Positions 1 to 64,000 of a stretch of 64,000 nt of DNA are shown here, piece after piece. The stretch lies in assembly GCA_019448385.1 (NCBI GenBank), contig JAGTXO010000081.1, forward strand, positions 20,807 to 84,806, written 5' to 3'. How positions within the stretch are numbered: position 1 is the stretch's first letter; each line of letters opens with the position of its first letter. The stretch is from Diacronema lutheri (taxonomy: Eukaryota; Haptophyta; Pavlovophyceae; Pavlovales; Pavlovaceae). Under the pieces are notes generated by a model. The model saw only the letters and a program-made list of their open reading frames with translations. It made no database searches and had not been told where the DNA came from. A program made the translations under genes and the position numbers.

Positions 1-2485
1 GCGCGAGCGGCGCGCGACCTCGAGACGGAGGGCGAGGCGGCGGCTGAGCTCGCGCAGCTCGTCGGGCTGCGCAGGCCGGCCGAGGCGGCCGAAGCGCTCG
101 CGCTCGCGCACTCGTGCCGCGTCGCGACGCTCGCGGCTGGCGCGTGGGACGCGACCGCGTCGCCCGCGTGCGCGGAGCGCGTGCGCCACCACCATCGCGC
201 CGCGCTGCGCGCTGCGACCGACCGGCCGACGGCTGCGCACGCCGCGCGAGCGCTCGAGGCCAGGCTGCACGCCACGTCCGCCGCGTGGCGCGCGCTGCGC
301 GTGCCGCCTTCGCCGCTGCACGCGCTGCTCGGCGAGCGGTCGGACGCCGACGCGGCCGCGGCCGCGGCAGGCGCGAGCGACGAGCTGGACGGGCCGGTGG
401 ACGCCGCCGCCGCCGCCGCCGCGCCGACCGATGTCGGTGGGGCCGGCAGGGGCAAGAGCGCCGCGCTGCCGCCGCCGCCGGATGCGGCGGCCGCCACCGC
501 CGTCGCCGCGCTGCGCGGCCGGCTGCCGCCCGGCTCGGGGCTGCGCGCCGTGCAACTGATGGCCTCACCGTGTCGCGAATGGCTCTACGCGCTCGCACTC
601 AGCGCGCCGCCACCGTCAGACGCGCCGGCGCAGCCGCCCGCCACGCCAGCCGCGGCTGCCGGCCGGACCGATACCGTGTCTCCGCCCGCCGCGCCCGCCG
701 CGCCGCCTCGCATGGCCGTCTGCCGCGTGCCGCTCGGCGCGCGCGCGCTCGCCCTCGCCCTTGCCGAGTCGGACGAGCTGCGCGCGGCGCTCGAGGTCTC
801 GCGGCTCGCGCAGTCGGCTGACGCGCAGCCGTCCGCCGCCGCCGCTGCCGCCACCGCCGCGCGCCGCTTGTCGAGCGTCCCCGCCTCCGCCGTCGCCTCC
901 TCCTCGTCGCTCGGCGCGGGCGCGCAGCCGACAGCCGACGAGGCGGCGGCGGCCGCCGCGCTGGCAGGAGACGAGGCGCATCTTGCTCGACTGCTGCACC
1001 TGACGGAGCGGCTGCTCGCGCCCGCGTTCGCGCAGCTCGAGGCTGTGCTCGCACCCTCAGCGGACGAGCAGCTCGCGCCCGCGCCGCCCGCCGACCGCGA
1101 GCGGCGCGCGTCGCTGAACGCCGGCCGCGCGCGCGCGCCCGCAGACGGCGGCGTGCGCACGCACCTACTGCTGTGCGCGGACGAGGAGCTCGCCGCGCTG
1201 CCGCTCGAGGGGCTCACGGCGTGCACGCGCCACCATGTCGGTTCCGTCTGCCGCGACTTCTCTCTCGCGTTTGCCGCGCGCAGGCTGGGCGCCCTTGCGC
1301 GTGCGGACGGCAGCGGCGGCGGCAACGTCATCTCGTCCAACACCGTCGGCTTCTGCGCGGACCCGCTCGGGGAGGCGGAGGAGGTGCGCGCGCACGTACG
1401 CGCCGCGTTGCTTGGAGGCGCGGACGCGGACGTCGCGTGGGCCGCGACGGGCAAGGTGGCGTGGGCGGCGCAGCTCGATGGCTCGAGCGCGCCGCCATCG
1501 ACGGGCGAATGGGAGCGCGCGCTTGAGGGCAGTTCGCTCTTCGTCTACTCCGGGCTGGGCAGGCTGCTCTCGTACGTGCCGCCCGAGCAGGTCGCCGCGC
1601 TTGTGCTCGACCGGCTGGGCGTCGCGCTCATCTGCGACCAGCTCCACACGCAGGTGCGCAGCGGCCCGGCGCTCGGCGGCCGCGCGGTGTCAACTCCGCG
1701 GCGCACGCCGCGCGCACGCCGCGCCCGCGCTCACGCGACGAGAACGCGCCGCGCATCCGCCGCACGCAGAGCTCACTCCGTCGGCAGGGCAAGTTGGACA
1801 ACAAGAAGAGCGCCGCGCGGTTGCAGCTCGAGAGCCCATACCGCACGGCCCTCCTCCTTGCCACCCGGGGCGCGCTCTGCTGCGTGCTCAACCAGTGGGT
1901 GAGCACACGCCCCTGCCCGCCCCCTGTACCACTCACCGCTCTCCGTTGCCCGGGGGGCCCTTTTGTGCGGCACCATCCTCGCTGCAGCCCTCCGCCTCTC
2001 ATCCATGCGCCGCCGCCGCACCGCGCCGCCGCGCATTCGGCGCGCAGGCGTCGACGGCCGTTGACAATCGCGCGCTGCTCGTCGGCACGCTCAACGCGCT
2101 CGGCGACGGCGCGTCCATTGGCGAGGCGGTCGCGGCCGCGGTCGGCCGCGCTGCGCTGCTTGAGAAGCCGCCGCCATCCCCTCCGCCCGGCGAGGCACCT
2201 CCGCTCGTGGACAACGCGCGCGGCGCGAAGCCGACGTCCGCTGGCAAAGGCGGCGCGCCGCCGGGCAAGGGCTCGCCCAAGAACCGCCCGGGCACGCCCA
2301 CCAAGGGCAAGGTGGGCACGCCGCGCGCCGAGGAGGCGCCGCCCTTGCCCGTCGCGCCCGAGCCTGAGCCGCTGCCGCGCCGCTGCTCGGTGCTCGCGCC
2401 GATCGTGTACGGCGCGCCCCTCGTGCGCATGGGCGGCAGCTTGTCACCCGATCCGAGGGGCGCCAAGGGCGGCGGGAAGAAGTGA
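1..2485 (+). CDS. CFAP46: CFAP46 (TTC40), C-terminal part, 5' truncated by window
   Basis: CFAP46 is a subunit of the C1d projection of the ciliary central-pair apparatus. The frame is open from base 1, so the gene starts upstream. I place exons at 1-1653, 1788-1898 and 2048-2485, all phase 0, with GT-AG introns (GTGCGC and GTGAGC donors); this gives about 733 residues. The recognisable part is the C-terminal region: the strand HLLLCADEELAALPLEGL, then SVCRDFSLAFAARRL, and after the two introns TALLLATRGALCCVLNQW, which match the order of conserved blocks in CFAP46 tails and resemble a CHAT-like fold. The last about 120 residues are Pro/Gly/Lys-rich and disordered. The first 250 residues are Ala-rich with little identity. 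It converges on the valyl-tRNA synthetase gene with a 123-bp spacer. Assignment is by remembered family motifs, not a search. Confidence 0.75.
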
Positions 2486-2608
2486 GGTGACGGATGCACG
2501 CTAGACGTGCGGCCCGCCCAAGAGTCGTGTGTTCGTTCAGCGTGTGCTCGCCTTGCGACACCGCTGCGTACTAGGTGTGCCAGTCACAATCCGGTTCGCA
2601 TTCCGGAC

Positions 2609-5600
2609 TCAGCTCGACGGCACGAGGTCGGCGATCGATTTTCGAATCGTCTCGAGCTGCTCGCGCTGCTCGGCCAGCTCGGCGGTGGCCAGCGCGACCA
2701 CGTCGGCCGGCGCCTTGTCGGCAAAGCCGGGCGAGCCCAGCCGCGCGGCGAGCTTGTCGATCGACGCCTGCAGCTTCGCCGCCTGCTTCTCGAGGCGCGC
2801 CGTCTCCTTGTCAGCATCGACCAGATTTGCGAGCGGGAGGAACACCTCGACGCCGTCGGCAACGACGAGGTGCACCGCCTTGCCTGCGCCCGCCGGCGCG
2901 CACATCGCGCTGCTCCACACGAGGCGCTCGGGGTCGACGCGCGCGAGGAGCGCAAACGCCGCCGCCTCGGAGCGGAGCTCGGCAAGCTTGGACGGATCGG
3001 AGACGCACACAACGGCATGAATCTTCTTGCCCGGCTCCACCTTGTACTCGGCGCGCGCGTTGCGCACTGCGCGCACCGTGTCCTGCGAGACGGGCCGATG
3101 AAAGGGGGCGAGGCCCCGCGCGCGCGCCGGTCGGGGCGCGGCGCGGCACGGCGCGGCGGCGCGGCGCGGCGCGCGCGCGCGCGCGCGCGCACGGCGCGAC
3201 GCGCCGGCCGGCCGGCCGGCCGGCCGACGCTCTCAGCGGCGCGCGCGCGCGCGCGCGCCTGGAAGACGCCAAAAGCGTCGAGCGCGCCCGCGTCGACGGG
3301 CAGCGGCGGCGCGCCGCGGCCGAGTGGCCACGGCGCGAGCATGAGCGAGGGCCCATCGTGCGGCATCCGCTGCCAGATCGCCTCGGTCACGTAGGGCATG
3401 AACGGGTGGAGGAGCCGCAGCCCGCAGTCGAGCACGTAGACGAGCGTGCGCCTCGCCTCCGCCGCCGCGCGCGCCGTCTCCGCCGTTGCCTCCGCGCCCT
3501 CGCCTCCGCTCGCCCTGCTCGCTGCCTCGCCCTGGAAGCGCGTCTTGGAGGCCTCGATGTACCAGTCAGCGTACTCGTCCCACAAGAAGCGCGCAATGTC
3601 CGTGCCCGCCGCGCCGAGCGAGTAGGCGTCGAGCTGCTGCGTGACCGACGAGACGAGCGCGTGCGCCCGCGAGACGATGTACCGCTCGGCGAGCGACAGC
3701 CGCGCGAGCTCGTCCGCGCCCATCGGTTTCGTCACGCGCAGCTCATGCAGCTGCGCGTCGGGCAAGCCCGCGAGCGAGGTGGTGAGCAGGAAGCGGCCCG
3801 TGTTCCACAGCTTGTTGCACAGGTTGCGGTTGGTCAGCAGGCGCTCGGTCGACAGCGGAATGTCCTGCGAGCGGCCGGCGAGCGAGCGAGCGCGCGCGTG
3901 AGCGCGCGCGCGCGGCGCGCTGCGCGCGCGGCGCGCAGCGCGCGCGGCGTGTTCGCGCGCATGGCCGGGCCGGGCGCCGCGCGCGCGCGCGCGGCGTGCG
4001 CGCGCGCCTGGCCGGGCGTCGAGCCGGTGACGAGCGTGTAGCGCAGCGCGTCGGTGCCGTACTGCGCGATCGAGTCGAGCGGATCGATGACGTTGCCCTT
4101 CGTCTTGCTCATCTTGGCGCCCTTGTCATCGCGCACGAGGCCGTGCATGTAGACGGTGTGGAAGGGGGGCTGGCCGGTGAGCTCGATGCCGAGCATGATC
4201 ATTCGAGCCACCCAGAAGAAGAGGATGTCGTACCCCGTCTCCATCAGCTGCGTCGGGTAGAAGCGCGCCAGGTCGGAGCTCTGCTCGGGCCAGCCGAGCG
4301 TCGAGAAGGGCCACAGCCCCGACGAGAACCACGTGTCGAGCACGTCGCGGTCCTGCTCGAGCGCAACGCCCGTGCCGAGCGCCGCCTCCGCCTGCGCGCG
4401 CGCGGCACCCTCGTCGCGCGCGACGAAGGCGCGCTCCGAGCCGTCGGGCGCGCGCGCGTACCAGACGGGTATGCGGTGCCCCCACCAGAGCTGCCGGCTG
4501 ATGCACCAATCGTTAATGTTGTCAAGCCAATTGAAGTAGACCTTCTCGAAGCGCTCGGGGATGATGCGCACGCCACCAGATCGCACCTGCGCGAGCGCGG
4601 GCTCGGCGAGCGGCTTGGCGCGGACGAACCACTGCGATGAGACGAGCGGCTCGATCACCTCGCCCGACCGCTCCGAGCGCGGCACGCGCTGCAGCTTGTC
4701 CTCGACGGAGATGGCGAGGCCCGCCTCCTGCAGGTCCGCCCACAGCTGCGCGCGCGCCACGTAACGGTCGAGGCCCTCGTATCGGCCGGCGGCCTCGTTG
4801 AGCGTCGCGTCCTTGCGCATGATGTTGAGCAGCGGCAGCCCGTGCCGCTTCCCCAGCTCGTAGTCGTTCACGTCGTGCGCAGGCGTGATCTTGAGCGCGC
4901 CCGTGCCGAACTCCATGTCGACGTACGCGTCGGCGATCACCGGGATCGAGCGGTCGGTGAAGGGCACACGCACGCGGCGGCCGACGAGGCGCGTGTAGCG
5001 CGGGTCGTCGGGGTGCACGCACACCGCCGTGTCGCCGAGGATCGTCTCGGGCCGCGTCGTCGCGACCGGAATGAAGTCCGCGTCGGGCCCGCCGTCGGTA
5101 CCGTCGGGCGGCACGAGCGGGTACTTGAAGGTGTACAGCTGGCCGGGCTCCTCCGAGTAGATGACCTCGAGGTCGGAGACGGCGGTCTGCAGCTCGGGCG
5201 ACCAATTGCACAGGTAATCACCCTTGTACACGAGGCCCTTGTCGTGCAGCCGCACGAACGCCTCGGTGACGGCCGCGCTCATGTCCGCGTCGAGCGTGAA
5301 CTTTTCGCGCGACCAGTCGCAGGACGCGCCAAGCCGCCGGATCTGCTGCGTGATGTAGCCGCCCTTGGCGCGCTTCCACTCCCACACCTTGTCGATGAAC
5401 GCGTCGCGCCCAATCTCCTCCCGCGAGATCCCCTCCGCGCGCAGCGCACGGTCGACGAGCATCTGCGTCGCGATGCCGGCGTGGTCCGTGCCGGGCAGCC
5501 AGAGCGTGCGCTTGCCGCGCATCCGGTTGAAGCGCGTGAGGATGTCCTGCAGCGCGACGAACATCGCGTGACCCATGTGCAGCCCGCCCGTCACGTTGGG

Positions 5601-6005
5601 CGGCGGCATCGCGATCGTGAACGTGTCGTCCTCCGGATCGCTCCCGTCAGCCGCGCACTGCGCGCGCTCGCTCGGCTGGAAGAAGCCCGACGCCTCCCAC
5701 CACGTGTACAGCGGCTCCTCGACGAGGGCGTGCTCGTACGTCTTGGGCATCTCCTCGCCCGCCGCGGCGAGCAGCGGGCACGGCGCCAGCTCGGCGCCCG
5801 CCGAGGCGCGCACCGACGACGCCGACGACGCGGACGCGACCATCGACGGCCGTGCGAGCCGGCCGCGCGAGAGCGCGCTCGCGCCGAGCCGGCGGCCGGC
5901 CGCGCGAGCGGCGGCATGACCACCCCCAGCGAGCGCCGCGGCGCGCCAGCCCGCCGCCGGCGCGAGCGCGAGAAGCGTCATCAGCCCGGCGCGCGGCGCG
6001 CGCAT
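2609..6005 (-). CDS. VARS: Valyl-tRNA synthetase, probably organelle-targeted or dual-targeted
   Basis: Class Ia aminoacyl-tRNA synthetase that charges tRNA-Val. Exons on the minus strand are 6005-4008, 3864-3259 and 3082-2609, all phase 0, giving 1,025 residues. Hallmarks: the ValRS motif PPPNVTGGLHMGHA (HIGH signature), the editing-domain region after TTRPETILGDTAV, and KMSKTKGNVIDP (KMSKS loop) before the first intron. The anticodon-binding helical domain starts with IPLSTERLLTNRNLCNKLW, and the last about 90 residues form the ValRS C-terminal coiled coil. The first about 85 residues are Arg/Ala/Ser-rich and precede the catalytic core, which suggests a targeting presequence. Both introns appear to start with GC: intron 1 (4007-3865) has no GT dinucleotide in the sense strand at all, so a GC-AG border is forced there. 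Intron 2 (3258-3083) could also use an internal GT. Confidence 0.92.
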
Positions 6006-6171
6006 CGACTGACTCGGCGGGCGCGACGCAATCGACGACCACGTTCAGTCGAAGGAGCGTGACGCATCGACTGACTCAGGCGAATTCATTTGTTTTCTCA
6101 GGGCCGAGTTTCAAAAGTGGGGCGTGAGCACCAGGGCGGCGCGCGCGCGCCCGGGAGGGAGGGGCCTGGCG
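6006..6171. promoter_or_regulatory. Divergent intergenic region with a 15-bp direct repeat
   Basis: Shared upstream region of the valyl-tRNA synthetase (-) and the eIF4E-like gene (+). A 15-bp sequence, CGCATCGACTGACTC, occurs at 6001-6015 and again at 6063-6077 in the same orientation, 62 bp apart. The stretch from 6077 to 6120 is locally AT-richer than its surroundings, as expected for a promoter in this GC-rich genome. No TATA box is evident. Function is inferred from position only. Confidence 0.4.
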
Positions 6172-9100
6172 ATGGAGGGCGACGACGTGGTCGACCTGGC
6201 ACCGCTGGGCGAGCAGTGGGCGTGTTGGGGTTCGGCGGAGGTGGGCCACATCTCCACGTTCACCACCGTGCAGGGCTTCTGGCGCTTTTACGAGTCGGAG
6301 GTGAGCGGCGCCGCGCGCGAGACACCGGCCGAGTACGCGATGCACGTCTTCAAGGCGGAGGTGCTGCACGAGATGCACCCGGCGAGGCAGGCGGGCGCCG
6401 ACCCGTCGCAGTACCAGTCGATCGCCCTCGCCGAGCTCGCCGCCGAGCTCGCCCACGTCGATGCGCACGGCGCCGCGCCGCGCGGCGACGACGGCCGGCC
6501 GGCCGACGACGACAGCGGCGCGCGCGCCGGCGCCGGCGCCGGCACCGGCGCCGGCGTCTGCGGCGCGAGCGGCGGGCCCGCGTCCCCGCAACGGCCACCG
6601 CCGCTCGCGCGCGGCCTCCTCGCCGCCCTCTTTGACGAGCTGCTCCTCGCGCTTGTCGGCGGCTGCCACCCGGCGCACGGCGCGCTCAAGGGCGCGTCGC
6701 TCACCCTGCCGCCGCACCGGCCGGCCGGCGCGCTGCCCAGTGGCGCGCAGCTGGGCGGCCGGCTGTCGCTGTGGTGCGCGCCGATTGCCGCCGAGGGTGC
6801 GCACGCGCTCCTCGAGTCCATCGTCCTTGCCGTCCTCGACGCCAACTCGGACGCCGCCAGCGCCGGCGCGGCGGCGGCCGCCGGCCGCGAGGCTACGCAC
6901 GCGGCGGCCGGCGCGGGCGCGGCCGGCGCCGGCGCGCGAAGCGCGCGCGGCTCGACTGCGTCGAGCACCGGCGTCAGCGAGCACGGCACAGGCGCGTCGG
7001 CTGCGAGCTGCGCGCGCCTGAACCCGCCAACGCCGCCGCCGTCCGAGCTCGCCGCCGCGGGCGCGGGTGCGCCGCCCGCGGCTGTGCCGACGAGGGCGGC
7101 CGCGGCCGCGGCCGACGACGGCGACGGCGCGCGCTGCGCGCCCGCAGAGCGAGCGCCCAGCTCGCCGGCGCGCGCGCCGCCGCGCCCGCCCGCGCATGGT
7201 GCGCTCTCACCTGCAGTCGCGCGCGCTCGCGCCCAGCTGCGGCTGACGCTCGGTCGCGCGGCGCGCGTCTCCGTGCCCGCGTCCGCGCGCACGTCGTACG
7301 CTCTCGAGTACGACCCTGATCGGAGGGGCGGCGGCGGCGGCGGTGGTGGCGGCGGCTGCTGCGCTCCGCCCCGCGCGCACGCGCTCGCGGCTGCGCCGTG
7401 GGAGTGCTCCGCGCCGCCCATGGCGGCGCAGCCGCTGACACAGCTCGGCCGCCCCTCCGCCATCGCTGCGAGCCAGCCCGCGTGCAGCGGCGGCCACGGC
7501 GCGAACGGCAGCCGCGCGCCACGCGCGGCCGCGTGCGGCAGCGGCAGCGGCTGCGGCTGTGGCAGCGAGTTTGTGTTGCCACGCTGCGCTACGCCATCAC
7601 CATCGCCATCACCATCGCCATCGCCGCTTGCGCTGCCGACGCTGCAGCACGTTGCGGCGGCAGCGCACGCCGCCGCCCTCCGCCCGACCGCCCCCGCCGC
7701 GCCGAACGATGGCGCCGAATGCGCCGCCGTCCGTCCGCGCGCGTGCTCGGTGGCATCGCGTGTCGGCCAGCCGCCCGCGCCCGCACAGCGCGCCACGAGC
7801 GCGGGCGCGAGGACGCAGCCATCGAACGATGCGGACGAGCACGCTGCGCCACTCGTGCCCGCGTGCCGACGTGCGCCCGCCCGCTGCTCGGCCGACGCCT
7901 CCACCGTGTGCGCGCACCGGGAACGTGCCGACGCGTTCACGATGACAACGCCGCTGAGCGTCGATGCGGCCACGCCGGCGGGCGCGCGCGGCGCGCGGTA
8001 CCCGAGCTGCGTCGCCGCGACGACGACGACCGATGACGCGCCGTGGGGCGCGGCGGACGCGCGCAGCTGCCGCGACTCGTGCGTCGGACCCTCTCGCGCG
8101 ATGGAGCGCGTGCACGGCGCGTGCGCGCCCGCCATGGGCGACGGCGGCGACGCGCTCAGCAGCCCGACAGGCGGTGAGCGCTCGCCAGTAGGCCGCGCTT
8201 GCTACGGCGCCGAGCCGCCGCCGAGCGGCGGCGGCGGCGAGGCGGCAGCGGCGCGCGCGCCGCTGGGAGCGACGGGTGCGGCTGCGCATGGCCGCGCGGA
8301 GGCCGAGCCGCCCGCCGTCGCGCGCTCGGCGACGGCACCATCGCACCATCGCCCCGCCGCAGCGCACGTGGCGCTCGCTGGCGACGAGCAGCCCGAGTCG
8401 CCGACGCGCACGAGGCCGGCGCAGCCCGGCGGCGGCGGGTGCAGCGTGGCCGACGCGGCCGGCGGCTCCGCGGCGGAGCGCGCGCCTCTGTCGGCGGTTG
8501 CGCCCGGAGTGCGCGTGGCGGTGGTTGCGCCCGCTGACGCGAGTGGCGCGCGTGCGCGCAGCGCACGCGCCGCTGCCGCCGCGCCGCCGCAGCCGCCGCA
8601 GCCGCCCGCGCCGCCGCAGCCGCCGCCGGCCGCGCCCGCGGGCGGCGCGGTCGACGAAGGCGGTGGCGTCCTGCTCAGTGGCCAATGCGAGTCCGAGTTC
8701 CCGCCACTGCCCGCGCCCGTTCCGCCGTCCTCGCGAGGCGCGTCGCACGCCGCGCTGGCGGGACGGAAGGCGCAGCTCGCGTGGGGCCCGTCGACGGGCG
8801 CGTGCGCGGCCAGCGCGGGCACGCGCGCGCAGTCGTCGCGCGCATCCGCTGACGGCGGCGAGGCCATCGCATGGGCCAGCGTGGATGCAAGCAGGGCGGC
8901 CAGCGTGGCGGGCAGCGTGGCGGGCAGCCGTGCCGCCTCGCCGCCCGCCGCCCGCCGCGCGGAGGGCAGAGCCGCTTTGACGATCGCCACGTCGCAGCCC
9001 ACGTCGCCGACGGGCGGAGCGGACGCGCGGCAGGACGGCGTGTGCGCTGGCGGCCCGGCGTGTCAGGCCGCCGAGCTCGCGCTGCGCGCCGCCGTGCTTG

Positions 9101-9632
9101 GACAGGGCGTGCGCGCGCTCGGCGAGGGTGCCGAGCGCGTTGTCGCCGTCGCGACCGCGCTACGCACACTCGCGCGCGGCGTGGGGATCAGCGCGGCGGA
9201 TGGCGACGGTGCAGGCGCTGCATCGGCAACTGCCGCGTCGGCAACTGCCGCCCGCGGGCGCGGCAGCGTCGGCGGCAGCGCACACTCGCCGCGCCGCGCG
9301 AGCGCGCAATCCGCCACCAGCCTCTCGCCCGTGCGCCCCATTGCCGCGGGCGAGGGCGGTGACGTTGCCACGTCGGAGGCGTGCGCGCGCGCGGCCGCCG
9401 CGGCCGTGGGCGCAGTGGGCAGCGGCGCTGGCAGCGGCGATGGCAGCGGCGATGCGGCGTGCGAGCAGAGCGCGGCGCTGCGCGGCTCTGCCGCCTCCAC
9501 CCCTGCGTTGCAGCCGCGGGAAAGCGGGCGCAGCCCCGTCGCATTCGCCCTGACCGACTCGCTCGAGGTGCGTCGCGCTGCGCCCCGCGCAGGCCAGCGC
9601 CGGGGCGTTGGTGCGCCGCACTGACGGCCGGG

Positions 9633-9683
<51 letters not shown>

Positions 9684-10715
9684 CTTCCTCCGCGCTGAAG
9701 GCCGGGCGCGCGCCGCGCGCGCGCCCGCGCCCCCTCGACGCGTGCGCGCGCAGGCGTTCCCGCCCATCAGTGCCAGTGGTGCCCAGCCGGCAGCAGCTGG
9801 CGCGGCGGGCGCGCGCAAGCCGCGGGCAGTGCCGCCGCTCTCCGCTTGGAGCGCACACGGCGCCCATGGCGCAGCACCGTTGCCCTTCTCTGCCGCCGCC
9901 GCTGCTGAGCCGCTCACCGCGCGAGGCGGCGCGCAGCGCTTGGCCGATGGGAGCGGCAGCGGCAGCCCGACGAGCAGAGCGGCGGCGCAGCCATGGCCCC
10001 AGCCCGCAGCGACAATGGTCGGCGCAATCGGCCGCCGCGCGCAGGCTGCCACAAGCGTCGCTGATCTTGCATCGCCGGGGAGCGCTATGCGCCGTGTCGC
10101 GCCCAGTACGACCGCGCCCGCGCCTTCCGTCGCGCCGCACGTCCAAGCGGGCGCTTGGGCGGCAGTCGTGCAGCGCCAGCCGGCGCGCAGCGCGGGGCAG
10201 ACGGTGCTCAGCGGTACGGGCGGTGGCCCCCTCCTCGGCAGCGCGCCAGCCGGGGCGAACAGCGCCACGCCGCGCACGCCGCCTTCGGCCAGTGCAGCCG
10301 GCGAGGTCGGCGCCGCGCTGCTCACCGGTGGCCCTGCGGCCGCGCGCGTGCGGCCGAGCGGCGGGGAGCAGCCGGTGCCCGCACCGCCGCCGCCGCACAA
10401 GCCGAGAATGGTCCGCCGTGCGGCCCGCCGTGCGGCCCGCCGTGCGCCGCGCGCGGACCGCGTCGCGCGTGCGCGTTGCGCGCCCACGCCGCTATGCGCG
10501 CCCACGCCGCTATGCGCGCCCATGCCGCTATGCGCGCCCACGCCGCTATGCGCGCCCACGCCGCTATGCGCGCCCACGCCGCTATGCGCGCCGCCCGACG
10601 CGGTCCGCGCGCGCGCCGGCGCGCTGCGGCGCAGGACCGAGCGAGCGCCGCGCGCCCGAGCTACGCGCGCGAGGAGCGGCCGGCAGGGCGGTCGGATGGG
10701 GCGTGGCGCAGCTGA
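6172..10715 (+). CDS. eIF4E/4EHP-like protein with a very long disordered C-terminus
   Basis: The first about 240 residues follow the eIF4E fold. FTTVQGFWRFY is the F-x-S/T-V-x-x-F-W-x-x-Y block closest to 4EHP (eIF4E2), YAMHVFK matches the H-x-L-F-K block, LFDELLLALVGG the E-x-x-L-A-L-x-G helix, and GGRLSLWC the I-S-I-W strand. The loop that carries the first cap-stacking aromatic is missing, and no Trp stands at the second (HEMHPARQ where MWED is usual), so cap binding is doubtful. Residues about 250-1377 are Ala/Gly/Pro/Ser-rich without a domain. Exons: 6172-9567, 9754-10410 and probably 10635-10715. Intron 1 (9568-9753) holds a 50-base G run; the proposed intron 2 (10411-10634) holds an 18-bp tandem array. 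If intron 2 is not removed the frame continues to 10839. I chose ATG 6172 because it directly precedes the domain. Confidence 0.6.
9634..9683 (+). repeat. 50-base G homopolymer inside an intron
   Basis: An uninterrupted run of G within intron 1 of the eIF4E-like gene. Shorter runs occur in other introns and spacers. On the sense strand it is purine, so it cannot act as the polypyrimidine tract of this intron, but it could form G-quadruplexes. Length may be affected by sequencing. Confidence 0.9.
10448..10613. repeat. 18-bp perfect inverted repeat enclosing a 6 x 18-bp tandem array
   Basis: The arm at 10448-10465 is the exact reverse complement of 10596-10613 (key core GCGGACCGCGTCG). Between them, 10479-10586 contains six copies of CGCGCCCACGCCGCTATG, one with a single C-to-T change. 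If translated in the eIF4E-like frame the array would give six CAPTPL units. I prefer to read it as intronic, because the SDA1 introns of this window contain arrays of similar style. Confidence 0.9.
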
Positions 10716-10834
10716 CCCCTCGCACGCACATGCCATGCTGGCGTGCGGCGTGTCCGTCTCGGTCGACGCGCTGCGAGCGCGCGGTCGCGATGAGCCTGCG
10801 ACGAGCTGCGCACATGATTCGCTTCTTCTTGGCT

Positions 10835-10976
10835 GCTGACTGTGAGTTTTAAGTCTGCTGACTTCGTGAGTGAGTCTGTCGCGGCGAGCACCTGCGCACG
10901 CGCGTCCTCGCCGTGCTCACGGCTCGCCGCGACAGACTCACCCACGAAGTCAGCAGACTCAAAACTCACAGTCAGC
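10835..10976. repeat. 54-bp near-perfect inverted repeat (long hairpin)
   Basis: The left arm 10835-10888 pairs with the right arm 10923-10976 with 52 of 54 positions matching and a 34-bp loop. The two mismatches are A against C in a plus-strand transcript, but U-G wobbles in a minus-strand transcript, so a minus-strand RNA would form an unbroken 54-bp stem. It ends 24 bp before the ATG of the sulfotransferase gene and lies just after the eIF4E-like gene. It could be a hairpin RNA locus, a small foldback element or a promoter palindrome. Confidence 0.9.
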
Positions 10977-10999
10977 CCTTGACTGTGAGAGTTTCCAGG

Positions 11000-13071
11000 A
11001 TGGTGTCCGTCCTGAAGGCGAGCGCGCTCGCGGTCATCGCGGCCGTCGCGCTTGCCCTGGTGTGGTGCGACGTACGGCGCGGCTCTGGCCGCGTATTCGT
11101 GCTTGCGTCGCCCCAACTGCGCGCAACGCCGGTGCTGCACGGCGGCCCCTTCGCCCCGCTCGGCGAGGCCTATGCCCGGGCTGGCGCTCCGCGCGCCGTG
11201 CCGAGCGGCGCGGGCGCGGAGCCGGCGGATGGCGCAGCGCACGCCGACGGTAGCGCGCGCGCGGCCGAGCGCAACGAGGCGCTGAGACGCGAGCCGGCCG
11301 CCAGCACAACCGTCCCGCCGCGTCCGGCCACGCTTGGCGAGCTGCCGCGCGCGCGCGCGTCGCTCGCGCGGCTGCGCGGGCACGCCGATTCCGCGCGGCT
11401 GCGCCAGGCGCTGCACGGCGTCGCCAACGTGAGCTCGCCGGAGCGCGGTGCGATTGTGTTCTGTGCGCTGCTGCCGCTGCGCTCGGGCTGCGGCCGGCCG
11501 CGCGGGGCAGGGCGTGGCGCACGGCGTGCGCGCGCCGTCGCTCACGCGGCGCCGTGCGCCGCGCGGCCGGCGCCCGCGCGCTCTGCGTGCCAGTCTGGCA
11601 CACGGTCAAGACGGGCGGCACGACGGTGCGCACAATCTTTCAGCGGCAGGCGCAGCTGGGCGGCGCGTCCTTTTACTATGTGACGCACCTGCACGCGCCG
11701 CAGTGGAACGCGCTGCTCCACGCGCTCACGACCGACGTGCGGCCGCGCAGGCTGCTCGTCGAGCTGCACAATCCGTGGGGCCTCTCGCCGCGCGCACTCA
11801 CGCAGATGCGCGCCGTGCGCGAGGCGTATGGGCGGGTGTGCGCAGTGCTGCTCGTCACCTTCGTGCGCGCGCCCGTGCCTCTGCTCCTTTCGCTGTACAA
11901 TTGGCGCGTCTTCGCGGCCACTCCGCTCTGCCAGTGGCTCCCCGTGACCGACCTGCAAACGCGCACGCTCCTCGGCTACAAGGTCGTCCTCGCGCCGCCG
12001 GAGGCGCGCGCCCTCGCGCCTCGCCAGTTCACGCGCGCGGACGCGCATGCCGCGTTCGCGCCCTTTGACCTCGTGGGCGTGCTCGAGCGTTTCGACGAGT
12101 CGCTCGCCGTGCTCACGCGCCTCGCCGGGCTGCGCGGCGTCGCGTTTGCAGCGGCCAACTCGGCCCGGCGGCGAGGCGAGTGGCATGACGCGACGCACGC
12201 GCTCGTCGCCGCCCTGCGCGGCCGCGGCCGCACGCGCGACGCTGAGCGCGCGGCGCTGAGGCTGAGCAACCTGAGCGACGCACGGCTGAGCAACGTGTCG
12301 CCGCGCCCGCACGCCAACTGCATGTGGTGGGGCTGCCGCGCCGAGCTCGCCGCGGCGCGCGGCGAGTACCGGCCGGGCCTGTGCGACGGCGTGGACGGCG
12401 CGCAGCTCGTCGAGACGCTCGGCTCGTCGCAGGCGGTCGACGAGGAGCTGTACGAGCTCGCGCAGGCGGGGCTCGATCGTTGGGTCGAGCAGCTCGGCGC
12501 GAACGTCGTGCGCGCCGAGCGGGCGCAGATCCGCCGCGCGAACGGCGCGCTGAGCGAGCTGCGTGCGCGCGAGGCGGCACGCCAGCGCGCGAGCAGCGAG
12601 CAGCCGGATCGGCAGCCGGATCGGCAGCCGGATCGGCAGCCGCTCGTTGCGCCGCCCGGCGGCGGCTCGTGCGCGCGGTGCGGGCACGAGCCGCACACGC
12701 AGCTCAACGGGTGCTGGCCCGAGTGGGCCCTCTTCTCGCCCGACGAGCGCTGCTTCGTCTGCAGCCGCACGTGGGTGCACGACGGGCAGCACGTGCCCAA
12801 CCCGGCAACCAGGCGTCGGCCGGCGCAGATGCCATGCTTCCGCGACTGCTGGACGGCCGCGCCCGCGGCGCGACACGGCCCGGAAGCGGAGCGCTGTGCG
12901 CGCGCGCTGCCCGCCGAGGCGCACGATGCGCTCAGGCGCGCCAGCCGCTTCTGCTCGCCCGCCTGTGCGGCGGAGCCAACGGACTACGCGCGCGGCGCGC
13001 GCACAGTCGAGCAGCTCGCGGAGGGATTACATGTGGCGTCGCCCCGGTTGTCCCGGGGTGCCTCTGTGTAA
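11000..13071 (+). CDS. Type II membrane carbohydrate sulfotransferase-like protein with Cys-rich C-terminus
   Basis: Probably a Golgi enzyme that moves sulfate from PAPS to a glycan. Exons 11000-11462 and 11594-13071 (phase 1, donor GTGCGC) give 646 residues. Residues 5-24 (KASALAVIAAVALALVWCDV) are a signal anchor, followed by a stem of about 120 residues. The join produces the strand GAIVFFWHTVKTGGTT, a typical 5'-PAPS-binding loop, and VTFVRAPVPLLLSLYNW is the 3'-phosphate-binding motif with its R and S. The block FDLVGVLERFDESLAVL is typical of the 2-O/6-O-type families. After residue about 510 comes an unusual module with CARCGHEP, CFVCSRTW, CFRDC and FCSPAC, which may bind zinc or be disulfide-rich. 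A 12-bp tandem repeat near 12,600 encodes QPDR repeats. Substrate is unknown. Confidence 0.7.
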
Positions 13072-13138
13072 ATCCCCCGACTCATCGCACACTCCCGCGC
13101 GCCAGCCCCAGGCCCCGGCCACCTGCCGGCGCGGGCGG

Positions 13139-15990
13139 TCAGACAAAGCGTCCGCCCTTTGAGAGCCGGTCGCACACGACGGTGATGTGCTTCTTCAGCT
13201 TGGACACGTCGCTCGGCATCGCGAGCGGAGGCAGCGCGAGAGACGACGATGCGGCCGACTCCTTCGGCGCGCCCGCCTTGCCGAGCGAAGTGCGCAGCGC
13301 ATGCGCGAGCGCCGCGTCCGTCCGCTCCTCCCAGCCCTGCTCGGACGAGGTGTCGGCGGTGCGCGCGGAGATGTGCGCGTTGAGCGCGGCCGCGTTCTCC
13401 GCGTCGAGGTCGAAGCGCAGCACGACGAGCAGGTTGACGAGCTGCGTGCCGCACGCGAGCGCCCGCGCGGCCGCGTCGAGCGCGGCGCGCGCGGCGTGCG
13501 CGTCATCGGCGAGCGCGACGATCTGGCCGTGCGTGCCGGAGAGGAGGGCGTCGAGATTGAAAAGCGGCGCCGGGTTTCGGTCCTTGAAGCGGACAAGCAG
13601 CCGCTTTTGCACGACGCGGAACTGCCGCGCCCTCTGCTCGAGGCGGGAGGAGACGGCGACGAGCTGCTGCCTCGCCGCAAAGTGCGCGTCGATGAGCGCA
13701 AAGTACTCGGTGAGCGGCAACGGCTCGTTGAACGAGACGCGCACGCCGGGCAGGCGGCGGCGCAGCCGTGCGCTCAGCTCGGCGGCGAGGAGCCACAGGG
13801 CGTCGAAGGAGGCCGACTGCAGCCGGTACCGGCCGGCGTTCTTCGAGGTGAGCGCTGTGACCTCGTGCCCCGAGCACAGCCGCAGCGAGAGTGCGGAGCC
13901 CGACGCACCTCCACCCTTGCCCCCCTCGCCAAGCGACGCCGGCAGCGCGAGCACGTCGTCGAAGAGCTCGGCGAGCGGCAGCGGTGGCTGGTCCGTGTCG
14001 AGGGTCACTTTAAAATCGGCGCTCTTCACTGGTGGGATCGCCCTCGCCACCAGCGGCAGCGGCAGCTGCACCTCCGCGCGTGCGGTGCGCGGCTGCCCGT
14101 CCGCCGTCACGTAGGACGCCACAACGACCGCCTGCTCGCACGCGTGAGGGGGAAGGGAAAGGGGGGGGGGGGGGGGGGGGGCACGCAGAGCCGTGAGCAA
14201 AGTGCGGCGCGCAGGCGGTGCGGCGCGGCGCGACCTCGTGGCTGCGCGCGCCTGCATTGATGTCGGGCAGAGGCCGCTGCCGCTGCCGCCAGACCTCGCG
14301 CGGAAGACAATTGGCACGGTGAGCGGCGTGCCGCTGCCGCCCATCACCGCAGGCAGCGGAATCGTCTCGCGCAGCGCATAGACGGGCAGCTCGCACTGCA
14401 CACTCAGCCGCACGTCGCTGAGCGCGCCCACGCCCGAGTGCGTGACGGCCACGCGCACGGTGACGCTCTGTGCGTTGCTCGCCCCGTCCGCATCGCCCAG
14501 TCCACGCTCGGTGGGCGGGTCGACAGAACGTGGTTGCTGCGCGCGCAGCGTGATCGCATCAGCGGGCTCTGCGCGCTGCCCGCCCGTCGTCTCGCGAATC
14601 TGCGCGAGGAGCGTACGGTGCTCCGCGTCCATCTCGTCGTAATCGAGCTCCTTCTCGTGGCTGCCGCCCACACCGTTGGTCGGCGGGTCGGTGCCGAGAT
14701 AGAGCGCGCATGCCTCGCCCTGTGCGCTCAGCGACACGAGCAGACCTGCGGGGAGGGCGGGGGGGGGGGGGGGGGGGAAGGGGGTTACCGCCCAAGGGGG
14801 GGAGGGGGGGGGGGGGGACGGAGGCGCGCACCTTTGATGCCTGCAAACGGCGAGACGGCGAGCGCAATCGGCGGCCGCTCCGCGCGCGCCGCCCAGAGGA
14901 TCGCGGAGTGGCGCAGGACGAGGATTGCACCCGTCGCCGAGCAGAGCAGCACGTTGTCCGCACCGCCAGTGCCTGGGTCAGCGCCATCGCCCGCGGGATA
15001 GACGGTCATGCAGCTGGGCTGCATGTCCAATCTGCGCTGATAGATGAGCTGCCCGCTCCCCTCCTTGAGCGCAAAGAGCGTCTGCACGCCGAGCACGAGC
15101 ACGTCGTGAGCACCGCCGCCCAGCCCGGCGGTGAAGCGGCCGAGCGCCATGTCGACGACATGCTCGCCGACGACGATGGCCCAATCAGGCGCGATGCGCT
15201 TCTCCGCCTTGCCGCCCGCCGCGCCCGCCGCCGCGCCCGCCGCCGCCTGCGGCTGCGCGTCCGCCCGCGCGAGCGCAAGGGCCGACAGCTTGAACGAGAC
15301 GACCTGCAGCAGCGAATTGGCGGTGAGCAGCGAATTGGTGCGCGGTGAGTAGAGCAACGGCCCTGGGATCAAAAAGTTTGCGAGGAGCCGCGTGTACGAC
15401 AGCGCCTCGCCCTCGAATACGGAGACCGAGCCGTCGATCGACTGCACGGCGACGCTCTCGTGCGAGCCCCGGCCGCCAAACCGGCCGAGCACCATCGAGA
15501 ACGAGTTGCGCGCGAGCGGGCTCTCCCACGCGCGCGCGAGCGTGTGGTACGCGCCGTTCTGCTTGCCCGCGTGCACCTCGTACACCGCCAGCTTGCGCGG
15601 GTGCAGCACCGCGAGCGCGAGCCGCGAGTGCCCCGGCAGCAGCTCGCCCGCCGCGAGCTGGATGATCGGCGCGTCGAGTCGCTGCTCGAGCAGCAGGTCC
15701 TCAGCGAGGTAGCCTCGCTGGCGCGGATGGTAGATGCGCAGCAGGCCCGAGAGCGAGCCCGTCGCCACCTTGTCTGCGCGCCGAGCGGCGCGGTGTGCGC
15801 GCGCGCGCGACACGTCGTGAGCCGCGCGCGCGCCGCACGCGCGCCGCGCGCGCGCGCGCGCGGACGGGCGAGCGCGGCGCGCACTGCCACCCTGGTTGTC
15901 CACATCGGCGACGCAAAAAGCGGTCGGTGCGAACTCCTCCTCCGAGCCGGTCGTCGCCGCCCACCACTCCCGCGCCTTGAAGAGCGACAT
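13139..15990 (-). CDS. BBS9: BBS9 (PTHB1), BBSome subunit
   Basis: Subunit of the BBSome, the coat complex that carries membrane proteins in and out of cilia. Exons on the minus strand: 15990-15891, 15773-14832, 14745-14252 and 14131-13139, giving 842 residues, close to the usual about 890. The start MSLFKAREWWAATTG is nearly the canonical BBS9 N-terminus. It is followed by the beta-propeller blocks VATGSLSGLLRIYHP, LAVLHPRKLAVYEV, VQSIDGSVSVFE and ALYLGTDPP, and then by KELDYDEMDAEH. C-terminal GAE/platform and helical regions follow. The introns at 14831-14746 and 14251-14132 carry long C runs in the sense strand. The last one begins with GC (ATGCAG|GC). The first donor is ambiguous by 3 bp (GT at 15890 or GC at 15887). 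It converges with the sulfotransferase gene (67-bp spacer) and diverges from PGS1 (68-bp spacer). Confidence 0.93.
14161..14181 (+). repeat. G homopolymer in BBS9 intron (C run in sense)
   Basis: A run of 21 G on the plus strand, read as C in the BBS9 transcript, just upstream of the 3' splice site. A second cluster lies in the preceding intron (G runs at 14759-14777 and about 14803-14818). In sense these serve as all-C polypyrimidine tracts. Confidence 0.85.
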
Positions 15991-16058
15991 GCCTCGCGCG
16001 CGGCGCGCCGACCCGCCGACCTTGTCCCCCTCGTTCCCTAACGGGCAGTACGCGCACG
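15991..16058. promoter_or_regulatory. 68-bp divergent spacer between BBS9 and PGS1
   Basis: Only 68 bp separate the start codons of two divergent genes, so both core promoters and both 5' leaders must lie here or overlap coding sequence. No TATA box is seen. Inferred from gene positions only. Confidence 0.4.
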
Positions 16059-17690
16059 ATGGCTGCGGATGCGGCGGGCACCGTCGTTCGGCGCGTGCTC
16101 GCCCAGCTGGACGGCCCGCGCTTCGCGGTGCGCGCGTCGTCGGTCAGTTTGCTCGATTCGCCCGCCGCCTTCTATACCGCGCTCGTCGACGGCGTGCGCT
16201 CGTCGCGCCGGCGCGTGCGGCTGAGCGCGCTCTACGTGGGCACGGCCGCGCTCGAGCGCGCGCTCGCGGACGAGCTGCTGGCGGCGGCGGCGCGGGGCTC
16301 GGCCGAGCGGCCGCCTCCGCGCGTGAGCGTGCTACTCGACCGTATGCGCGCCTGCCGCGCTGTCGGCGGCTTGCACGGCGACGCGTGCTCGCTCGACGTG
16401 CTCGCGCCGCTCGTGCGCGCGCGGCCGCCGGCGGGCGTCGGCGTCGGCGGCGGCGCGGAAGTGCGACTCTTCCACCCGCCCGCGCTGACGGGGCTTGCGC
16501 TGCTGCTGCCGCCGCGGCTCATCGAAGCCGTCTCCGTCCAGCACTGCAAGCTTGCCGTGCTCGACGACAGCGTGCTCCTCACCGGTGCCAACCTGTCGCA
16601 CGAGTACTTTACGAGCAGGCAGGACCGCTGGCTGCTGCTGCGCGACGAGCCGCACGTCGCCGACTTCTTCGACGCGCTGCTCGACGCGGTTGGCGACTGC
16701 TCCTACCGCGTGCGCGCGCGCGCCGCCACGCCGGGCGTTGCGTCCGGCGAGGCGTGGGCGCGGCGGCTCGGCCTCGATCTCGAGCCGCCGCGAGCGATGC
16801 CCGTCGCCGGGCGCGCGTCGATGGCGGCGGCGGGCGCCGCGCTCGCGGCGCGGCTGGAGCGCGTGTTCGCCGGGGCGGAGCGCGCGTCGCGCGTGGACGC
16901 AGGCACCGAGCGCGGCGCGAGAGATGGCGGCACGTGGCTGCTGCCGACCGCGCAGCTCGGCAGCGCGGGGCTGCGCGCCGAGGAGCGGCTGCTGCTGCCC
17001 CTCCTTCGCCTTGCGGCCGCGCCGACGGAGCGCGGCGGCGGCGGATGCCTGACGCTCAGCTCGCCTTACCTCAACCTGACCGCACCTGCGCTCGACGCGC
17101 TCTCGGGCCGCGCGCCCGGCGCGCCCGGCGCGCGCGCGCGCGGCAGTGCGTGTCACAATGGGCGCGGCGGCCGGGTGACGCTTCTCACGGCGGGCGCGGC
17201 ATCGCATGGCTTTGCGCGCGCGCGCGGCCTCGCGCGCCACGTGCCCGCCGCCTATTCGCTGCTCGAGGCGCGCGCGCTCCGCCGCCTCGTGCAGGCGCGG
17301 AGCGACGGCGGCGGCGCTGAGCCGCGCGCGCCGCGCGCGTCGCTCTGGCGGTGGGCACGCTCCTCGTGGACCTACCACGCCAAGGGTGTGTGGTACGCGC
17401 CACCCGCAGCGGCGCGCGCGCGCGGCGGCACGCCGTCGGACGAGCGTCCGCCCGTGCTCACGCTCATCGGCTCGTCCAACTTTGGCGCGCGCTCGGCCGA
17501 GCGCGACCTCGAGTGCGGCGCGCTGCTCGTGACGACCGACGCGCGACTGCGCTCACGCCTCGCGGGCGAGCTGCGCGCCCTGCGCGCGGACGCGCGCGAG
17601 TGCTCGGTTGCGGAGGCGGAGGCGACGGCACGCGCCTTGTCGCCTGCTTTCCGCTGGCTCGTTGGCCGCTGGCTCGCGCCCTTCCTCTGA
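16059..17690 (+). CDS. PGS1: CDP-diacylglycerol-glycerol-3-phosphate 3-phosphatidyltransferase (PGP synthase), PLD type
   Basis: Makes phosphatidylglycerol phosphate from CDP-diacylglycerol and glycerol-3-phosphate, the first committed step of cardiolipin synthesis, normally in mitochondria. A single exon of 543 residues. Two phospholipase-D-type HKD motifs are visible. The first, QHCKLAVLDDSVLLTGANLS at about residue 161, is followed by YFTSRQDR, which is specific to PGS1. The second, TYHAKGVWY at about residue 437, is followed by LIGSSNFGARSAERDLE. Length is close to the human enzyme. The first about 20 residues show no strong presequence. It lies 121 bp upstream of NUP98 on the same strand. 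Confidence 0.9.
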   Translation: MAADAAGTVVRRVLAQLDGPRFAVRASSVSLLDSPAAFYTALVDGVRSSRRRVRLSALYVGTAALERALADELLAAAARGSAERPPPRVSVLLDRMRACRAVGGLHGDACSLDVLAPLVRARPPAGVGVGGGAEVRLFHPPALTGLALLLPPRLIEAVSVQHCKLAVLDDSVLLTGANLSHEYFTSRQDRWLLLRDEPHVADFFDALLDAVGDCSYRVRARAATPGVASGEAWARRLGLDLEPPRAMPVAGRASMAAAGAALAARLERVFAGAERASRVDAGTERGARDGGTWLLPTAQLGSAGLRAEERLLLPLLRLAAAPTERGGGGCLTLSSPYLNLTAPALDALSGRAPGAPGARARGSACHNGRGGRVTLLTAGAASHGFARARGLARHVPAAYSLLEARALRRLVQARSDGGGAEPRAPRASLWRWARSSWTYHAKGVWYAPPAAARARGGTPSDERPPVLTLIGSSNFGARSAERDLECGALLVTTDARLRSRLAGELRALRADARECSVAEAEATARALSPAFRWLVGRWLAPFL

Positions 17691-17811
17691 CTGCGACTCG
17701 TGAGTCGTGACTTGTGCGCGAGGCGTGACTCGAAGTGTGGACTGGTGGCTGGCAGCGACTGAGCGTGAAACGCCCGGACAAACCCCGGACCTTGAGCAAA
17801 GCCTGTCCGCC

Positions 17812-20100
17812 ATGTTCGGCGGGTTTGGCGCCCCATCGCAGCAGGGCGGCGCGTTCGGCGCGACGCCGTTCGGTCAAACGGCCGCGCCCGCCTTTGGCGC
17901 GCAGCCCGCGGCCGCGGGCAGCCTCTTCGGCGCTCCGACGGCCGGCGCGCAACCCTTTGGTGCGCGCCCAGCGGGCGCGCGCGTCGCGCCCCGGCGCGCG
18001 CGCGCGCGTGTCGCAAATGGCTGCGCGCACGCTGCGGTTCGGTCGCGTGCGCGCGCGCGCGCGCGCGCGCGATACAGAGTCTTCGCCGCACACACCGCGC
18101 GCCGCTCGCCACCGCGTTCGCGTCGCGCGCACGCGCAGGGGCGGGCAACCTGGGCTTTGGCGCGCCGTCGACCGGCGCGTTCGGCGCGGCCGCTCAGCCC
18201 GCCGCGGGCGGATTCGGCCAGCCGGCGGCGGCGGTTGGCGGTGGCCTCTTTGGTGGCGCTGCGCCGACTGGCGCGCCCTCGCTCTTCGCGGCCGGCGGCG
18301 CGCCAGCGACGGGCGGCTTTGGCGCCGGCGCGGGCGCGTTTGGCGGCGGCTTTGGCGCGAAGCCCGCGTTTGGCGCGGCCGACGCGGGCGGTGGGTTTGG
18401 CGCGACGACGGCGGGCTTTGGCGTCGGCGCGAGCACGTCGCTCTTCGGCTCGAGCGCCGCCGCGACGCCCGGCTTCGGTGCGTCGCCAGCCGCGTCGCGC
18501 CGCGCTGCGCGCCGTCCCGCCGTTCGGGCGCCCGACGCGCCGATCGCGCCTACCCCCGCCCCGCTCGCGCGAGCGCCGGTCGGCACGCCCCGCTGGCCTC
18601 GCCGTCGGCTGGCGCGGCGGAATGTCGCCACGGCCGCGCGTGCGCTCACGTGCAACGCCGGCCGCGCGCGCGCGTCCCCCACCGCGCGCGCCGCGCAGGT
18701 GGCGGCGCGGCAGCTCCCGGGTTCGGCGCGCCGAATGCGTTCGGCGCGCCCAAGCCGGCGGGTGCGGCTGCGCCCGGCGGGCTCTTTGGCGGCCTCGGCG
18801 GAGGCGGCGGCGGCGCATTTGGCGCGCAGCTGGCGGGTGGCGGCGGCCTCTTTGGCGGCGGCGGCGGCGTTGGCGGCTTTGGGATGCAGCAGCCTGCGGG
18901 TGGCGGTGGCCTCTTTGGCGGCGGCGGCGTTGGCGGCTTTGGCGGCGCGCAGGTCGCCGCGCAGCCCGGCACGGGCAACCCGCCGTACGTGGTGACGCAG
19001 CGCGAGGACTCGTCGGCGGTGCAGACGGGCGCGCCGGGCACGGGCGTCAAGTTCAACTACCACTCGATCGTCATGATGCAGCCCTACGCGAACAAGTCAC
19101 CCGAGGAGCTGCGCCTCGAGGACTACGCGCGCGGCAACAAGGGCATCGCGCCGCAGGCGGGCGCGCAGCCGCAGCCGGCGGGCGGCGGCCTCTTTGGCGG
19201 CAGCGCGGTGCAGGGCGGCCTCTTTGGTGGCGCGGCCGGGCTCGGCGCGCGGCCGCTTGGCTTTGGCGGCGCGGCCGGTGGCGGGCCCTCCTTCGGCCAG
19301 CCTGCGAGCGCGGCGGGCGGGCTCTTTGGCGCGCCGGGCGGCGGGATCGGCGGCGGCAACGTCTTTGGCGGCGGCGCGCTCGGCGGCGCTGCCGGCGCCG
19401 GCGGCGCCAGCGGCAGCCTCTTTGGCGGCGCGCAGGCCGGCGGCGCGGGCGGGCTATGCGCGACGCCTTTCGGCCAGCCCGGCGGCGCGCAACCCGGCGC
19501 GACGGGCGGCGGCCTCTTTGGCGGCGCGCAGTCGGCGCCCTTTGGGATGGGTGCGGGCGGCGCGGCAGGCGGCGGGCTGTTTGGCGCAAAGCCAGCCACA
19601 CCCGGTGGTGGTACGTCGTTACTTTTTGGTGCGGCCGCGCCTGCGCAGCCCACACCCTTTGGCATGCCTGCCGTCGGGCAGCAGGGCGCGGGCGGCGGTG
19701 GGCTCTTTGGCGGCGGCGCGCAAGGCACGCAGCCCTTTGGCGCGCCCGCGGGCGGCGCTGGCGGCGGCCTCTTTGGCGGCGGCGCGGCGCCATTCGGCGC
19801 GGGTAGCGGCGCAAGCGGCGGCGGCGGCCTCTTTGGCCAGCCCGCGGGCGGCGGCGGCGTGAGCGGCGGCGGCCTCTTTGGCCAGCCCGCGGGCGGCGGC
19901 GGCGGCCTCTTTGGCGGCGGCATTGGCGGGCTTGGCGGCGCGAGCAGCGCGGGCGGCGGCGGCGGCGGCCTCTTTGGCGGCGGCGGCGGCGGCGCGCTCG
20001 GCGCCAGCGCCAACCCGTTTGGCGCGCCCGGCGGCGGGCTCGGGCTGGGCGGCGCGGGCGCAAGCGGCGGCGGGCTCTTTGGCGCGCTCGGCGGCGGCGG

Positions 20101-20133
<33 letters not shown>

Positions 20134-22270
20134 GGGCGGCGGTGGACTGTTCGGTTGCGGCGGCGGGCCGTTCGGCGGCGCGGCGGGGCTCGGTGGCACG
20201 ATGGGCGCCGGCGCGGGCGGCGGGCTCTTTGGCGGCGGCCTTGGCTCCTTTGGCGCCGGCGCGGCCGGCGCCGGCGCCGGCGGGCTGGGCGGCGGGCTGG
20301 GCGGCGGGCTGGGCGGCGCGCAGGGGCAGCAGTTCTCGATGCAGCAGCAGCAGCAGCTCCAGCAGCAGCAGCAGATGCTCGCAGCGTCGAGCGCGCTCGC
20401 GTCGGGCGCGCTCGGCGCGGCCGCGCTCGGCGGCATGGCGACGGCGGCGGCGAGCGCGCTTGCCCTCCTCCCGCCGCCGCTGCACTCGTCCCACCCCTAC
20501 GGCGAGCATGCGCTCTTCCGACCGCAGCCGCACACGCCGGGCGGTGGAGGCGCGCCGCGCGCTGCGCCGCGCACCGCGCCGCGGCCAAGCGGTGGCGCGT
20601 CAGCGGTGCTCGACATGCCGCCGCTTGGCGCTCGCACGGGCGTGCGCGTGCAGCGCCTCTACGCGCGGCTGCAGATGCCCTCCGTCGCGGCGGGCGCGGG
20701 CGCGGCGGGCGCGGGCTCGGCCGCGCTCGCCGCGCTCGGCGCCGGCCCGGCCGTTACGCCGCGCGGGGCCGGCGCCGGATCGACCGCCTTCCTCTGCGCC
20801 GCGCGCTCTCCGATCGCCCTTGATCTGAGGCCTGCGTCCGCCGGCTCGCTCGGGCGCGCGCGGCCCGCGGGCGCGGCGGCCGGCCGGCCCGCCGATGCGC
20901 CTGGTCCCTTCTCCGTGCCGCGACAGCCGCCAACCGACGACGGCCGGGCGACGGCGTGGCCACCGAGCGGCGCGGATGGCAGACGCGACGGCGAGCCGTC
21001 GACGGGCGCGCGCGGCGGCGGCTGCGCGCTGCGCGACGCGGCGGCGGGCGGATGCGATGCCGGCGGCTGCGGCGGCGTGCATGCGGCGGGCGGCGGCGAC
21101 CCCACGCTCGGCGGACGCATGGACGGCGACCTCGGCGCGGCCGGCGGCGGCGCAAGCGGCGGCGTGCTGCGACCTCGCGCAAAGCCCCTCGCCGCGTCGA
21201 GCCAGCTGCACCGCAACGCGCTCCTCGACATTGCAGCTGCGCACGACCGCGCGTGGCGCGAGGCAGCAGAGGCGGAGGGCGACGCCGCCGGCGCCGATGA
21301 CGACGGCGCCGACGGCGTTGGCGCGCGGCGCGCGGCACGCGACGCTGGCGCGAACGGCGAGGATGGAAGCTGCGTGGACGGGGGCGCGGGTGGGTACGTC
21401 GACGGGGCGTCGAGTGCGCCGCGGCCCACCCGCCGCTTCGCCGCGCCCACGCCCACTCCGGGCGCGGCGCACCGTTCCGGCGCCTGTGGCGGCTCGGCAT
21501 GCGCGGGCGAGGCGTCGGCTCGGCCCGCCGGCGCGTCCGACGCGCAGCCGACGCGGCCGAGCAGCGTGAAAGCGCGGACGGCCGCGCAACCGGCGGACGA
21601 GCCGCGGCTCGAGACGAAGCCCTACTCGCGCGCCGAGCTCGGGACGCTCCCCTCGGCAACGCTCGCCGCGATCGACGTGCGCGCCACCTCGCCGCCCACC
21701 GCTCGGCGCCTTCCGCCGCGCGCGCCGCTCATTGCGCCAGCCGCCCCACGCTCGCGCGCGGCGCAGGATTTTGAAATCTACGCGGACGGGCTCGGCTCGG
21801 TGTGCTGGCCGGGGCGCACCGACGTGCGCGGGTTGCTTTTCGAGCTGAGTCGGCTCATCGTCTTTGGGCCGCGCTCTGTCGAGGTCTACCCGGACGGCTG
21901 CCGCAAGCCGGCGGTTGGGCAAGAGCTCAACAAGAGGGCGCGCGTCACGCTCCTCGGCGTCCTGCCGCTACACCGTCGTACGCAGCAGCCGCTCACCGAC
22001 GAGCGCAGCTGCGTGCTCTTCGAGGTGAGCGCGCCACGCCGCTCGCGCCCCGTGCCGCGCGCGCTCTCGGCAGCCATGCTGAGCCCGCCGCCATCGCGCC
22101 GCGCTGCGCCTCTACGCGCCCGGCCCGTCGGCCCCTCCGCCTGGCGCGCGCGCGCGCGCCGCGCGCAGGAGAAGCTGCGCGCAAAACTGCGCGCATCGGA
22201 CGCCAAGGCGGAGCACGTCTCGTGGGACAGGGTGACGGGCGACTGGACGTTTCACGTCGAGCACTTTTAG
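17812..22270 (+). CDS. NUP98: Nucleoporin NUP98, FG-repeat protein ending at the autoproteolysis site
   Basis: Nuclear-pore protein forming the FG permeability barrier. Exons: 17812-17959, 18139-18477, 18699-22024 and 22169-22270, giving 1,304 residues; all introns GT-AG and phase-consistent. It starts MFGGFGAPSQQGG. GLFG and FG repeats fill residues 1-850, including a Gln run at about 20,101-20,131. A GLEBS motif for Rae1/Gle2 binding is seen around residues 265-310 (VKFNYHS, SPEELRLEDYARGNKG). The C-terminal autoproteolytic domain begins near residue 1186 (EIYADGLGSV, VEVYPDGCRKPAVGQ) and ends with TGDWTFHVEHF followed directly by the stop. In NUP98-NUP96 precursors cleavage follows this HF, so here NUP98 is encoded alone, as in yeast Nup100 and Nup116. 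Confidence 0.93.
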
Positions 22271-22418
22271 CGCGCATTTGAGCAGTCCGCCACTGCGGTG
22301 GTCGCCTTCCCACACTCGCGTGCAAAGCCGCGTGACTCGCTTCAAGGGCGGCGCTGCGTTGGCCCATTCCGCTCAACATGCGGTGGCATGGCGCGGACAT
22401 GGCGCAATGGCCGACGGC

Positions 22419-23837
22419 TCATTCGAGCGGCGGCGGCACGTCGTCTTCGTCGTCGTCAAGCGCAGCGTCCTGCTCGAGCGGCGGCGGCGCCTCGCGGGCG
22501 AGCGCGGCGCTTGCGCGCACGGCGTCCTCCTTGTCGGGTAGGATGTTGCGGATGTCGACCGCGCCCTTGAGCTCGATCTGCCCGCGCTGCCTCTCGCGCA
22601 GGTCCTCGATCTGCTCGGGGGCGGCGCGCAGGCCCTCGACGAGCGGGCGCGCCTTCGGGCAGCGGAGCAGCAGGTGGCCCGTGGTTGTGGAGCGCACGGC
22701 CGTCGATGCCATCGCGTTGACCTCGTCCGGCAGGAGCAGCTGAATGTGCTTGCCCTTGGCCGAGCAGCGGATGTAGGTGGGCTGCACCTCCGCGTCGATC
22801 TGCGCCGTGTCGAGGAACTTTGGAAAGGAGATGTCGACCGTCACCTCGTCACGCCCCTCGTCCATCCTGAACGGCCACTTGCCCGTGTTCATCTGCACGG
22901 GCGTGCCGTCCTCCTTGAAGAAACGGCGCGGCCGGTCGGGCGCAATGCCGAGCAGGTAGTCGTCCTTGCGCTGCGACGCGCGCCGCTGCTCCTCCACCTC
23001 GAGCTTGCGCTCGCGCGACTCGAGCGCGTCGAGCGTGCGCGTCTCGGGGCACCACTCGCGCGCGTTCTCGTTGTCCGGCTCCTGCGCTCGCCGCCGCCGC
23101 GCCGCCTCGTTGTCGCGCGCGTTTGCGGCCGCGTCGAGCGCGAGCCGCCGCTCGAGCCCGCGCAGCGCTTGCACGGCCTCGATGCGCTCGGAGCGCGTGA
23201 CGTCGACGCCGTCAAGCTTGGTGAGCTGCGGCAGCGAGGCAAGCACGTATTGCCGGTAGCCATCCCACTGCGCGCACGGGTTGCCCGTCAGGTAGAGCTC
23301 AGTGAGGCACGTGTTGTCGCGCAGCGAGCGGACGGACGCGAGCTGCTCGACGTCGACAAAGTTGCACGTAAGGTCGAGCTTGTTAAGCGACTCGCAGCCC
23401 TCGAGATTCTCGATGCGCGTGATGTTGTTCAGCGCCACGTTGAGGTACTCGAGCTTTTTGAGCCGGTTCAGGTTCTCGAGCCGCGGGATGAGGTTCGCCT
23501 GGAGGAGCACGATCCGCAGCTGCCGGCACGCCTGGTTGAGCGTTTCGATGCGCCCAATGTCGAGCTGGTGCAGCGCGATCTCTTCGAGGTTGGAAAGCAT
23601 GCCCTCGTTGTGCTCGGCCTTCCGCCGGATCAACTCCTCGGTCAGCCGCTCGGGCTCCACCTTCTTCCTGCGGCGGTCGCGGCGCGCGCGACGCGCGGCG
23701 CGGCGCGCCAGCGTCATCGACGACCGGGTCGCGCGCGCGCGTGGCGCGTGCAGCGAGCACGTGCGGCCGGCGGGCTCTCGCGCGCGCGCTCGGCTCAGCT
23801 CACGCTCGCACATCGTGGGCTGGGCTTCGTCAGGCAT
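22419..23837 (-). CDS. DNAAF11: DNAAF11 (LRRC6/TILB), axonemal dynein assembly factor
   Basis: Cytoplasmic factor needed to preassemble ciliary dynein arms. The core begins LTEELIRRKAEHNEG, close to the family start. Leucine-rich repeats follow (LEEIALHQLDIGRIE, LKKLEYLNVALNNITRIENL, LDLTCNFV, LYLTGNPCAQWDGYRQYV), then an LRR cap and a coiled coil. A CS-like domain (VTVDISFPKFLDTAQIDAEV, VQPTYIRCSAKGKHIQLLLP, RSTTTGHLLLRCPK) precedes the acidic C-terminus. I infer a small first exon at 23837-23812 (MPDEAQPTM) and an intron at 23811-23668, giving 424 residues. Without splicing the frame stays open but adds 48 Arg-rich residues foreign to the family. It converges on NUP98 with a 148-bp spacer. 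Confidence 0.9.
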   Translation of the reverse strand: MPDEAQPTMCERELSRARAREPAGRTCSLHAPRARATRSSMTLARRAARRARRDRRRKKVEPERLTEELIRRKAEHNEGMLSNLEEIALHQLDIGRIETLNQACRQLRIVLLQANLIPRLENLNRLKKLEYLNVALNNITRIENLEGCESLNKLDLTCNFVDVEQLASVRSLRDNTCLTELYLTGNPCAQWDGYRQYVLASLPQLTKLDGVDVTRSERIEAVQALRGLERRLALDAAANARDNEAARRRRAQEPDNENAREWCPETRTLDALESRERKLEVEEQRRASQRKDDYLLGIAPDRPRRFFKEDGTPVQMNTGKWPFRMDEGRDEVTVDISFPKFLDTAQIDAEVQPTYIRCSAKGKHIQLLLPDEVNAMASTAVRSTTTGHLLLRCPKARPLVEGLRAAPEQIEDLRERQRGQIELKGAVDIRNILPDKEDAVRASAALAREAPPPLEQDAALDDDEDDVPPPLE

Positions 23838-23848
23838 CGTGCGAGGCC

Positions 23849-23929
23849 CTAACCGTCGGACGGTTCCGAGTTCCGACGGTTAGCGGCCGCGTTCATCGCG
23901 AAGCTCGTGAACGGTGATGAACGCGGCCG
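23849..23929. repeat. Two adjacent short hairpins upstream of DNAAF11
   Basis: CTAACCGTCGGA at 23849-23860 is the inverse of 23872-23883, and CGGCCGCGTTCATC at 23884-23897 is the inverse of 23916-23929. The two perfect palindromes of 12 and 14 bp lie back to back, 12 bp from the DNAAF11 start codon and downstream of the 24,062-25,113 gene. They may be terminator or promoter elements; function unknown. Confidence 0.75.
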
Positions 23930-24061
23930 TCGCCGCGCCGCGCCACCCTACACCACTTCTCCGCGCGCCCCACGTTGCAGGCACCGCCCAGACCGCCAAC
24001 CTTACTTCTCAACGAGGCCGCATCGCACCGCGCGCCACCGCGGTGGCGGTGGGTCGGTGGG

Positions 24062-25113
24062 TCAGTTGTCCGCCGAGAAGCCGGCATCGCCGCCACCCCC
24101 GTCGCCACCGTACCCGCCGCCGCCGCCATCGCCGCCGTACCCGCCGCCATACCCGCCGCCATACCCGCCAACGCGGGAATGATCGCCCGCGTCTGCCATT
24201 GCCTCGCCGACAAGCATCCCGCCAAGGAAGCCCGCGCCGCCCGCCGCGGCCACCGTGCCGCCTCCGTCTGCGCGCGAGCGCACGCGGGCGAGGGCGCACG
24301 CGTGGTGAGCGCGATGGGTTTGGCGGTCGCACTCCGTGCGCGGCACGGCAGCGCAGTGCGCGCACAGCCGCCCTGCGCCGGGTAGCCGGAGCCGTAGCCG
24401 GGCTGCCCGCCGTACGAGGCACCATACGGGGGCGGCGCGCCCGTGTGGCCCATCTGAACCATGTGCGGCGGTCGCTCTTGTGCCAGCATGCAGCAGCGGT
24501 AGATCGCGAACGCGATCAGGCCAAGCATCATCAGGCCTGCGGCGCGCGCGCGCGCGCGCGCGCGTGGCGTGGGCGGCCGGGCGGGGCGCACCGGCGCGCC
24601 GCGCGGAGCAGGGGGTTGAGCGCGGCAGCAGACGGCACGAGACGTGACGCAAGCGACGGAGGCCGACGCGCAATGTGGGCGGGGCGCGCCGCGGCGCGGC
24701 GGCGTACTGATCAGCCCGCCCACAATCTCGGAGCCTTGCGAACGGGGCCCGCTGCTGCCGCCATGCCGCGGCGCGCCGCCCGGTGCGCCGCCGTGGCCAG
24801 CGCAAATGCGGTCGAGATCGGCACGGGTGCGCGCCGAGCCGGCACGCGCGCACTGAAAGCCGACGTTGCACCGCACGCACATGGCCGTCGTGGGCGGCCA
24901 AGGGCAGCAGAACGCAGTGGAGCCCTCCGTGCCGCAGCACTGCCCCTTGTCGCCGTGGTAGGCGGCCGCGCACGAGCCGCCGCTCGTGCAGCACTGTTGG
25001 CACGGCGTCAGGCCGGTGAAGCCATCCTGCAGCCGACGTTCGACCGGGTGAGGCGGCGGCGCCGCCGCCGCTGCGAGCGCAACCAGCCCGGCGAGAACAC
25101 CCGCCCTCCACAT
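24062..25113 (-). CDS. Unrecognised type I membrane protein: Cys-rich ectodomain, one TM, Gly/Tyr tail with PPPY
   Basis: Not identified by family. Exons on the minus strand 25113-24708, 24536-24366 and 24267-24062 join in phase to give 260 residues. Residues 1-18 form a signal peptide (MWRAGVLAGLVALAAAAA). The ectodomain has about a dozen cysteines, many in CC pairs (CQQCCTSGG, CCGTEG, FCCPWPP). The first splice rebuilds one membrane span, IVGGLISLMMLGLIAFAIY, followed by RCCM, a likely palmitoylation site. The tail has PPPY, a WW-domain ligand, and then Gly/Tyr repeats (YGGGYGGGYGG). The plan resembles Shisa, WBP1 or VOPP1-type adaptors, but I see no sequence-level proof. It diverges from the next gene with a 114-bp spacer. 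Confidence 0.6.
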
Positions 25114-25227
25114 GGCTGTGGTGGGCAACACTCGAGACAAGGACGAGACCGGCCCTATAGCTTCAAGCGCAAAGCTTTTGTTGATGAGAATCACTGACGC
25201 CTTCCCTCCCCAAAAAGTGGTCTTCAA
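25114..25227. promoter_or_regulatory. 114-bp divergent promoter region
   Basis: The spacer between two divergent Cys-rich membrane protein genes is AT-richer than its surroundings, with runs such as CAAAGCTTTTGTTGATGAGA. Co-regulation of the pair is possible. Inferred from position and composition. Confidence 0.4.
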
Positions 25228-26401
25228 ATGAGCCGTTTCAAACGGAGGGCGGTTTGCTTGACGCCCAGCCCGGACGGGCGCTCGTCGGCCATGCCAGCGG
25301 ACGTGCGCAGTCGCTGGCGAGTCGCCTTGTGCGGCGGGGCTGCAATCTTCGTGACTATTGGCGCGGTGTGCCTCCTCGTCGACGGGCCGAGCGTCGCGCT
25401 TCCGGCTTTCAGCTCGTACGAAAAGGCGCGCGACTCTGCACAGTGCCAGGCGTGCTTGGGACGAATCCAAAACCTGCACGACACGGAGCGCGACGCGCTC
25501 TCGGCGGAGGTGGGAACGTGCAAACGCATCGAGAAAAACTGCGAGGACCGATGCCCCGTCGATTCGAAGGAGTGCGAGCAAAAGTGCGCGCGTGCGAGCC
25601 GCTTGACGCGCCGCGTGCGAGCGCCGAGCAGCACGTGCGGCGCCTCGCGCTCAGCACACTTCGCGCCGTTCGCTCGCACACTTCGCGCTGGCGTCGGCCG
25701 CCTGATCCGCTCTGCGCCGCCCCGCTCCACTGCGCCAGTTGCAAGCTTGATCAGTACAAGTGCACGCACGACGCTGCCGACCATCACAGCGAGCACCTCG
25801 GGATGAGCGGCCGCGCGGCCGACCGGCACGAGTGCCACCAGCCGTGCAGTGGGATCTCAAACGAGTGCCAGGCATGCATTGATGACATGCACGCGCAGCG
25901 CACCGCGAATCGCGCCGCGCTCGAAGCTGACACGGCCAAGTGCGAGGCGCAGCTCGAGGGGTGCTATTCGGCGTGCGAGAAGAACGACAAGCGATGCAAG
26001 CTCGCGTGCGCGCGCCCGTGCCACCCGACGTTCGCGCGATGATGGCGTCGGACGCACTCACGCACCCGCGTGCATCTGGCACGTTGTCCGCGCTCCGCAC
26101 ACCCGCGCCCGTCGGTCGCATCGCCATTCCGCTGCGCCTCATCTGCGCATCCACGCCCTCCCTCCGCGCCCTCCCTCCGCGCCCGTGCCTCGCGCGCGCA
26201 CCCGTCTTTGCGTGCCGTGCTTGCCCTCCTCGCCGCCCGCCACTGCGTGCCCCGCGCAACAGCTGCAACGGCGAGAGCCACAAATGCCGCGAGGCGGCCA
26301 AGGTGGCTGACCGGGGCCATTTGGGGATCAAGGCGATGGTCGATGATCACCACCACTGCAAGGCGGTGTGCGAGGTGTCAAGGAGCGGGCTGCGCCTGTG
26401 A
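25228..26401 (+). CDS. Unrecognised type II membrane protein with two tandem Cys-rich repeats
   Basis: No family recognised. Exons 25228-25583, 25739-26005 and 26263-26401 join in phase 2 (donors GTGCGC) to give 253 residues. Residues about 31-51 (VALCGGAAIFVTIGAVCLLV) form a signal anchor. The rest is luminal and built of a duplicated unit. QCQACLGRIQ...TCKRIEKNCEDRC in the first half matches ECQACIDDMH...KCEAQLEGCYSAC in the second, and YKCTHDAADHHSEHLG matches HKCREAAKVADRGHLG. Cysteine spacing is conserved between copies, which supports the exon joins. The second copy ends soon after HHHCKAVC, so a further exon could exist. An alternative start is the ATG at 25291. Confidence 0.6.
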
Positions 26402-26769
26402 GCCCACGGCAGCGCCGCGCGGCCGTGGGCTGGGGCTCGCACGCCTCGTGGCCGTGCGCGGCGCGGGACGGGTGAGAGGCAGGACGACACACGGCCACGT
26501 GTGCCGTTGTGCCGTCCTGTGTGCCGTCCGCAAACTACCGCGCACGGAAGTTTGCGGACAGAGCCGTTGTGGCCTCGCTGGCGTCCACACTGAGTGTCGG
26601 CTTGCAATCGTCATGGCCTGGGCTGTGAACGCGCAGCCGCGGCGACCGGCTCGGGTTTTAGTCGCCAGTCAAACACGCCAACCGACTGACGGGCTGTGGT
26701 GTCGATTTTCCCTCGACGCTAGGCCACGAGGGCGGCCGGAAGCGAGTCGTCGGAGGCGCGGCGCGCGCG
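26402..26769. other. Intergenic region, no gene seen; one short hairpin
   Basis: No convincing coding sequence. GTCCGCAAAC at 26526-26535 is the inverse of 26550-26559 with a 14-bp loop, which may act in 3'-end formation of the upstream gene. The part nearest 26,650-26,760 is presumably the promoter of the SDA1 gene. Confidence 0.5.
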
Positions 26770-29519
26770 ATGCCCGCAGTGGGCAGCCACGCCGACCTGA
26801 GCAAGTGGCCGCTGCTTCAGGGCAAGATCAAGCGCGACCCCGGAGGCTACGTGGACGAGTTTGAACGCGCGCTCCGCCACTTCCGCTCGTCGCTCGATCT
26901 CTTCCGGCTCAAGCCGTCGGCCGACGATCGCGAGCTGCCCGCGCTGCTCTCGTTCGTCTCGAACGTCGCGCCGTGCTACGCGAAGCGCGAGGACGTGTGC
27001 GCACTCGCTCCCGAGCTGATGGGCGTGCTCGAGACGCACGCCGACGCGCTCACGCCCGCCATCCGGATGAGCCTCGTGCAGGCGCTCATCTTGCTGCGCA
27101 ACCGCGGCCTCGCGCAGCACGTCGCGGTGCTCTCGCTCTTCTTCAAGCTCTTCCGCACGCATGACCGGCCGCTGCGCCGGTACCTGCACGAGCATATCGT
27201 TGGCGAGATCAAGAGCGTCAACATCAAGCGCAAGGATCACGCGCTCAACCGCTCGCTCCAAAACTGCATGTACGCGATGCTCGCAGATGACAACGTGCTC
27301 GCCGCACGCCATTCGCTCGACGTGATTGTCGAGCTGTACCGGCGGCAGGTGTGGAACGACGCAAAGACGGTCAACGTGATCGCCACCGGCGCATTCCACA
27401 AGTCGGGCCACATGGTCGCCGTCTCCCTCCGCTTCCTGCTCGGGCGCGACGTCGACGACGGCGACGGCGGCGACTCGTCCGACGACGACGGCGACGGTGC
27501 GCGCGCCGACCCGGAGGAGCGGCGCGCGCGCGTGCGCGCGTTCGCGGACGCAAAGAAGCTGGCGACCAACTCGCAGCTCGGCCGCGTGGGCAAGAAGAAG
27601 CGCAAGCTCGAGCGCGCGCAAAAGGCGCTGCACAAGGCGCCCGGCTCCAGCGCGCGCGCGCGCGCGCGGCAGTCGCAGTTTGCGCCCGTCGCGCTGCTCA
27701 ACGACCCACAGGGCTTCGCCGAGCGGCTGCTGCAGCAGCTGCGCTCGTCGTCTGCCAAGTTTGAGCTGCGCCTGCTCATGATGGCGTTGCTCTCGCAGCT
27801 GGTCGCATCGCACGAGTTGCTCTTGCTCAACTACTACGCCTTCCTCACAAAGTACGTCCAGCCGCACCAGCCGCACGTCTCGCACATACTCGCCTACGCC
27901 GCGCAGGCATGCCACGAGCTCGTGCCGCCCGACGCGCTCGAGCCGATGGTGCGTGCAATCGTCTCGCACTTCGTCTCAGACCGTTCGCGCCCGGAGGTGA
28001 TCGCCATCGGGCTAAACACGCTTCGCGAGATCTCCGCGCGCGTGCCCGCCGCGCTCGACGAGACGCTGCTGCATGACCTGGTGCAGTACCGCAAGGACCG
28101 CGACAAGGCGAGGCGGACGCGCGCGCGCGTGCCGCCGCCGCACCCGCGCGCAATGCCGCGCGCAGTGCCATGCGCAATGCCGCGCGCAGTGCCATGCGCA
28201 ATGCCGCGCGCAGTGCCATGCGCAGTGCCGCGCGCAATGCCGCGCTCTCCCCGCCGCTCTCTGCCCACGCGCCACCATCTCCCCGTCGCTCTCCGCCCCG
28301 CGCCGCCCGCAGAATGTGGTCGCCGCCGCCCGCTCGCTCGTCGCCGTCTACCGCGCCAAGCACCCAGAGCTGCTGCACCGGCGGGACAGGGGCAAGGCGG
28401 TGTCGCAGCAGCTGCACGCAGGCCTTGCCCAAAACCTCCGCCCGGGTGTCTACGGCGCCGCGCGCGTCGCGACCGGCGTGGCAGGTCAGCGCGCGGCGGC
28501 GGAGCCGCGCACGCGCGCGCTCGCGCGCCCGAGCGCAACGCGCGCTCGAAGGCGCATAGCAACGCGCTTGCGGCAAAGGCACGCACGCCGCTTTTCAAAG
28601 GCACGCACGCCGCTTTTCAAAGGCACGCACGCCGCTTTTCTTGGGCCGACGTCTGATCCGCGCTCTCCCCGCCCTCCGTGCGCCAGGCGTCGAGCTGCTC
28701 GAGGACGACGAGGCGCGTGTCGCGCGCGGCGAGCCGAGCCGCGCGGACGCGTCGGACGGCAGCGGCAGCGACGACGCGCGGGATGAGCTCGGATCTGACG
28801 AGGATGAGCTGGGATCTGACGTGGGCGACGAGGATATCGACCGCGCGCTCGACGGGCTGGACGGCGGCGAGGAGGAGGGGGAGACGGACGACGCGGAGGA
28901 GGAGGAGGGGGACGAGGAGGAGGAGGGCGACGAGGAGGAGGAGGGGACGCTGGCCGAGGGCGGGGCCGCACTCGATCACACGCAGCAGCGCGAGGCCGCG
29001 CCGAACGAGGCCGCGCCCGACGATGCGCCGCCGATCGCAGACGGCGCGCGCAAGCGGCTCGACGTGAGCCGGCTGCTCACCGATGAGGACTTTTCGCGCC
29101 TGCGCAGGCTGCGCGAGGCGCACGCGGCCGCGCAGCTCGAGCGCGGGCGCAAGCGCAAGGGCGCGCCCGCCGACGACCCGTCGAGCGGCGCGCCTCTGCC
29201 TCGCGCGGGCGTGGTGCACGATCAGGCGATTGACCCGCTCGACATTGAGGGCGTCATCTCGCGCAAGCGCGCGGACAAGGCGGAGCGCATGGCGAGCATT
29301 CTCGATGGACGCACAGATCGCGGGCAGTTTGGGCACAAGCGCAAGAAGAGCGAGACGGGCGGCTTGACCAACCGCGAGAAGGCGGCGACCAAGAACTTCA
29401 TGATGCACCGGCACAAGGCGGCAATCCGCGGCAAGGTGCTGCGCAAAGAGAGCGACAAGCAGAGGCTCGCACGCAAGGCGGGCAAGTACAACAAGAACAA
29501 AAAGTGCGGCCGGCGCTGA
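26770..29519 (+). CDS. SDAD1: SDA1/SDAD1, 60S ribosomal subunit biogenesis and export factor
   Basis: Nucleolar protein needed for late 60S subunit maturation and export. Exons 26770-28107, 28313-28484 and 28687-29519 give 780 residues. The N-terminal domain is characteristic: YVDEFERALRHFRSSLDLF, ALILLRNRGL, LFFKLFRTHDRPLRRYLHEH, NRSLQNCMYAMLADDN. The middle has FLTKYVQPHQPHVSHILAYA and the C-terminus an acidic stretch and LTNREKAATKNFMMHRHK. Intron 1 most likely starts with GC (GACAAG|GC), because that rebuilds the conserved K-D-x-x-K-N-V; a GT six codons later is possible. Intron 2 has a GT donor at 28485 or a GC donor 10 bp earlier. Both introns contain tandem arrays. It converges on the exostosin gene (78-bp spacer). 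Confidence 0.92.
28151..28246 (+). repeat. 24-bp tandem array in SDA1 intron 1
   Basis: Three identical 24-bp units beginning CAATGCCGCGCGCAG at 28151, 28175 and 28199, then one diverged unit. The unit length is a multiple of three and the array has no stop in the SDA1 frame, so gene finders could wrongly call it exon. Confidence 0.9.
28575..28640 (+). repeat. 22-bp tandem array in SDA1 intron 2
   Basis: Three perfect copies of a 22-bp unit beginning AAAGGCACGCACGCCGC, lying just upstream of the 3' splice site. The TTTTC in each unit may serve as polypyrimidine tract. Confidence 0.9.
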
Positions 29520-29597
29520 TGAGATCAAGCGCGGCCCGGGGCCCGGAGCCGGTGCGGCGTGCGTCACGGATCCCCAACGGACGCTCAGGCGACCTTT

Positions 29598-31118
29598 TCA
29601 ATTTGAGCGCAGTCTGCGCCGCCGCACCTCGAGCTCGAAACGTCTGCGCAGCGTCTCGAGGATGGCGTGGTCGCCGGCCGTCGCGCTCCGCGTGCCAAAC
29701 CACCTGCGGAAGACGCGCTGCCCCTCGCGCTGCATGCGCGCCATGCGCGGCCTGTCCGCAGCCGCCGCCTCGAGGAGCGGGAGGAGCGTGCGCTCAAAGG
29801 AGACGTCTATGGGCACGTTGAGTGAGAGGGCACTCCAGTCAATCAGCTCGTCATACGGCAGCAGCGCGTCGTCGAAACCGTAGAAGACGGGGATCGAGCC
29901 GCGGCCGAGCACCTCCGCCAGCCTGTACGACGCGGGCTGCCTGCCGGGCATGACGAGCGCGAACGTGGTGTTCATCAGCCTGCGGTACTCGTAGCCCTCG
30001 TAGAAGACCTTGAGCCGCTGGCAGCAGTCGGCGTGGAGCGGAGACAGGCGGCGCTCCTTGGACATGGCGTACGGCCTGCGCAGCGACGTCGAGACCATGC
30101 ACTGCATCGGGTGCGGGAACGTTGCGAGCACCACGCGCCGCGCGAGGTCGTGGTGCATGCCCGCGCGCACGCGCGAGATGTGCGAGTGGGTGCCTTTGAA
30201 GGTGAGCAGGTAGCGCCGCGCCCAGGGCGGGGTGGCGGCGAGGCGGAGGTCGGAGGGGGAGAGCGGCATCCTCGGGTGCAGCCCGAGCGCGATGTCTAGC
30301 CCGTGCACCCACCGCTCGGCCGTCGCGTGCCCCTGCGCAATCGCCGCGCGTCCGAGCCACTGCGCGCGCTCGGCCGCGTCGATGCCGCGGTCCCAGTGGT
30401 CGATGAAGACGTGGTTGATGCCGTTGCCGCGCCAGTAGGGGAGGGTGGAGGCGTGCGGCAGATTGCGGCACCGCTGCCCCACCTCGAACCAGAAGGCACA
30501 CGCGCGCTTCGGCTCGTGCGTCACGTGCCGCGCGATCTGCGCGTGCGACAGGTTCGTCGTCTGCAGGCAGCTGAGCAGCGGGTGGTTGGCGAGGTCGGCG
30601 CGCGTGTACTGGTACACCTTGAAGGGCAGCGCGCAAGCCGCGTGGTCCATGCAGCTCCACCTGTCGCACCACGGCCGTGCCGGCGCGAGCGGCGGCCTGC
30701 CCTCGCGCGCCGTGCGCGCCGCTCGCAGAAAGTCCGCCTCGCGGAAGTCCTTAATCGCGTCCATGCACTCCGCGTAGCCGGCGCACGTGCCGAGCACCTG
30801 CCGGTGGCCGCACTGAGGCACGAAGCTCGATTGGTTGGGCCAAGGGCCGCGCGGGTGCGCGCGCGGCGCCGGAGGCGGCGCGGCCGCGCCGCGCGCTGGC
30901 CGCAGCGCGGCGAGCAACGGCCGAGCGCCAAAGCCCTCCGCCACGCCGAGCGCGAGCACACACAGCGCCACGAGGACGCCGCGCCAGAGCAGGCGCGCGT
31001 GCGCATGCGGCTCGACTTCGCCCGCCCGCGGCAGCGTGCCGTTGTGCGCCGCCGCGTCCGGCTTGGACGCGATCAGCTCCTCCCCTTCATCGGCGTCCTC
31101 CGCGTCGTCTGCCGCCAT
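29598..31118 (-). CDS. Exostosin-family (GT47) glycosyltransferase
   Basis: Type II Golgi-type enzyme of 506 residues in one exon. A membrane anchor lies at about residues 44-62 (LLWRGVLVALCVLALGVAE), followed by a Pro/Ala-rich stem. The catalytic part has the exostosin pattern: VYQYTRADLANHPLL, RCRNLPHASTLPYWRGNGINHVF, RRYLLTFKGTHSH, YRRLMNTTFALVMPGRQPAS and then RLAEVLGRGSIPVFYGFDDALLP read on from it. The last contains the usual nucleotide-sugar-binding block (S/A-x-R-L-x-E-x-L...G-x-I-P-V). Donor sugar and acceptor are not predictable. Only 12 bp separate its ATG from that of the next gene. Confidence 0.85.
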   Translation of the reverse strand: MAADDAEDADEGEELIASKPDAAAHNGTLPRAGEVEPHAHARLLWRGVLVALCVLALGVAEGFGARPLLAALRPARGAAAPPPAPRAHPRGPWPNQSSFVPQCGHRQVLGTCAGYAECMDAIKDFREADFLRAARTAREGRPPLAPARPWCDRWSCMDHAACALPFKVYQYTRADLANHPLLSCLQTTNLSHAQIARHVTHEPKRACAFWFEVGQRCRNLPHASTLPYWRGNGINHVFIDHWDRGIDAAERAQWLGRAAIAQGHATAERWVHGLDIALGLHPRMPLSPSDLRLAATPPWARRYLLTFKGTHSHISRVRAGMHHDLARRVVLATFPHPMQCMVSTSLRRPYAMSKERRLSPLHADCCQRLKVFYEGYEYRRLMNTTFALVMPGRQPASYRLAEVLGRGSIPVFYGFDDALLPYDELIDWSALSLNVPIDVSFERTLLPLLEAAAADRPRMARMQREGQRVFRRWFGTRSATAGDHAILETLRRRFELEVRRRRLRSN

Positions 31119-31130
31119 CGTTGTGCGACG
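31119..31130. promoter_or_regulatory. 12-bp head-to-head spacer between two start codons
   Basis: The exostosin gene starts at 31118 on the minus strand and the small plus-strand gene at 31131. If both starts are right, each promoter must lie inside the coding sequence of the other gene, or one start is further in. The first possible alternative is to shorten one of the two proteins. Confidence 0.4.
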
Positions 31131-31424
31131 ATGGTGGAGCCTCCAGCGCCGTTGGGCCCAAAGCCCGTCTACTTTTGGGACGGGGGCCGGCGTTTCCTCG
31201 ACGTGTGGGCGATGGACGGGCGACCATTCTGGGCCGAGCGCACCCTGCACCGGGTGAACGCGGTGAAGTGGCTTGCGACGTATGCCACGTGCGCCTTCCT
31301 CGTCTTTGCGCAAGACTGGGGCGACGGCGACCACGTGTTCACGGTTCCGCAGCAGTGGGCGAGCAAGCAATGCGAGCGCTTTTGGGCCGTGCCCGAGCCA
31401 CGCGAGGCGGAGCCGTCTGCCTGA
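31131..31424 (+). CDS. Small protein of unknown function, 97 residues
   Basis: Not recognised. A single exon with a composition unlike random GC-rich frames: Trp, Tyr, Phe, Lys and Asp are frequent (KPVYFWDGGRRFLDVWAMDG, FWAERTL, HVFTVPQQWASKQCERFW). A moderately hydrophobic stretch, AVKWLATYATCAFLVFAQ, could be one membrane span. The pattern is reminiscent of small mitochondrial accessory proteins, but this is only an impression. It starts 12 bp from the divergent exostosin gene. Confidence 0.6.
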   Translation: MVEPPAPLGPKPVYFWDGGRRFLDVWAMDGRPFWAERTLHRVNAVKWLATYATCAFLVFAQDWGDGDHVFTVPQQWASKQCERFWAVPEPREAEPSA

Positions 31425-31859
31425 TGGCCGCCCTACTTGCTGCGGGGGCGGATCGCGCCAAGCGTATTAGGGGGCGCGCCCGTGCCGGCCTGCCACGCCG
31501 CGCGGCAGGCGCGGCAGCACGGCGGGCATCGGACGCACCTCGCGCCGCAAGACGTCCGGTGCTGCAGCATGCAGCACGCCGAGCAGGCCGCGGCCTTGCA
31601 GTCTGCGGAGGCGAGTGTCCTGTATCCTGTGTCTGCCAAGCGCAGACGACACTGACACTGAGTCGGCGGCAAATGGCAACGCCACAGCCGAGCGGAGAGG
31701 GTCGGGTTGGATGCACACGGCCCCCTTGTGCTCCTCGCAGTTCATCCCGGGATCTGCGGGGTTCCCCGCCCCGCGGTGTTGCTCGCGGTGCTGGGCGGTG
31801 TTGCTCGCGGCTCTGTGAGTGACGCAGACACCCTCTCGGACATTCCATTCCACGGCACG
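31425..31859. other. Interval with a possible small Cys-rich gene on the minus strand
   Basis: No gene I can define. On the minus strand around 31,600-31,440 a frame reads DCKAAACSACCMLQH, CGARCVRCPPCCRACR, and another around 31,744 reads MNCEEHKGAVCIQP. They might be exons of one Cys-rich protein, but I found no splice pair that keeps phase. The region also holds the promoter of the next plus-strand gene. Confidence 0.3.
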
Positions 31860-32810
31860 ATGGCGCGATTTGTCATCGCGCTCGCCCTGTGCGCGGTGCC
31901 GGCGGTGCACACCGTGGTGCTAGGCGGAGCGCGCGCGCGTCTGGCGCGCTCGGCCATGGTGCGCCGGCTACCGCGCCCGGTCTCGCCGCCCCTCCTCGTG
32001 CGCGCCTCATCCACCGGCCCGGACGAGCTCGACGCCGCCGCGGACGCGGCGCTGATGGTCCGGCTGGAGGCGGAGGTGCAGGCGCTGACCGGCAGCGGGC
32101 TCGACGCGGTGCTCAACCCGATGAAGCTAGTCAACCTTGAGCGCGACCTGATCAAGCTGCGCGCCGAGCTCGAAACGCTCGACGCCTCCTCCGCCGAGGC
32201 ATCGGCTGTGCGCGCCAAGATTGAGGACAAGGAGCGGAGCGCCGGCTTCGAGAAGCGCACCGTGATGAAGGGATGGCTGCGCGCGCTCTTCCGCGGGCAG
32301 GCATACCTTTCAATCCTCATCTCCGCGCTCGTCTCGTACGACGCGCTGCCCGGCGCCGGCCACCTCGACATTGGCGTGCGCGTGCTCGGCTTTTGGTCGT
32401 GGTGGCTTTTCACGATCCCCTCGCTCCGCTCGATCAAGCCGCTCAGCCCGCAGGAAAAGGGCGCGCTGAACTGGGCGTTCCTTGCCGTGCTCTTCGTCTC
32501 CCTCGCCGCGCCCGTCGCGACCAAGGAGCCGTCGCTCATCTGGTGGGCTGACGCGGGCGCGGTCGGGCTGTGCTATGCGTACTTTTTCACGGTGGGCAAG
32601 GAGGCCGACCCGGCGCTCGTGCGCGCAGACTCGGACGACGAGCAGAGCGGCGCGCAGCGAGCGCTCAAATTTGCGCTGCGTGCGATCGACTTTGGCTCAG
32701 GCGTTGAGCGCGGGCAGCGCTCGTCCGAGAAGACCGCGATCGAGCGGCAGCTCGAGGAATCGATTGCAGCACAGGCGCGCGCAAAGGCCGCGGCCGCAAA
32801 GGATGAGTGA
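31860..32810 (+). CDS. Probable plastid-targeted membrane protein, four helices, unknown function
   Basis: Single exon, 316 residues. Residues 1-17 look like a signal peptide (FVIALALCAVPAVHT), followed by an Arg/Ser-rich, acid-free stretch to about residue 50, as in bipartite plastid presequences of algae with secondary plastids. Residues 55-130 form a Glu/Leu-rich coiled coil. Four membrane segments follow: YLSILISALVSYDALPG, VRVLGFWSWWLFTIP, NWAFLAVLFVSLAAPVA and WWADAGAVGLCYAYFF. The tail is charged and helical. Similar layouts exist in plant and algal chloroplast proteins of unknown function; I cannot name the family. Confidence 0.7.
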   Translation: MARFVIALALCAVPAVHTVVLGGARARLARSAMVRRLPRPVSPPLLVRASSTGPDELDAAADAALMVRLEAEVQALTGSGLDAVLNPMKLVNLERDLIKLRAELETLDASSAEASAVRAKIEDKERSAGFEKRTVMKGWLRALFRGQAYLSILISALVSYDALPGAGHLDIGVRVLGFWSWWLFTIPSLRSIKPLSPQEKGALNWAFLAVLFVSLAAPVATKEPSLIWWADAGAVGLCYAYFFTVGKEADPALVRADSDDEQSGAQRALKFALRAIDFGSGVERGQRSSEKTAIERQLEESIAAQARAKAAAAKDE

Positions 32811-33413
32811 CGTGCCAGTGACGTGCCGCTCGCCACTGGAGCGCCGCAGCGCGGTCCGCGCCGCAGCTGGTACTATATACGGCGCGGTCCGGGCTGGTCC
32901 GGCCAGTGTAAGGCTGAGAGTACGACCCGGGTCGTACAATCAAGGGTTAAAAGCCAGCGAATGAGCGCTCGAGGGGTCGGGGCGAGGCTTATGACGAGCC
33001 TAGGACCGAGACACCCTCCTGACCGGCCGATTTGGAGTAGAATTCGGGGTCGAGCGGGCGCGGCGGACGGAGGGCCCGAGCCGGGCCGACGGAGGGTCCG
33101 ACCCCGGAATGCGGGCGACCGGAAGGGCTTGGGTGATTTACGCCTAGTAGAATAGAATGGCGGATTCCGGGGGGGCTCGCAACTGGCATCGCGCAAGCTG
33201 AGGCCCCCTGACTGACCGGACCGCGCCGAGTGCGCGTGCACCCCGTGGAGGGCGCGGCCAGTCGGACACTCTTCGCGACTGAGCTCGCCGCGGCATACCG
33301 TGCGCTGCGCCGGCGCGCTACTTGCCGTTGGCCGAGCTGCGGGTGTTGCGCACCGCCGTGTTGCGCAGCCAGCGGCTGGATGCGCCGGTGGCCGGAACCT
33401 TGGCGCGCTTTGG
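32811..33413. other. Non-coding interval with an 18-bp palindrome
   Basis: No gene seen. GTACGACCCGGGTCGTAC at 32920-32937 is a perfect palindrome. An AT-rich spot (ACTATATAC at 32871-32879) lies 40 bp upstream. It marks the boundary between the dense host genes and the accessory region. Confidence 0.5.
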
Positions 33414-33591
33414 CTAAGCGACCTCGGCCTGCACAGACTCGAACGCGTGCGTAAACTCGAGGCGTTGCAGGTGGCGAGCACGTGAGTTCGCGTAGGAGGT
33501 CTTGTACTCGGTGGCCTGACTGTCGACCGACGAGAGCTTGGGCGAGTTCGGCGGCACGTTGGCTCACTTGGGCTCGGTGCGCGGCTCTGCC

Positions 33592-33624
<33 letters not shown>

Positions 33625-34457
33625 CTTCGGACTCGCTGCCCGGCTCTGCCTGTGCGGGCGCGATGCACTCGGACTCGATGCCCGGCTCTGCCTTCGTGGG
33701 CGCGGTCGCGGGCACGGGCGCGCCCTCGACCCCGTCGCGGTTGAAGACATCGAACTCGACGCACACGCCGTGGTCCTTGAAGTCGGTGGCCTCGCTGTCG
33801 TTCGCGTAAGCCTCGGGCGAACTCGCAACGAGCGACGACATCTCGGCGTGGAGCCAGCACATCTCATGCTGCACCGCGTGTTCAGGTTCTCGAGCGCTCC
33901 GTTGAAAGAGTCACTCTCACCGAGGCGCTCGCTGCACCACACCAGATAGCCATCGAGCTTGTGAGCGTGCTCGTGCGCCCGTGCGAGGTCCTTGGAGAGC
34001 GCGTCGGCGCGCGCGCACATGCCGTCGCATGACTTGGCCGGTGTCATGCTGTGCTTCCAAGGCCTGGTGCTCGGCGTTGAGCGTGTCGTGATCCTCGCGA
34101 ACGAGCTGCAACCAGCTGCAGCAGCCGCGCGACGCCGCTGTCGCCGACGATGCGCTGGAGCATGTGGCCCATGAGGTGTGCGCGGCACGTGGCGAGCGCC
34201 ACATTTTTGCGCAGCAGCGCGAGGATCCGGGCGCCGCGGACGAGCCGGCCCATGCACTTGAGCGCGTAGATTCGGCCGCACATGCACGCGCCGACGACCG
34301 AGTCGGCGGGCCCGCCGTCGAGCCAAAAGTTGGCCTCGGCCGCATCGCGGCGGCGGGCGACGCGCTGAAGGATGCGCACGCGGTAGTGCCGGTCGACGAG
34401 CAGCTCGTCGCCGAAGATCTCGTCGGGCAGCAGCTCGGAGACGTTCTGGGGGTACAT
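33414..34457 (-). pseudogene. Frame-broken gene of unknown function
   Basis: Coding-like segments follow each other on the minus strand in changing frames. About 34457-34100 reads MYPQNVSELLPDEIFGDELL, ANFWLDGGPADSVVG, RKNVALATCRAHLMGHMLQR. About 34100-34040 reads REDHDTLNAEHQALEAQH. About 34030-33860 reads ADALSKDLARAHEHAHKLDG and YLVWCSERLGESDSF. About 33874-33680 reads MCWLHAEMSSLVAS, EFDVFNRDG. About 33570-33414 reads SSVDSQATEYKTSYANSRAR and ends with a stop. The joints lack obvious splice sites, so frameshifts are more likely than introns. No family recognised; a coiled coil is likely in the middle. Confidence 0.45.
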
Positions 34458-34543
34458 GCTGTGCGAGCGTGCACGCGACGAGATCTCGTCGGGCGTGCCG
34501 TCCGTTCGTTCAGAGCAGAGCGCGTCGGACCGGCAGACAGACG

Positions 34544-34747
34544 ATGCAGCGCGCGAAGGCACCTGCGGCGCGCGGCGTGGCCTCGCGTGCCGTCACGAAG
34601 CCGCCTGCGCGCACTGCGGAGGCGGCGAGCGCGACGAGGGCGGGCGCGGACGAGGTGCTGAGCGGCGTCACGTACGCGCCCTCGCTCGCCGAGCTCGACG
34701 CCGCGGCGCTGACGATGCGCGCGGCGTACCACACCGACCGCCCCTGA
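34544..34747 (+). CDS. Possible small protein, 67 residues
   Basis: A short frame starting MQRAKAPAARGVAS and ending LAELDAAALTMRAAYHTDRP. The last 35 residues look coding, the first half is Ala/Arg-rich. It is divergent from the broken minus-strand gene and lies 125 bp before the repeat element. It could be a remnant. Confidence 0.25.
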   Translation: MQRAKAPAARGVASRAVTKPPARTAEAASATRAGADEVLSGVTYAPSLAELDAAALTMRAAYHTDRP

Positions 34748-34872
34748 GACGATGCGCGGCGCCCGCGGAGGACTGGTCCGTTGGCGCGCAAACCGTGGGC
34801 GAAAGGGCGCGAAGCCAACGGCCGTCCGCGCACGTTCAAACGCGCGCATACGGGTGGCATCCTCCCACCTTC

Positions 34873-35194
34873 GGCGCCGCTTTCTAAAAGGGTGTAGGGT
34901 GTAGGGTGTAGGATGCAAAACAAGCCCTCCCCACATTTGGGCCCGACGTCATTCCTTCTTCGAAGCCGTGACGTTACTCACATACGAGTACCTTTACTTA
35001 GTGTAGGATGTATCTATTCTCTAGGTATTTGCATAGTGTAGGGTGTAGGATAAGTACGGTTATGAAAGTCCCATAGGGGGGAGAAGGAATGACGCTGTGA
35101 CGAAAGAAGGAATGACGTCGGGCCCAAATGTGGGGAGGGCTTGGTTTGCATCCTACACCCTACACCCTACACCCTTTTAGAAAGCGGCGGCGCC
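34873..35194 (+). mobile_element. Small terminal-inverted-repeat element, copy 1
   Basis: About 322 bp with terminal inverted repeats of about 85 bp. The left end reads GGCGCCGCTTTCTAAAAGGG and continues into three copies of GGGTGTA, then GCAAAACAAGCCCTCCCCAC; the right end is its reverse complement. The interior is AT-rich compared with the host DNA and encodes nothing. It has the form of a non-autonomous foldback element or MITE. No clear target-site duplication is visible because copy 2 and the spacer continue the symmetry. Confidence 0.8.
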
Positions 35195-35421
35195 TCGGAG
35201 CATGGCGGCTCGACAGCATGGCGCCTCGACAGCATGGCGTCGTCCAGCGTGGCGTCCAGGATGGCGACTGCGCCCGGGCCGTGACGCCGCGACGTCGTTC
35301 GGCTGCGTCACGGAGGAGCGCCATCCGTGCGCCACGGAGGAGCGGCAGGACCACGACGCGGCGTGACGCTGGACGACGCCATGCTGTATAGGCGCCATGC
35401 TGTCGAGCCGCCATGCTCTGA
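35195..35421. repeat. Spacer between the two elements, itself palindromic at both ends
   Basis: The first about 56 bp and the last about 56 bp are inverted copies (key words GAGCATGGCGGCTCGACAGC and its reverse complement), with few mismatches. The centre holds two direct copies of CACGGAGGAGCG. Together with the flanking elements it makes one nested palindrome of about 870 bp. Confidence 0.75.
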
Positions 35422-35744
35422 GGCGCCGCCGCTTTTCAAAAGGGTGTAGGGTGTAGGGTGTAGGATGCAAAACAAGCCCTCCCCACATCTGGGCCCGACG
35501 TCATTCCTTCTTTCGTCACAGCGTCATTCCTTCACTCCCTGTAGGACCTTCGTAACCGTACTTATCCTACACCCTACACTATGCAAATACTTAGAGAATA
35601 GATACATCCTACACTAAGTAAAAGTACTCGTATGTGAGTAACGTCACGGCTTCGAAGAAGGAATGACGTCGGGCCCAAATGTGGGGAGGGCTTGTTTTGC
35701 ATCCTACACCCTACACCCTACACCCTTTTAGAAAGCGGCGGCGC
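35422..35744 (-). mobile_element. Small terminal-inverted-repeat element, copy 2, inverted
   Basis: About 323 bp, the same element as at 34873-35194 but in opposite orientation. The interiors align along their length with scattered point differences and a diverged stretch near 35,530 (the equivalent in copy 1 is near 35,070). It was probably created by an inverted duplication, or by two insertions. Confidence 0.8.
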
Positions 35745-35839
35745 CTCAGAGCATGGCGCCCGCCCGCTCGAGCCGGACCTCCGCGCAGCCGGACTCGCCC
35801 CGCCCCGGGCTGCTCTGGCTGGGCGACGTCGTGCGCGCC

Positions 35840-36138
35840 TCAGAACGCCGCGCTCGCCACGCGCACGTAGCCCTCGTCCGGGTCCGGCTCGGGCGCCGCG
35901 TCGCGCACCGAGCGCGACGCGGCCTCGACGCCCGGCGTTTCGGCACGCGAGGCGACGGATGCCTCGTCCGGCCGGCCCCACGGCAGCTGCAGCTCGAGCT
36001 GGCGCTGGATGATGCGCGGCGTCGCCACGCGCCCGTGCTGCACCTCGCGACGTCGCGCGCGCACGTAGAGCACGATCGCCACCGAGCCGCTGAGGCCCAT
36101 CATCGCGCCGAGCAGCACCGAGATTGTGGTCTCATTGT
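35840..36138 (-). CDS. C-terminal exon of a single-pass membrane protein, 5' part not found
   Basis: After a CAAGCAG 3' splice site at 36139-36145 the frame reads DNETTISVLLGAMMGLSGSV and on into AIVLYVRARRREVQHGRV, one membrane span followed by a basic stop-transfer and a cytosolic tail ending DEGYVRVASAAF. I see no matching upstream exon before the helicase gene that begins at 36315 on the other strand. Either the gene start was lost to an insertion or it overlaps that gene antisense. Confidence 0.4.
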
Positions 36139-36314
36139 CTGCTTGGGCGCGAACGGAAAACGCGCGAAGGGTGGCGACGAAGATCGTTGGGTTGGGTTGG
36201 GCCACCGGCTCCCGAGGATTGCTTGTGGCGCTCGACTGACCGTTGGCCCAGCTTTTTTTTTTCTCGAACCTACTGTGGAGCCGCCTGCAGCGTGATCTCC
36301 CGCGCACAACGACC

Positions 36315-38700
36315 ATGGCCGCCATCGACCTGCGCGCCTTCGACGCGGCGCTCGTCAACTGCGAGATCGTGAGCACGCGGCCGGTCAAGCCGAGCGAGCA
36401 GGCGCGCACGGTCGACAAGCTGAGCTACGGGCCGTCGCGCCGCGCGCTCGCCTTCGTCTCGCCGCCCTGCGTCGTCGACTGGCCCGAGCTCACGGGCGAC
36501 GGCAACTTTGGCACCATGTACGGGCCGACGGACGTCGACAAGGCGGCGTACACGGCCGGCGTGACCGACAAGGAGCTGCCGATTGAAGGCGCGCCGCTCG
36601 CGCAGATGGACGCCTACTTTGGCGCCCTGCGCGCCATCGACGATCAGCGCGTCGAGACGGTGCACGCGCGCCAGAAGGAGCTGCTCAACACGCGCGGCCT
36701 CTCGAAGGAGGAGGTGCGCGGCAAGCTCTCGCCCGCCGTCAAGCCCAAGTACGAGGACGACACGCTCGCGCACACGCGGCTGAACATGTCGACGCGCACG
36801 TTCACGTGGGCGGGCTCCGAGCGCGTCGTGCCGCTCGTCGACGCGCGGCGCGAACCGGTCGACGAGATCCGGCACGAGGACGTCTGCGCCATCGCCACGC
36901 AGCTCGACCGCGTCTACACGGGGCTCACGGGCTCGATGTTTGGCACCAAGTGGAACGTGTGCGGGGTCATGCTCCTGAAGCGCGCCGAGCAGCGGCCGCA
37001 GCCCGGCTCGGACGCCTTCGCCTCGTACGGCGTGCCCGCCTGGGCCGACACGTTCGACTCCACGGGGCTGTACGTGCCCGACGAGCGCGAGCGCGCGGCG
37101 GCGCTCGCGGCGGTGGCCGGTCTGCGCACGGCGCGCGCGCCGGCCGGGCCGGGCGGGCGCGAGCTCGCGCGCGCGCAGGGCTACCATCGCGCCGAGCGGG
37201 CTGCGAGCGCGGCGGCGGCGCGCGCGGCGATGGCCGAGGGCGGCCAGCAGTGCGCGCTCCACGGCGCGGTCGTCAAATCGGCGCTGCGCGGCGTGGGCAA
37301 CCGGCTGCATCTTTGCGACGCGCCGGGCGGAACGGGCAAGACGTTCGTCGAGCGCGCCATTATCGCCGCCGTGCGCGCGGATGGGCACGCGGTCGTCGTG
37401 GGCGCGTCCTCGGGCGTCGCCGCCACGCTGCTGCCCGACGGCCGCACCTTCCACTTGACCTTCAAGGTGCCCGGCGGTGCCGACTCCGACGGGCAAGCCG
37501 TTCAATGGCGTGCCGCGCTCCGAGCGCGGGCGCTCCCTGGCCGCCGCGGCGGCTGGTCGTGTGGGACGAGGCGCCGATGCAGACGCGGTGCCACCTCGAC
37601 TCGCCTGATCGGTGTTTGCGCGACGTGACGGGCGTCGACGAGCGCTTCGGCGGCGAGACGCTGCTGCTCGCCGGCGACTTTCGCCAGTGCTTGCCGGTGG
37701 TGCGGCGCGGCTCGCGCGCGCAGATCGTGCGCTCCTGCCTCAAGTACTCGGCGCCGTGGCAGCACGATCGGCAGCACGCCTTGGTCGAGAACGTTCGCGC
37801 CTCGAGCGCGGCGCGCGACACGGGCGACGCGCTCGGCGCGGGCGAGTGGGCGGAGCTGCTGCGCAGCCCCGGCGACGGCGCCGTTCCCGCGGCGGTGCCG
37901 GCGGCCGGGGCCATGCCCGGCGCATTCCCGCTCGATCCCGTGCAGCTGCCCGAGGCCGTCGGCGGCGTCCCCATCCGCGTGGGCTCGGCCTACCCGACGG
38001 AGCTCGTGACGACTTTGTCCACGGCGCGACGTGTTGGACCGACGACGGCTCGCTGTGCGACCGCGCGGTGCTCTGCGCCAAGCAGACGGACGTGGCGCGG
38101 ATCAACTGGCTGGTGATCGGCCGCTTCCCGGGCGCGGCGGCGAGGTGCGCGTCGGCGGACGAGCTGGCGCGACGACGGGGCGGGCAAGCAGATTGCGCGG
38201 GCGTCGGTCGAATTCCTCGACTCGCTCGAGCACGCGCAGATGCCGCACCGCGTCCTCGACCTGAAGCCCGGGATGGTGGTGATGCTGCCGCGCAACCTCT
38301 CGCCCGGCGAGGGGCTGTGCGGCGGCACGCGGCTGATCGTGCGCGGCGTGCGCGCCGGCGGCCGGCTGCTCGAGTGCGCACGCCCCGGCGCGGCCGCCGG
38401 GCGCGACAGCACCGTGCTCGTCGCGCGTGTCGACCACCACTCGCCCGACGACGGCACGTTCGCGCTTGTGCGGATGCGCCGCCAGTTCCCCGGTGCGGCC
38501 GGCGTAACGAGGCGCAGGGGCAAGCGCTCGGGTGCGCGGGCGTGTGGCTCGCCGAGCCGTGCTTCACGCACGGCCAGCTCCACGTGGCCGCTTCGCGCGT
38601 CGGGCACACGTCGCGCGTCCGCTTTGCGCTCGGCCCGGACCTCGTGACGCGCAGCGTCGTCTTCAAAGAGGTGCTCCGCGCGGTCAGCGGTGGCGAGGCG
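36315..38700 (+). pseudogene. Pif1/Helitron-type DNA helicase with an N-terminal domain, broken by frameshifts
   Basis: The first about 390 codons are open from ATG 36315 and hold an unassigned N-terminal domain (FGTMYGPTDVDKAAY, TGSMFGTKWNVCGVMLLKRA) that recalls single-strand-DNA-binding proteins of large DNA elements. Then follows a Pif1 superfamily 1B helicase: Walker A HLCDAPGGTGKTF at about 37,310, ASSGVAATLL, motif II VVWDEAPMQ, LLLAGDFRQCLPVV, then LKPGMVVMLPRNLSPGEGLC and FTHGQLHVAASRV. The reading frame changes near 37,490-37,540, 37,995, 38,165 and 38,500. At the last point the motif before AQGQAL is shortened, so a deletion and not an intron is the cause. The domain order and wording match Helitron-associated helicases. 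Probably inactive. Confidence 0.75.
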
Positions 38701-40180
38701 GCGGCGGCGGCGCTCGCCGCGGCCGCCGTCGCCGCCGCGCGCGAATGCGCGGCGGCGGCGCGCGGTGGCGGCGGGCGCGGACGGCGCGCGCGGCGCCGGC
38801 GGCGGGCGGCGCGCTGGCGGCGGGCGCGCCGCCGGCGCGCGGTGCTGGCCAGCACCCGCCGGCGCGACGCCCGCCGCGCCGCTCGCGCCGACGCGCAGCC
38901 GTCGGGTGCTCGCCAGCACCGCGCGCCGCGCGACCGGCCCGCGTACCTGCGCGCCCTTCTAGGGCGCGCAGGGCGGCGCCAATGCGGCCGGCGCGCAGGG
39001 GCCTCACGCTGGCGCGCTGCCCGCCGCCGCGTGGGTCGCCGCTGCGCGCGTGCCGTCGGCGCTGCCGCCGCCCGGCGTCGCGCTCGCGCCGCAGCCGCAG
39101 CCGCCGCCGCCGCCGTCGCCGCCGCCTGCCGCCTGCCGGCAAGCTGGGCAAGTGCGCAGCGGCGGCGACGGCGGTGCGCGACCCGGCGAGCAGGCGGCGC
39201 GCCGCCGAGCCGGGGGCGGGCTCCGTGGGCGACGAGGCTCGCCCGCCACTCGCACTACTCGCGCGCCAAGTGCGCACAACGAATTAATGCTCATACCATG
39301 GCGTCGCGCCACGGCAGTACGCCCGTGGCCCCGGCGGCCAGCCTCGCGCCGCTACGCCGTGTCGTCGCGGCCGGCGCACACAGCGAACTGTGTTTCCGCG
39401 GCACATGCCCGGCTGCTCGCGCGCTGCAAGCTTGCCGAACTGCTCGCGCTGGAATGGCGCGTTGCGGGCGTGCCCGCGCACCGCGCGTGTGCCATGCGCG
39501 TTCCGGGAGCGCCGCGCCGCGCGCCAAAGCGGCGCGCGGCGGACGTGCGGCCTCGGGCCGAAGAGGGGCCGGCGCGACCGGCCGCGAGGCGGGCGCAGAC
39601 GCTCGGCGTGCCGGTCGATGCGTCGTCCAAATCCGCGTCGGGCGGATGCGCGCCTGGGCCGGCGCTGCGTGCAGTCGGCGGGGCCCGGCCACGCGCTCGG
39701 GCGTAACGTTCGCGCCTGTTCGGCCGAGGCGCACTCGCCGTCCCCTCGCGCCGGCAACGTGCGTGCGGGCCAGCACGCAGGCAGCGTACGATGCCACGGC
39801 AGCGGCGAGCGCGTCCCCGCCGGTGTGCCGCTCGGCGCCCCGTCACGCGCAACGTGCGCGCCGCCCGCTGCATGCGCACGCATACGCGCGCTGGCAGCGT
39901 GCGCAAAATTGCCCGGGCAAGATCGTCCCGCGCTCGCGCCGCCGACGCATCATTCCATGTGTCCGTTTCGGCATCTGCCACCATCCACCAGCCCTCGAAA
40001 GCCGGCTTGCGCGTGGGCGCCCGTCCGGTGCGAGAAGCGGCTCGCGTCCTCGCGCGGGGCGCCTCCGCGCCAGGCGCCCGGCGCGCGCTCGTCTTGCCGC
40101 GCCACCACGCTGATCTGCGCCCAACCCTCGCTCGCCAATTCCCCCGTCGTCCCTGCTGCGCAGCCCGCAACAGCGCGCGC
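38701..40180. other. No gene assigned; GC-rich repeats
   Basis: All frames are Arg/Ala-rich and none shows family motifs. The palindrome GGTGCTGGCCAGCACC lies near 38,841-38,856, with a related copy near 38,908. The part from 39,290 to 40,180 could contain 5' exons of the protease gene that follows, but I cannot support any. Confidence 0.4.
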
Positions 40181-41604
40181 ATGGCGCGTGCACGGCGCGG
40201 CGCCTTGAGCAAGTTTTACGTCGTCGGTCGGCAGCCTGTGGAAGACGCGTTTGACGGCCCGATGTGGCCGGTGAGAGTGCCCGGCGTGCCGCGTGGTGAG
40301 CGCCTGCACGGCTTGCCGGGCTCGGCGCGCGCCCAGCCAGCCTCCCTCCATCCCGCCGCAAACCGTGCGTGCGCACCCCGCACACCCGGCGCTGCGCGGC
40401 GCGGCGCAGGCGCGAAAAACGAGGGCAGCGCGTGCTACACGACCGTCCTTATGCAATCGCTCTTCGCCCTGAACATGCTCCGTGCGATGCTTCGCTCCGC
40501 TTCGCGCCGTGCCAACAGCGTCGAGAGGGCGCGTTTTCGGGACTTTGGCACGCTGATCGAGGACACCAGGGCGCCGACACGGCTGTGTCTTGTGTCCGTC
40601 ATCGACGTCATCTCGGGCCGTGGCGCGCGAAGGACGCCGCAGGATGCCGCTGAGTTCTTCCGGTTGCTGCTCGGCCGAGTGCCCGGGCTCGCTGCGGCCT
40701 TTGAAGCCGACACACGCGTCGGGCCAGTGCTCGAGCAGATCGCCGTGCCTTCAGAGGCCGGCGAGGGCATCGCCGTACTCGTCAGCGTCGGCGGCGATGC
40801 GGCGCGCGCGCTTGCACACGCTCTGGGGGGCGCCGCTGGGCCGCCGCGGGATCGCCACACGAACGCGGGCCACTCGGGCGTGCTCACGCCAGCCAGCATT
40901 GCTGTCGAGGCGCCGCGCACGACGCGCGGCAATGGCTCGCAGTGCAAGAACAACCGCGCGCTCGTGTGCGCGCCGCGGCTGCTGCTCGGCGGGCGCGACC
41001 ACCTCCCCGTCGCCGGCGTGGTGCACGTGGGCGAGGGGCCGATGAGCGGGCACCTTGTCGCCATCGTGCTCCGCAACGAGGCTTGGTTTCCGTGCGACGA
41101 CTACAACGTGCGGCGGCGCGCACGGTCGCTCGGTGCCGCGACCGGCGGTCGAGCGCAGCCGCGACCGCCCCGTCCTCCCGCGCGGCACGCGCGCGTGGCC
41201 TGAAAGCTCGCGCGCGCGCCTGCCGCACGCACGCGCGTTGCCCGCGCAGATCTACAACGTGCCTGAGTCCGACGCGCTGGCGTGGGCAAGTGGTGCGAGC
41301 ATGCTCGTTCACAGCCGGCTGGACGTGGAGCCGTTGGACCCGGCGCTGGGCTCAGCGTCACCGCCGTCGGCCGCATCGCCTGCGTGGCCGAGCTCGGAGC
41401 CCGACGCGCCGACCTTGCCGGCAGCCTGGCCGCGGGTGCGGCAGATGGCAGCGGTGCCAACAGATGCGACGATCGGCATCGCGGAGACGGCTGCAGACAT
41501 CTCTACGGCGGCGATCGGCCCAGCTGCGTGCGAGGCCCGCCAAGTTGTCTCCGTGACGCGCGCATTGCCAACAGCGGTGAGTGCGTCCTCGTCTCCGGCG
41601 GCCG

Positions 41605-41638
<34 letters not shown>

Positions 41639-41856
41639 CACACACACACACAACTCTCTCTACCTTCTTCCTCCTTTCGCACCTCGCACGCGCACGCCGT
41701 CCGCTGTCCGCTGTCCGCGGCCCAAATTGCCTTGCGGAAGCCGAGCAGGCAGAGCCCTGCTTGGATGGCTCCAGCGCGCATCTTGTGGATGGCGACGCTG
41801 TGGGCGAGCACGGACGCTCAAATGTGACCAGTGGCGCGCACGTGCACGTGCGCTAA
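40181..41856 (+). CDS. Ubiquitin-specific-protease-like peptidase (C19)
   Basis: Likely deubiquitinase. Exons 40181-41107, 41250-41576 and 41749-41856, all phase 0 and GT-AG. The Cys box reads GAKNEGSACYTTVLMQSLF (C near 40,433). RTPQDAAEFFRLLL matches the Q-D-A-x-E-F block, and GPMSGHLVAIV carries the His. Splicing at 41107/41250 rebuilds the USP end block WFPCDDYN + IYNVPESDALAW, then ASGASMLVHSR, which is strong support for both intron and family. The C-terminus ends EHGRSNVTSGAHVHVR. Intron 2 holds a 30-base C run and a CA repeat. The first about 80 residues are poor in signal, so the true start or an extra intron there is uncertain. It sits between a decayed helicase and the giant polyprotein. 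Confidence 0.7.
41610..41639 (+). repeat. C30 run followed by CA repeat, in an intron
   Basis: Thirty C, then about seven CA units to 41,653 and a CT-rich tract. In sense of the protease-like gene this serves as a very long polypyrimidine tract. Confidence 0.85.
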
Positions 41857-42192
41857 CTGGACGTCGAGCGTGTGCGCCTTGTCCGCACGTGTGCACTCAC
41901 GTGCGTCTGCGGCGATCTGCCCGGCGTAGTAGTCCGCGCGCGCGGGAGCCGCGTCGGCAGTAGGAGCAGGATAACGTACTTGCGCCTGACGAGGACGGCG
42001 AGAAGTGCGGCTTTTCGCTCGGGGTCTACCATGCCGCCGAGGTTGGCGCTGGCGCGCGTGAGGCAGTCGGAGCGCGCTGGGCCCGGGTTGAAGGCCTCAC
42101 CCCGGGGGACGGGAGGATTCAAGGCGCCGAGCCGCTGCGGGTGCGGCGGGAGGCCCCGGGCGGGTGTGCTAATGCGGCTCGATGGCCGCCTG

Positions 42193-42225
<33 letters not shown>

Positions 42226-42627
42226 CGTTGGGCCGCCCGCGGAAACGGAGGTGAGCGTGTGGGAGCGGCGCGCGTCGGCGCGCGCGGCTGGCGTGCAGCA
42301 CGGATAAGTCTTGTGTGGACTTCGCGGGGCGGATCCCGGTGCAGGGATTGCCGACGTAGGCCGCGAGCGCGAGCAGGGCGGGGATGAAGACGGATGATGG
42401 GGTTGGGGCCAAGGCCGCCGCACCCGCAGCTATCACGGTGGCAGCGACCGCCACGGTCAGTGCGAGGCTCGCGTGGCCGCTGCGCGGGCAGCTCGCCCGC
42501 CAGGTCCAGGAGGGCCGGCCTGCGGCCTCAGTGCCCAGCGTTGGGCATGTCAGCGTCTGCGTCTGCGGGCCCGCCACTGCGATGGCGCATTGAGCCTGGC
42601 GCACCAAAACGCAATCGGTCCGCCGAT

Positions 42628-42666
<39 letters not shown>

Positions 42667-44575
42667 CGAGGCGTGCGCGGGGGCTTGGGGTGGGCTCCGG
42701 GTGCCGGCGCTGTGCCAGCGGCGGGCTTGGTTGACGCCGTCTCGCCGGGGCCCTTGCGCCTTGCGGCGCGAGCGTCGCGGAGGGGCGTCGGCTGCGCTGG
42801 CTCCGCGTCGGCGGTGGCGTGGGGCAGGCTCTTGTGGAGGGCGGAGCGCTCGCGCACGAGTCGGTTGCCAAGGCGGGCTGTCTGCGTGCCGTTGGGCTGC
42901 GCTTGGGCAGGTAGGACCTGCGGCCTCGGGGGCGGGCGGGTTTTCGTGTTGGGCCAGGCGGCAACGCGCACCGGCCGTGTTCGCGGCCGGCAGGCGGACG
43001 TCCGCAGCGGGGCGGAGAATGCGGGTGAAGCGCTTGCACGGGCGCGGTTCGCACCTGGCGGCCAGGCGATCACGAACCGTTGGGTCGCCCGGCTGTTTGG
43101 TGGAGCCGAGGGCAGCAAGGATAGCGAGCTTGGCCGCCTCATCGGTGACGAGCGGCACTGTTGCCCAGCTCTGTACCTCGAAGCCCTGGATGTGCAGGCG
43201 TCGGGGAAGTTCCCGGCAGCGTCGCCTGCGTCCGTCGAGAGGCGGACCGAAGTCGCGCCCGTGCCCCCGTTGGCGACACCGAGCTCTCGCTCGTTCACAC
43301 CGGCCCGCCGACGCGGGCGCGTGGTGCGCGCGCGTTGGGTGCGTGTCTGCCTCGAGCAGCGTGCCCAGTCGCAGTGTGGGCGCGTGTCCGTCTGCCTCAA
43401 AACGCCACGTGGAGGGGAAGGCGCGGGGCGGGCTCGCCGAGGAGGTGCCGCCGCTCGCTGCCACCCGGCGCGGGCTCGGGGCAGCCGTCTTCGGGTGCCG
43501 CGCTCTTCGCGCCATGCACGAACGTTCCGCCGCGCTCGCAGCGCGCGAGCGCACACACAGAGCGCGCGGCGACCCCGGCGGGGGCAGTGCGTCCCGGTGG
43601 CACTCGCGGGCGCGCGCCTGGCCTGGGCGCAGCTGGGCGCGTTGCCGCCCGCGCAGCGAGCCGCCCGCGCGCCTCGCCGCGCGCGCGCTTCGTCGCACGC
43701 GTGCGCCCTGCATGCACGCGCACAGCGCGCGGCGGCTCGGCGCAGTGCAAGGCAGAGCGTGCTGCAACGGTTGCGAGGGCGCGCACGCGCGGCGCGGCGC
43801 GCCCCTGTGTGGTCGCCTGCGCGCGGCGCGTGGTCCGGACGCAGCTCGGTGGCGTGATGCCGTTCGTGCAACACAGTGCGCGTGAGAGCCGCACGTGCAC
43901 ACCTGCAGTGCAACGCGGCATTGCGCGCGTTGCGTGGGCGGAGCGCGGCTGGATGTGCTTGAGGTCGCGCAGCATGCCGCGCGCCGCGCGCTGTGCGGCG
44001 CAGCGAGTCGGCCATGCCCCTGGTCCTCGTCTCCGGGGGGGGGGGGGGGGGGGGGGTGGTGGTGGCAACCAGGATCCGCCAGCGCGTGGTGGGCGCCGTC
44101 CAACTCCCAGCCAGGATGCGCCCCGTTCTTCCCCGACACTCTCCGTCCAAACCCGCCGCCCAGCCTGCCGCCGCACCCGCCGCCAACGCCGCCGCGCACC
44201 CATCCGCCGAGCTCGCCTCGCGCGCGCTCGCGCTCACGCTGCGCGACGAGGCTGCGCAGGCCGGCGCGCGGCCGTGCAGAGCAGCGCAGGCCGGCGCGCG
44301 GCCGCGCGCGCGCGCTCACGTTGCGGCCGCGCAGCGAGCTTTCGCCGCGTCGCAGCCCCTCCGAGCAGCCACGATGCACGCCCCCGGAGGACGTTGGCCG
44401 CGCTCGGAGGCCGCGCTCGGGCGCGCAAAGAGAGGCGGCGCGGGCAAACGAGTAGGCTCGGCGCGCTGGCGGGTCCTGGTTGTGGGAGAGCGGGGCATTC
44501 TCTAGGGCATCATGTAAATTCTCCCAAGTATCATCCGGGCCGCCATCCGGACACTGACGTGCCCACAGTCTGCAG
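41857..44575. other. Unresolved accessory interval rich in G homopolymers
   Basis: Holds G runs at 42195-42225, 42629-42666 and 44035-44056. On the minus strand some segments look coding: GFEVQSWATVPLVTDEAAK and AILAALGSTKQPGDP near 43,080-43,200, AQCAIAVAGPQTQTLTCP near 42,580, VDPERKAALLAVLVRRKY near 42,000. I found no consistent exon set joining them. Long frames on both strands are mostly composition-driven. Confidence 0.4.
42169..42600 (-). CDS. Possible 3' exons of a membrane protein
   Basis: After a GCGCCAG acceptor near 42,600 the minus strand reads AQCAIAVAG, then two hydrophobic segments (LALTVAVAATVIAAGAAAL and VFIPALLALAAYVG), then KSTQDLS. A GTGCTG donor there and a GGCAG acceptor after the C run (42195-42225 in plus sense) join in phase 0 to AAIEPH and a stop. 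Upstream exons unknown. Low confidence. Confidence 0.3.
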
Positions 44576-47500
44576 ATGGAGGACTCCGTGAAGGACGCTT
44601 TGCCCGGCGGGCGGGGCGGCTCGGACAGTTTCTCGCTGGCCCTCAGCACCATTCTGTCGCCGGGAGATACCCACCCCCACGTGGTCCCATCCACTTGCCT
44701 CATCGCCCTGCTGCGTTACGCGGATTTCGGCACGAGCAGGGTTAGGGTGGGCGACACGGGGTGCTCGCAGCATGCGCTCAAGGTGGCGCTGCGCAACCTG
44801 CGCAAAGCATGCGCGGATGCGGACCGGTTTGGGCAGGTGCTCGTGGTCGTGCTACCGCTCTGCCTCCGCGCGTCCAGCGGCCTCGTGCACTGGACGGCGG
44901 CGTACCTGCTCCTCGCGCCGCCCGCGCAGCGCGGCGCGCCGCCCGGCGCCGCGCTCGCCCTGCTCGCCGATTCGCGCACCTTGGGCAACGGCGAATCGGC
45001 GTACGCCACGGCGGCCGGCGTGCTCATCAAGAAGCTTGCGCAGCGCATCGGCAGAACAGCGCCGCCCATCGATGCCTTCAAGGCGCCCCCGCAGAGTGGG
45101 GCCGCGTGTTGCTTCGCCGCGGCAACAGTCGCGGCCGAGGTCGTGGCGAGCGCATCGACGCTCTACGGCCGCCGCGCGAGTGTCCTTGTCGACATCAAGA
45201 AGGCTTTGGACGCGCGCCTCGCGCGCCTCACGACGGCCGCGTACGAGGAGACCCGCGCGCGCACGCTCCGCGCCGCCATCGGCGCTCTGCTCGGCGACCG
45301 CGCCAGGCGCTTCGGCCCGTTCACCCGCGAGGCCGCGCGGCTCGCCGAGGCCGCGCGGCTCGCCGAGGCGTGCGATGCCAGTGTCGGCGGATCCGCGCCC
45401 GACGGGCTGCTGCAGGCCGTCGAGGCGGCGCTGCGCGCGCCCGACGACCGCATCGCACGCACGGCCGCGCTCGACGCGCTCACGGGCGCTGCAGGCCGCG
45501 CGCTGTCGACGGCGGCCAGGCCGCGCGGCGCGGCGGCGCCAAGGCCGCCGTCGCGAGCGCCACCGCCGCGTGCGCCGCAGCGGCGCGCCGCCTCGGCGTG
45601 GGGGCCCCGACCATTCAGCAGCCTCGGCGGGGGCGAGGGCGACGGGGACGATGGCGACGCCACCACCGCTGACGACGGGGAGGGCGCGGAGGACGGGGAC
45701 GACGACCCCGCGGGCGCGGCGGCTGCGGCGGTGGCGACGGGCACGGCGGCGACGAGCGCGGTGGCGGCGGGCGCGGCGCCAACCTCGCCGGCGGCGGCGG
45801 ACGGCGGTGGCTCGGCGCCGCTCGAACGCCGCTGCGTCTACACTGCGCCTGATGAGGGCGACGCGGACGCGCGCGTGTACGACGCCAAGGACCCCGAGCA
45901 GCTAAAAGCGGGCAGGGCGCGGCTACGGGCGAACAGCGGGCGCGCGCCCGCCGTGGTCGACACGCTTTTCGCGCACGCGACGGGCACGATCGTCACGCGG
46001 CAGCGCACGGAGGGCGTGACCGGCGCGGGCATGCACCACCTCGCCGCCCCGACGCAGGGCGCGGGGTACGGTACCGTCGTGCGGGCCGAGCTGGGCGAGC
46101 CCGGCTTCGCGGGGACGACATGGCACATGACGTCGGGCGTGGAGAACCAGCCGCGCGCGGTACGAGCGGCCGCGCGCGCGTACGCGCACGACGGCTGGGG
46201 CGGCGTGTACAATGCGCACGAGGACTTTGCCGCCTTCGAGGGCTTGCCGCGGCTCGCCGCGCCCGAATCGCTCGCGGCCATCGCCGGCGGGTCGGCGGAC
46301 GCGGTGTTCTGCTGGCGGTCCGGCCGGTCCGTCATCGGCGAGGTGACGACGGTTCACTTCAATGGCGACCGCGCCGCCGCCATCGACCACGCGCGGGCGC
46401 TGCGCGTCAGGCCCGATTGGCGCTCGCAGCCCAGGATCTACGAGGCGGCGTGCGGCGCGGAGGGCACGGTGCTGCTCGTGTGGGTCGTGCCCGACCGTCA
46501 CAAGAACCCGCGGCTGGACTGGGCGCCGATTCTCGTCGTGATCCACCTGCCCGCCGACCCCGACTGGCTCGCGCGCGCCACGCCGGCGATCGCGAAGGCG
46601 CGGCGCGAGGTCGAGGACGGACGCGCGCGCGCGGAGGCGCGCGGCGTGCCGCAGCACCTCGCCTACACGCTGAGCCCACGCTTCCGAGGCACCGCGCCGC
46701 GCGGAGCCGCGCGCGTGCCGCCGCGCCTCGGCGCGAGCGACGCGCGCGAGGCGCGCGCGCTCGCGGCGCTCGAGCCGGCGCTCATGTTCGCGCCGGCCTG
46801 GCGGCGCGCGGTGCGCGCGGCGAGCCGCGCCCCCGGCAGTGGCGCCGCGGCCGTCGAGCGCGCGCTCGCGCGCCTGCACAACGCGCTCGAGCCCGATGAC
46901 GAGAGCGCGCCCGAGTCGACGCGCGTCGCGCCGCTCGCCGCCGCGCTCGAGCAGTCGGCGGGCTGGCCGGCGGGCACGGCGCGCATGGCGGCAAGCGTGA
47001 CCAAGGGCCCCGGCGTCGGAGATGGCGCAGGTGGCGACGAAGTGACCAAAGTGGAGGAAACGGCGAAGACGAGCGGCGACGGCTGCACCGGCACGCCTCC
47101 TCTGCGCCCGGCCGCGCGCGCGGCCGGCGCGGCGGACGACGGAGGGGCGGCGGTCGTGGCGGGCGTCGAGGGCGAGCGCGACGCACTCGCCAAGACGGGT
47201 GCCGGCGGCTGCGACGACGACGCTCGCGAGCCGCTGTCGGCCGGCAAGCCCGGCGCACTCGCCGCCGCGGCGACCGTCGGGGGTCTCGGCGAGCTCGTCG
47301 GCAGCCTATGCGCGTGGCTGGCGCGCGGCGCGGCTGGCGGCGCCATCGCGGCCATCTCCCCCGGGACGGCCGCGCGCGGAGCAAACGGCACGCCGCAGCG
47401 CGCCGAGCCGCCGGCCGCCGGCGATCCCGTCGCTCCGCACGCGCGCGTCGCCGCTGCGGCGCCCTTGGCGGGCAGCGCGGCGGCGCCGTCGTCGGCCGCG

Positions 47501-50500
47501 CGCGACGCGCAGCGCGGCGTCGCGGGAGTCGACGCGGCCGCGCACGCGCACGCGCGCGACGGCAGGCGGGCGGCACGGCGGATGCGCGAGCAGGAGGGGG
47601 CGGTGCACAGGGCCTTCCGCATGTCCCTCTGGCGCGACGCGACGTTTGTCGAGTTCGTTGAGAAGCTGCGCCCCGACGGCGGCGCGCAGCTGCTCGCGCG
47701 CGAGCCCACGCGGCGCGCGGCGGCGGTGCTGTGCGAGCTCGCGCGCGGCCGCGACGGCGCGAGCGGCGCGGCCGGGCTGCTGCACGAGATGAGAGCCGCC
47801 GATGCGCGCGCGCGCGAGGCCGCCAAAGCGGCGGAGGCAGCGCAGCTTGCGCACGGGACGCTGCGCATCGTGGCAACCGTGGCGCTGGGCGGTGCGGTCT
47901 TCGCCGGCATGTCAGCGCTGGTCGTTGCTTGCGCGGCGCGCACGGCGACCGGTGCGCTTTTTGGGGCCCGCCGCCCGCGGGCGGCCGCGCGCGGAGCCGA
48001 CGACGCGCTCGGCACGCTGCAGCGCGCCGAGCCGCCGCCCGCCGACAAGGGCAAGCGCAGGCGCGCCAGAGCCAACGGCGACCCCGTCGACGCGGCGCGC
48101 AAGGCCGTGGGCAAGGCGGAGGGCAACTGCCGCAAGGCAGCCCGCCGGCTGCACCTCGCTGCACTGGGCGAGGAGGAGGCGCAGCAGCGCGTGCTCGACG
48201 CCGAGGCGGCGGAGCAGCTGGCGCGCTCGCGCGAGCCGGCCGGCGGCTGGGTAGGCAGCGCGCGCGCGCGCGCGCGCGCGCGCCCCGCCGCGCGCGCGCC
48301 CGTCGATTGGCGTGCGCGCAGCGCAGAACGGCGCGCCAGCTCCGTCACCTGCGCGCCGCCGCGCCCGTGCCCCTCGCGCGCAGGGGCGCCCTGCGGACCT
48401 GCGGCTGCAACAGGCGCACTTTGGCATGCGCGAAGATGCCGACGCGGATGTGCGCCGCGCGCACGAGGCGCTGCGCCGGGCGAGACAGGGTGTGGCGTGC
48501 GCCAAGGCCAGCGTGCGGCAGATGGAGGCGGCGTTGCTCAACGCGACGCGCTGCGCCACCGCGGTGCTCGCGCCGCGTGGCGTGCCGGAGGGTGACGAGC
48601 AGGCCGCGGCGAGAGAGCAGGCGGCGCTGGACCGGGAGGCGCCGCCGGCCGCGCAACGCGCGGCGCCGACGGCGCGCTCGCCCTCGGAGCCGCCGTCCGA
48701 GTGGGGCCCGCCAGCGGTCGGCCGGCGCCCGACGCCGCGTGCACTGTCGCACGCCGCGGGTCGCGGGGACGACAACCCGTTTGCGCCGCTCGCAACCGTC
48801 AGCGGCGATTGGTCGCCCACGCCGAGCTCGCGCTCGCCGTCCTCGCCGCCGCGGCAGCCGCCGTCCGACCGCCGCAGCGCGCAGCGTCGCAGCGCGCGCG
48901 CGCGGCCGCCGAGGCCGACCGTTTCGCCCGAGGACGCGCTCGCAGCCGAGCGCCAGGCGCGCGCGCTGTCGGAGCAGGCGGAGCAGAGGCGCGCCAAAAA
49001 GGCCGCCGCCAAGGCCGCGCGCCGCGCCGCGCGCGCCGCCGACAAGCGGACGGCGCGCGTCGTCCACGCGTGCGTAAGCGCCGCCTTGCGGCGCGTCTGC
49101 ACGAGCGTCGCCACGGGCACGCCGCTCGCCGTGCTCCGCGAGCGCGCCGAGGGGCCGCGCGCGCCGAAGCCCGCGCCCGCGCCGCCACGCCGCGCAGCGG
49201 ACGGCGGCCGCGCGCTCCGCCACGCGCGCCGTGCGGCCGCCGCGGCGGCGGAGCGCGAGGCGGCGGTGGCGGCCGACGCCGACGAGCGGTTCGAGCGGCA
49301 GCCCTCCGCCGCCCGGTTCGACGGCGGCGATGGCGGCGGAGGCGGCCACGTCGAGGCGAGCGCGCGACCGCGCGCCGGCGAGGCCGGCGAGGCTGGCGCG
49401 CACGGCGCGCCTGGCGCAGCGGGGCCCCCGGCGGCGTCGCTCGCGTCGCGCAGCCCGTGTGATGCGCGCCGCACGGCACGCCTCCCGCACGCACGCGCCG
49501 CAGCCACCTGCGCACGCAACGGCGGCTGGGGTGGCAACGTCGGCGGCGACGTGTGCGGCGGTTGTTTCGGCGGCGGCGGCGTCCGTCGCGACGCCTGCGG
49601 CGGCGGCGACGCCACCTGCGGCTGCGGCGATGGCGGCGTCGGTGCTGGCGCTGGCGAGGCCCCTGCACACGGTGCGCCGGCGCGCGCGACGGCGTCGCGC
49701 TTGCTGCGCTTGCTCGGCGCGCCACGCGCCGTGCTCGGTGCGATGGCGCACGCCGCGGCCGTGTTGGCGCGCGGCGTGGCCGCAGCCGTCGCTGGCGTGC
49801 GCGCCGCCGCGCGCGCCGTGCGGCGCGCGCGCCGCCGAGCGCCTCGCGCGCGCCGCACGGCTGCGCGGCGGGCTCGCGGCCCGCCGATGCGCGACGTCGA
49901 CGGCGCCCTGCGGCCCTCGCCGTCCTGGTTGCGCACACGCCTCGTCTGCGGCCGGCGCCTCGCGCCTCTGCGCCGCGCGGGCGCGCGCCCGCCGCCCGCA
50001 CACGCCGCGCCGAGTTCCCGCGCGCGCGCTGCGCAACCCGACAGCGACGCGCCGGCGTGCGCGCCGCGGCGCTCGGCGCCTGTCGGTGCGCCGCCGCGCG
50101 CGCGTGGCCTGCGCGCGGCGCGCGCACGGCGCTTCCTCGACGTCGCCGGCCGCGCGGCGCGGAGCGCGCGCCTCGGCGCGCGCATCACGCGCCAGCGCAC
50201 GCCGGGTTCGCCATCGGAGCCCTGCACGGCCGAGAGCGGCGACGGCGCGGGCGCCGGCGGCGTCGGCGCGGCGGCGCCTGGCGCGGCGACGATGCGCGCC
50301 ACCGGCGCGCGCGCAGCGCGCGCTGCGGCGGCGGCGGTCGGTGGCGCCTCGCGTCTCGCGCGCCGCGCGATGGCAAGCGCCGCCGCCGCTGCCACCTCCA
50401 TCGCCGGCGCTGCCGCCTCCACCGTCGCCGCCGCCGCCGTTGCCATCGGCGCGGCCGTCACGTCACCGGCGTTCGCCGCGGCGCGCGGCATGGCGGCCGC

Positions 50501-52820
50501 ATGCGTCGCTGCCTGCGCCCGCCCCACCGCCGCGCAGGCGGCCGCGTCGCGCGCGCTCGGCGCGCTCTTCGTGCTCGTCGACGCGGCCGACGCGGCGGGC
50601 GACAGCGACGCCGCGCTCGGCGCGCTCGCGGCCGCGGTCGACGCGACGGAGCTGCGCCCGCCGCCGGCCTTTTGGCGCGCGGGCCGCGCCGCGGCGTACG
50701 CACCGCGTCCGCCGCCCCTCGACTCGGCGCGGCCGCGCTACAACCGGCGCGCGCGCGCACCTAGCCCTCCCGTCGCGGCCGCGCGGCGCAATCTCGCGCG
50801 CGCGGTGCGCGAGCTCACGCGCGCCGCGCGCGCTGAGCGCGAGCGCGCGCCGGCGCCGCGCGGCGCGCGCGGCGGCGTGCTCCACGCGCTGCGCGCGTCG
50901 CTCCCCGTGCACGCGCGTGCCGCGCTCGGCACGGACGCGGAGCTGCGCGCGGACATCGCCGCGTTCGCGCGCGCGCGCCGCGAGCTGCACAGCCTCACCG
51001 ACGCCGAGGTGGCGGCGCTCGCGCGCCCGGACGGGCCGCCGCTGCCCGTGCGGCTCGCGTGCACGGCGGTCGCGCGCGCGCGCGGCGTGACCGTGCTGCT
51101 CGACATCGTGCCGCGCGGCGGCGGCGCGCCCGAGCGGCTCGTGTGCCGCGCCCGTCGCCGCGGCGCCGCCACGCGCACGCCACGGCCGACAGCCGCCGTT
51201 ATCGCGCGCGCGCCTTGCATAGCGGCGCGCGTTGGCCACACTGAGCCGGCGCGCGCGTGCGCGGGCGGATCGATCGGGGTCGCGCGCCTCCGTTCAGCGC
51301 GCCGCCGCTCTTGGCGTGGGGCGCGGCTCGACGTGCACACCCGCGAGCGGCTGGCCACACCGGTGCCAGGCCACGTCGTGGCCTGCGCCGCCGCCTCGGC
51401 CATCGGCGCGTGCGTCGCTCGCGCGCGGCTTGGGCTTGCACGGCTGGCGCGCGCGTGGCCCTGCGCCTCCGCTCCACTGGCCGCTGCTGCTGTCGCCTTC
51501 GCGCCTGCCGCCGACGGTGTTTTCTGCGCCCCGCTGGGCGCTCCTGCATCCGCCTTCGCGCCTGCCGCCGACGGTGTTTTCCCCGCCGCACTAGCCGCTG
51601 CTGCATCCGCCTTCGCGCCTGCCGCCGATTTTCCCGCCCCACTAGTTGCTCCTGCATTCGCCTCCGCGCCTGCCACCGACGGCGTTTTCCCCGCCCCACT
51701 AGCCGCTGCCGCTGCCGCGTCCGCGCCCGCCGCCGCGGGCGCGTCTTCCGCCCCACCAGCCATCGCCGCCGCGCCCGCCGCCAACGCGCGCACCGCCAAC
51801 GTGCCCGTTGCCAACGAGGCTACCGCCACCGAACCAGCCGCCCTTGAGCTTCCCCTCCAACCCGCCAACTCGGCGCTGCTTGCGTGGGCGGGCGACGCGG
51901 CTGCGCGCCGGCTGGCCGCCGCCGCCGCGAGCGCCGGCCTCCCGCAGGCAGAGGTGGAGCGCATCGCCAGCGGCGACATGCTCGCCTCAACCGTCGACGC
52001 GTGCTGCGAGGTCGTGCTGCGCGTGCACGGGCAGGCCGGCGGCGGGCATGTCTGCCACGTGCCGCTCGCCGCGCAACCCGCGGTGTTTCAGGACGACGCC
52101 GAGCGCGCCGCGCTGCTGCACCGCCTGCGCAGCGAGGCGACAACGCAGGCTGTCATCGGCGTGTGGAGCCCGTCGGACGAGCGCGGCGGCGCGGGCGGTG
52201 ACGACGGCGCGCAGCTCGCCTCCGGCCATTTCACCGCGTTGCGCCTTGTGCGCGTCGCGCGCGCGGGCGAGCATCGCTACGACGCGGTGCTCGTCGACAC
52301 GCTCGCGTCGCCCTGCAGGCAGGCGCTCATGCTCGCCAAGGCGATAACTGCCACGCTGCACGCGGCGGGTCTCGACATTTCGCGCGTGCGCCGCGCGCTG
52401 CTGCTCAACGAGGCGGCGCAGCGTGGCGCGACGTGCGGCCTCGCGATAGTGGGCGCGCTCAACGACGCGCTCGCCGCGGCGGGCTGCTCGTCCGCGCCGC
52501 GCACGTTCAGCGTGGCGGACATGTACGCTGTCGGCGAGCGCCTCCGCGTCGCGCTGACCGGCGCGGCCAGCGATCGTGCGCCGGGCGGCGTCTGCGCGGT
52601 CACGAGCGCGGTGCGCGGCGGGGGCAGCCCCGATGGCGCCGAAACGCCGCCGCAGACGCGCGGCGCCAAGGCCGCCGCTGGCGTCACCGCCGCCGCCACC
52701 GCCGCCGCCACGCCGCCGCCGCCCGCGCTGGGCGCCGCCGCCGCCGCCACCGCCGCCGCCGCCGCTGCTGCCGCCGCCGTGGCCGCGCCGCCACCGCCGC
52801 CACCGCCGCCGCCGGCCGGC

Positions 52821-52900
<80 letters not shown>

Positions 52901-55179
52901 GCGCACGTTCTTGAAGCTCGCGCCCAGGGCGCGCGCGGCCGCCTCGGCGCGTGAGGCGTTGCGCGCCGCGTGTGCGCGCGCGGACGCGGCGGCGTCGTCA
53001 CACGCGTCGGCGCCGCACGCGCCCGCCGGTGCGCGCCGCCGGCGGCGCGCGGGCGCAGGCGAGCTGGCGCTCGCGGCTGCGCGCGCGCTCGCCTCGACGG
53101 AGCACGGCGATTTGACGGACGACGCGCTCGAGGCCGCCGTCGAGCAGGAGCTGGGCGACGAGCGCGGCCAACTGCTGCTGTGCACGCGGGGCGCAGCGGC
53201 GCAAAGGCCCGCGCTTTGCCGGCTCCTGAAGCACGCGTGCGCGTCGGCGCGCGCGGCGAAGCGCGCGCAATTCACGGTATTCGTCGTGCGCGCGGCCACG
53301 CGCGGCGAGCGGGGGGGCGCCGCCGCGAGGCGCGTGGACTCGGTGGTCGAGCTGTCGTGCGCGCTGCACGAGAAGGCGGGCGCGCTCGGCGGCCTCCAGA
53401 GCGTCTGTGTGCGTGGCTTTGCCCTCGAGCGCCGCCGGACACTCGACGCTGGCGCCGAGGCCGGCGCGTCCGCCATCGGCCAGGACGAGCAGGTCGAGGC
53501 AGAGGCGGGCGAGGCGTGCGTCGCCGGCGTGACGATGGCCAAGCAGCTGCGTCAGTTTGCCGAGCAAGCTGCCCGCGACGACGTGCTCTTCCACGTCGCC
53601 GTGTCCGAGGCCGACGCCCACGCCCGGCTGGCGCGCGTTGCGGGTGACGATGTCGGCGCGTACAGCGTCGTGCTCGCAGTCGCCGGGCTCGTCTGGCTGG
53701 CCAAGGCCGACGAGGTTGCGCCGGCGGCCGCCCAGTCCGCCGCCGTGCCGCCCGCCGCCCCGCCTGCTGCCGCCACGTCCGCCGACGCCGAGCGCGACGC
53801 CTCGCCTTCCGACCGCCTGCGCGCGCTGACGCTCGCCGTGCGAGTCGCGCTCGCGCGCGGCGTGCTGCGCCACCTCCTCGCCGACGCGTCGCCGGGCGCG
53901 TCCGCGACCGCTGGCGGTAGTTGCGCGACGCCCGTCGAGGCGGCCGCGTCCGACGCCGCGCCGCCCGCCACGGGCGTCGTGACGAGTGGCGTTGCGGCGG
54001 GCGCTGTGGCGGCCGCACCGGCTGCTGCGGGCGGTGCGATGGCGGGTGCATCGCCCATCGCGCGGCCGGCGAAGCGCGCGCGGCGCACGCTCACCGCCGC
54101 TCCAGCCGCCTCGGCCGTTGCGGCCGCTGGAGGCGCACGCGCGGGCGCACGCGGCGCGGCCGGCGCGCCTCGCGCGCGCGCCGCGCGCGCGCCGGCCGAG
54201 TACGTCTGGCTTGCCATCGCGCGCCGGATGCTGGCGGCGCGACACGCGGCGGCCGCGGGCGGCGACTTTGTCGCGTCGTGCGTCGCCGCGATGCAGGCCG
54301 AGTACGGCGACGGCTGTGCCGTCGTCGTCGGCGACGCGCCTGGTGACGCCTTGGTCGAGGCTGCGGCGGCGGCGCTGCTCGAGGGCAAGCACGCGGCGGT
54401 GAGCCTCGGCTGCGTCGACCGGCCGGCGGTGCTCGTCGTGCAGCGCGCCGTGGACGCGCCCACGTCGCGCGTGCACGGGTGGTGCGCGCACGCGGCGGGC
54501 GCCGCCGAGTTTGACGAGGGCGCCGCGCGCGACGTGTTCAACGCGATCGTCGAGCGCGCGTGGGCGCTGCGTCCGGACCCGGCCGACGGCAGCCCGCCGC
54601 CCACGCGCACGTGGGAGGTCGAGCAAATCGCTGACGACGCGCCCGACCAGGCGGGCGTGGCCGCGCTGCGCGTGCTCTACGCGCTCGTCGCGGCGCACGG
54701 CCGCTACCGCTCGGCCGCCGCGCTCTTTGGCGCGATCGCGCAGCTGCACGCGCCCGACGCCGCCGGCGCGCGCGCGGAGGTCGTCGCGGCGGCGTGCGCG
54801 GTGCCGCCCGGCGCGCGGCCGGGCGCCGCGCCGGCGGCCGCGCGGGACGACGCGAGGGAGCGCGCATGGGAGGGCGCTCAGATCGCCGCGCTCGCCGTCG
54901 GCGCGGACGCTGCGCGCAGGCGTGTCGCGCCCGTGCGCGCGCTCGTCGACGCGCTCGGCACGCCGCCGACCTCGGCGATCACGGGCGGGCCGGCGGTGCG
55001 GCTCGCGGGCGCGGGCGACGGCGGCCACGGTGCACGGTGGGTGGGCGGGCAGGCGGCGACGCCCGCCGAGCAGCTGCCGAGGGAGCTGCTGCGCGCCTAC
55101 CACGAGGCGGTGCTGTGCGTCACGCCCGGCAGCCTCCAGCTCGGCCCGGCGGCGCTCGACGCGGTCACGCGGCCGCGCG
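44576..55179 (+). CDS. Giant polyprotein, N-terminal part, with Ulp1/C48-like peptidase modules
   Basis: Exons 44576-48250 (1,225 codons) and 48414-about 55179 (about 2,255 codons), joined by a phase-0 GT-AG intron with a CG-alternating tract. Module 1 at 44,860-45,130 has the Ulp1-like order His (GLVHWTAAYLLL), Asp (ALLADSRTL), Gln and Cys (APPQSGAACCFAAA). Module 2 at 52,160-52,480 is clearer: SGHFTALRLV, YDAVLVDTL, AAQRGATCGLAIVGAL. Module 3 (53,260-53,700, GDDVGAYSVVLAVAG) has Tyr in place of Cys, and module 4 (54,370-54,700, DDAPDQAGVAALRV) lacks it. Between them lie an unassigned globular region (45,830-46,680), a likely membrane span (IVATVALGGAVFAGMSALVV near 47,870), Ala-rich coiled regions and an Ala run from a GCC repeat (52,829-52,900). 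The frame stays open to 55,802 but the coding signal moves to the next frame at about 55,180. Confidence 0.7.
52829..52900 (+). repeat. GCC trinucleotide repeat encoding polyalanine
   Basis: About 24 GCC units in the polyprotein frame, preceded by imperfect GCC/CCG runs from about 52,680. Likely a length-variable linker between modules. Confidence 0.9.
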
Positions 55180-58100
55180 GAAAACGACACGCTGGAAGGC
55201 CTCCTCGCGCGCGTCAGCTGGCAGTGCGGCGCGAGGGCGAGCACGTGCGCCATGCTCGCCACGTTTTCCGAGCAGGCGGGCACCGGCTCGCGCGTCGCGC
55301 TCAAGGCCCTCCGCACGAGCTCCGACCTGGCCGGGCTGACGGCGGCTGCGGTCGGGCAGCAGGCGCCGCAGACGCCGCCGCCGCCGCTGCTCGTGATGCT
55401 CGGCCGCTGCCCCAGCCCGCTCGTCGGCGGTGGCCTCTTCCCGCCCGACCGCGCGACGGGCGAGCCGGCGGTGCACGCGGCGACGTCCGAGCTCGCCGTC
55501 GAGCTGCTGCGCGACGCGCGCGCGCTGGCCGGCACGGACGGGCGGCTCGTCGTGCTGTGCCTCGAGGCGTCCAACCCGCTCTGGTTCTGCCCCAAGGTGC
55601 GCGAGCTCGAGCTGCCGCGGACGCGGTCGGACGGCGTGCGCGCGTCCGGCTGCACCTGCCCTGCGACGTGCAGCGATGCGCGCGGCGCGGCGGGTGGCGC
55701 TGCCCGCGGCGCATCGACGCGGCCGGCGGCGCGCGCGATCAACAAGGCGGTGCTCGACCACTTCGTCGCGCTTTTCGGCCGCGAGGGCTTCGCGACCTTT
55801 GAGTTTGCGGGCGGCGGCGAGGCGAGCTGGCTGTGCGACAGCGCGGCCGGCACGACGACCGTCGCGGCGTGCGCGTCGCTGCCGCCGCGCATGGGCGATG
55901 GGCAGCTGGCCATCCGGCGGCACACGCTCGGCACGGGCGCCGACGCGCCGGCGCACGCCGTCGTCTCGCTCCGCGTCGCGCACGTGAGCCACGCCATCCG
56001 CCGCGCGGCGGACGACGGCGGCGCGCGCGCCGAGCGGATGGCGCGCGCCGCGCGCGCGTTTTGCGATGTGGCGGCCGCGCTGCGCGTCGACGCGATCCTG
56101 GCGGAGGTGCCCGAGGACCGCCCGACGGGCACGCCCTTCCTTGGCGGGCTGCTCAAATGTTGGGACAAAGACCACGGGAGCTCGACGGCGCCAGCCACGC
56201 TCGCGCTCGGAGACGTGCGCGAGGTGGCCAAGCGGACGGCCGACGCAGCGGCCGGCCGAGCGGACGAGGTCCCTGCGGCTGGCCGTCCGCAGGTCGCGGC
56301 GCGCGCGTGCGCTGGCGCGATTGGCGGCGGCGCGGGCGCGGCGGGCGCCTCGGACGCTGCGCCGCGTGCACTGGCGGGCGCGTCGGGTGCGCGCACGGAC
56401 GGCGGCCCTGCCGACGCACCGCGCCAGCTGGAGAGCCGCTACGGCGAGGCGAGCAAGCTCGACCTACCCCAAGATTCCACTACGGGCCGCGTCCTCGACG
56501 CTCGCGAGGCCCAGGACCGCGCGCGCGTGCCTGCTGCGCCCGACGGCACAGCGCTGCGCCGCGTGCTCGACGCCGTCGGCGCGGGCGCGCCCGCGCAGCG
56601 CAGCCCGCGCTGGCACGACGAGCGATGGGAGGAGGTCACGGGCAGCAAGGTTGGCGACGTCGTGAACGACAACGCCGGCGTCGCGCACGAGACGCTCACC
56701 GACGAGTACGTGCACCGGCGGCGGCGCGAGGTGCGGACCAAGGCGACGACCGCGGGCATCCTCGGCGAGGCCGTCGCGCTGCGCAAGCTGGCGGCCGCGT
56801 ACGGCATCACCGTCGTGTGCAACCTGCCGATGGTGCGTGCGGACCCGCACGACAAGAGCGCGCCGTTCGCCTTCTCGCCGGACGGGCTCGCCATCCTCCC
56901 CGAAAACAACGAGCAGGTCCTCGTCGAGGTGAAGACGCTCACCAAGGCGGGCGCCACGGCGCACGAGGACGGGCCGCCGCAGCCGCACCGCGATCAGCTG
57001 CAGCTCGGCATGCACGTCCTCGGCGTGAGCAAAGCGCTCTACGTGCAGTACCTCAGGCACGAGGACCGGATCGTCGTGCACGTCGTGACGCGCGGCGCCG
57101 GCTGGCTTGCATTCGCGCAGCCGAGGGTGCAGGCCTTCTGGGCGCGCGTCGTCGAGCGGCGCGCGCGGCTCGAGCGCGCGCGCACCGACCACCCGGCTGC
57201 GAGCCGGCGGCACCGGCGGCAGCAGACGCCGGCCGGGCCGCCGCTCGTGCTCGCGCTGGACGGGCGCATCCCCGCCGCGCGCGCCGCCGCGCTGCACGCC
57301 GTCGCGCACGGCACCGCGAGCGCGGCGGCGGTGACGGCGGCGGCGGCGACGGGCGACGCGACGGCGTTGCAAGACGCGATCGCGGCGCTGCGCGCGCCCG
57401 TCGGCAATGCGGCGATCGCCAGCGCAGCGCGTGCGGAGCGCGCGGCCGTCGAGCGGGCGATCGCGTACCTCGGGCAGCCGGCGGGCGACGCCGCCGCCCG
57501 CGGCACGGCCGAGGCGGCCGAGGAGGAGAGGACGGTCGACGCCGACATCTGCGCGTTGCTGCACCAGCTCGGCGCGAGCGTGGCGCACGTGCACGTCGAG
57601 GACGCGGATTGCGTCACGCGTGAGCACTGGGGCGAGGCGGTGCTCGCTGCAGCGGACGACCCGTCGAGCGCCCCCGCCATTTCGAGCGTCATCGTCGCGC
57701 ACATCGTGCGCCTCGCCGGCTTTGGCGTCGAGCTCCCGCAGTCGATTCGCGTCGCCCCCAGCACGGCCGACTGGCACGAGGGCTGGCTCGACGTGCAGTG
57801 CGTGCTGCTGCGCACGCGCCGGCGCGGGCGGCGCGACGACGACTTTGTGGCCGTCGTCAGGCGCGGTGGGCGCTGGTTTGCGTGCGAGCCCGGCCGCGCG
57901 CGGCGGCTGCAGTGGCGGTCGGTCCTACGCCGCGCGCGCGGCGGCGTCGACGGGACCGGCGAGGAGGCGTTCGCGATCGTCTACGTGCGGCGCGGCGACG
58001 CGGCCGGCGACGCGGCTGGCGACGCGCAGGCCGCACGGGCGCGCGGCGGGCGCGCGCGCAGGCGCACGCGCGGCGGCACGCGCAAGCGCAAGCGCGGCGC

Positions 58101-61100
58101 CTCCGCCGGGCTCGAGGCGGCCGCGCCCGCCGGCGCGCCGGCTGCCGCGCCCGCCGGCGCGCCGGCGGGCGCTGCTCACCGCCCGCCCGCCATGCGCGCC
58201 ACGGTCGCCGCGCGCACCACGCGCTCTGTGACCGACGCGCTGCACTCGGCGCCTGCCGCCACGGTTGCACCTGTCTTCGACTGGCGCGCCGGCCGCCCGC
58301 CCCCCGCCGCTCGAGCCCGCCACCCGCGGCCGCGTGGGCGCGCGCCACCGGGCAAGGCCTGGGACAGCGTCTCGGGTGCGTGGGCGGACAAGCCGACTGG
58401 TGCTGCCGTCGCCGCCGCGCCGCCGCCGCTGCCGCCCGCCGCCGCGCCGCCGCCCACCGCCGCGCCGCCGCCCGCCGCCGCGCCGCCGCCCGCCGTCGCG
58501 CCGCCGCCCGCCGCCGCGCCGCCGCCGCCGCCGCCACCGGCGGCGCTCAACCGCTGGCAGCACGTCGGCGCGGGCGGCAGCGCGGCGGGCCGGCGGCTCG
58601 CGGCCATCGCACGGCGGCAGCGCGGCGTGCGCGCGCCGCCGCCCGCCGCGCGCTTCCTCGCCACGCTGCCGCCACCGCCACGCGACGGCCTCGCGCGCAC
58701 GAGCAAGCAGGCGCGCGCGAGGCGCAACGCGGACGGACGGCCGGCGCACGCGCGCGCGGCCAACGCGCGCGCCTTCTACCGCGGCGTGGAGCTCGGCGTG
58801 CACGCGACGCGCGCCATCGTCGACGCGCGCCACGCCGACCTGCCGCAGGCCGTCTTCGTGGCGGAGGCGCGGGCGATCGTCGCGCGCTCCGCCGGCGGCG
58901 GCGCGCTGCTCGCGCCGGACGACGTGCGCGACCTGTGCGACGCGCAGACGGACGCCGATCGCGCTGCGATCTGGGCGTCGGTGGGCGCGCACGAGGCGAC
59001 GCGCATCTTCGCGCTCGTCACGCGCAACGCGAGCTTGGCGGGCGCGGCGCTGCTCGTGCTGCACACGCCGGCGGGCGCGCCGGCGCGCGCGCTCGGGCTC
59101 CTGGCGATGCGCTCGCGCGCGCCGTCGACGGGCGCGCCGCGCGACGCGCACAGGGCGCTGGTGCAGCGGTTGGACGTGCTGATGGACGCGATCGCCGCGG
59201 CGCGAGGCGCGTCGCCGCTCGAGCTCGAGCTCGCGCTCGCGCCCGAGCCGCAGAGCGCGTGCAACGCGCGTGCGGCCGCGCTGCTCTGCCTGCAGGCCGT
59301 CGCGGACGCGAGCGGCCGTCCCGCCGCTGAGGACGCGCTGGCCGCGCTCGACGACGCGCGCGGCATCGACCGGCACTGCCACGCCGTCCGGCAGCAGATC
59401 GAGGCGAAGCTCGCGTGGCGGCGCGCCGACGGCGCCGTCGGCGTTGACGGCGCCGACGGCGCGCCCGCGCTCGCGCCTGCCGCCGCACCGCCGGCGTGCG
59501 CGCCGGCGCACGCTGCCGGCGAGGCGGCGGTCGACCAGGCGATCGTCACGCGGGTGCGCGACGCGCTGCGCGCGTGGGCGACGACTGGCACCGCGCCCAG
59601 CGCGGCGGTGCTCGACGACGCCTGCGCCGCGTACACGGCCCGCGCACGCGCGCGCAAGGACGCGCGCACGGCGCTGGGCCCGACGCGCGCGGCCGAGCTG
59701 CTCGCCGCGGCCGCGCGCGGCGGAGCCGACGGGGCGGATGCCGCGCGCGCGCTGCTCGGCGGCACGCCGCGCCTGCTCGTCGTGCTCCTCTGCGTGCCCG
59801 TCGCCGCGCCGTCCGGCGAGCCGCCGCGCCCGGTCGGGCTGCTCGTCGCCGACCGGCCGACGGACGACTCGCGCCCGGCCGCGCTCGTGCGCTACGACTT
59901 TGCGCCGCTCGACGCGGACGTGGCCGTCGCGGTCGGCGCGCATGCCGTCGCGCTGGCCAGTGCGATCTGGCCGCTGCTCGCGGCCGAGGGGGAGCCGCGG
60001 CCATCGCCCGTCGTGCGCTCGCAGCCGCGCGGCGGCGACGATGGCGCGTGTGCGCTCGCAACGTTCGCGTGCCTCGACGCGCTGATGACCGCCAGCGTCG
60101 GCGCGCACGGCCTCGCGGGCGGCGCGGGCATGCTGCCCGCGCTGGTCGCGCGAGGCGCCGCGGCCGCCCAGCGCGAGCGGCAGCTGCGCGCGGCCGCCGA
60201 GAGGCTGGGCGGCACGGTCGCTGGGTGGCCGGACACGGGCGCGAGCGCGGCGGGCGCGAGCGTCGACGAGGAGGCGCGCACGTACGAGGTCGAGGCGGTC
60301 GTCGACGAGCGCCGCAAGGCGGGCAAGAAGGTGACGTTCCAGCTCCGGATCAGGTGGCGGGGCTACGACGAGAGCGCCGACACGTGGGAGCCTGAGGCCA
60401 ACGTGAGCAGCGACCTCGTCGCCCAGTTCCGCAAGACGCGCGACGAGCAGAAGCGGCGCGCGGGCGGATCGGGCAGCGGCAGCGGCGGCGCGGGCGCGGC
60501 GTCGGCATTGGCGTCGGCGCCGCTTCGCGCGCACGGCGAGTCGGGCGCCGCGGGCAAGCGCGCCGCGGCGGGTGCCGCCGCGAGCGCGCGCGACGCCGCG
60601 GGCGCGCGCGCGCCGAGCGTTCCCCGCGCGCGCGGCGTCGAGCGCGCGCGCGTGGACGAGCCCGCTGCGCCGAGCGCGCGCGCCGCCGGCGGCGCGACGG
60701 CGCGCACGCGCGGCAGCGTGCTCCCGGGCTTCGTGGTCAAGCGCTCGACGCTCAACGCGGGGCCGCAGGCGGTGACGGCGCAGCCCGGTGCGCGGAAGGA
60801 GCTGCGGCGCATCGCGGCGGCCGTGCACAGGCTCACGACACAGGCGTACCGCGTCATCAACAAGGTGGTGCGCGACGAGGCTGCGGTGGCGAGCGCGCAG
60901 GCCGTCGGCGCGGCGTCGGGCGGCCCGTCGACCAGCGTGCACACGTCGACCACGATGGACAAGGGATCCGTCCGTGCGATCTTCTCGGCCATCGGCTGGC
61001 ACAAGGACGAGAGCACGTACGGTGCAGCGCCCCGAGGCAAGCCCGCCGAGCAAGCCGCCGCGCAGACCAAGGCGGCGACGGCGCGCGCCGTCGGCGAGAT

Positions 61101-63443
61101 GGCCGAGGGCGTCCAGCCCGTCTGCGCGGTGGGCCTCACGGAGATCCTCGAGGCGGAGGCGACGCAGGTGTCCACCGCGTGCCTGATGCACCCATCGCGC
61201 GTCGTGAACGGGCTGCTCCGCGACGTCGTCCGCGCGGCAGTCGAGCGCGACGAGGCGCTCGTCGCGCTGCCCGAGATGCAGCGAAACGCGCGCGTGCGCG
61301 AGCTGTGCGAGCGGCTGCTGCGCGGCGACGTGGAGGGCGCGCGCGTCGGCTGCCCCGCCGCGCTCGACCGCCACCTGCCCGACATGGTCCTCCACAAGAT
61401 CGACTACAAGTGCACGCCCACGAAAAGGTGGAACTACGACCGGCACACGACGCGCTACTTCCTCGTGCAGATCCGCACCCTGCAGCACGTGGCCGAGGGG
61501 CAGGCGCTGCTCTGCCGGCTCGCGCACATCCACACGCAGCTGACCGGACGGCCGCCGCGGTACAATGTGGCGCCGCTGCGCACGCACAATGTGCGCGCGA
61601 GGCGTGGCTGCCGCTGCCGCCGCCGAGCGCCCAAGCGCGCGCGCCGCCGCCGTGCGCGCCGCCCCGCGGCCAGGTTGGTCACGCGCCCGCGCGCTCGCGC
61701 GCCGCGCGCTGCGCGCAGGTGCCGCGCAACGTGCGCCTCGCCGCGAGCGCCATCTGGGTGACGCTTTCGGATGACGAGCGCAAGGAGCTGCGCGCGCGGC
61801 TCAAGGCGCTGGACCTGCGCGACCACGATGGCGAGCCGATCAAGTGGACAGGCACAAACGGCAACACCCCGCCGATGTCGGACGTGCGCGTCAGGTACGC
61901 GGTCTTTGCGACGCGCTTCGACATCTCCAACCGCGTCTTCGACTACGCCGGGCGCGAGCGGCCGCCGGCCGATCTGCCGTGGCACGCGCGGCGCTCGTGG
62001 GTTGGCCTCGCGCCGCTGCCGCGCGTGCCGCTCCCGGGCCGGCAGCCCGTCAAGTCGGTGGTGACAGATGGCGTCGCCGTGCACGCCGTCGGGACCGTCC
62101 TCGTGCCGAAGGCGCAGGCGCCGGCCGGCGGCTCGGGCGTCCTGCACCGCTGGCGCCGGCCGGACGGGCGCATCGCCGTCGCGCTCGGCTCCGAGCTGCG
62201 GCGGGCGATCGACGTCGAGGCGGCGGTCGTCGTCGCGGCCGACCCGAACATGGGCAACATCACCACCTACTCTGCGCACGTCGGGCGGGCGGCCGTCTGG
62301 CGGCAGTTCACGCAGCGCGCGCGCGCGCGCGCCGCGGGCTTTGCGCGCGAGACGGCCAAGACCAACGCGGCGCGGCGGCGCGTGCGCACCGACGGGCGCG
62401 GCGAGGAGTTCAGCGTGGAGGCGGACGAGGCGCGGCTTGGCGAGGCGCACAGCGCCAAGGTGCTCGACGCGGGCAAATACATCGCCTTCCACCGCGAGAG
62501 CGCGCGGGTGCGCGAGCGCGCCGCCGAGCACGTGTACGACGCGCCGGCGCGCCGGAAGGAGCGCTGGCGGCGCGACAGCGGCGGGCGGTCCAACGCGGCG
62601 CGCGTCGCCGAGGCGCTCATCGCGGCGCACTGTGTCGACGGCGTGACGCGCGACCGGCTGCTCGTGTGCGTGGGCAAGTGGCTGCGCGACCACAAGGGCG
62701 CGCAGCCCAAGGGCGCGCCGCCCGCCTTCCAGGTGGGGCTGCTGCGCGAGCTGCGGCGGCGCGGCGTCGCGGCCGTCTTCGTGCCCGAGCCGTACACGTC
62801 GATGCACTGCTCGATGCCGCGGCTCGCCAAGGGCGGCAGGCTGCAGCGCTGCGGCGCGGAGCTCGCGCAGAACCCGCGCCTGCCCGTGGCAAAGGGCGGC
62901 ACGCGCACGGTGCACGCGCTCGTCATCTGCCCGGCGTGCAACGGCGGCAAGAAGCCCGTGCACCGCGACTACAACGCCGCGCGCAACATCTTCTACGACG
63001 TGCACGACATGGCGGCGCACGCGGCCGGGCGCGACACCACGTCGACGCCTGAGCGCTTTGCCCTCGTGCTCGCCTGGTGGGCGCGCGGCGAGGTGTGGGA
63101 GCGTGAGGAGCGCATGGTGCACGGCGAGGGCGACGACTGCGACGACGAGTGCGACGGCGACGACGAGGGCGACGACGAGGGCGACGACGACGACGACGAC
63201 GATGGCAGCGGCGACGGCGGCGGCGGCGAGGGCGACGGCGACGGCGACGGCGACGGAGGCGGCGGCGGCGACGACGACGATGACGGCGGGGGAGGCGGCG
63301 GCGGCGACGGCGGTGGCGACGACGGCGGCGGGCGCGGCGGCGGTGGCGGCGGCGGCTCTCGCGCCCGCACCCCCGCCCGCGGAGCTGCCAGCGCCAGTGC
63401 CGGCGGCGGCAGCGCGCGCGGGCCGAAGCGCGGCCGGCGTTGA
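55180..63443 (+). CDS. Giant polyprotein, C-terminal part: exonuclease, peptidase modules, chromodomain, Fanzor
   Basis: Exons 55180-61590 and 61719-63443 (phase 0, GT-AG, donor GTGCGC), about 2,711 residues. Module order: an unassigned domain (55,180-56,250); a lambda-exonuclease/YqaJ-type nuclease at 56,600-57,170 with FSPDGLAIL (Asp), VLVEVKTL (Glu-x-Lys) and HRDQLQLGMHVLG (Gln); an unassigned module at 57,550-57,960 with DDDFVAVVRRGGRWFACEPG; a Pro-rich linker; two further C48-like modules at 59,000-59,300 (PEPQSACNARAAALL) and 59,760-60,090 (QPRGGDDGACALATF); a chromodomain at 60,276-60,450; and Fanzor1 from about 60,790. No start codon is needed if it is read through from the upstream part by a +1 shift. 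If separate, the first usable ATG would be the one in TCAMLATF at 55,252. Confidence 0.75.
60276..60450 (+). other. Chromodomain within the polyprotein
   Basis: Reads RTYEVEAVVDERRKAGKK, then VTFQLRIRWRGYDESADTWE and PEANVSSDLVAQF. This is the chromodomain pattern Y-x-V-E-x-I-L-x-x-R ... Y-L-V-x-W-x-G-Y-x-x-x-x-x-T-W-E-P-x-x-N. The three aromatic cage positions are Tyr (TYEVE), Trp (IRWRGY) and Tyr or Trp (RGY, DTWE). It would bind a methylated histone tail. Confidence 0.85.
60790..63100 (+). other. Fanzor1-type RNA-guided nuclease module
   Basis: The helical N-terminal half follows Fanzor1: AAAVHRLTTQAYRVINKVV, SVRAIFSAIG, GLTEILEAEATQVSTACLMH and PSRVVNGLLRDVV. The RuvC-like part has VVVAADPNMGNITTYSAH (Asp at 62,241), FVPEPYTSMHCSMPRL (Glu at 62,787) and VHRDYNAARNIFYDV (Asp at 62,967), so all three catalytic acids are present. 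Zinc-binding cysteines are seen in TSMHC, LQRCG and VICPAC; the usual second Cys of the first pair is not in the CxxC position. The tail after 63,110 is Asp/Gly-rich and ends in the basic GPKRGRR, a possible nuclear signal. The 128-bp intron at 61591-61718 lies inside the module. Confidence 0.85.
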
Positions 63444-64000
63444 CGCACGGCCGAGCCGCGCAGCGGTCGACGCTTTGCGGGCTCTGCCCAGGTCGCGCGC
63501 GGCTGGCGACGCGTGCCGCGCGCGGCACGACCGTGCACGCCGCCACCCGTGGCCGAGCGCGCCGCACCAGCCGGCCCGCTCCAACCGCCGTGCGGATCAC
63601 GGACGCTCGCTACGGCTCGTCGGCGCGCGTCACCTGCGCCGGCGGCCACGGCGCCGTCTGCTCCGGCCTCGTCGCGAGCAGCCCGACCGCTGCTCGCCGC
63701 CCGCACGCCGCCGCAGCAACGCTGCGCGTCGTGCTCCCCCGCTCGCCAAACGCGAAGAGCTCCCTCACAAGGACGTCCTTCCGAACGGCCCGCGCTGCAC
63801 TCGGGGCGCGATCGTGCCCCTGATCGGATTTGGCTTGACCATCTATACGGCTACAAAAGAAAAAGAAAAAATGTAATCATCAGCGCGCGAGGTGAAATTG
63901 AGGAAGGCGGCCATCCGCACCCACGCGAACCCCCTTTGCCAACCTCGCGCCGCCACGTCCGGCTGAAGCAGCAGCGCAGCGCGGCGGCGTGTGCGCTCCG
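63444..64000. other. Downstream flank of the polyprotein, no gene assigned
   Basis: GC-rich to about 63,780, then a short AT-rich stretch (ACAAAAGAAAAAGAAAAAAT near 63,852). Fanzor guide RNAs are usually encoded at or beyond the 3' end of the nuclease gene, so this is where one could lie, but I see no hairpin or repeat that proves it. Confidence 0.4.

Follow-up and report, generated by a model that had tools for sequence, protein, structure and literature searches.

A chromodomain fused to a Fanzor-like module at the end of a giant polyprotein in a 31-kb mobile element of Diacronema lutheri

We find that, at the level of sequence, a chromodomain and a Fanzor-like module are confirmed to be fused in one protein of the marine haptophyte alga Diacronema lutheri. 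Both were located in a 64,000-nucleotide stretch of the genome (the window), where they form the end of a giant polyprotein encoded by a 31-kb mobile element with about 200 copies (Table 1). An earlier note on this DNA had described a chromodomain joined to a Fanzor1 nuclease; the pairing stands, but the protein is not a stand-alone two-domain protein. The note knew of no described protein with this pairing, and we likewise found no description in the open-access literature searched. Fanzor in eukaryotic transposons is already known, and what is new is the chromodomain-bearing variant.

Table 1. Positions of the element and its features in the window
Feature	Position	Strand	Basis or remark
Insertion-site motif CTATATAC, left flank, outside the element	32873..32880	+	TATA in 21/21 flanks
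Whole mobile element, 30,968 bp	32881..63848	+	left end GGCGCGGTCCGGGCTGG, right end GGATTTGGCTTGACCATCTATAC
PIF1-like helicase gene	36240..38644	+	PF05970, PF21530; frame changes at about 37450
USP/UCH (C19) ubiquitin-specific-protease-like domain	40409..41200	+	PF00443; remainder by eye, including His-box
Upstream coding frame, 1345 aa	44558..48595	+	codon-position GC; Ulp1-like H..D..Q..C pattern by eye
Polyprotein frame	48255..61761	+	unbroken over 4500 aa in C69, all ahead of the intron
RecE/YqaJ (lambda-exonuclease-type) nuclease domain in the polyprotein	56587..57162	+	phrog_434
Chromodomain	60283..60435	+	PF00385 42.8 bits; CDYL/HP1 structure matches
Low-complexity linker, probably coding	60436..60719	+	open frame, third-position GC 0.94 vs 0.83 and 0.82
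Fanzor-like N-terminal half (exon 1)	about 60720..61590	+	part of the unbroken 43% alignment with the C74 paralogue
Intron, GT..AG, 128 nt	61591..61718	+	C74 paralogue alignment and public gene model
Fanzor-like C-terminal half	61719..63443	+	RuvC-type D (62241), E (62787), D (62967), TNB zinc finger, acidic tail, stop
Stop codon to right end; proposed guide-RNA place (inferred)	63444..63848	+	position only

The chromodomain, the Fanzor-like module and their fusion

The chromodomain was recognised by a Pfam scan in the + frame 54403-61761, with a score well above the curated cut-off of 25.1, and its top matches among solved structures are the chromodomains of CDYL (E 9.7e-11), CDY (E 3.7e-9) and HP1 (E 5e-9), which bears out the earlier reading of a clear chromodomain. 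Alignment to CDYL and HP1 shows that the Y, W and Y residues (YEVE, RWRGY), which we take to be the methyl-lysine aromatic cage, are present.

For the Fanzor-like module, the TnpB/Cas12f-type TNB domain (PF07282) spans 62751-62990 in frame 60396-63443 and scores 27.3 bits (cut-off 26.3); the D-E-D codons are invariant across the three families aligned (the window, P0007 and C74). A chance match of either the chromodomain or the TNB domain was ruled out, since both exceed curated cut-offs and recur in copies. The available text of Bao and Jurka (2013) gives the Fanzor1 motif as D-x(125,275)-[TS]-[TS]-x-x-C4 zinc finger-x(5,50)-RD, to which the window protein fits with D-x184-TS-x2-C4-x8-RD (D162 ... 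T347 S348 M H C351 ... C394 ... R403 D404 in exon-2 numbering). In addition, E344-x6-C351 corresponds to Ealt, described in the part of Yoon et al. (2023) available as the Fanzor-type glutamate six residues ahead of the zinc finger, and is kept in P0007 and C74; here the distance is counted to the first cysteine, because the first zinc knuckle is not CxxC. Altogether, these features support, as far as sequence can, the claim of a Fanzor1-type module that keeps its RuvC D-E-D residues.

General profiles recognise the module less readily: the guided_TnpB profile reaches only 12.1 bits (cut-off 100), a full-length Fanzor profile searched against solved structures matched no solved Fanzor, and a profile of the C-terminal half matched Cas12f1 at an E-value of only 0.015. 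A homologue search returned three close or partial relatives, with no reference Fanzor among them, and a search with the chromodomain-Fanzor N piece returned P0008 as the sole match among the 8000 word-sharing candidates scored.

Two details depart from the usual Fanzor1 pattern: the zinc finger is spaced C-x13-C then C-x2-C instead of CxxC...CxxC, and RuvC-I reads DPN in the window, DAG in C74 and DTG in P0007 instead of DPG, which is near exclusive, not absolute, in the text available from the Fanzor1 source. Together with the variation among copies, which amounts to 70 nonsynonymous and 24 synonymous changes and 0 stops among 37 copies (60 to 13 in frame 1 among 8 copies), looks neutral and carries no sign of purifying selection, these details could mean that the module has ceased to be an RNA-guided nuclease and persists as a passenger or a structural remnant. 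We consider this unlikely, given that D, E, D and the four cysteines do not vary between the window and two families sharing 43-50% identity with it, a pattern suggestive of selection between families. Moreover, the Mg ligands of SpuFz1 are D383/N385 in the text available on that protein, so that its N also stands two residues past the first D, as in the DPN of the window.

The N-terminal Fanzor half shares the frame of the chromodomain, and the C-terminal half lies in another frame past the intron. Thus, the earlier claim of one reading frame applies to the chromodomain and the Fanzor N-half, but not to the whole protein, which requires the intron. Third-position GC in the proposed frame is 0.98, 0.94 and 0.95 for the chromodomain, linker and Fanzor N-half, the contrast being weakest in the linker because its other two codon positions are also high. 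The chromodomain does lie upstream, as proposed, but at a measured gap of about 95 codons, not about 110. The GT..AG intron lies exactly where the earlier note had placed it: the paralogue on C74 aligns unbroken across the junction (43% identity over 769 aa), and the public D. lutheri protein KFE25_006464, a gene model and not reads, has ...LRTHN/VPRNV... over it (the slash marks the junction). An open frame alone does not fix the exact intron, since 301 GT or GC..AG pairs in all would preserve such a frame; the evidence for it comes from the paralogue and the gene model.

The fusion was confirmed in at least 82 of the 94 scored Fanzor copies, that is, in 76 by listed position and in 6 of the 7 unlisted copies examined, which are gap-free over 439 codons. 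The partial gene model KFE25_006464, which spans the intron, begins downstream of the chromodomain, as would be expected if the chromodomain and Fanzor were two separate genes merely sharing a frame. We regard that explanation as very unlikely, since the frame is open with high third-position GC through the chromodomain, linker and Fanzor N-half, the 7 further copies that align are gap-free over those 439 codons, and the C74 paralogue encodes its Fanzor in the same frame as the domains ahead of it.

That paralogue belongs to a second D. lutheri family (C74 and C82), which resembles the window family in its YqaJ end (36% over 181 aa, E 2e-11), its Ulp-like segment and a Fanzor 43% identical, all in one frame in C74, which is 4321 aa long. 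It differs in having no intron in Fanzor and no chromodomain in the stretches read: a local chromodomain profile run over all six frames of 6.5 and 6.4 kb gave a best E of 4.1, whereas the same profile gave E 1.2e-24 on the window. The C82 copy carries a TAG and a frame change, the C74 TNB domain (PF07282) scores 22.7 bits, under the cut-off of 26.3, and a homologue search with the C74 paralogue found no match among the 8000 word-sharing candidates scored. Because the part read of this paralogous polyprotein is without a chromodomain, the linker ahead of Fanzor is probably where that domain was acquired or lost, and the Fanzor part appears not to depend on it.

The element, its ends and its insertion site

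In the window, a one-base length difference splits the polyprotein into two overlapping frames, 48255-55802 and 54403-61761. Its RecE/YqaJ domain matches phrog_434 with 58.4 bits (E 1.4e-15), and scores below threshold with TIGR03033 (25.1 bits, cut-off 68.05) and PF09588 (16 bits, cut-off 22). Upstream, the helicase matches PF05970 on two frames (53.3 and 87.8 bits) and the Pif1 2B domain PF21530 (51.3 bits), the region of its frame change has the same length in two other copies, and PADLOC returned a weak RecD-like match to it and nothing else. The USP/UCH domain scores 33.5 bits with PF00443 against 23.9, its best stretch being 40409-40675. The 1345-aa frame upstream of the polyprotein has no Pfam match.

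Several Ulp1-like H-D-Q-C patterns were noted by eye in the polyprotein, one of them directly ahead of the chromodomain (SQPRGGDDGACALATFACLDALM). Such protease-like segments may part the chromodomain from Fanzor after translation. If so, the chromodomain could remain with an integration or replication part and steer insertion as part of the transposition machinery, like the chromodomains of chromoviruses, with Fanzor released as an enzyme of its own; the paralogue, which keeps Fanzor with no chromodomain in the part read, is consistent with this. We consider such an arrangement possible, if somewhat unlikely, as the Ulp1-like segments are motif readings with no Pfam match, and both the chromodomain and Fanzor come after the last of them.

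The ends of the element were defined by copies at separate places, which agree up to the ends and differ in the flanks beyond. The element begins with GGCGCGG and finishes in CTATAC, and a search allowing at most one mismatch found 199 left and 215 right ends in the D. lutheri genome. Taking about 200 copies, each 21-31 kb long, and a genome of 43.5 Mb, we estimate that the element makes up about a tenth of the genome; we found no mention of a 31-kb element in the accessible part of the D. lutheri genome paper. Terminal hairpins did not stand out by fold z-score, with values of -0.9 to -1.6 for the left end and -0.2 to +1.2 for the right.

All 21 left flanks compared have TATA at -7 to -4, mostly as CTATATA[C/G], against a background of 27 TATA-containing octamers among the 63,992 in the window. 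Five left ends from a differently spaced pattern deviate from the motif or its spacing. We considered whether CTATATAC could be part of the element and rejected this: position -1 varies in the 21 copies (C 12, G 8, T 1), while the 100 right ends listed, of 215, have no mismatch in 23 nt, and CTATATAC is therefore read as target sequence. Right flanks vary in the 18 readable copies, and no target-site duplication abuts the ends in the copies sampled. At the least, a short DNA motif, mostly CTATATA[C/G], governs the choice of insertion site, and the CTATAC at the right end of the element itself resembles this motif.

Relation to known elements

The window protein shares with Fanzor1 (Bao and Jurka 2013; Saito et al. 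2023; Yoon et al. 2023) the order and spacing of the C-terminal motifs, Ealt, the TNB zinc finger and a place near one end of a eukaryotic transposon. It differs from the described Fz1 proteins, which are mostly 600-700 aa in the portion of PMC11423790 available, in that it forms the end of a giant polyprotein and closely follows a chromodomain, and in its C-x13-C first knuckle and DPN for DPG.

Chromovirus integrases carry chromodomains. The adintovirus integrases do so as well (PMC11071296, text available in part), and the window resembles both in having a chromodomain within a mobile-element protein. Unlike these elements, it has no reverse transcriptase or integrase that we could find, and its chromodomain sits beside a TnpB-type nuclease. 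This likeness to adintoviruses, together with the size, the helicase, the RecE nuclease and the protease-like parts, which recall large DNA viruses and Polintons, could point to an integrated virus instead of a transposon. An integrated virus is extremely unlikely: scanning the ORFs and frames gave no family match to a DNA polymerase, integrase, packaging ATPase or capsid protein, the matches listed showed no conspicuous terminal inverted repeat, and there are about 200 near-identical copies. A Polinton or other virus was rejected in that no hallmark families were found, the frames scanned having no Pfam match to Polinton/Maverick PolB or retroviral-type integrase. A non-LTR element, suggested by a fixed right end at which contigs end, was rejected as well, because left ends are nearly as numerous and exact as right ends; no reverse transcriptase family was found in the frames scanned.

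Helitron and Helitron2 are known to carry Fanzor1 (PMC3627910 and PMC6431247, in the text available), and the present element shares with them a helicase (of the Pif1 kind here), a fixed short motif at the left end and the lack of an adjacent target-site duplication. It differs in size (31 kb with a giant polyprotein), in its ends, which are not the 5'-TC and CTRR-3' of Helitron1, and in that Pfam recognised no Rep/HUH family in the frames scanned; H-x-H has three bare matches in the 4500-aa frame, from which nothing follows. As in IS200/IS605 elements with TnpB (PMC10711439, as far as its text is available), insertion occurs downstream of a short motif, the right-flank base is variable and the nuclease lies near the right end; unlike them, the element is eukaryotic and far larger, and no TnpA Y1 transposase was matched in the Pfam scans. 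None of the scanned frames yielded a recognisable transposase of a known kind.

A putative mechanism and its meaning

The reading we propose, to which we give about an even chance, is that of a 31-kb DNA transposon with Pif1, USP and a giant polyprotein ending in chromodomain-Fanzor, in which a motif directs insertion, the right end guides the nuclease and the chromodomain acts as a tether. Insertion takes place immediately 3' of the TATA motif, mostly CTATATA[C/G], in the copies sampled. The element may move by a single-strand, rolling-circle or peel-and-paste-like route, with cuts after the motif at the target and at its own right end. CTATATA[C/G] would then be the target-adjacent motif of the Fanzor-like nuclease; that of SpuFz1 is CATA in the text available. 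As with TnpB and Fanzor, the guide RNA would consist of the right end (63444-63848) and the first right-flank bases. With such a guide and motif, the empty donor or the sister or allelic site would be cut, and copy retention and gain would therefore be favoured. The chromodomain, in turn, would tether the polyprotein or its Fanzor product to chromatin with methylated histones. The earlier note had likewise supposed that cleavage or insertion may be directed to particular chromatin.

The Fanzor reading frame points towards the right end and stops 405 nt short of it. No guide RNA was recognised there: the fold z-score is -1.27 in 63444..63848, and 60000-64000 has no Rfam match. We also note that the CTATAC at the element's own right end precedes the putative guide match, an arrangement in which the element would target itself unless recognition of the motif takes place farther upstream.

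A bolder and, in our judgement, rather unlikely version holds that the element belongs to an otherwise undescribed transposon superfamily with a chromatin-reading RNA-guided homing module, in which the insertion motif is the target-adjacent motif, the right flank is the guide and the chromodomain limits empty-site cutting to a histone-marked state.

The roughly 200 near-identical copies, with their exact ends and flanks, offer a ready test of the role of Fanzor in eukaryotic transposons, since for each copy the predicted target-adjacent motif can be read from the left flank and the guide from the right flank. We found no natural RNA-guided nuclease with a built-in histone-mark reader in the open-access literature searched. 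If both domains act together, the protein would be a natural chromatin-aware TnpB-type nuclease, with which the effect of a chromodomain on cutting in chromatin could be tested.

Domain content and reading frame

The polyprotein that closes the element carries a chromodomain, as the earlier note had read from the sequence: the region matches PF00385 at 42.8 bits, and its nearest solved structures are the chromodomains of CDYL, CDY and HP1. The Fanzor-type module placed downstream of it is likewise supported, its C-half matching PF07282 at 27.3 bits (cut-off 26.3), and the claimed RuvC D, E and D residues are invariant across the window, a divergent second family (C74) and P0007, a relative from the homologue search. 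Judged by the available portions of the respective papers, the C-half carries the motif that Bao and Jurka 2013 (PMC3627910) gave for Fanzor/TnpB as well as the glutamate position named Ealt by Yoon et al. 2023 (PMC10711439), features it shares with Fanzor1; it differs in having DPN where Fanzor1 has DPG, with DAG and DTG in relatives. SpuFz1 employs D383 and N385, according to the part of its description available (PMC10432273). The C-half also has an enlarged first zinc knuckle (C-x13-C). Searched against solved structures, the C-half profile matched Cas12f1 (E 0.015), and the whole Fanzor profile gave no relevant match. The module is Fanzor-like and most probably Fanzor1.

The claim of a single reading frame holds in part: the chromodomain, linker and Fanzor N-half lie in frame 1, and the C-half lies in frame 0, past an intron. 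By GC content at the codon positions, the coding frame is frame 1 between about 55 kb and 61.4 kb and frame 0 between 61.9 and 63.4 kb; third-position GC in frame 1 is 0.98 in the chromodomain, 0.94 in the linker, where it contrasts only weakly with the other codon positions, and 0.95 in the N-half. The intron that the note had proposed (GT..AG, 128 nt) bridges the frame change. An open frame by itself does not single it out, since 301 GT or GC...AG pairs also leave the frame open; it was chosen because KFE25_006464, which derives from a slightly different copy and is a gene model rather than a set of reads, continues across the same junction, and because the second family, which has no intron there, aligns unbroken over it (43% over 769 aa). 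The D. lutheri gene models were made with BRAKER2 using RNA-seq, as the available part of the genome paper describes (PMC8379373). KFE25_006464 is a public SAM-domain model opening with a Fanzor fragment of the element; the model may be chimeric, or a piece of the element may have been captured.

Features of the element and of the second family (window positions unless a contig is named)
Feature	Location	Evidence or remark
Element	32881-63848 (+)	
PIF1 helicase	in element	profile match
USP peptidase	in element	profile match
RecE/YqaJ nuclease	within polyprotein	58.4 bits (phrog_434); Pfam and NCBIfam matches under their cut-offs
Chromodomain	60283-60435	profile match
Fanzor N-half	60720-61590	frame 1
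Intron	61591-61718	supported by homology
Fanzor C-half	61719-63443	frame 0
Second family Fanzor	C74:351370-352947	divergent, same genome
Second family Fanzor	C82:1476180-1477757	divergent, same genome

Several Ulp1-like H..D..Q..C patterns, spotted by eye, matched no profile and count as weak evidence. The ORFs scanned, which took in the small frames in part, contained no reverse transcriptase, DDE transposase, tyrosine recombinase, Rep, PolB, integrase or capsid family, and neither did six-frame translations of 32873-36303 and 39300-44254 with stops replaced by X. At 37430-37490, inside the helicase domain, the PIF1 reading passes from frame 0 into frame 2, and two other copies have the same length there; this may reflect programmed frameshifting, a very short intron or a defect common to the whole family. 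In the left part of the element, at 34872-35758, a comparison of C69 with the window revealed repeats of about 85-105 bp, both direct and inverted.

Copies, assembly and the second family

The D. lutheri genome comprises 43.5 Mb in 103 contigs, with the window at C68:20807-84806; repeats make up 22.9%, and their annotated portion is mostly LTR elements and LINEs, as stated in the available part of PMC8379373. The start of C69 matches window 32808-64000 with 13 length differences and no substitutions and is the window's own locus, so that C68 and C69 probably overlap unmerged. One of these differences falls within the window's polyprotein frame and looks like an assembly error, because C69, C8 and C75 are without it; on C69 the frame ahead of the intron is 4500 aa. 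Long poly-G runs in the element, at 42195, 42629 and 44035, are not equally long in the two records. Assembly breaks coincide with copies of the element: seven contigs (C1, C3, C8, C12, C14, C32, C33) stop at most 1 base from its right end, C72, C32 and C49 start a few bases from its left end, and C69 starts 73 bases ahead of it.

All 94 Fanzor C-halves scored, from 423 candidates, were stop-free and 98-100% identical. A chromodomain lies at the same offset in 76 of them, scored by position, with the intervening frame followed just in those used for copy comparison; the list comprised 146 element chromodomains (of 260 candidates 150 were scored, four of them host loci) and five places taken as DNA matches. 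Upstream sequence read for seven of the 18 copies without a listed chromodomain revealed it in six, gap-free to the Fanzor N-half over 439 codons. The fusion is therefore present in at least 82 of the 94. The seventh, C9:427370, is rearranged, an inverted polyprotein piece occupying the place of the chromodomain region. C85:20405, outside the 94, also carries an upstream chromodomain.

Thirty-seven copies held 96 distinct substitutions: 70 nonsynonymous, 24 synonymous, no stops and two in the intron. Since this is close to the neutral expectation (about 75%, 22% and 2% for nonsynonymous, synonymous and stop), copies appear to drift following insertion, and conservation is seen solely between families. 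The length differences among these copies were a single 3-base one and three 1-base ones. Eight copies picked for divergence gave 60 nonsynonymous to 13 synonymous changes and no stops in frame 1; their substitutions bunch at 61719-61900, directly downstream of the intron (23 within 182 nt), as if two sequence types had recombined.

The C74 polyprotein of the second family aligns on both sides of the chromodomain, with a low-complexity linker instead of it. Pfam found no chromodomain in the 2026 aa read of its 4321-aa frame, and a local profile run over all six frames likewise gave none in the stretches read (6.5 kb for C74, 6.4 kb for C82). Both members have a recognisable YqaJ end (C74, 36% over 181 aa; C82, 33% over 162 aa), which shares the frame of Fanzor in C74 and lies out of that frame in C82, where there is also a TAG. 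Gain in the element family and loss in the second family are both possible. Compared with host chromodomains, that of the element shows 40% identity to one on C5 and 32-33% to others, which singles out no source.

Ends and insertion sites

The sequence common to copies at separate loci runs from 32881 to exactly 63848, and what lies outside is unrelated. With up to one mismatch allowed, the genome holds 215 occurrences of the right-end 23-mer and 199 of the left-end 33-mer. In six cases a left end was looked for at the predicted distance; it was there in two (C8, C75) and absent in four (C5, C84, C71, C13), which fits several length classes. For 64 of the first 100 left ends listed, a listed right end follows within 45 kb: 29 at 30.07-31.08 kb, 14 at 21.4-22.2 kb, 8 at 26.0-26.9 kb, 8 at 29.1-29.4 kb and 5 other. 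On C27 the same right end answers to three left ends, and no more than one of these pairings can be correct. The other 36 may pair with right ends outside the listing.

In all 21 left flanks sampled from the 199 (that of the window and 20 more), the last eight bases contain TATA at a fixed position: CTATATAC in 11, CTATATAG in five, GTATATAG in two, and CTATATAT, CTATAGAG and TTATATAC once each. The background is 27 of 63,992 window octamers with TATA. The C8, C75 and C72 left ends agree with this pattern. This is a strong rule with exceptions: five further left ends deviate, one with TATATA one base closer and four with CATAAG, TATTAA, TATGAG and TACATC. Right flanks are variable, and the 18 of 21 copies long enough to read had no target-site duplication of 2 bases or more abutting the ends; in two (L077, 13 bases; L090, 9 bases) the left and right flanks have a stretch in common that does not adjoin both ends. 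In three loci (L071, L072, L088) GCTGTCCTGACGTAAGCGCCGT lies upstream at distances that differ slightly, which points to repeated insertion into a single repeat family.

Comparison with TnpB and a possible mechanism

The note knew of no described chromodomain-Fanzor pairing, and none was found in open-access titles and abstracts, with subscription papers mostly outside. In the available portions of PMC6338049, PMC11071296 and PMC12898463 Fanzor and chromodomain terms occur in unrelated passages, as do chromodomain and TnpB terms in that of PMC11728184; that of the giant-transposon paper (PMC6431247) has neither Fanzor nor chromodomain.

As TnpB logic predicts, the nuclease lies near the right end facing outward and a fixed motif stands beside the left end. 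The simplest TnpB-type form is disfavoured, because the right end, CTATAC, is similar to the target motif and poses a self-targeting problem. The sequence establishes the domains, the intron by homology, the ends, the target motif in the flanks sampled and the paralogue. Beyond these, transposition may be of the single-strand type, with a guide RNA that would derive from the element's right end and a target-adjacent motif that would be the insertion motif itself; the chromodomain may tether the polyprotein or the Fanzor product to chromatin.
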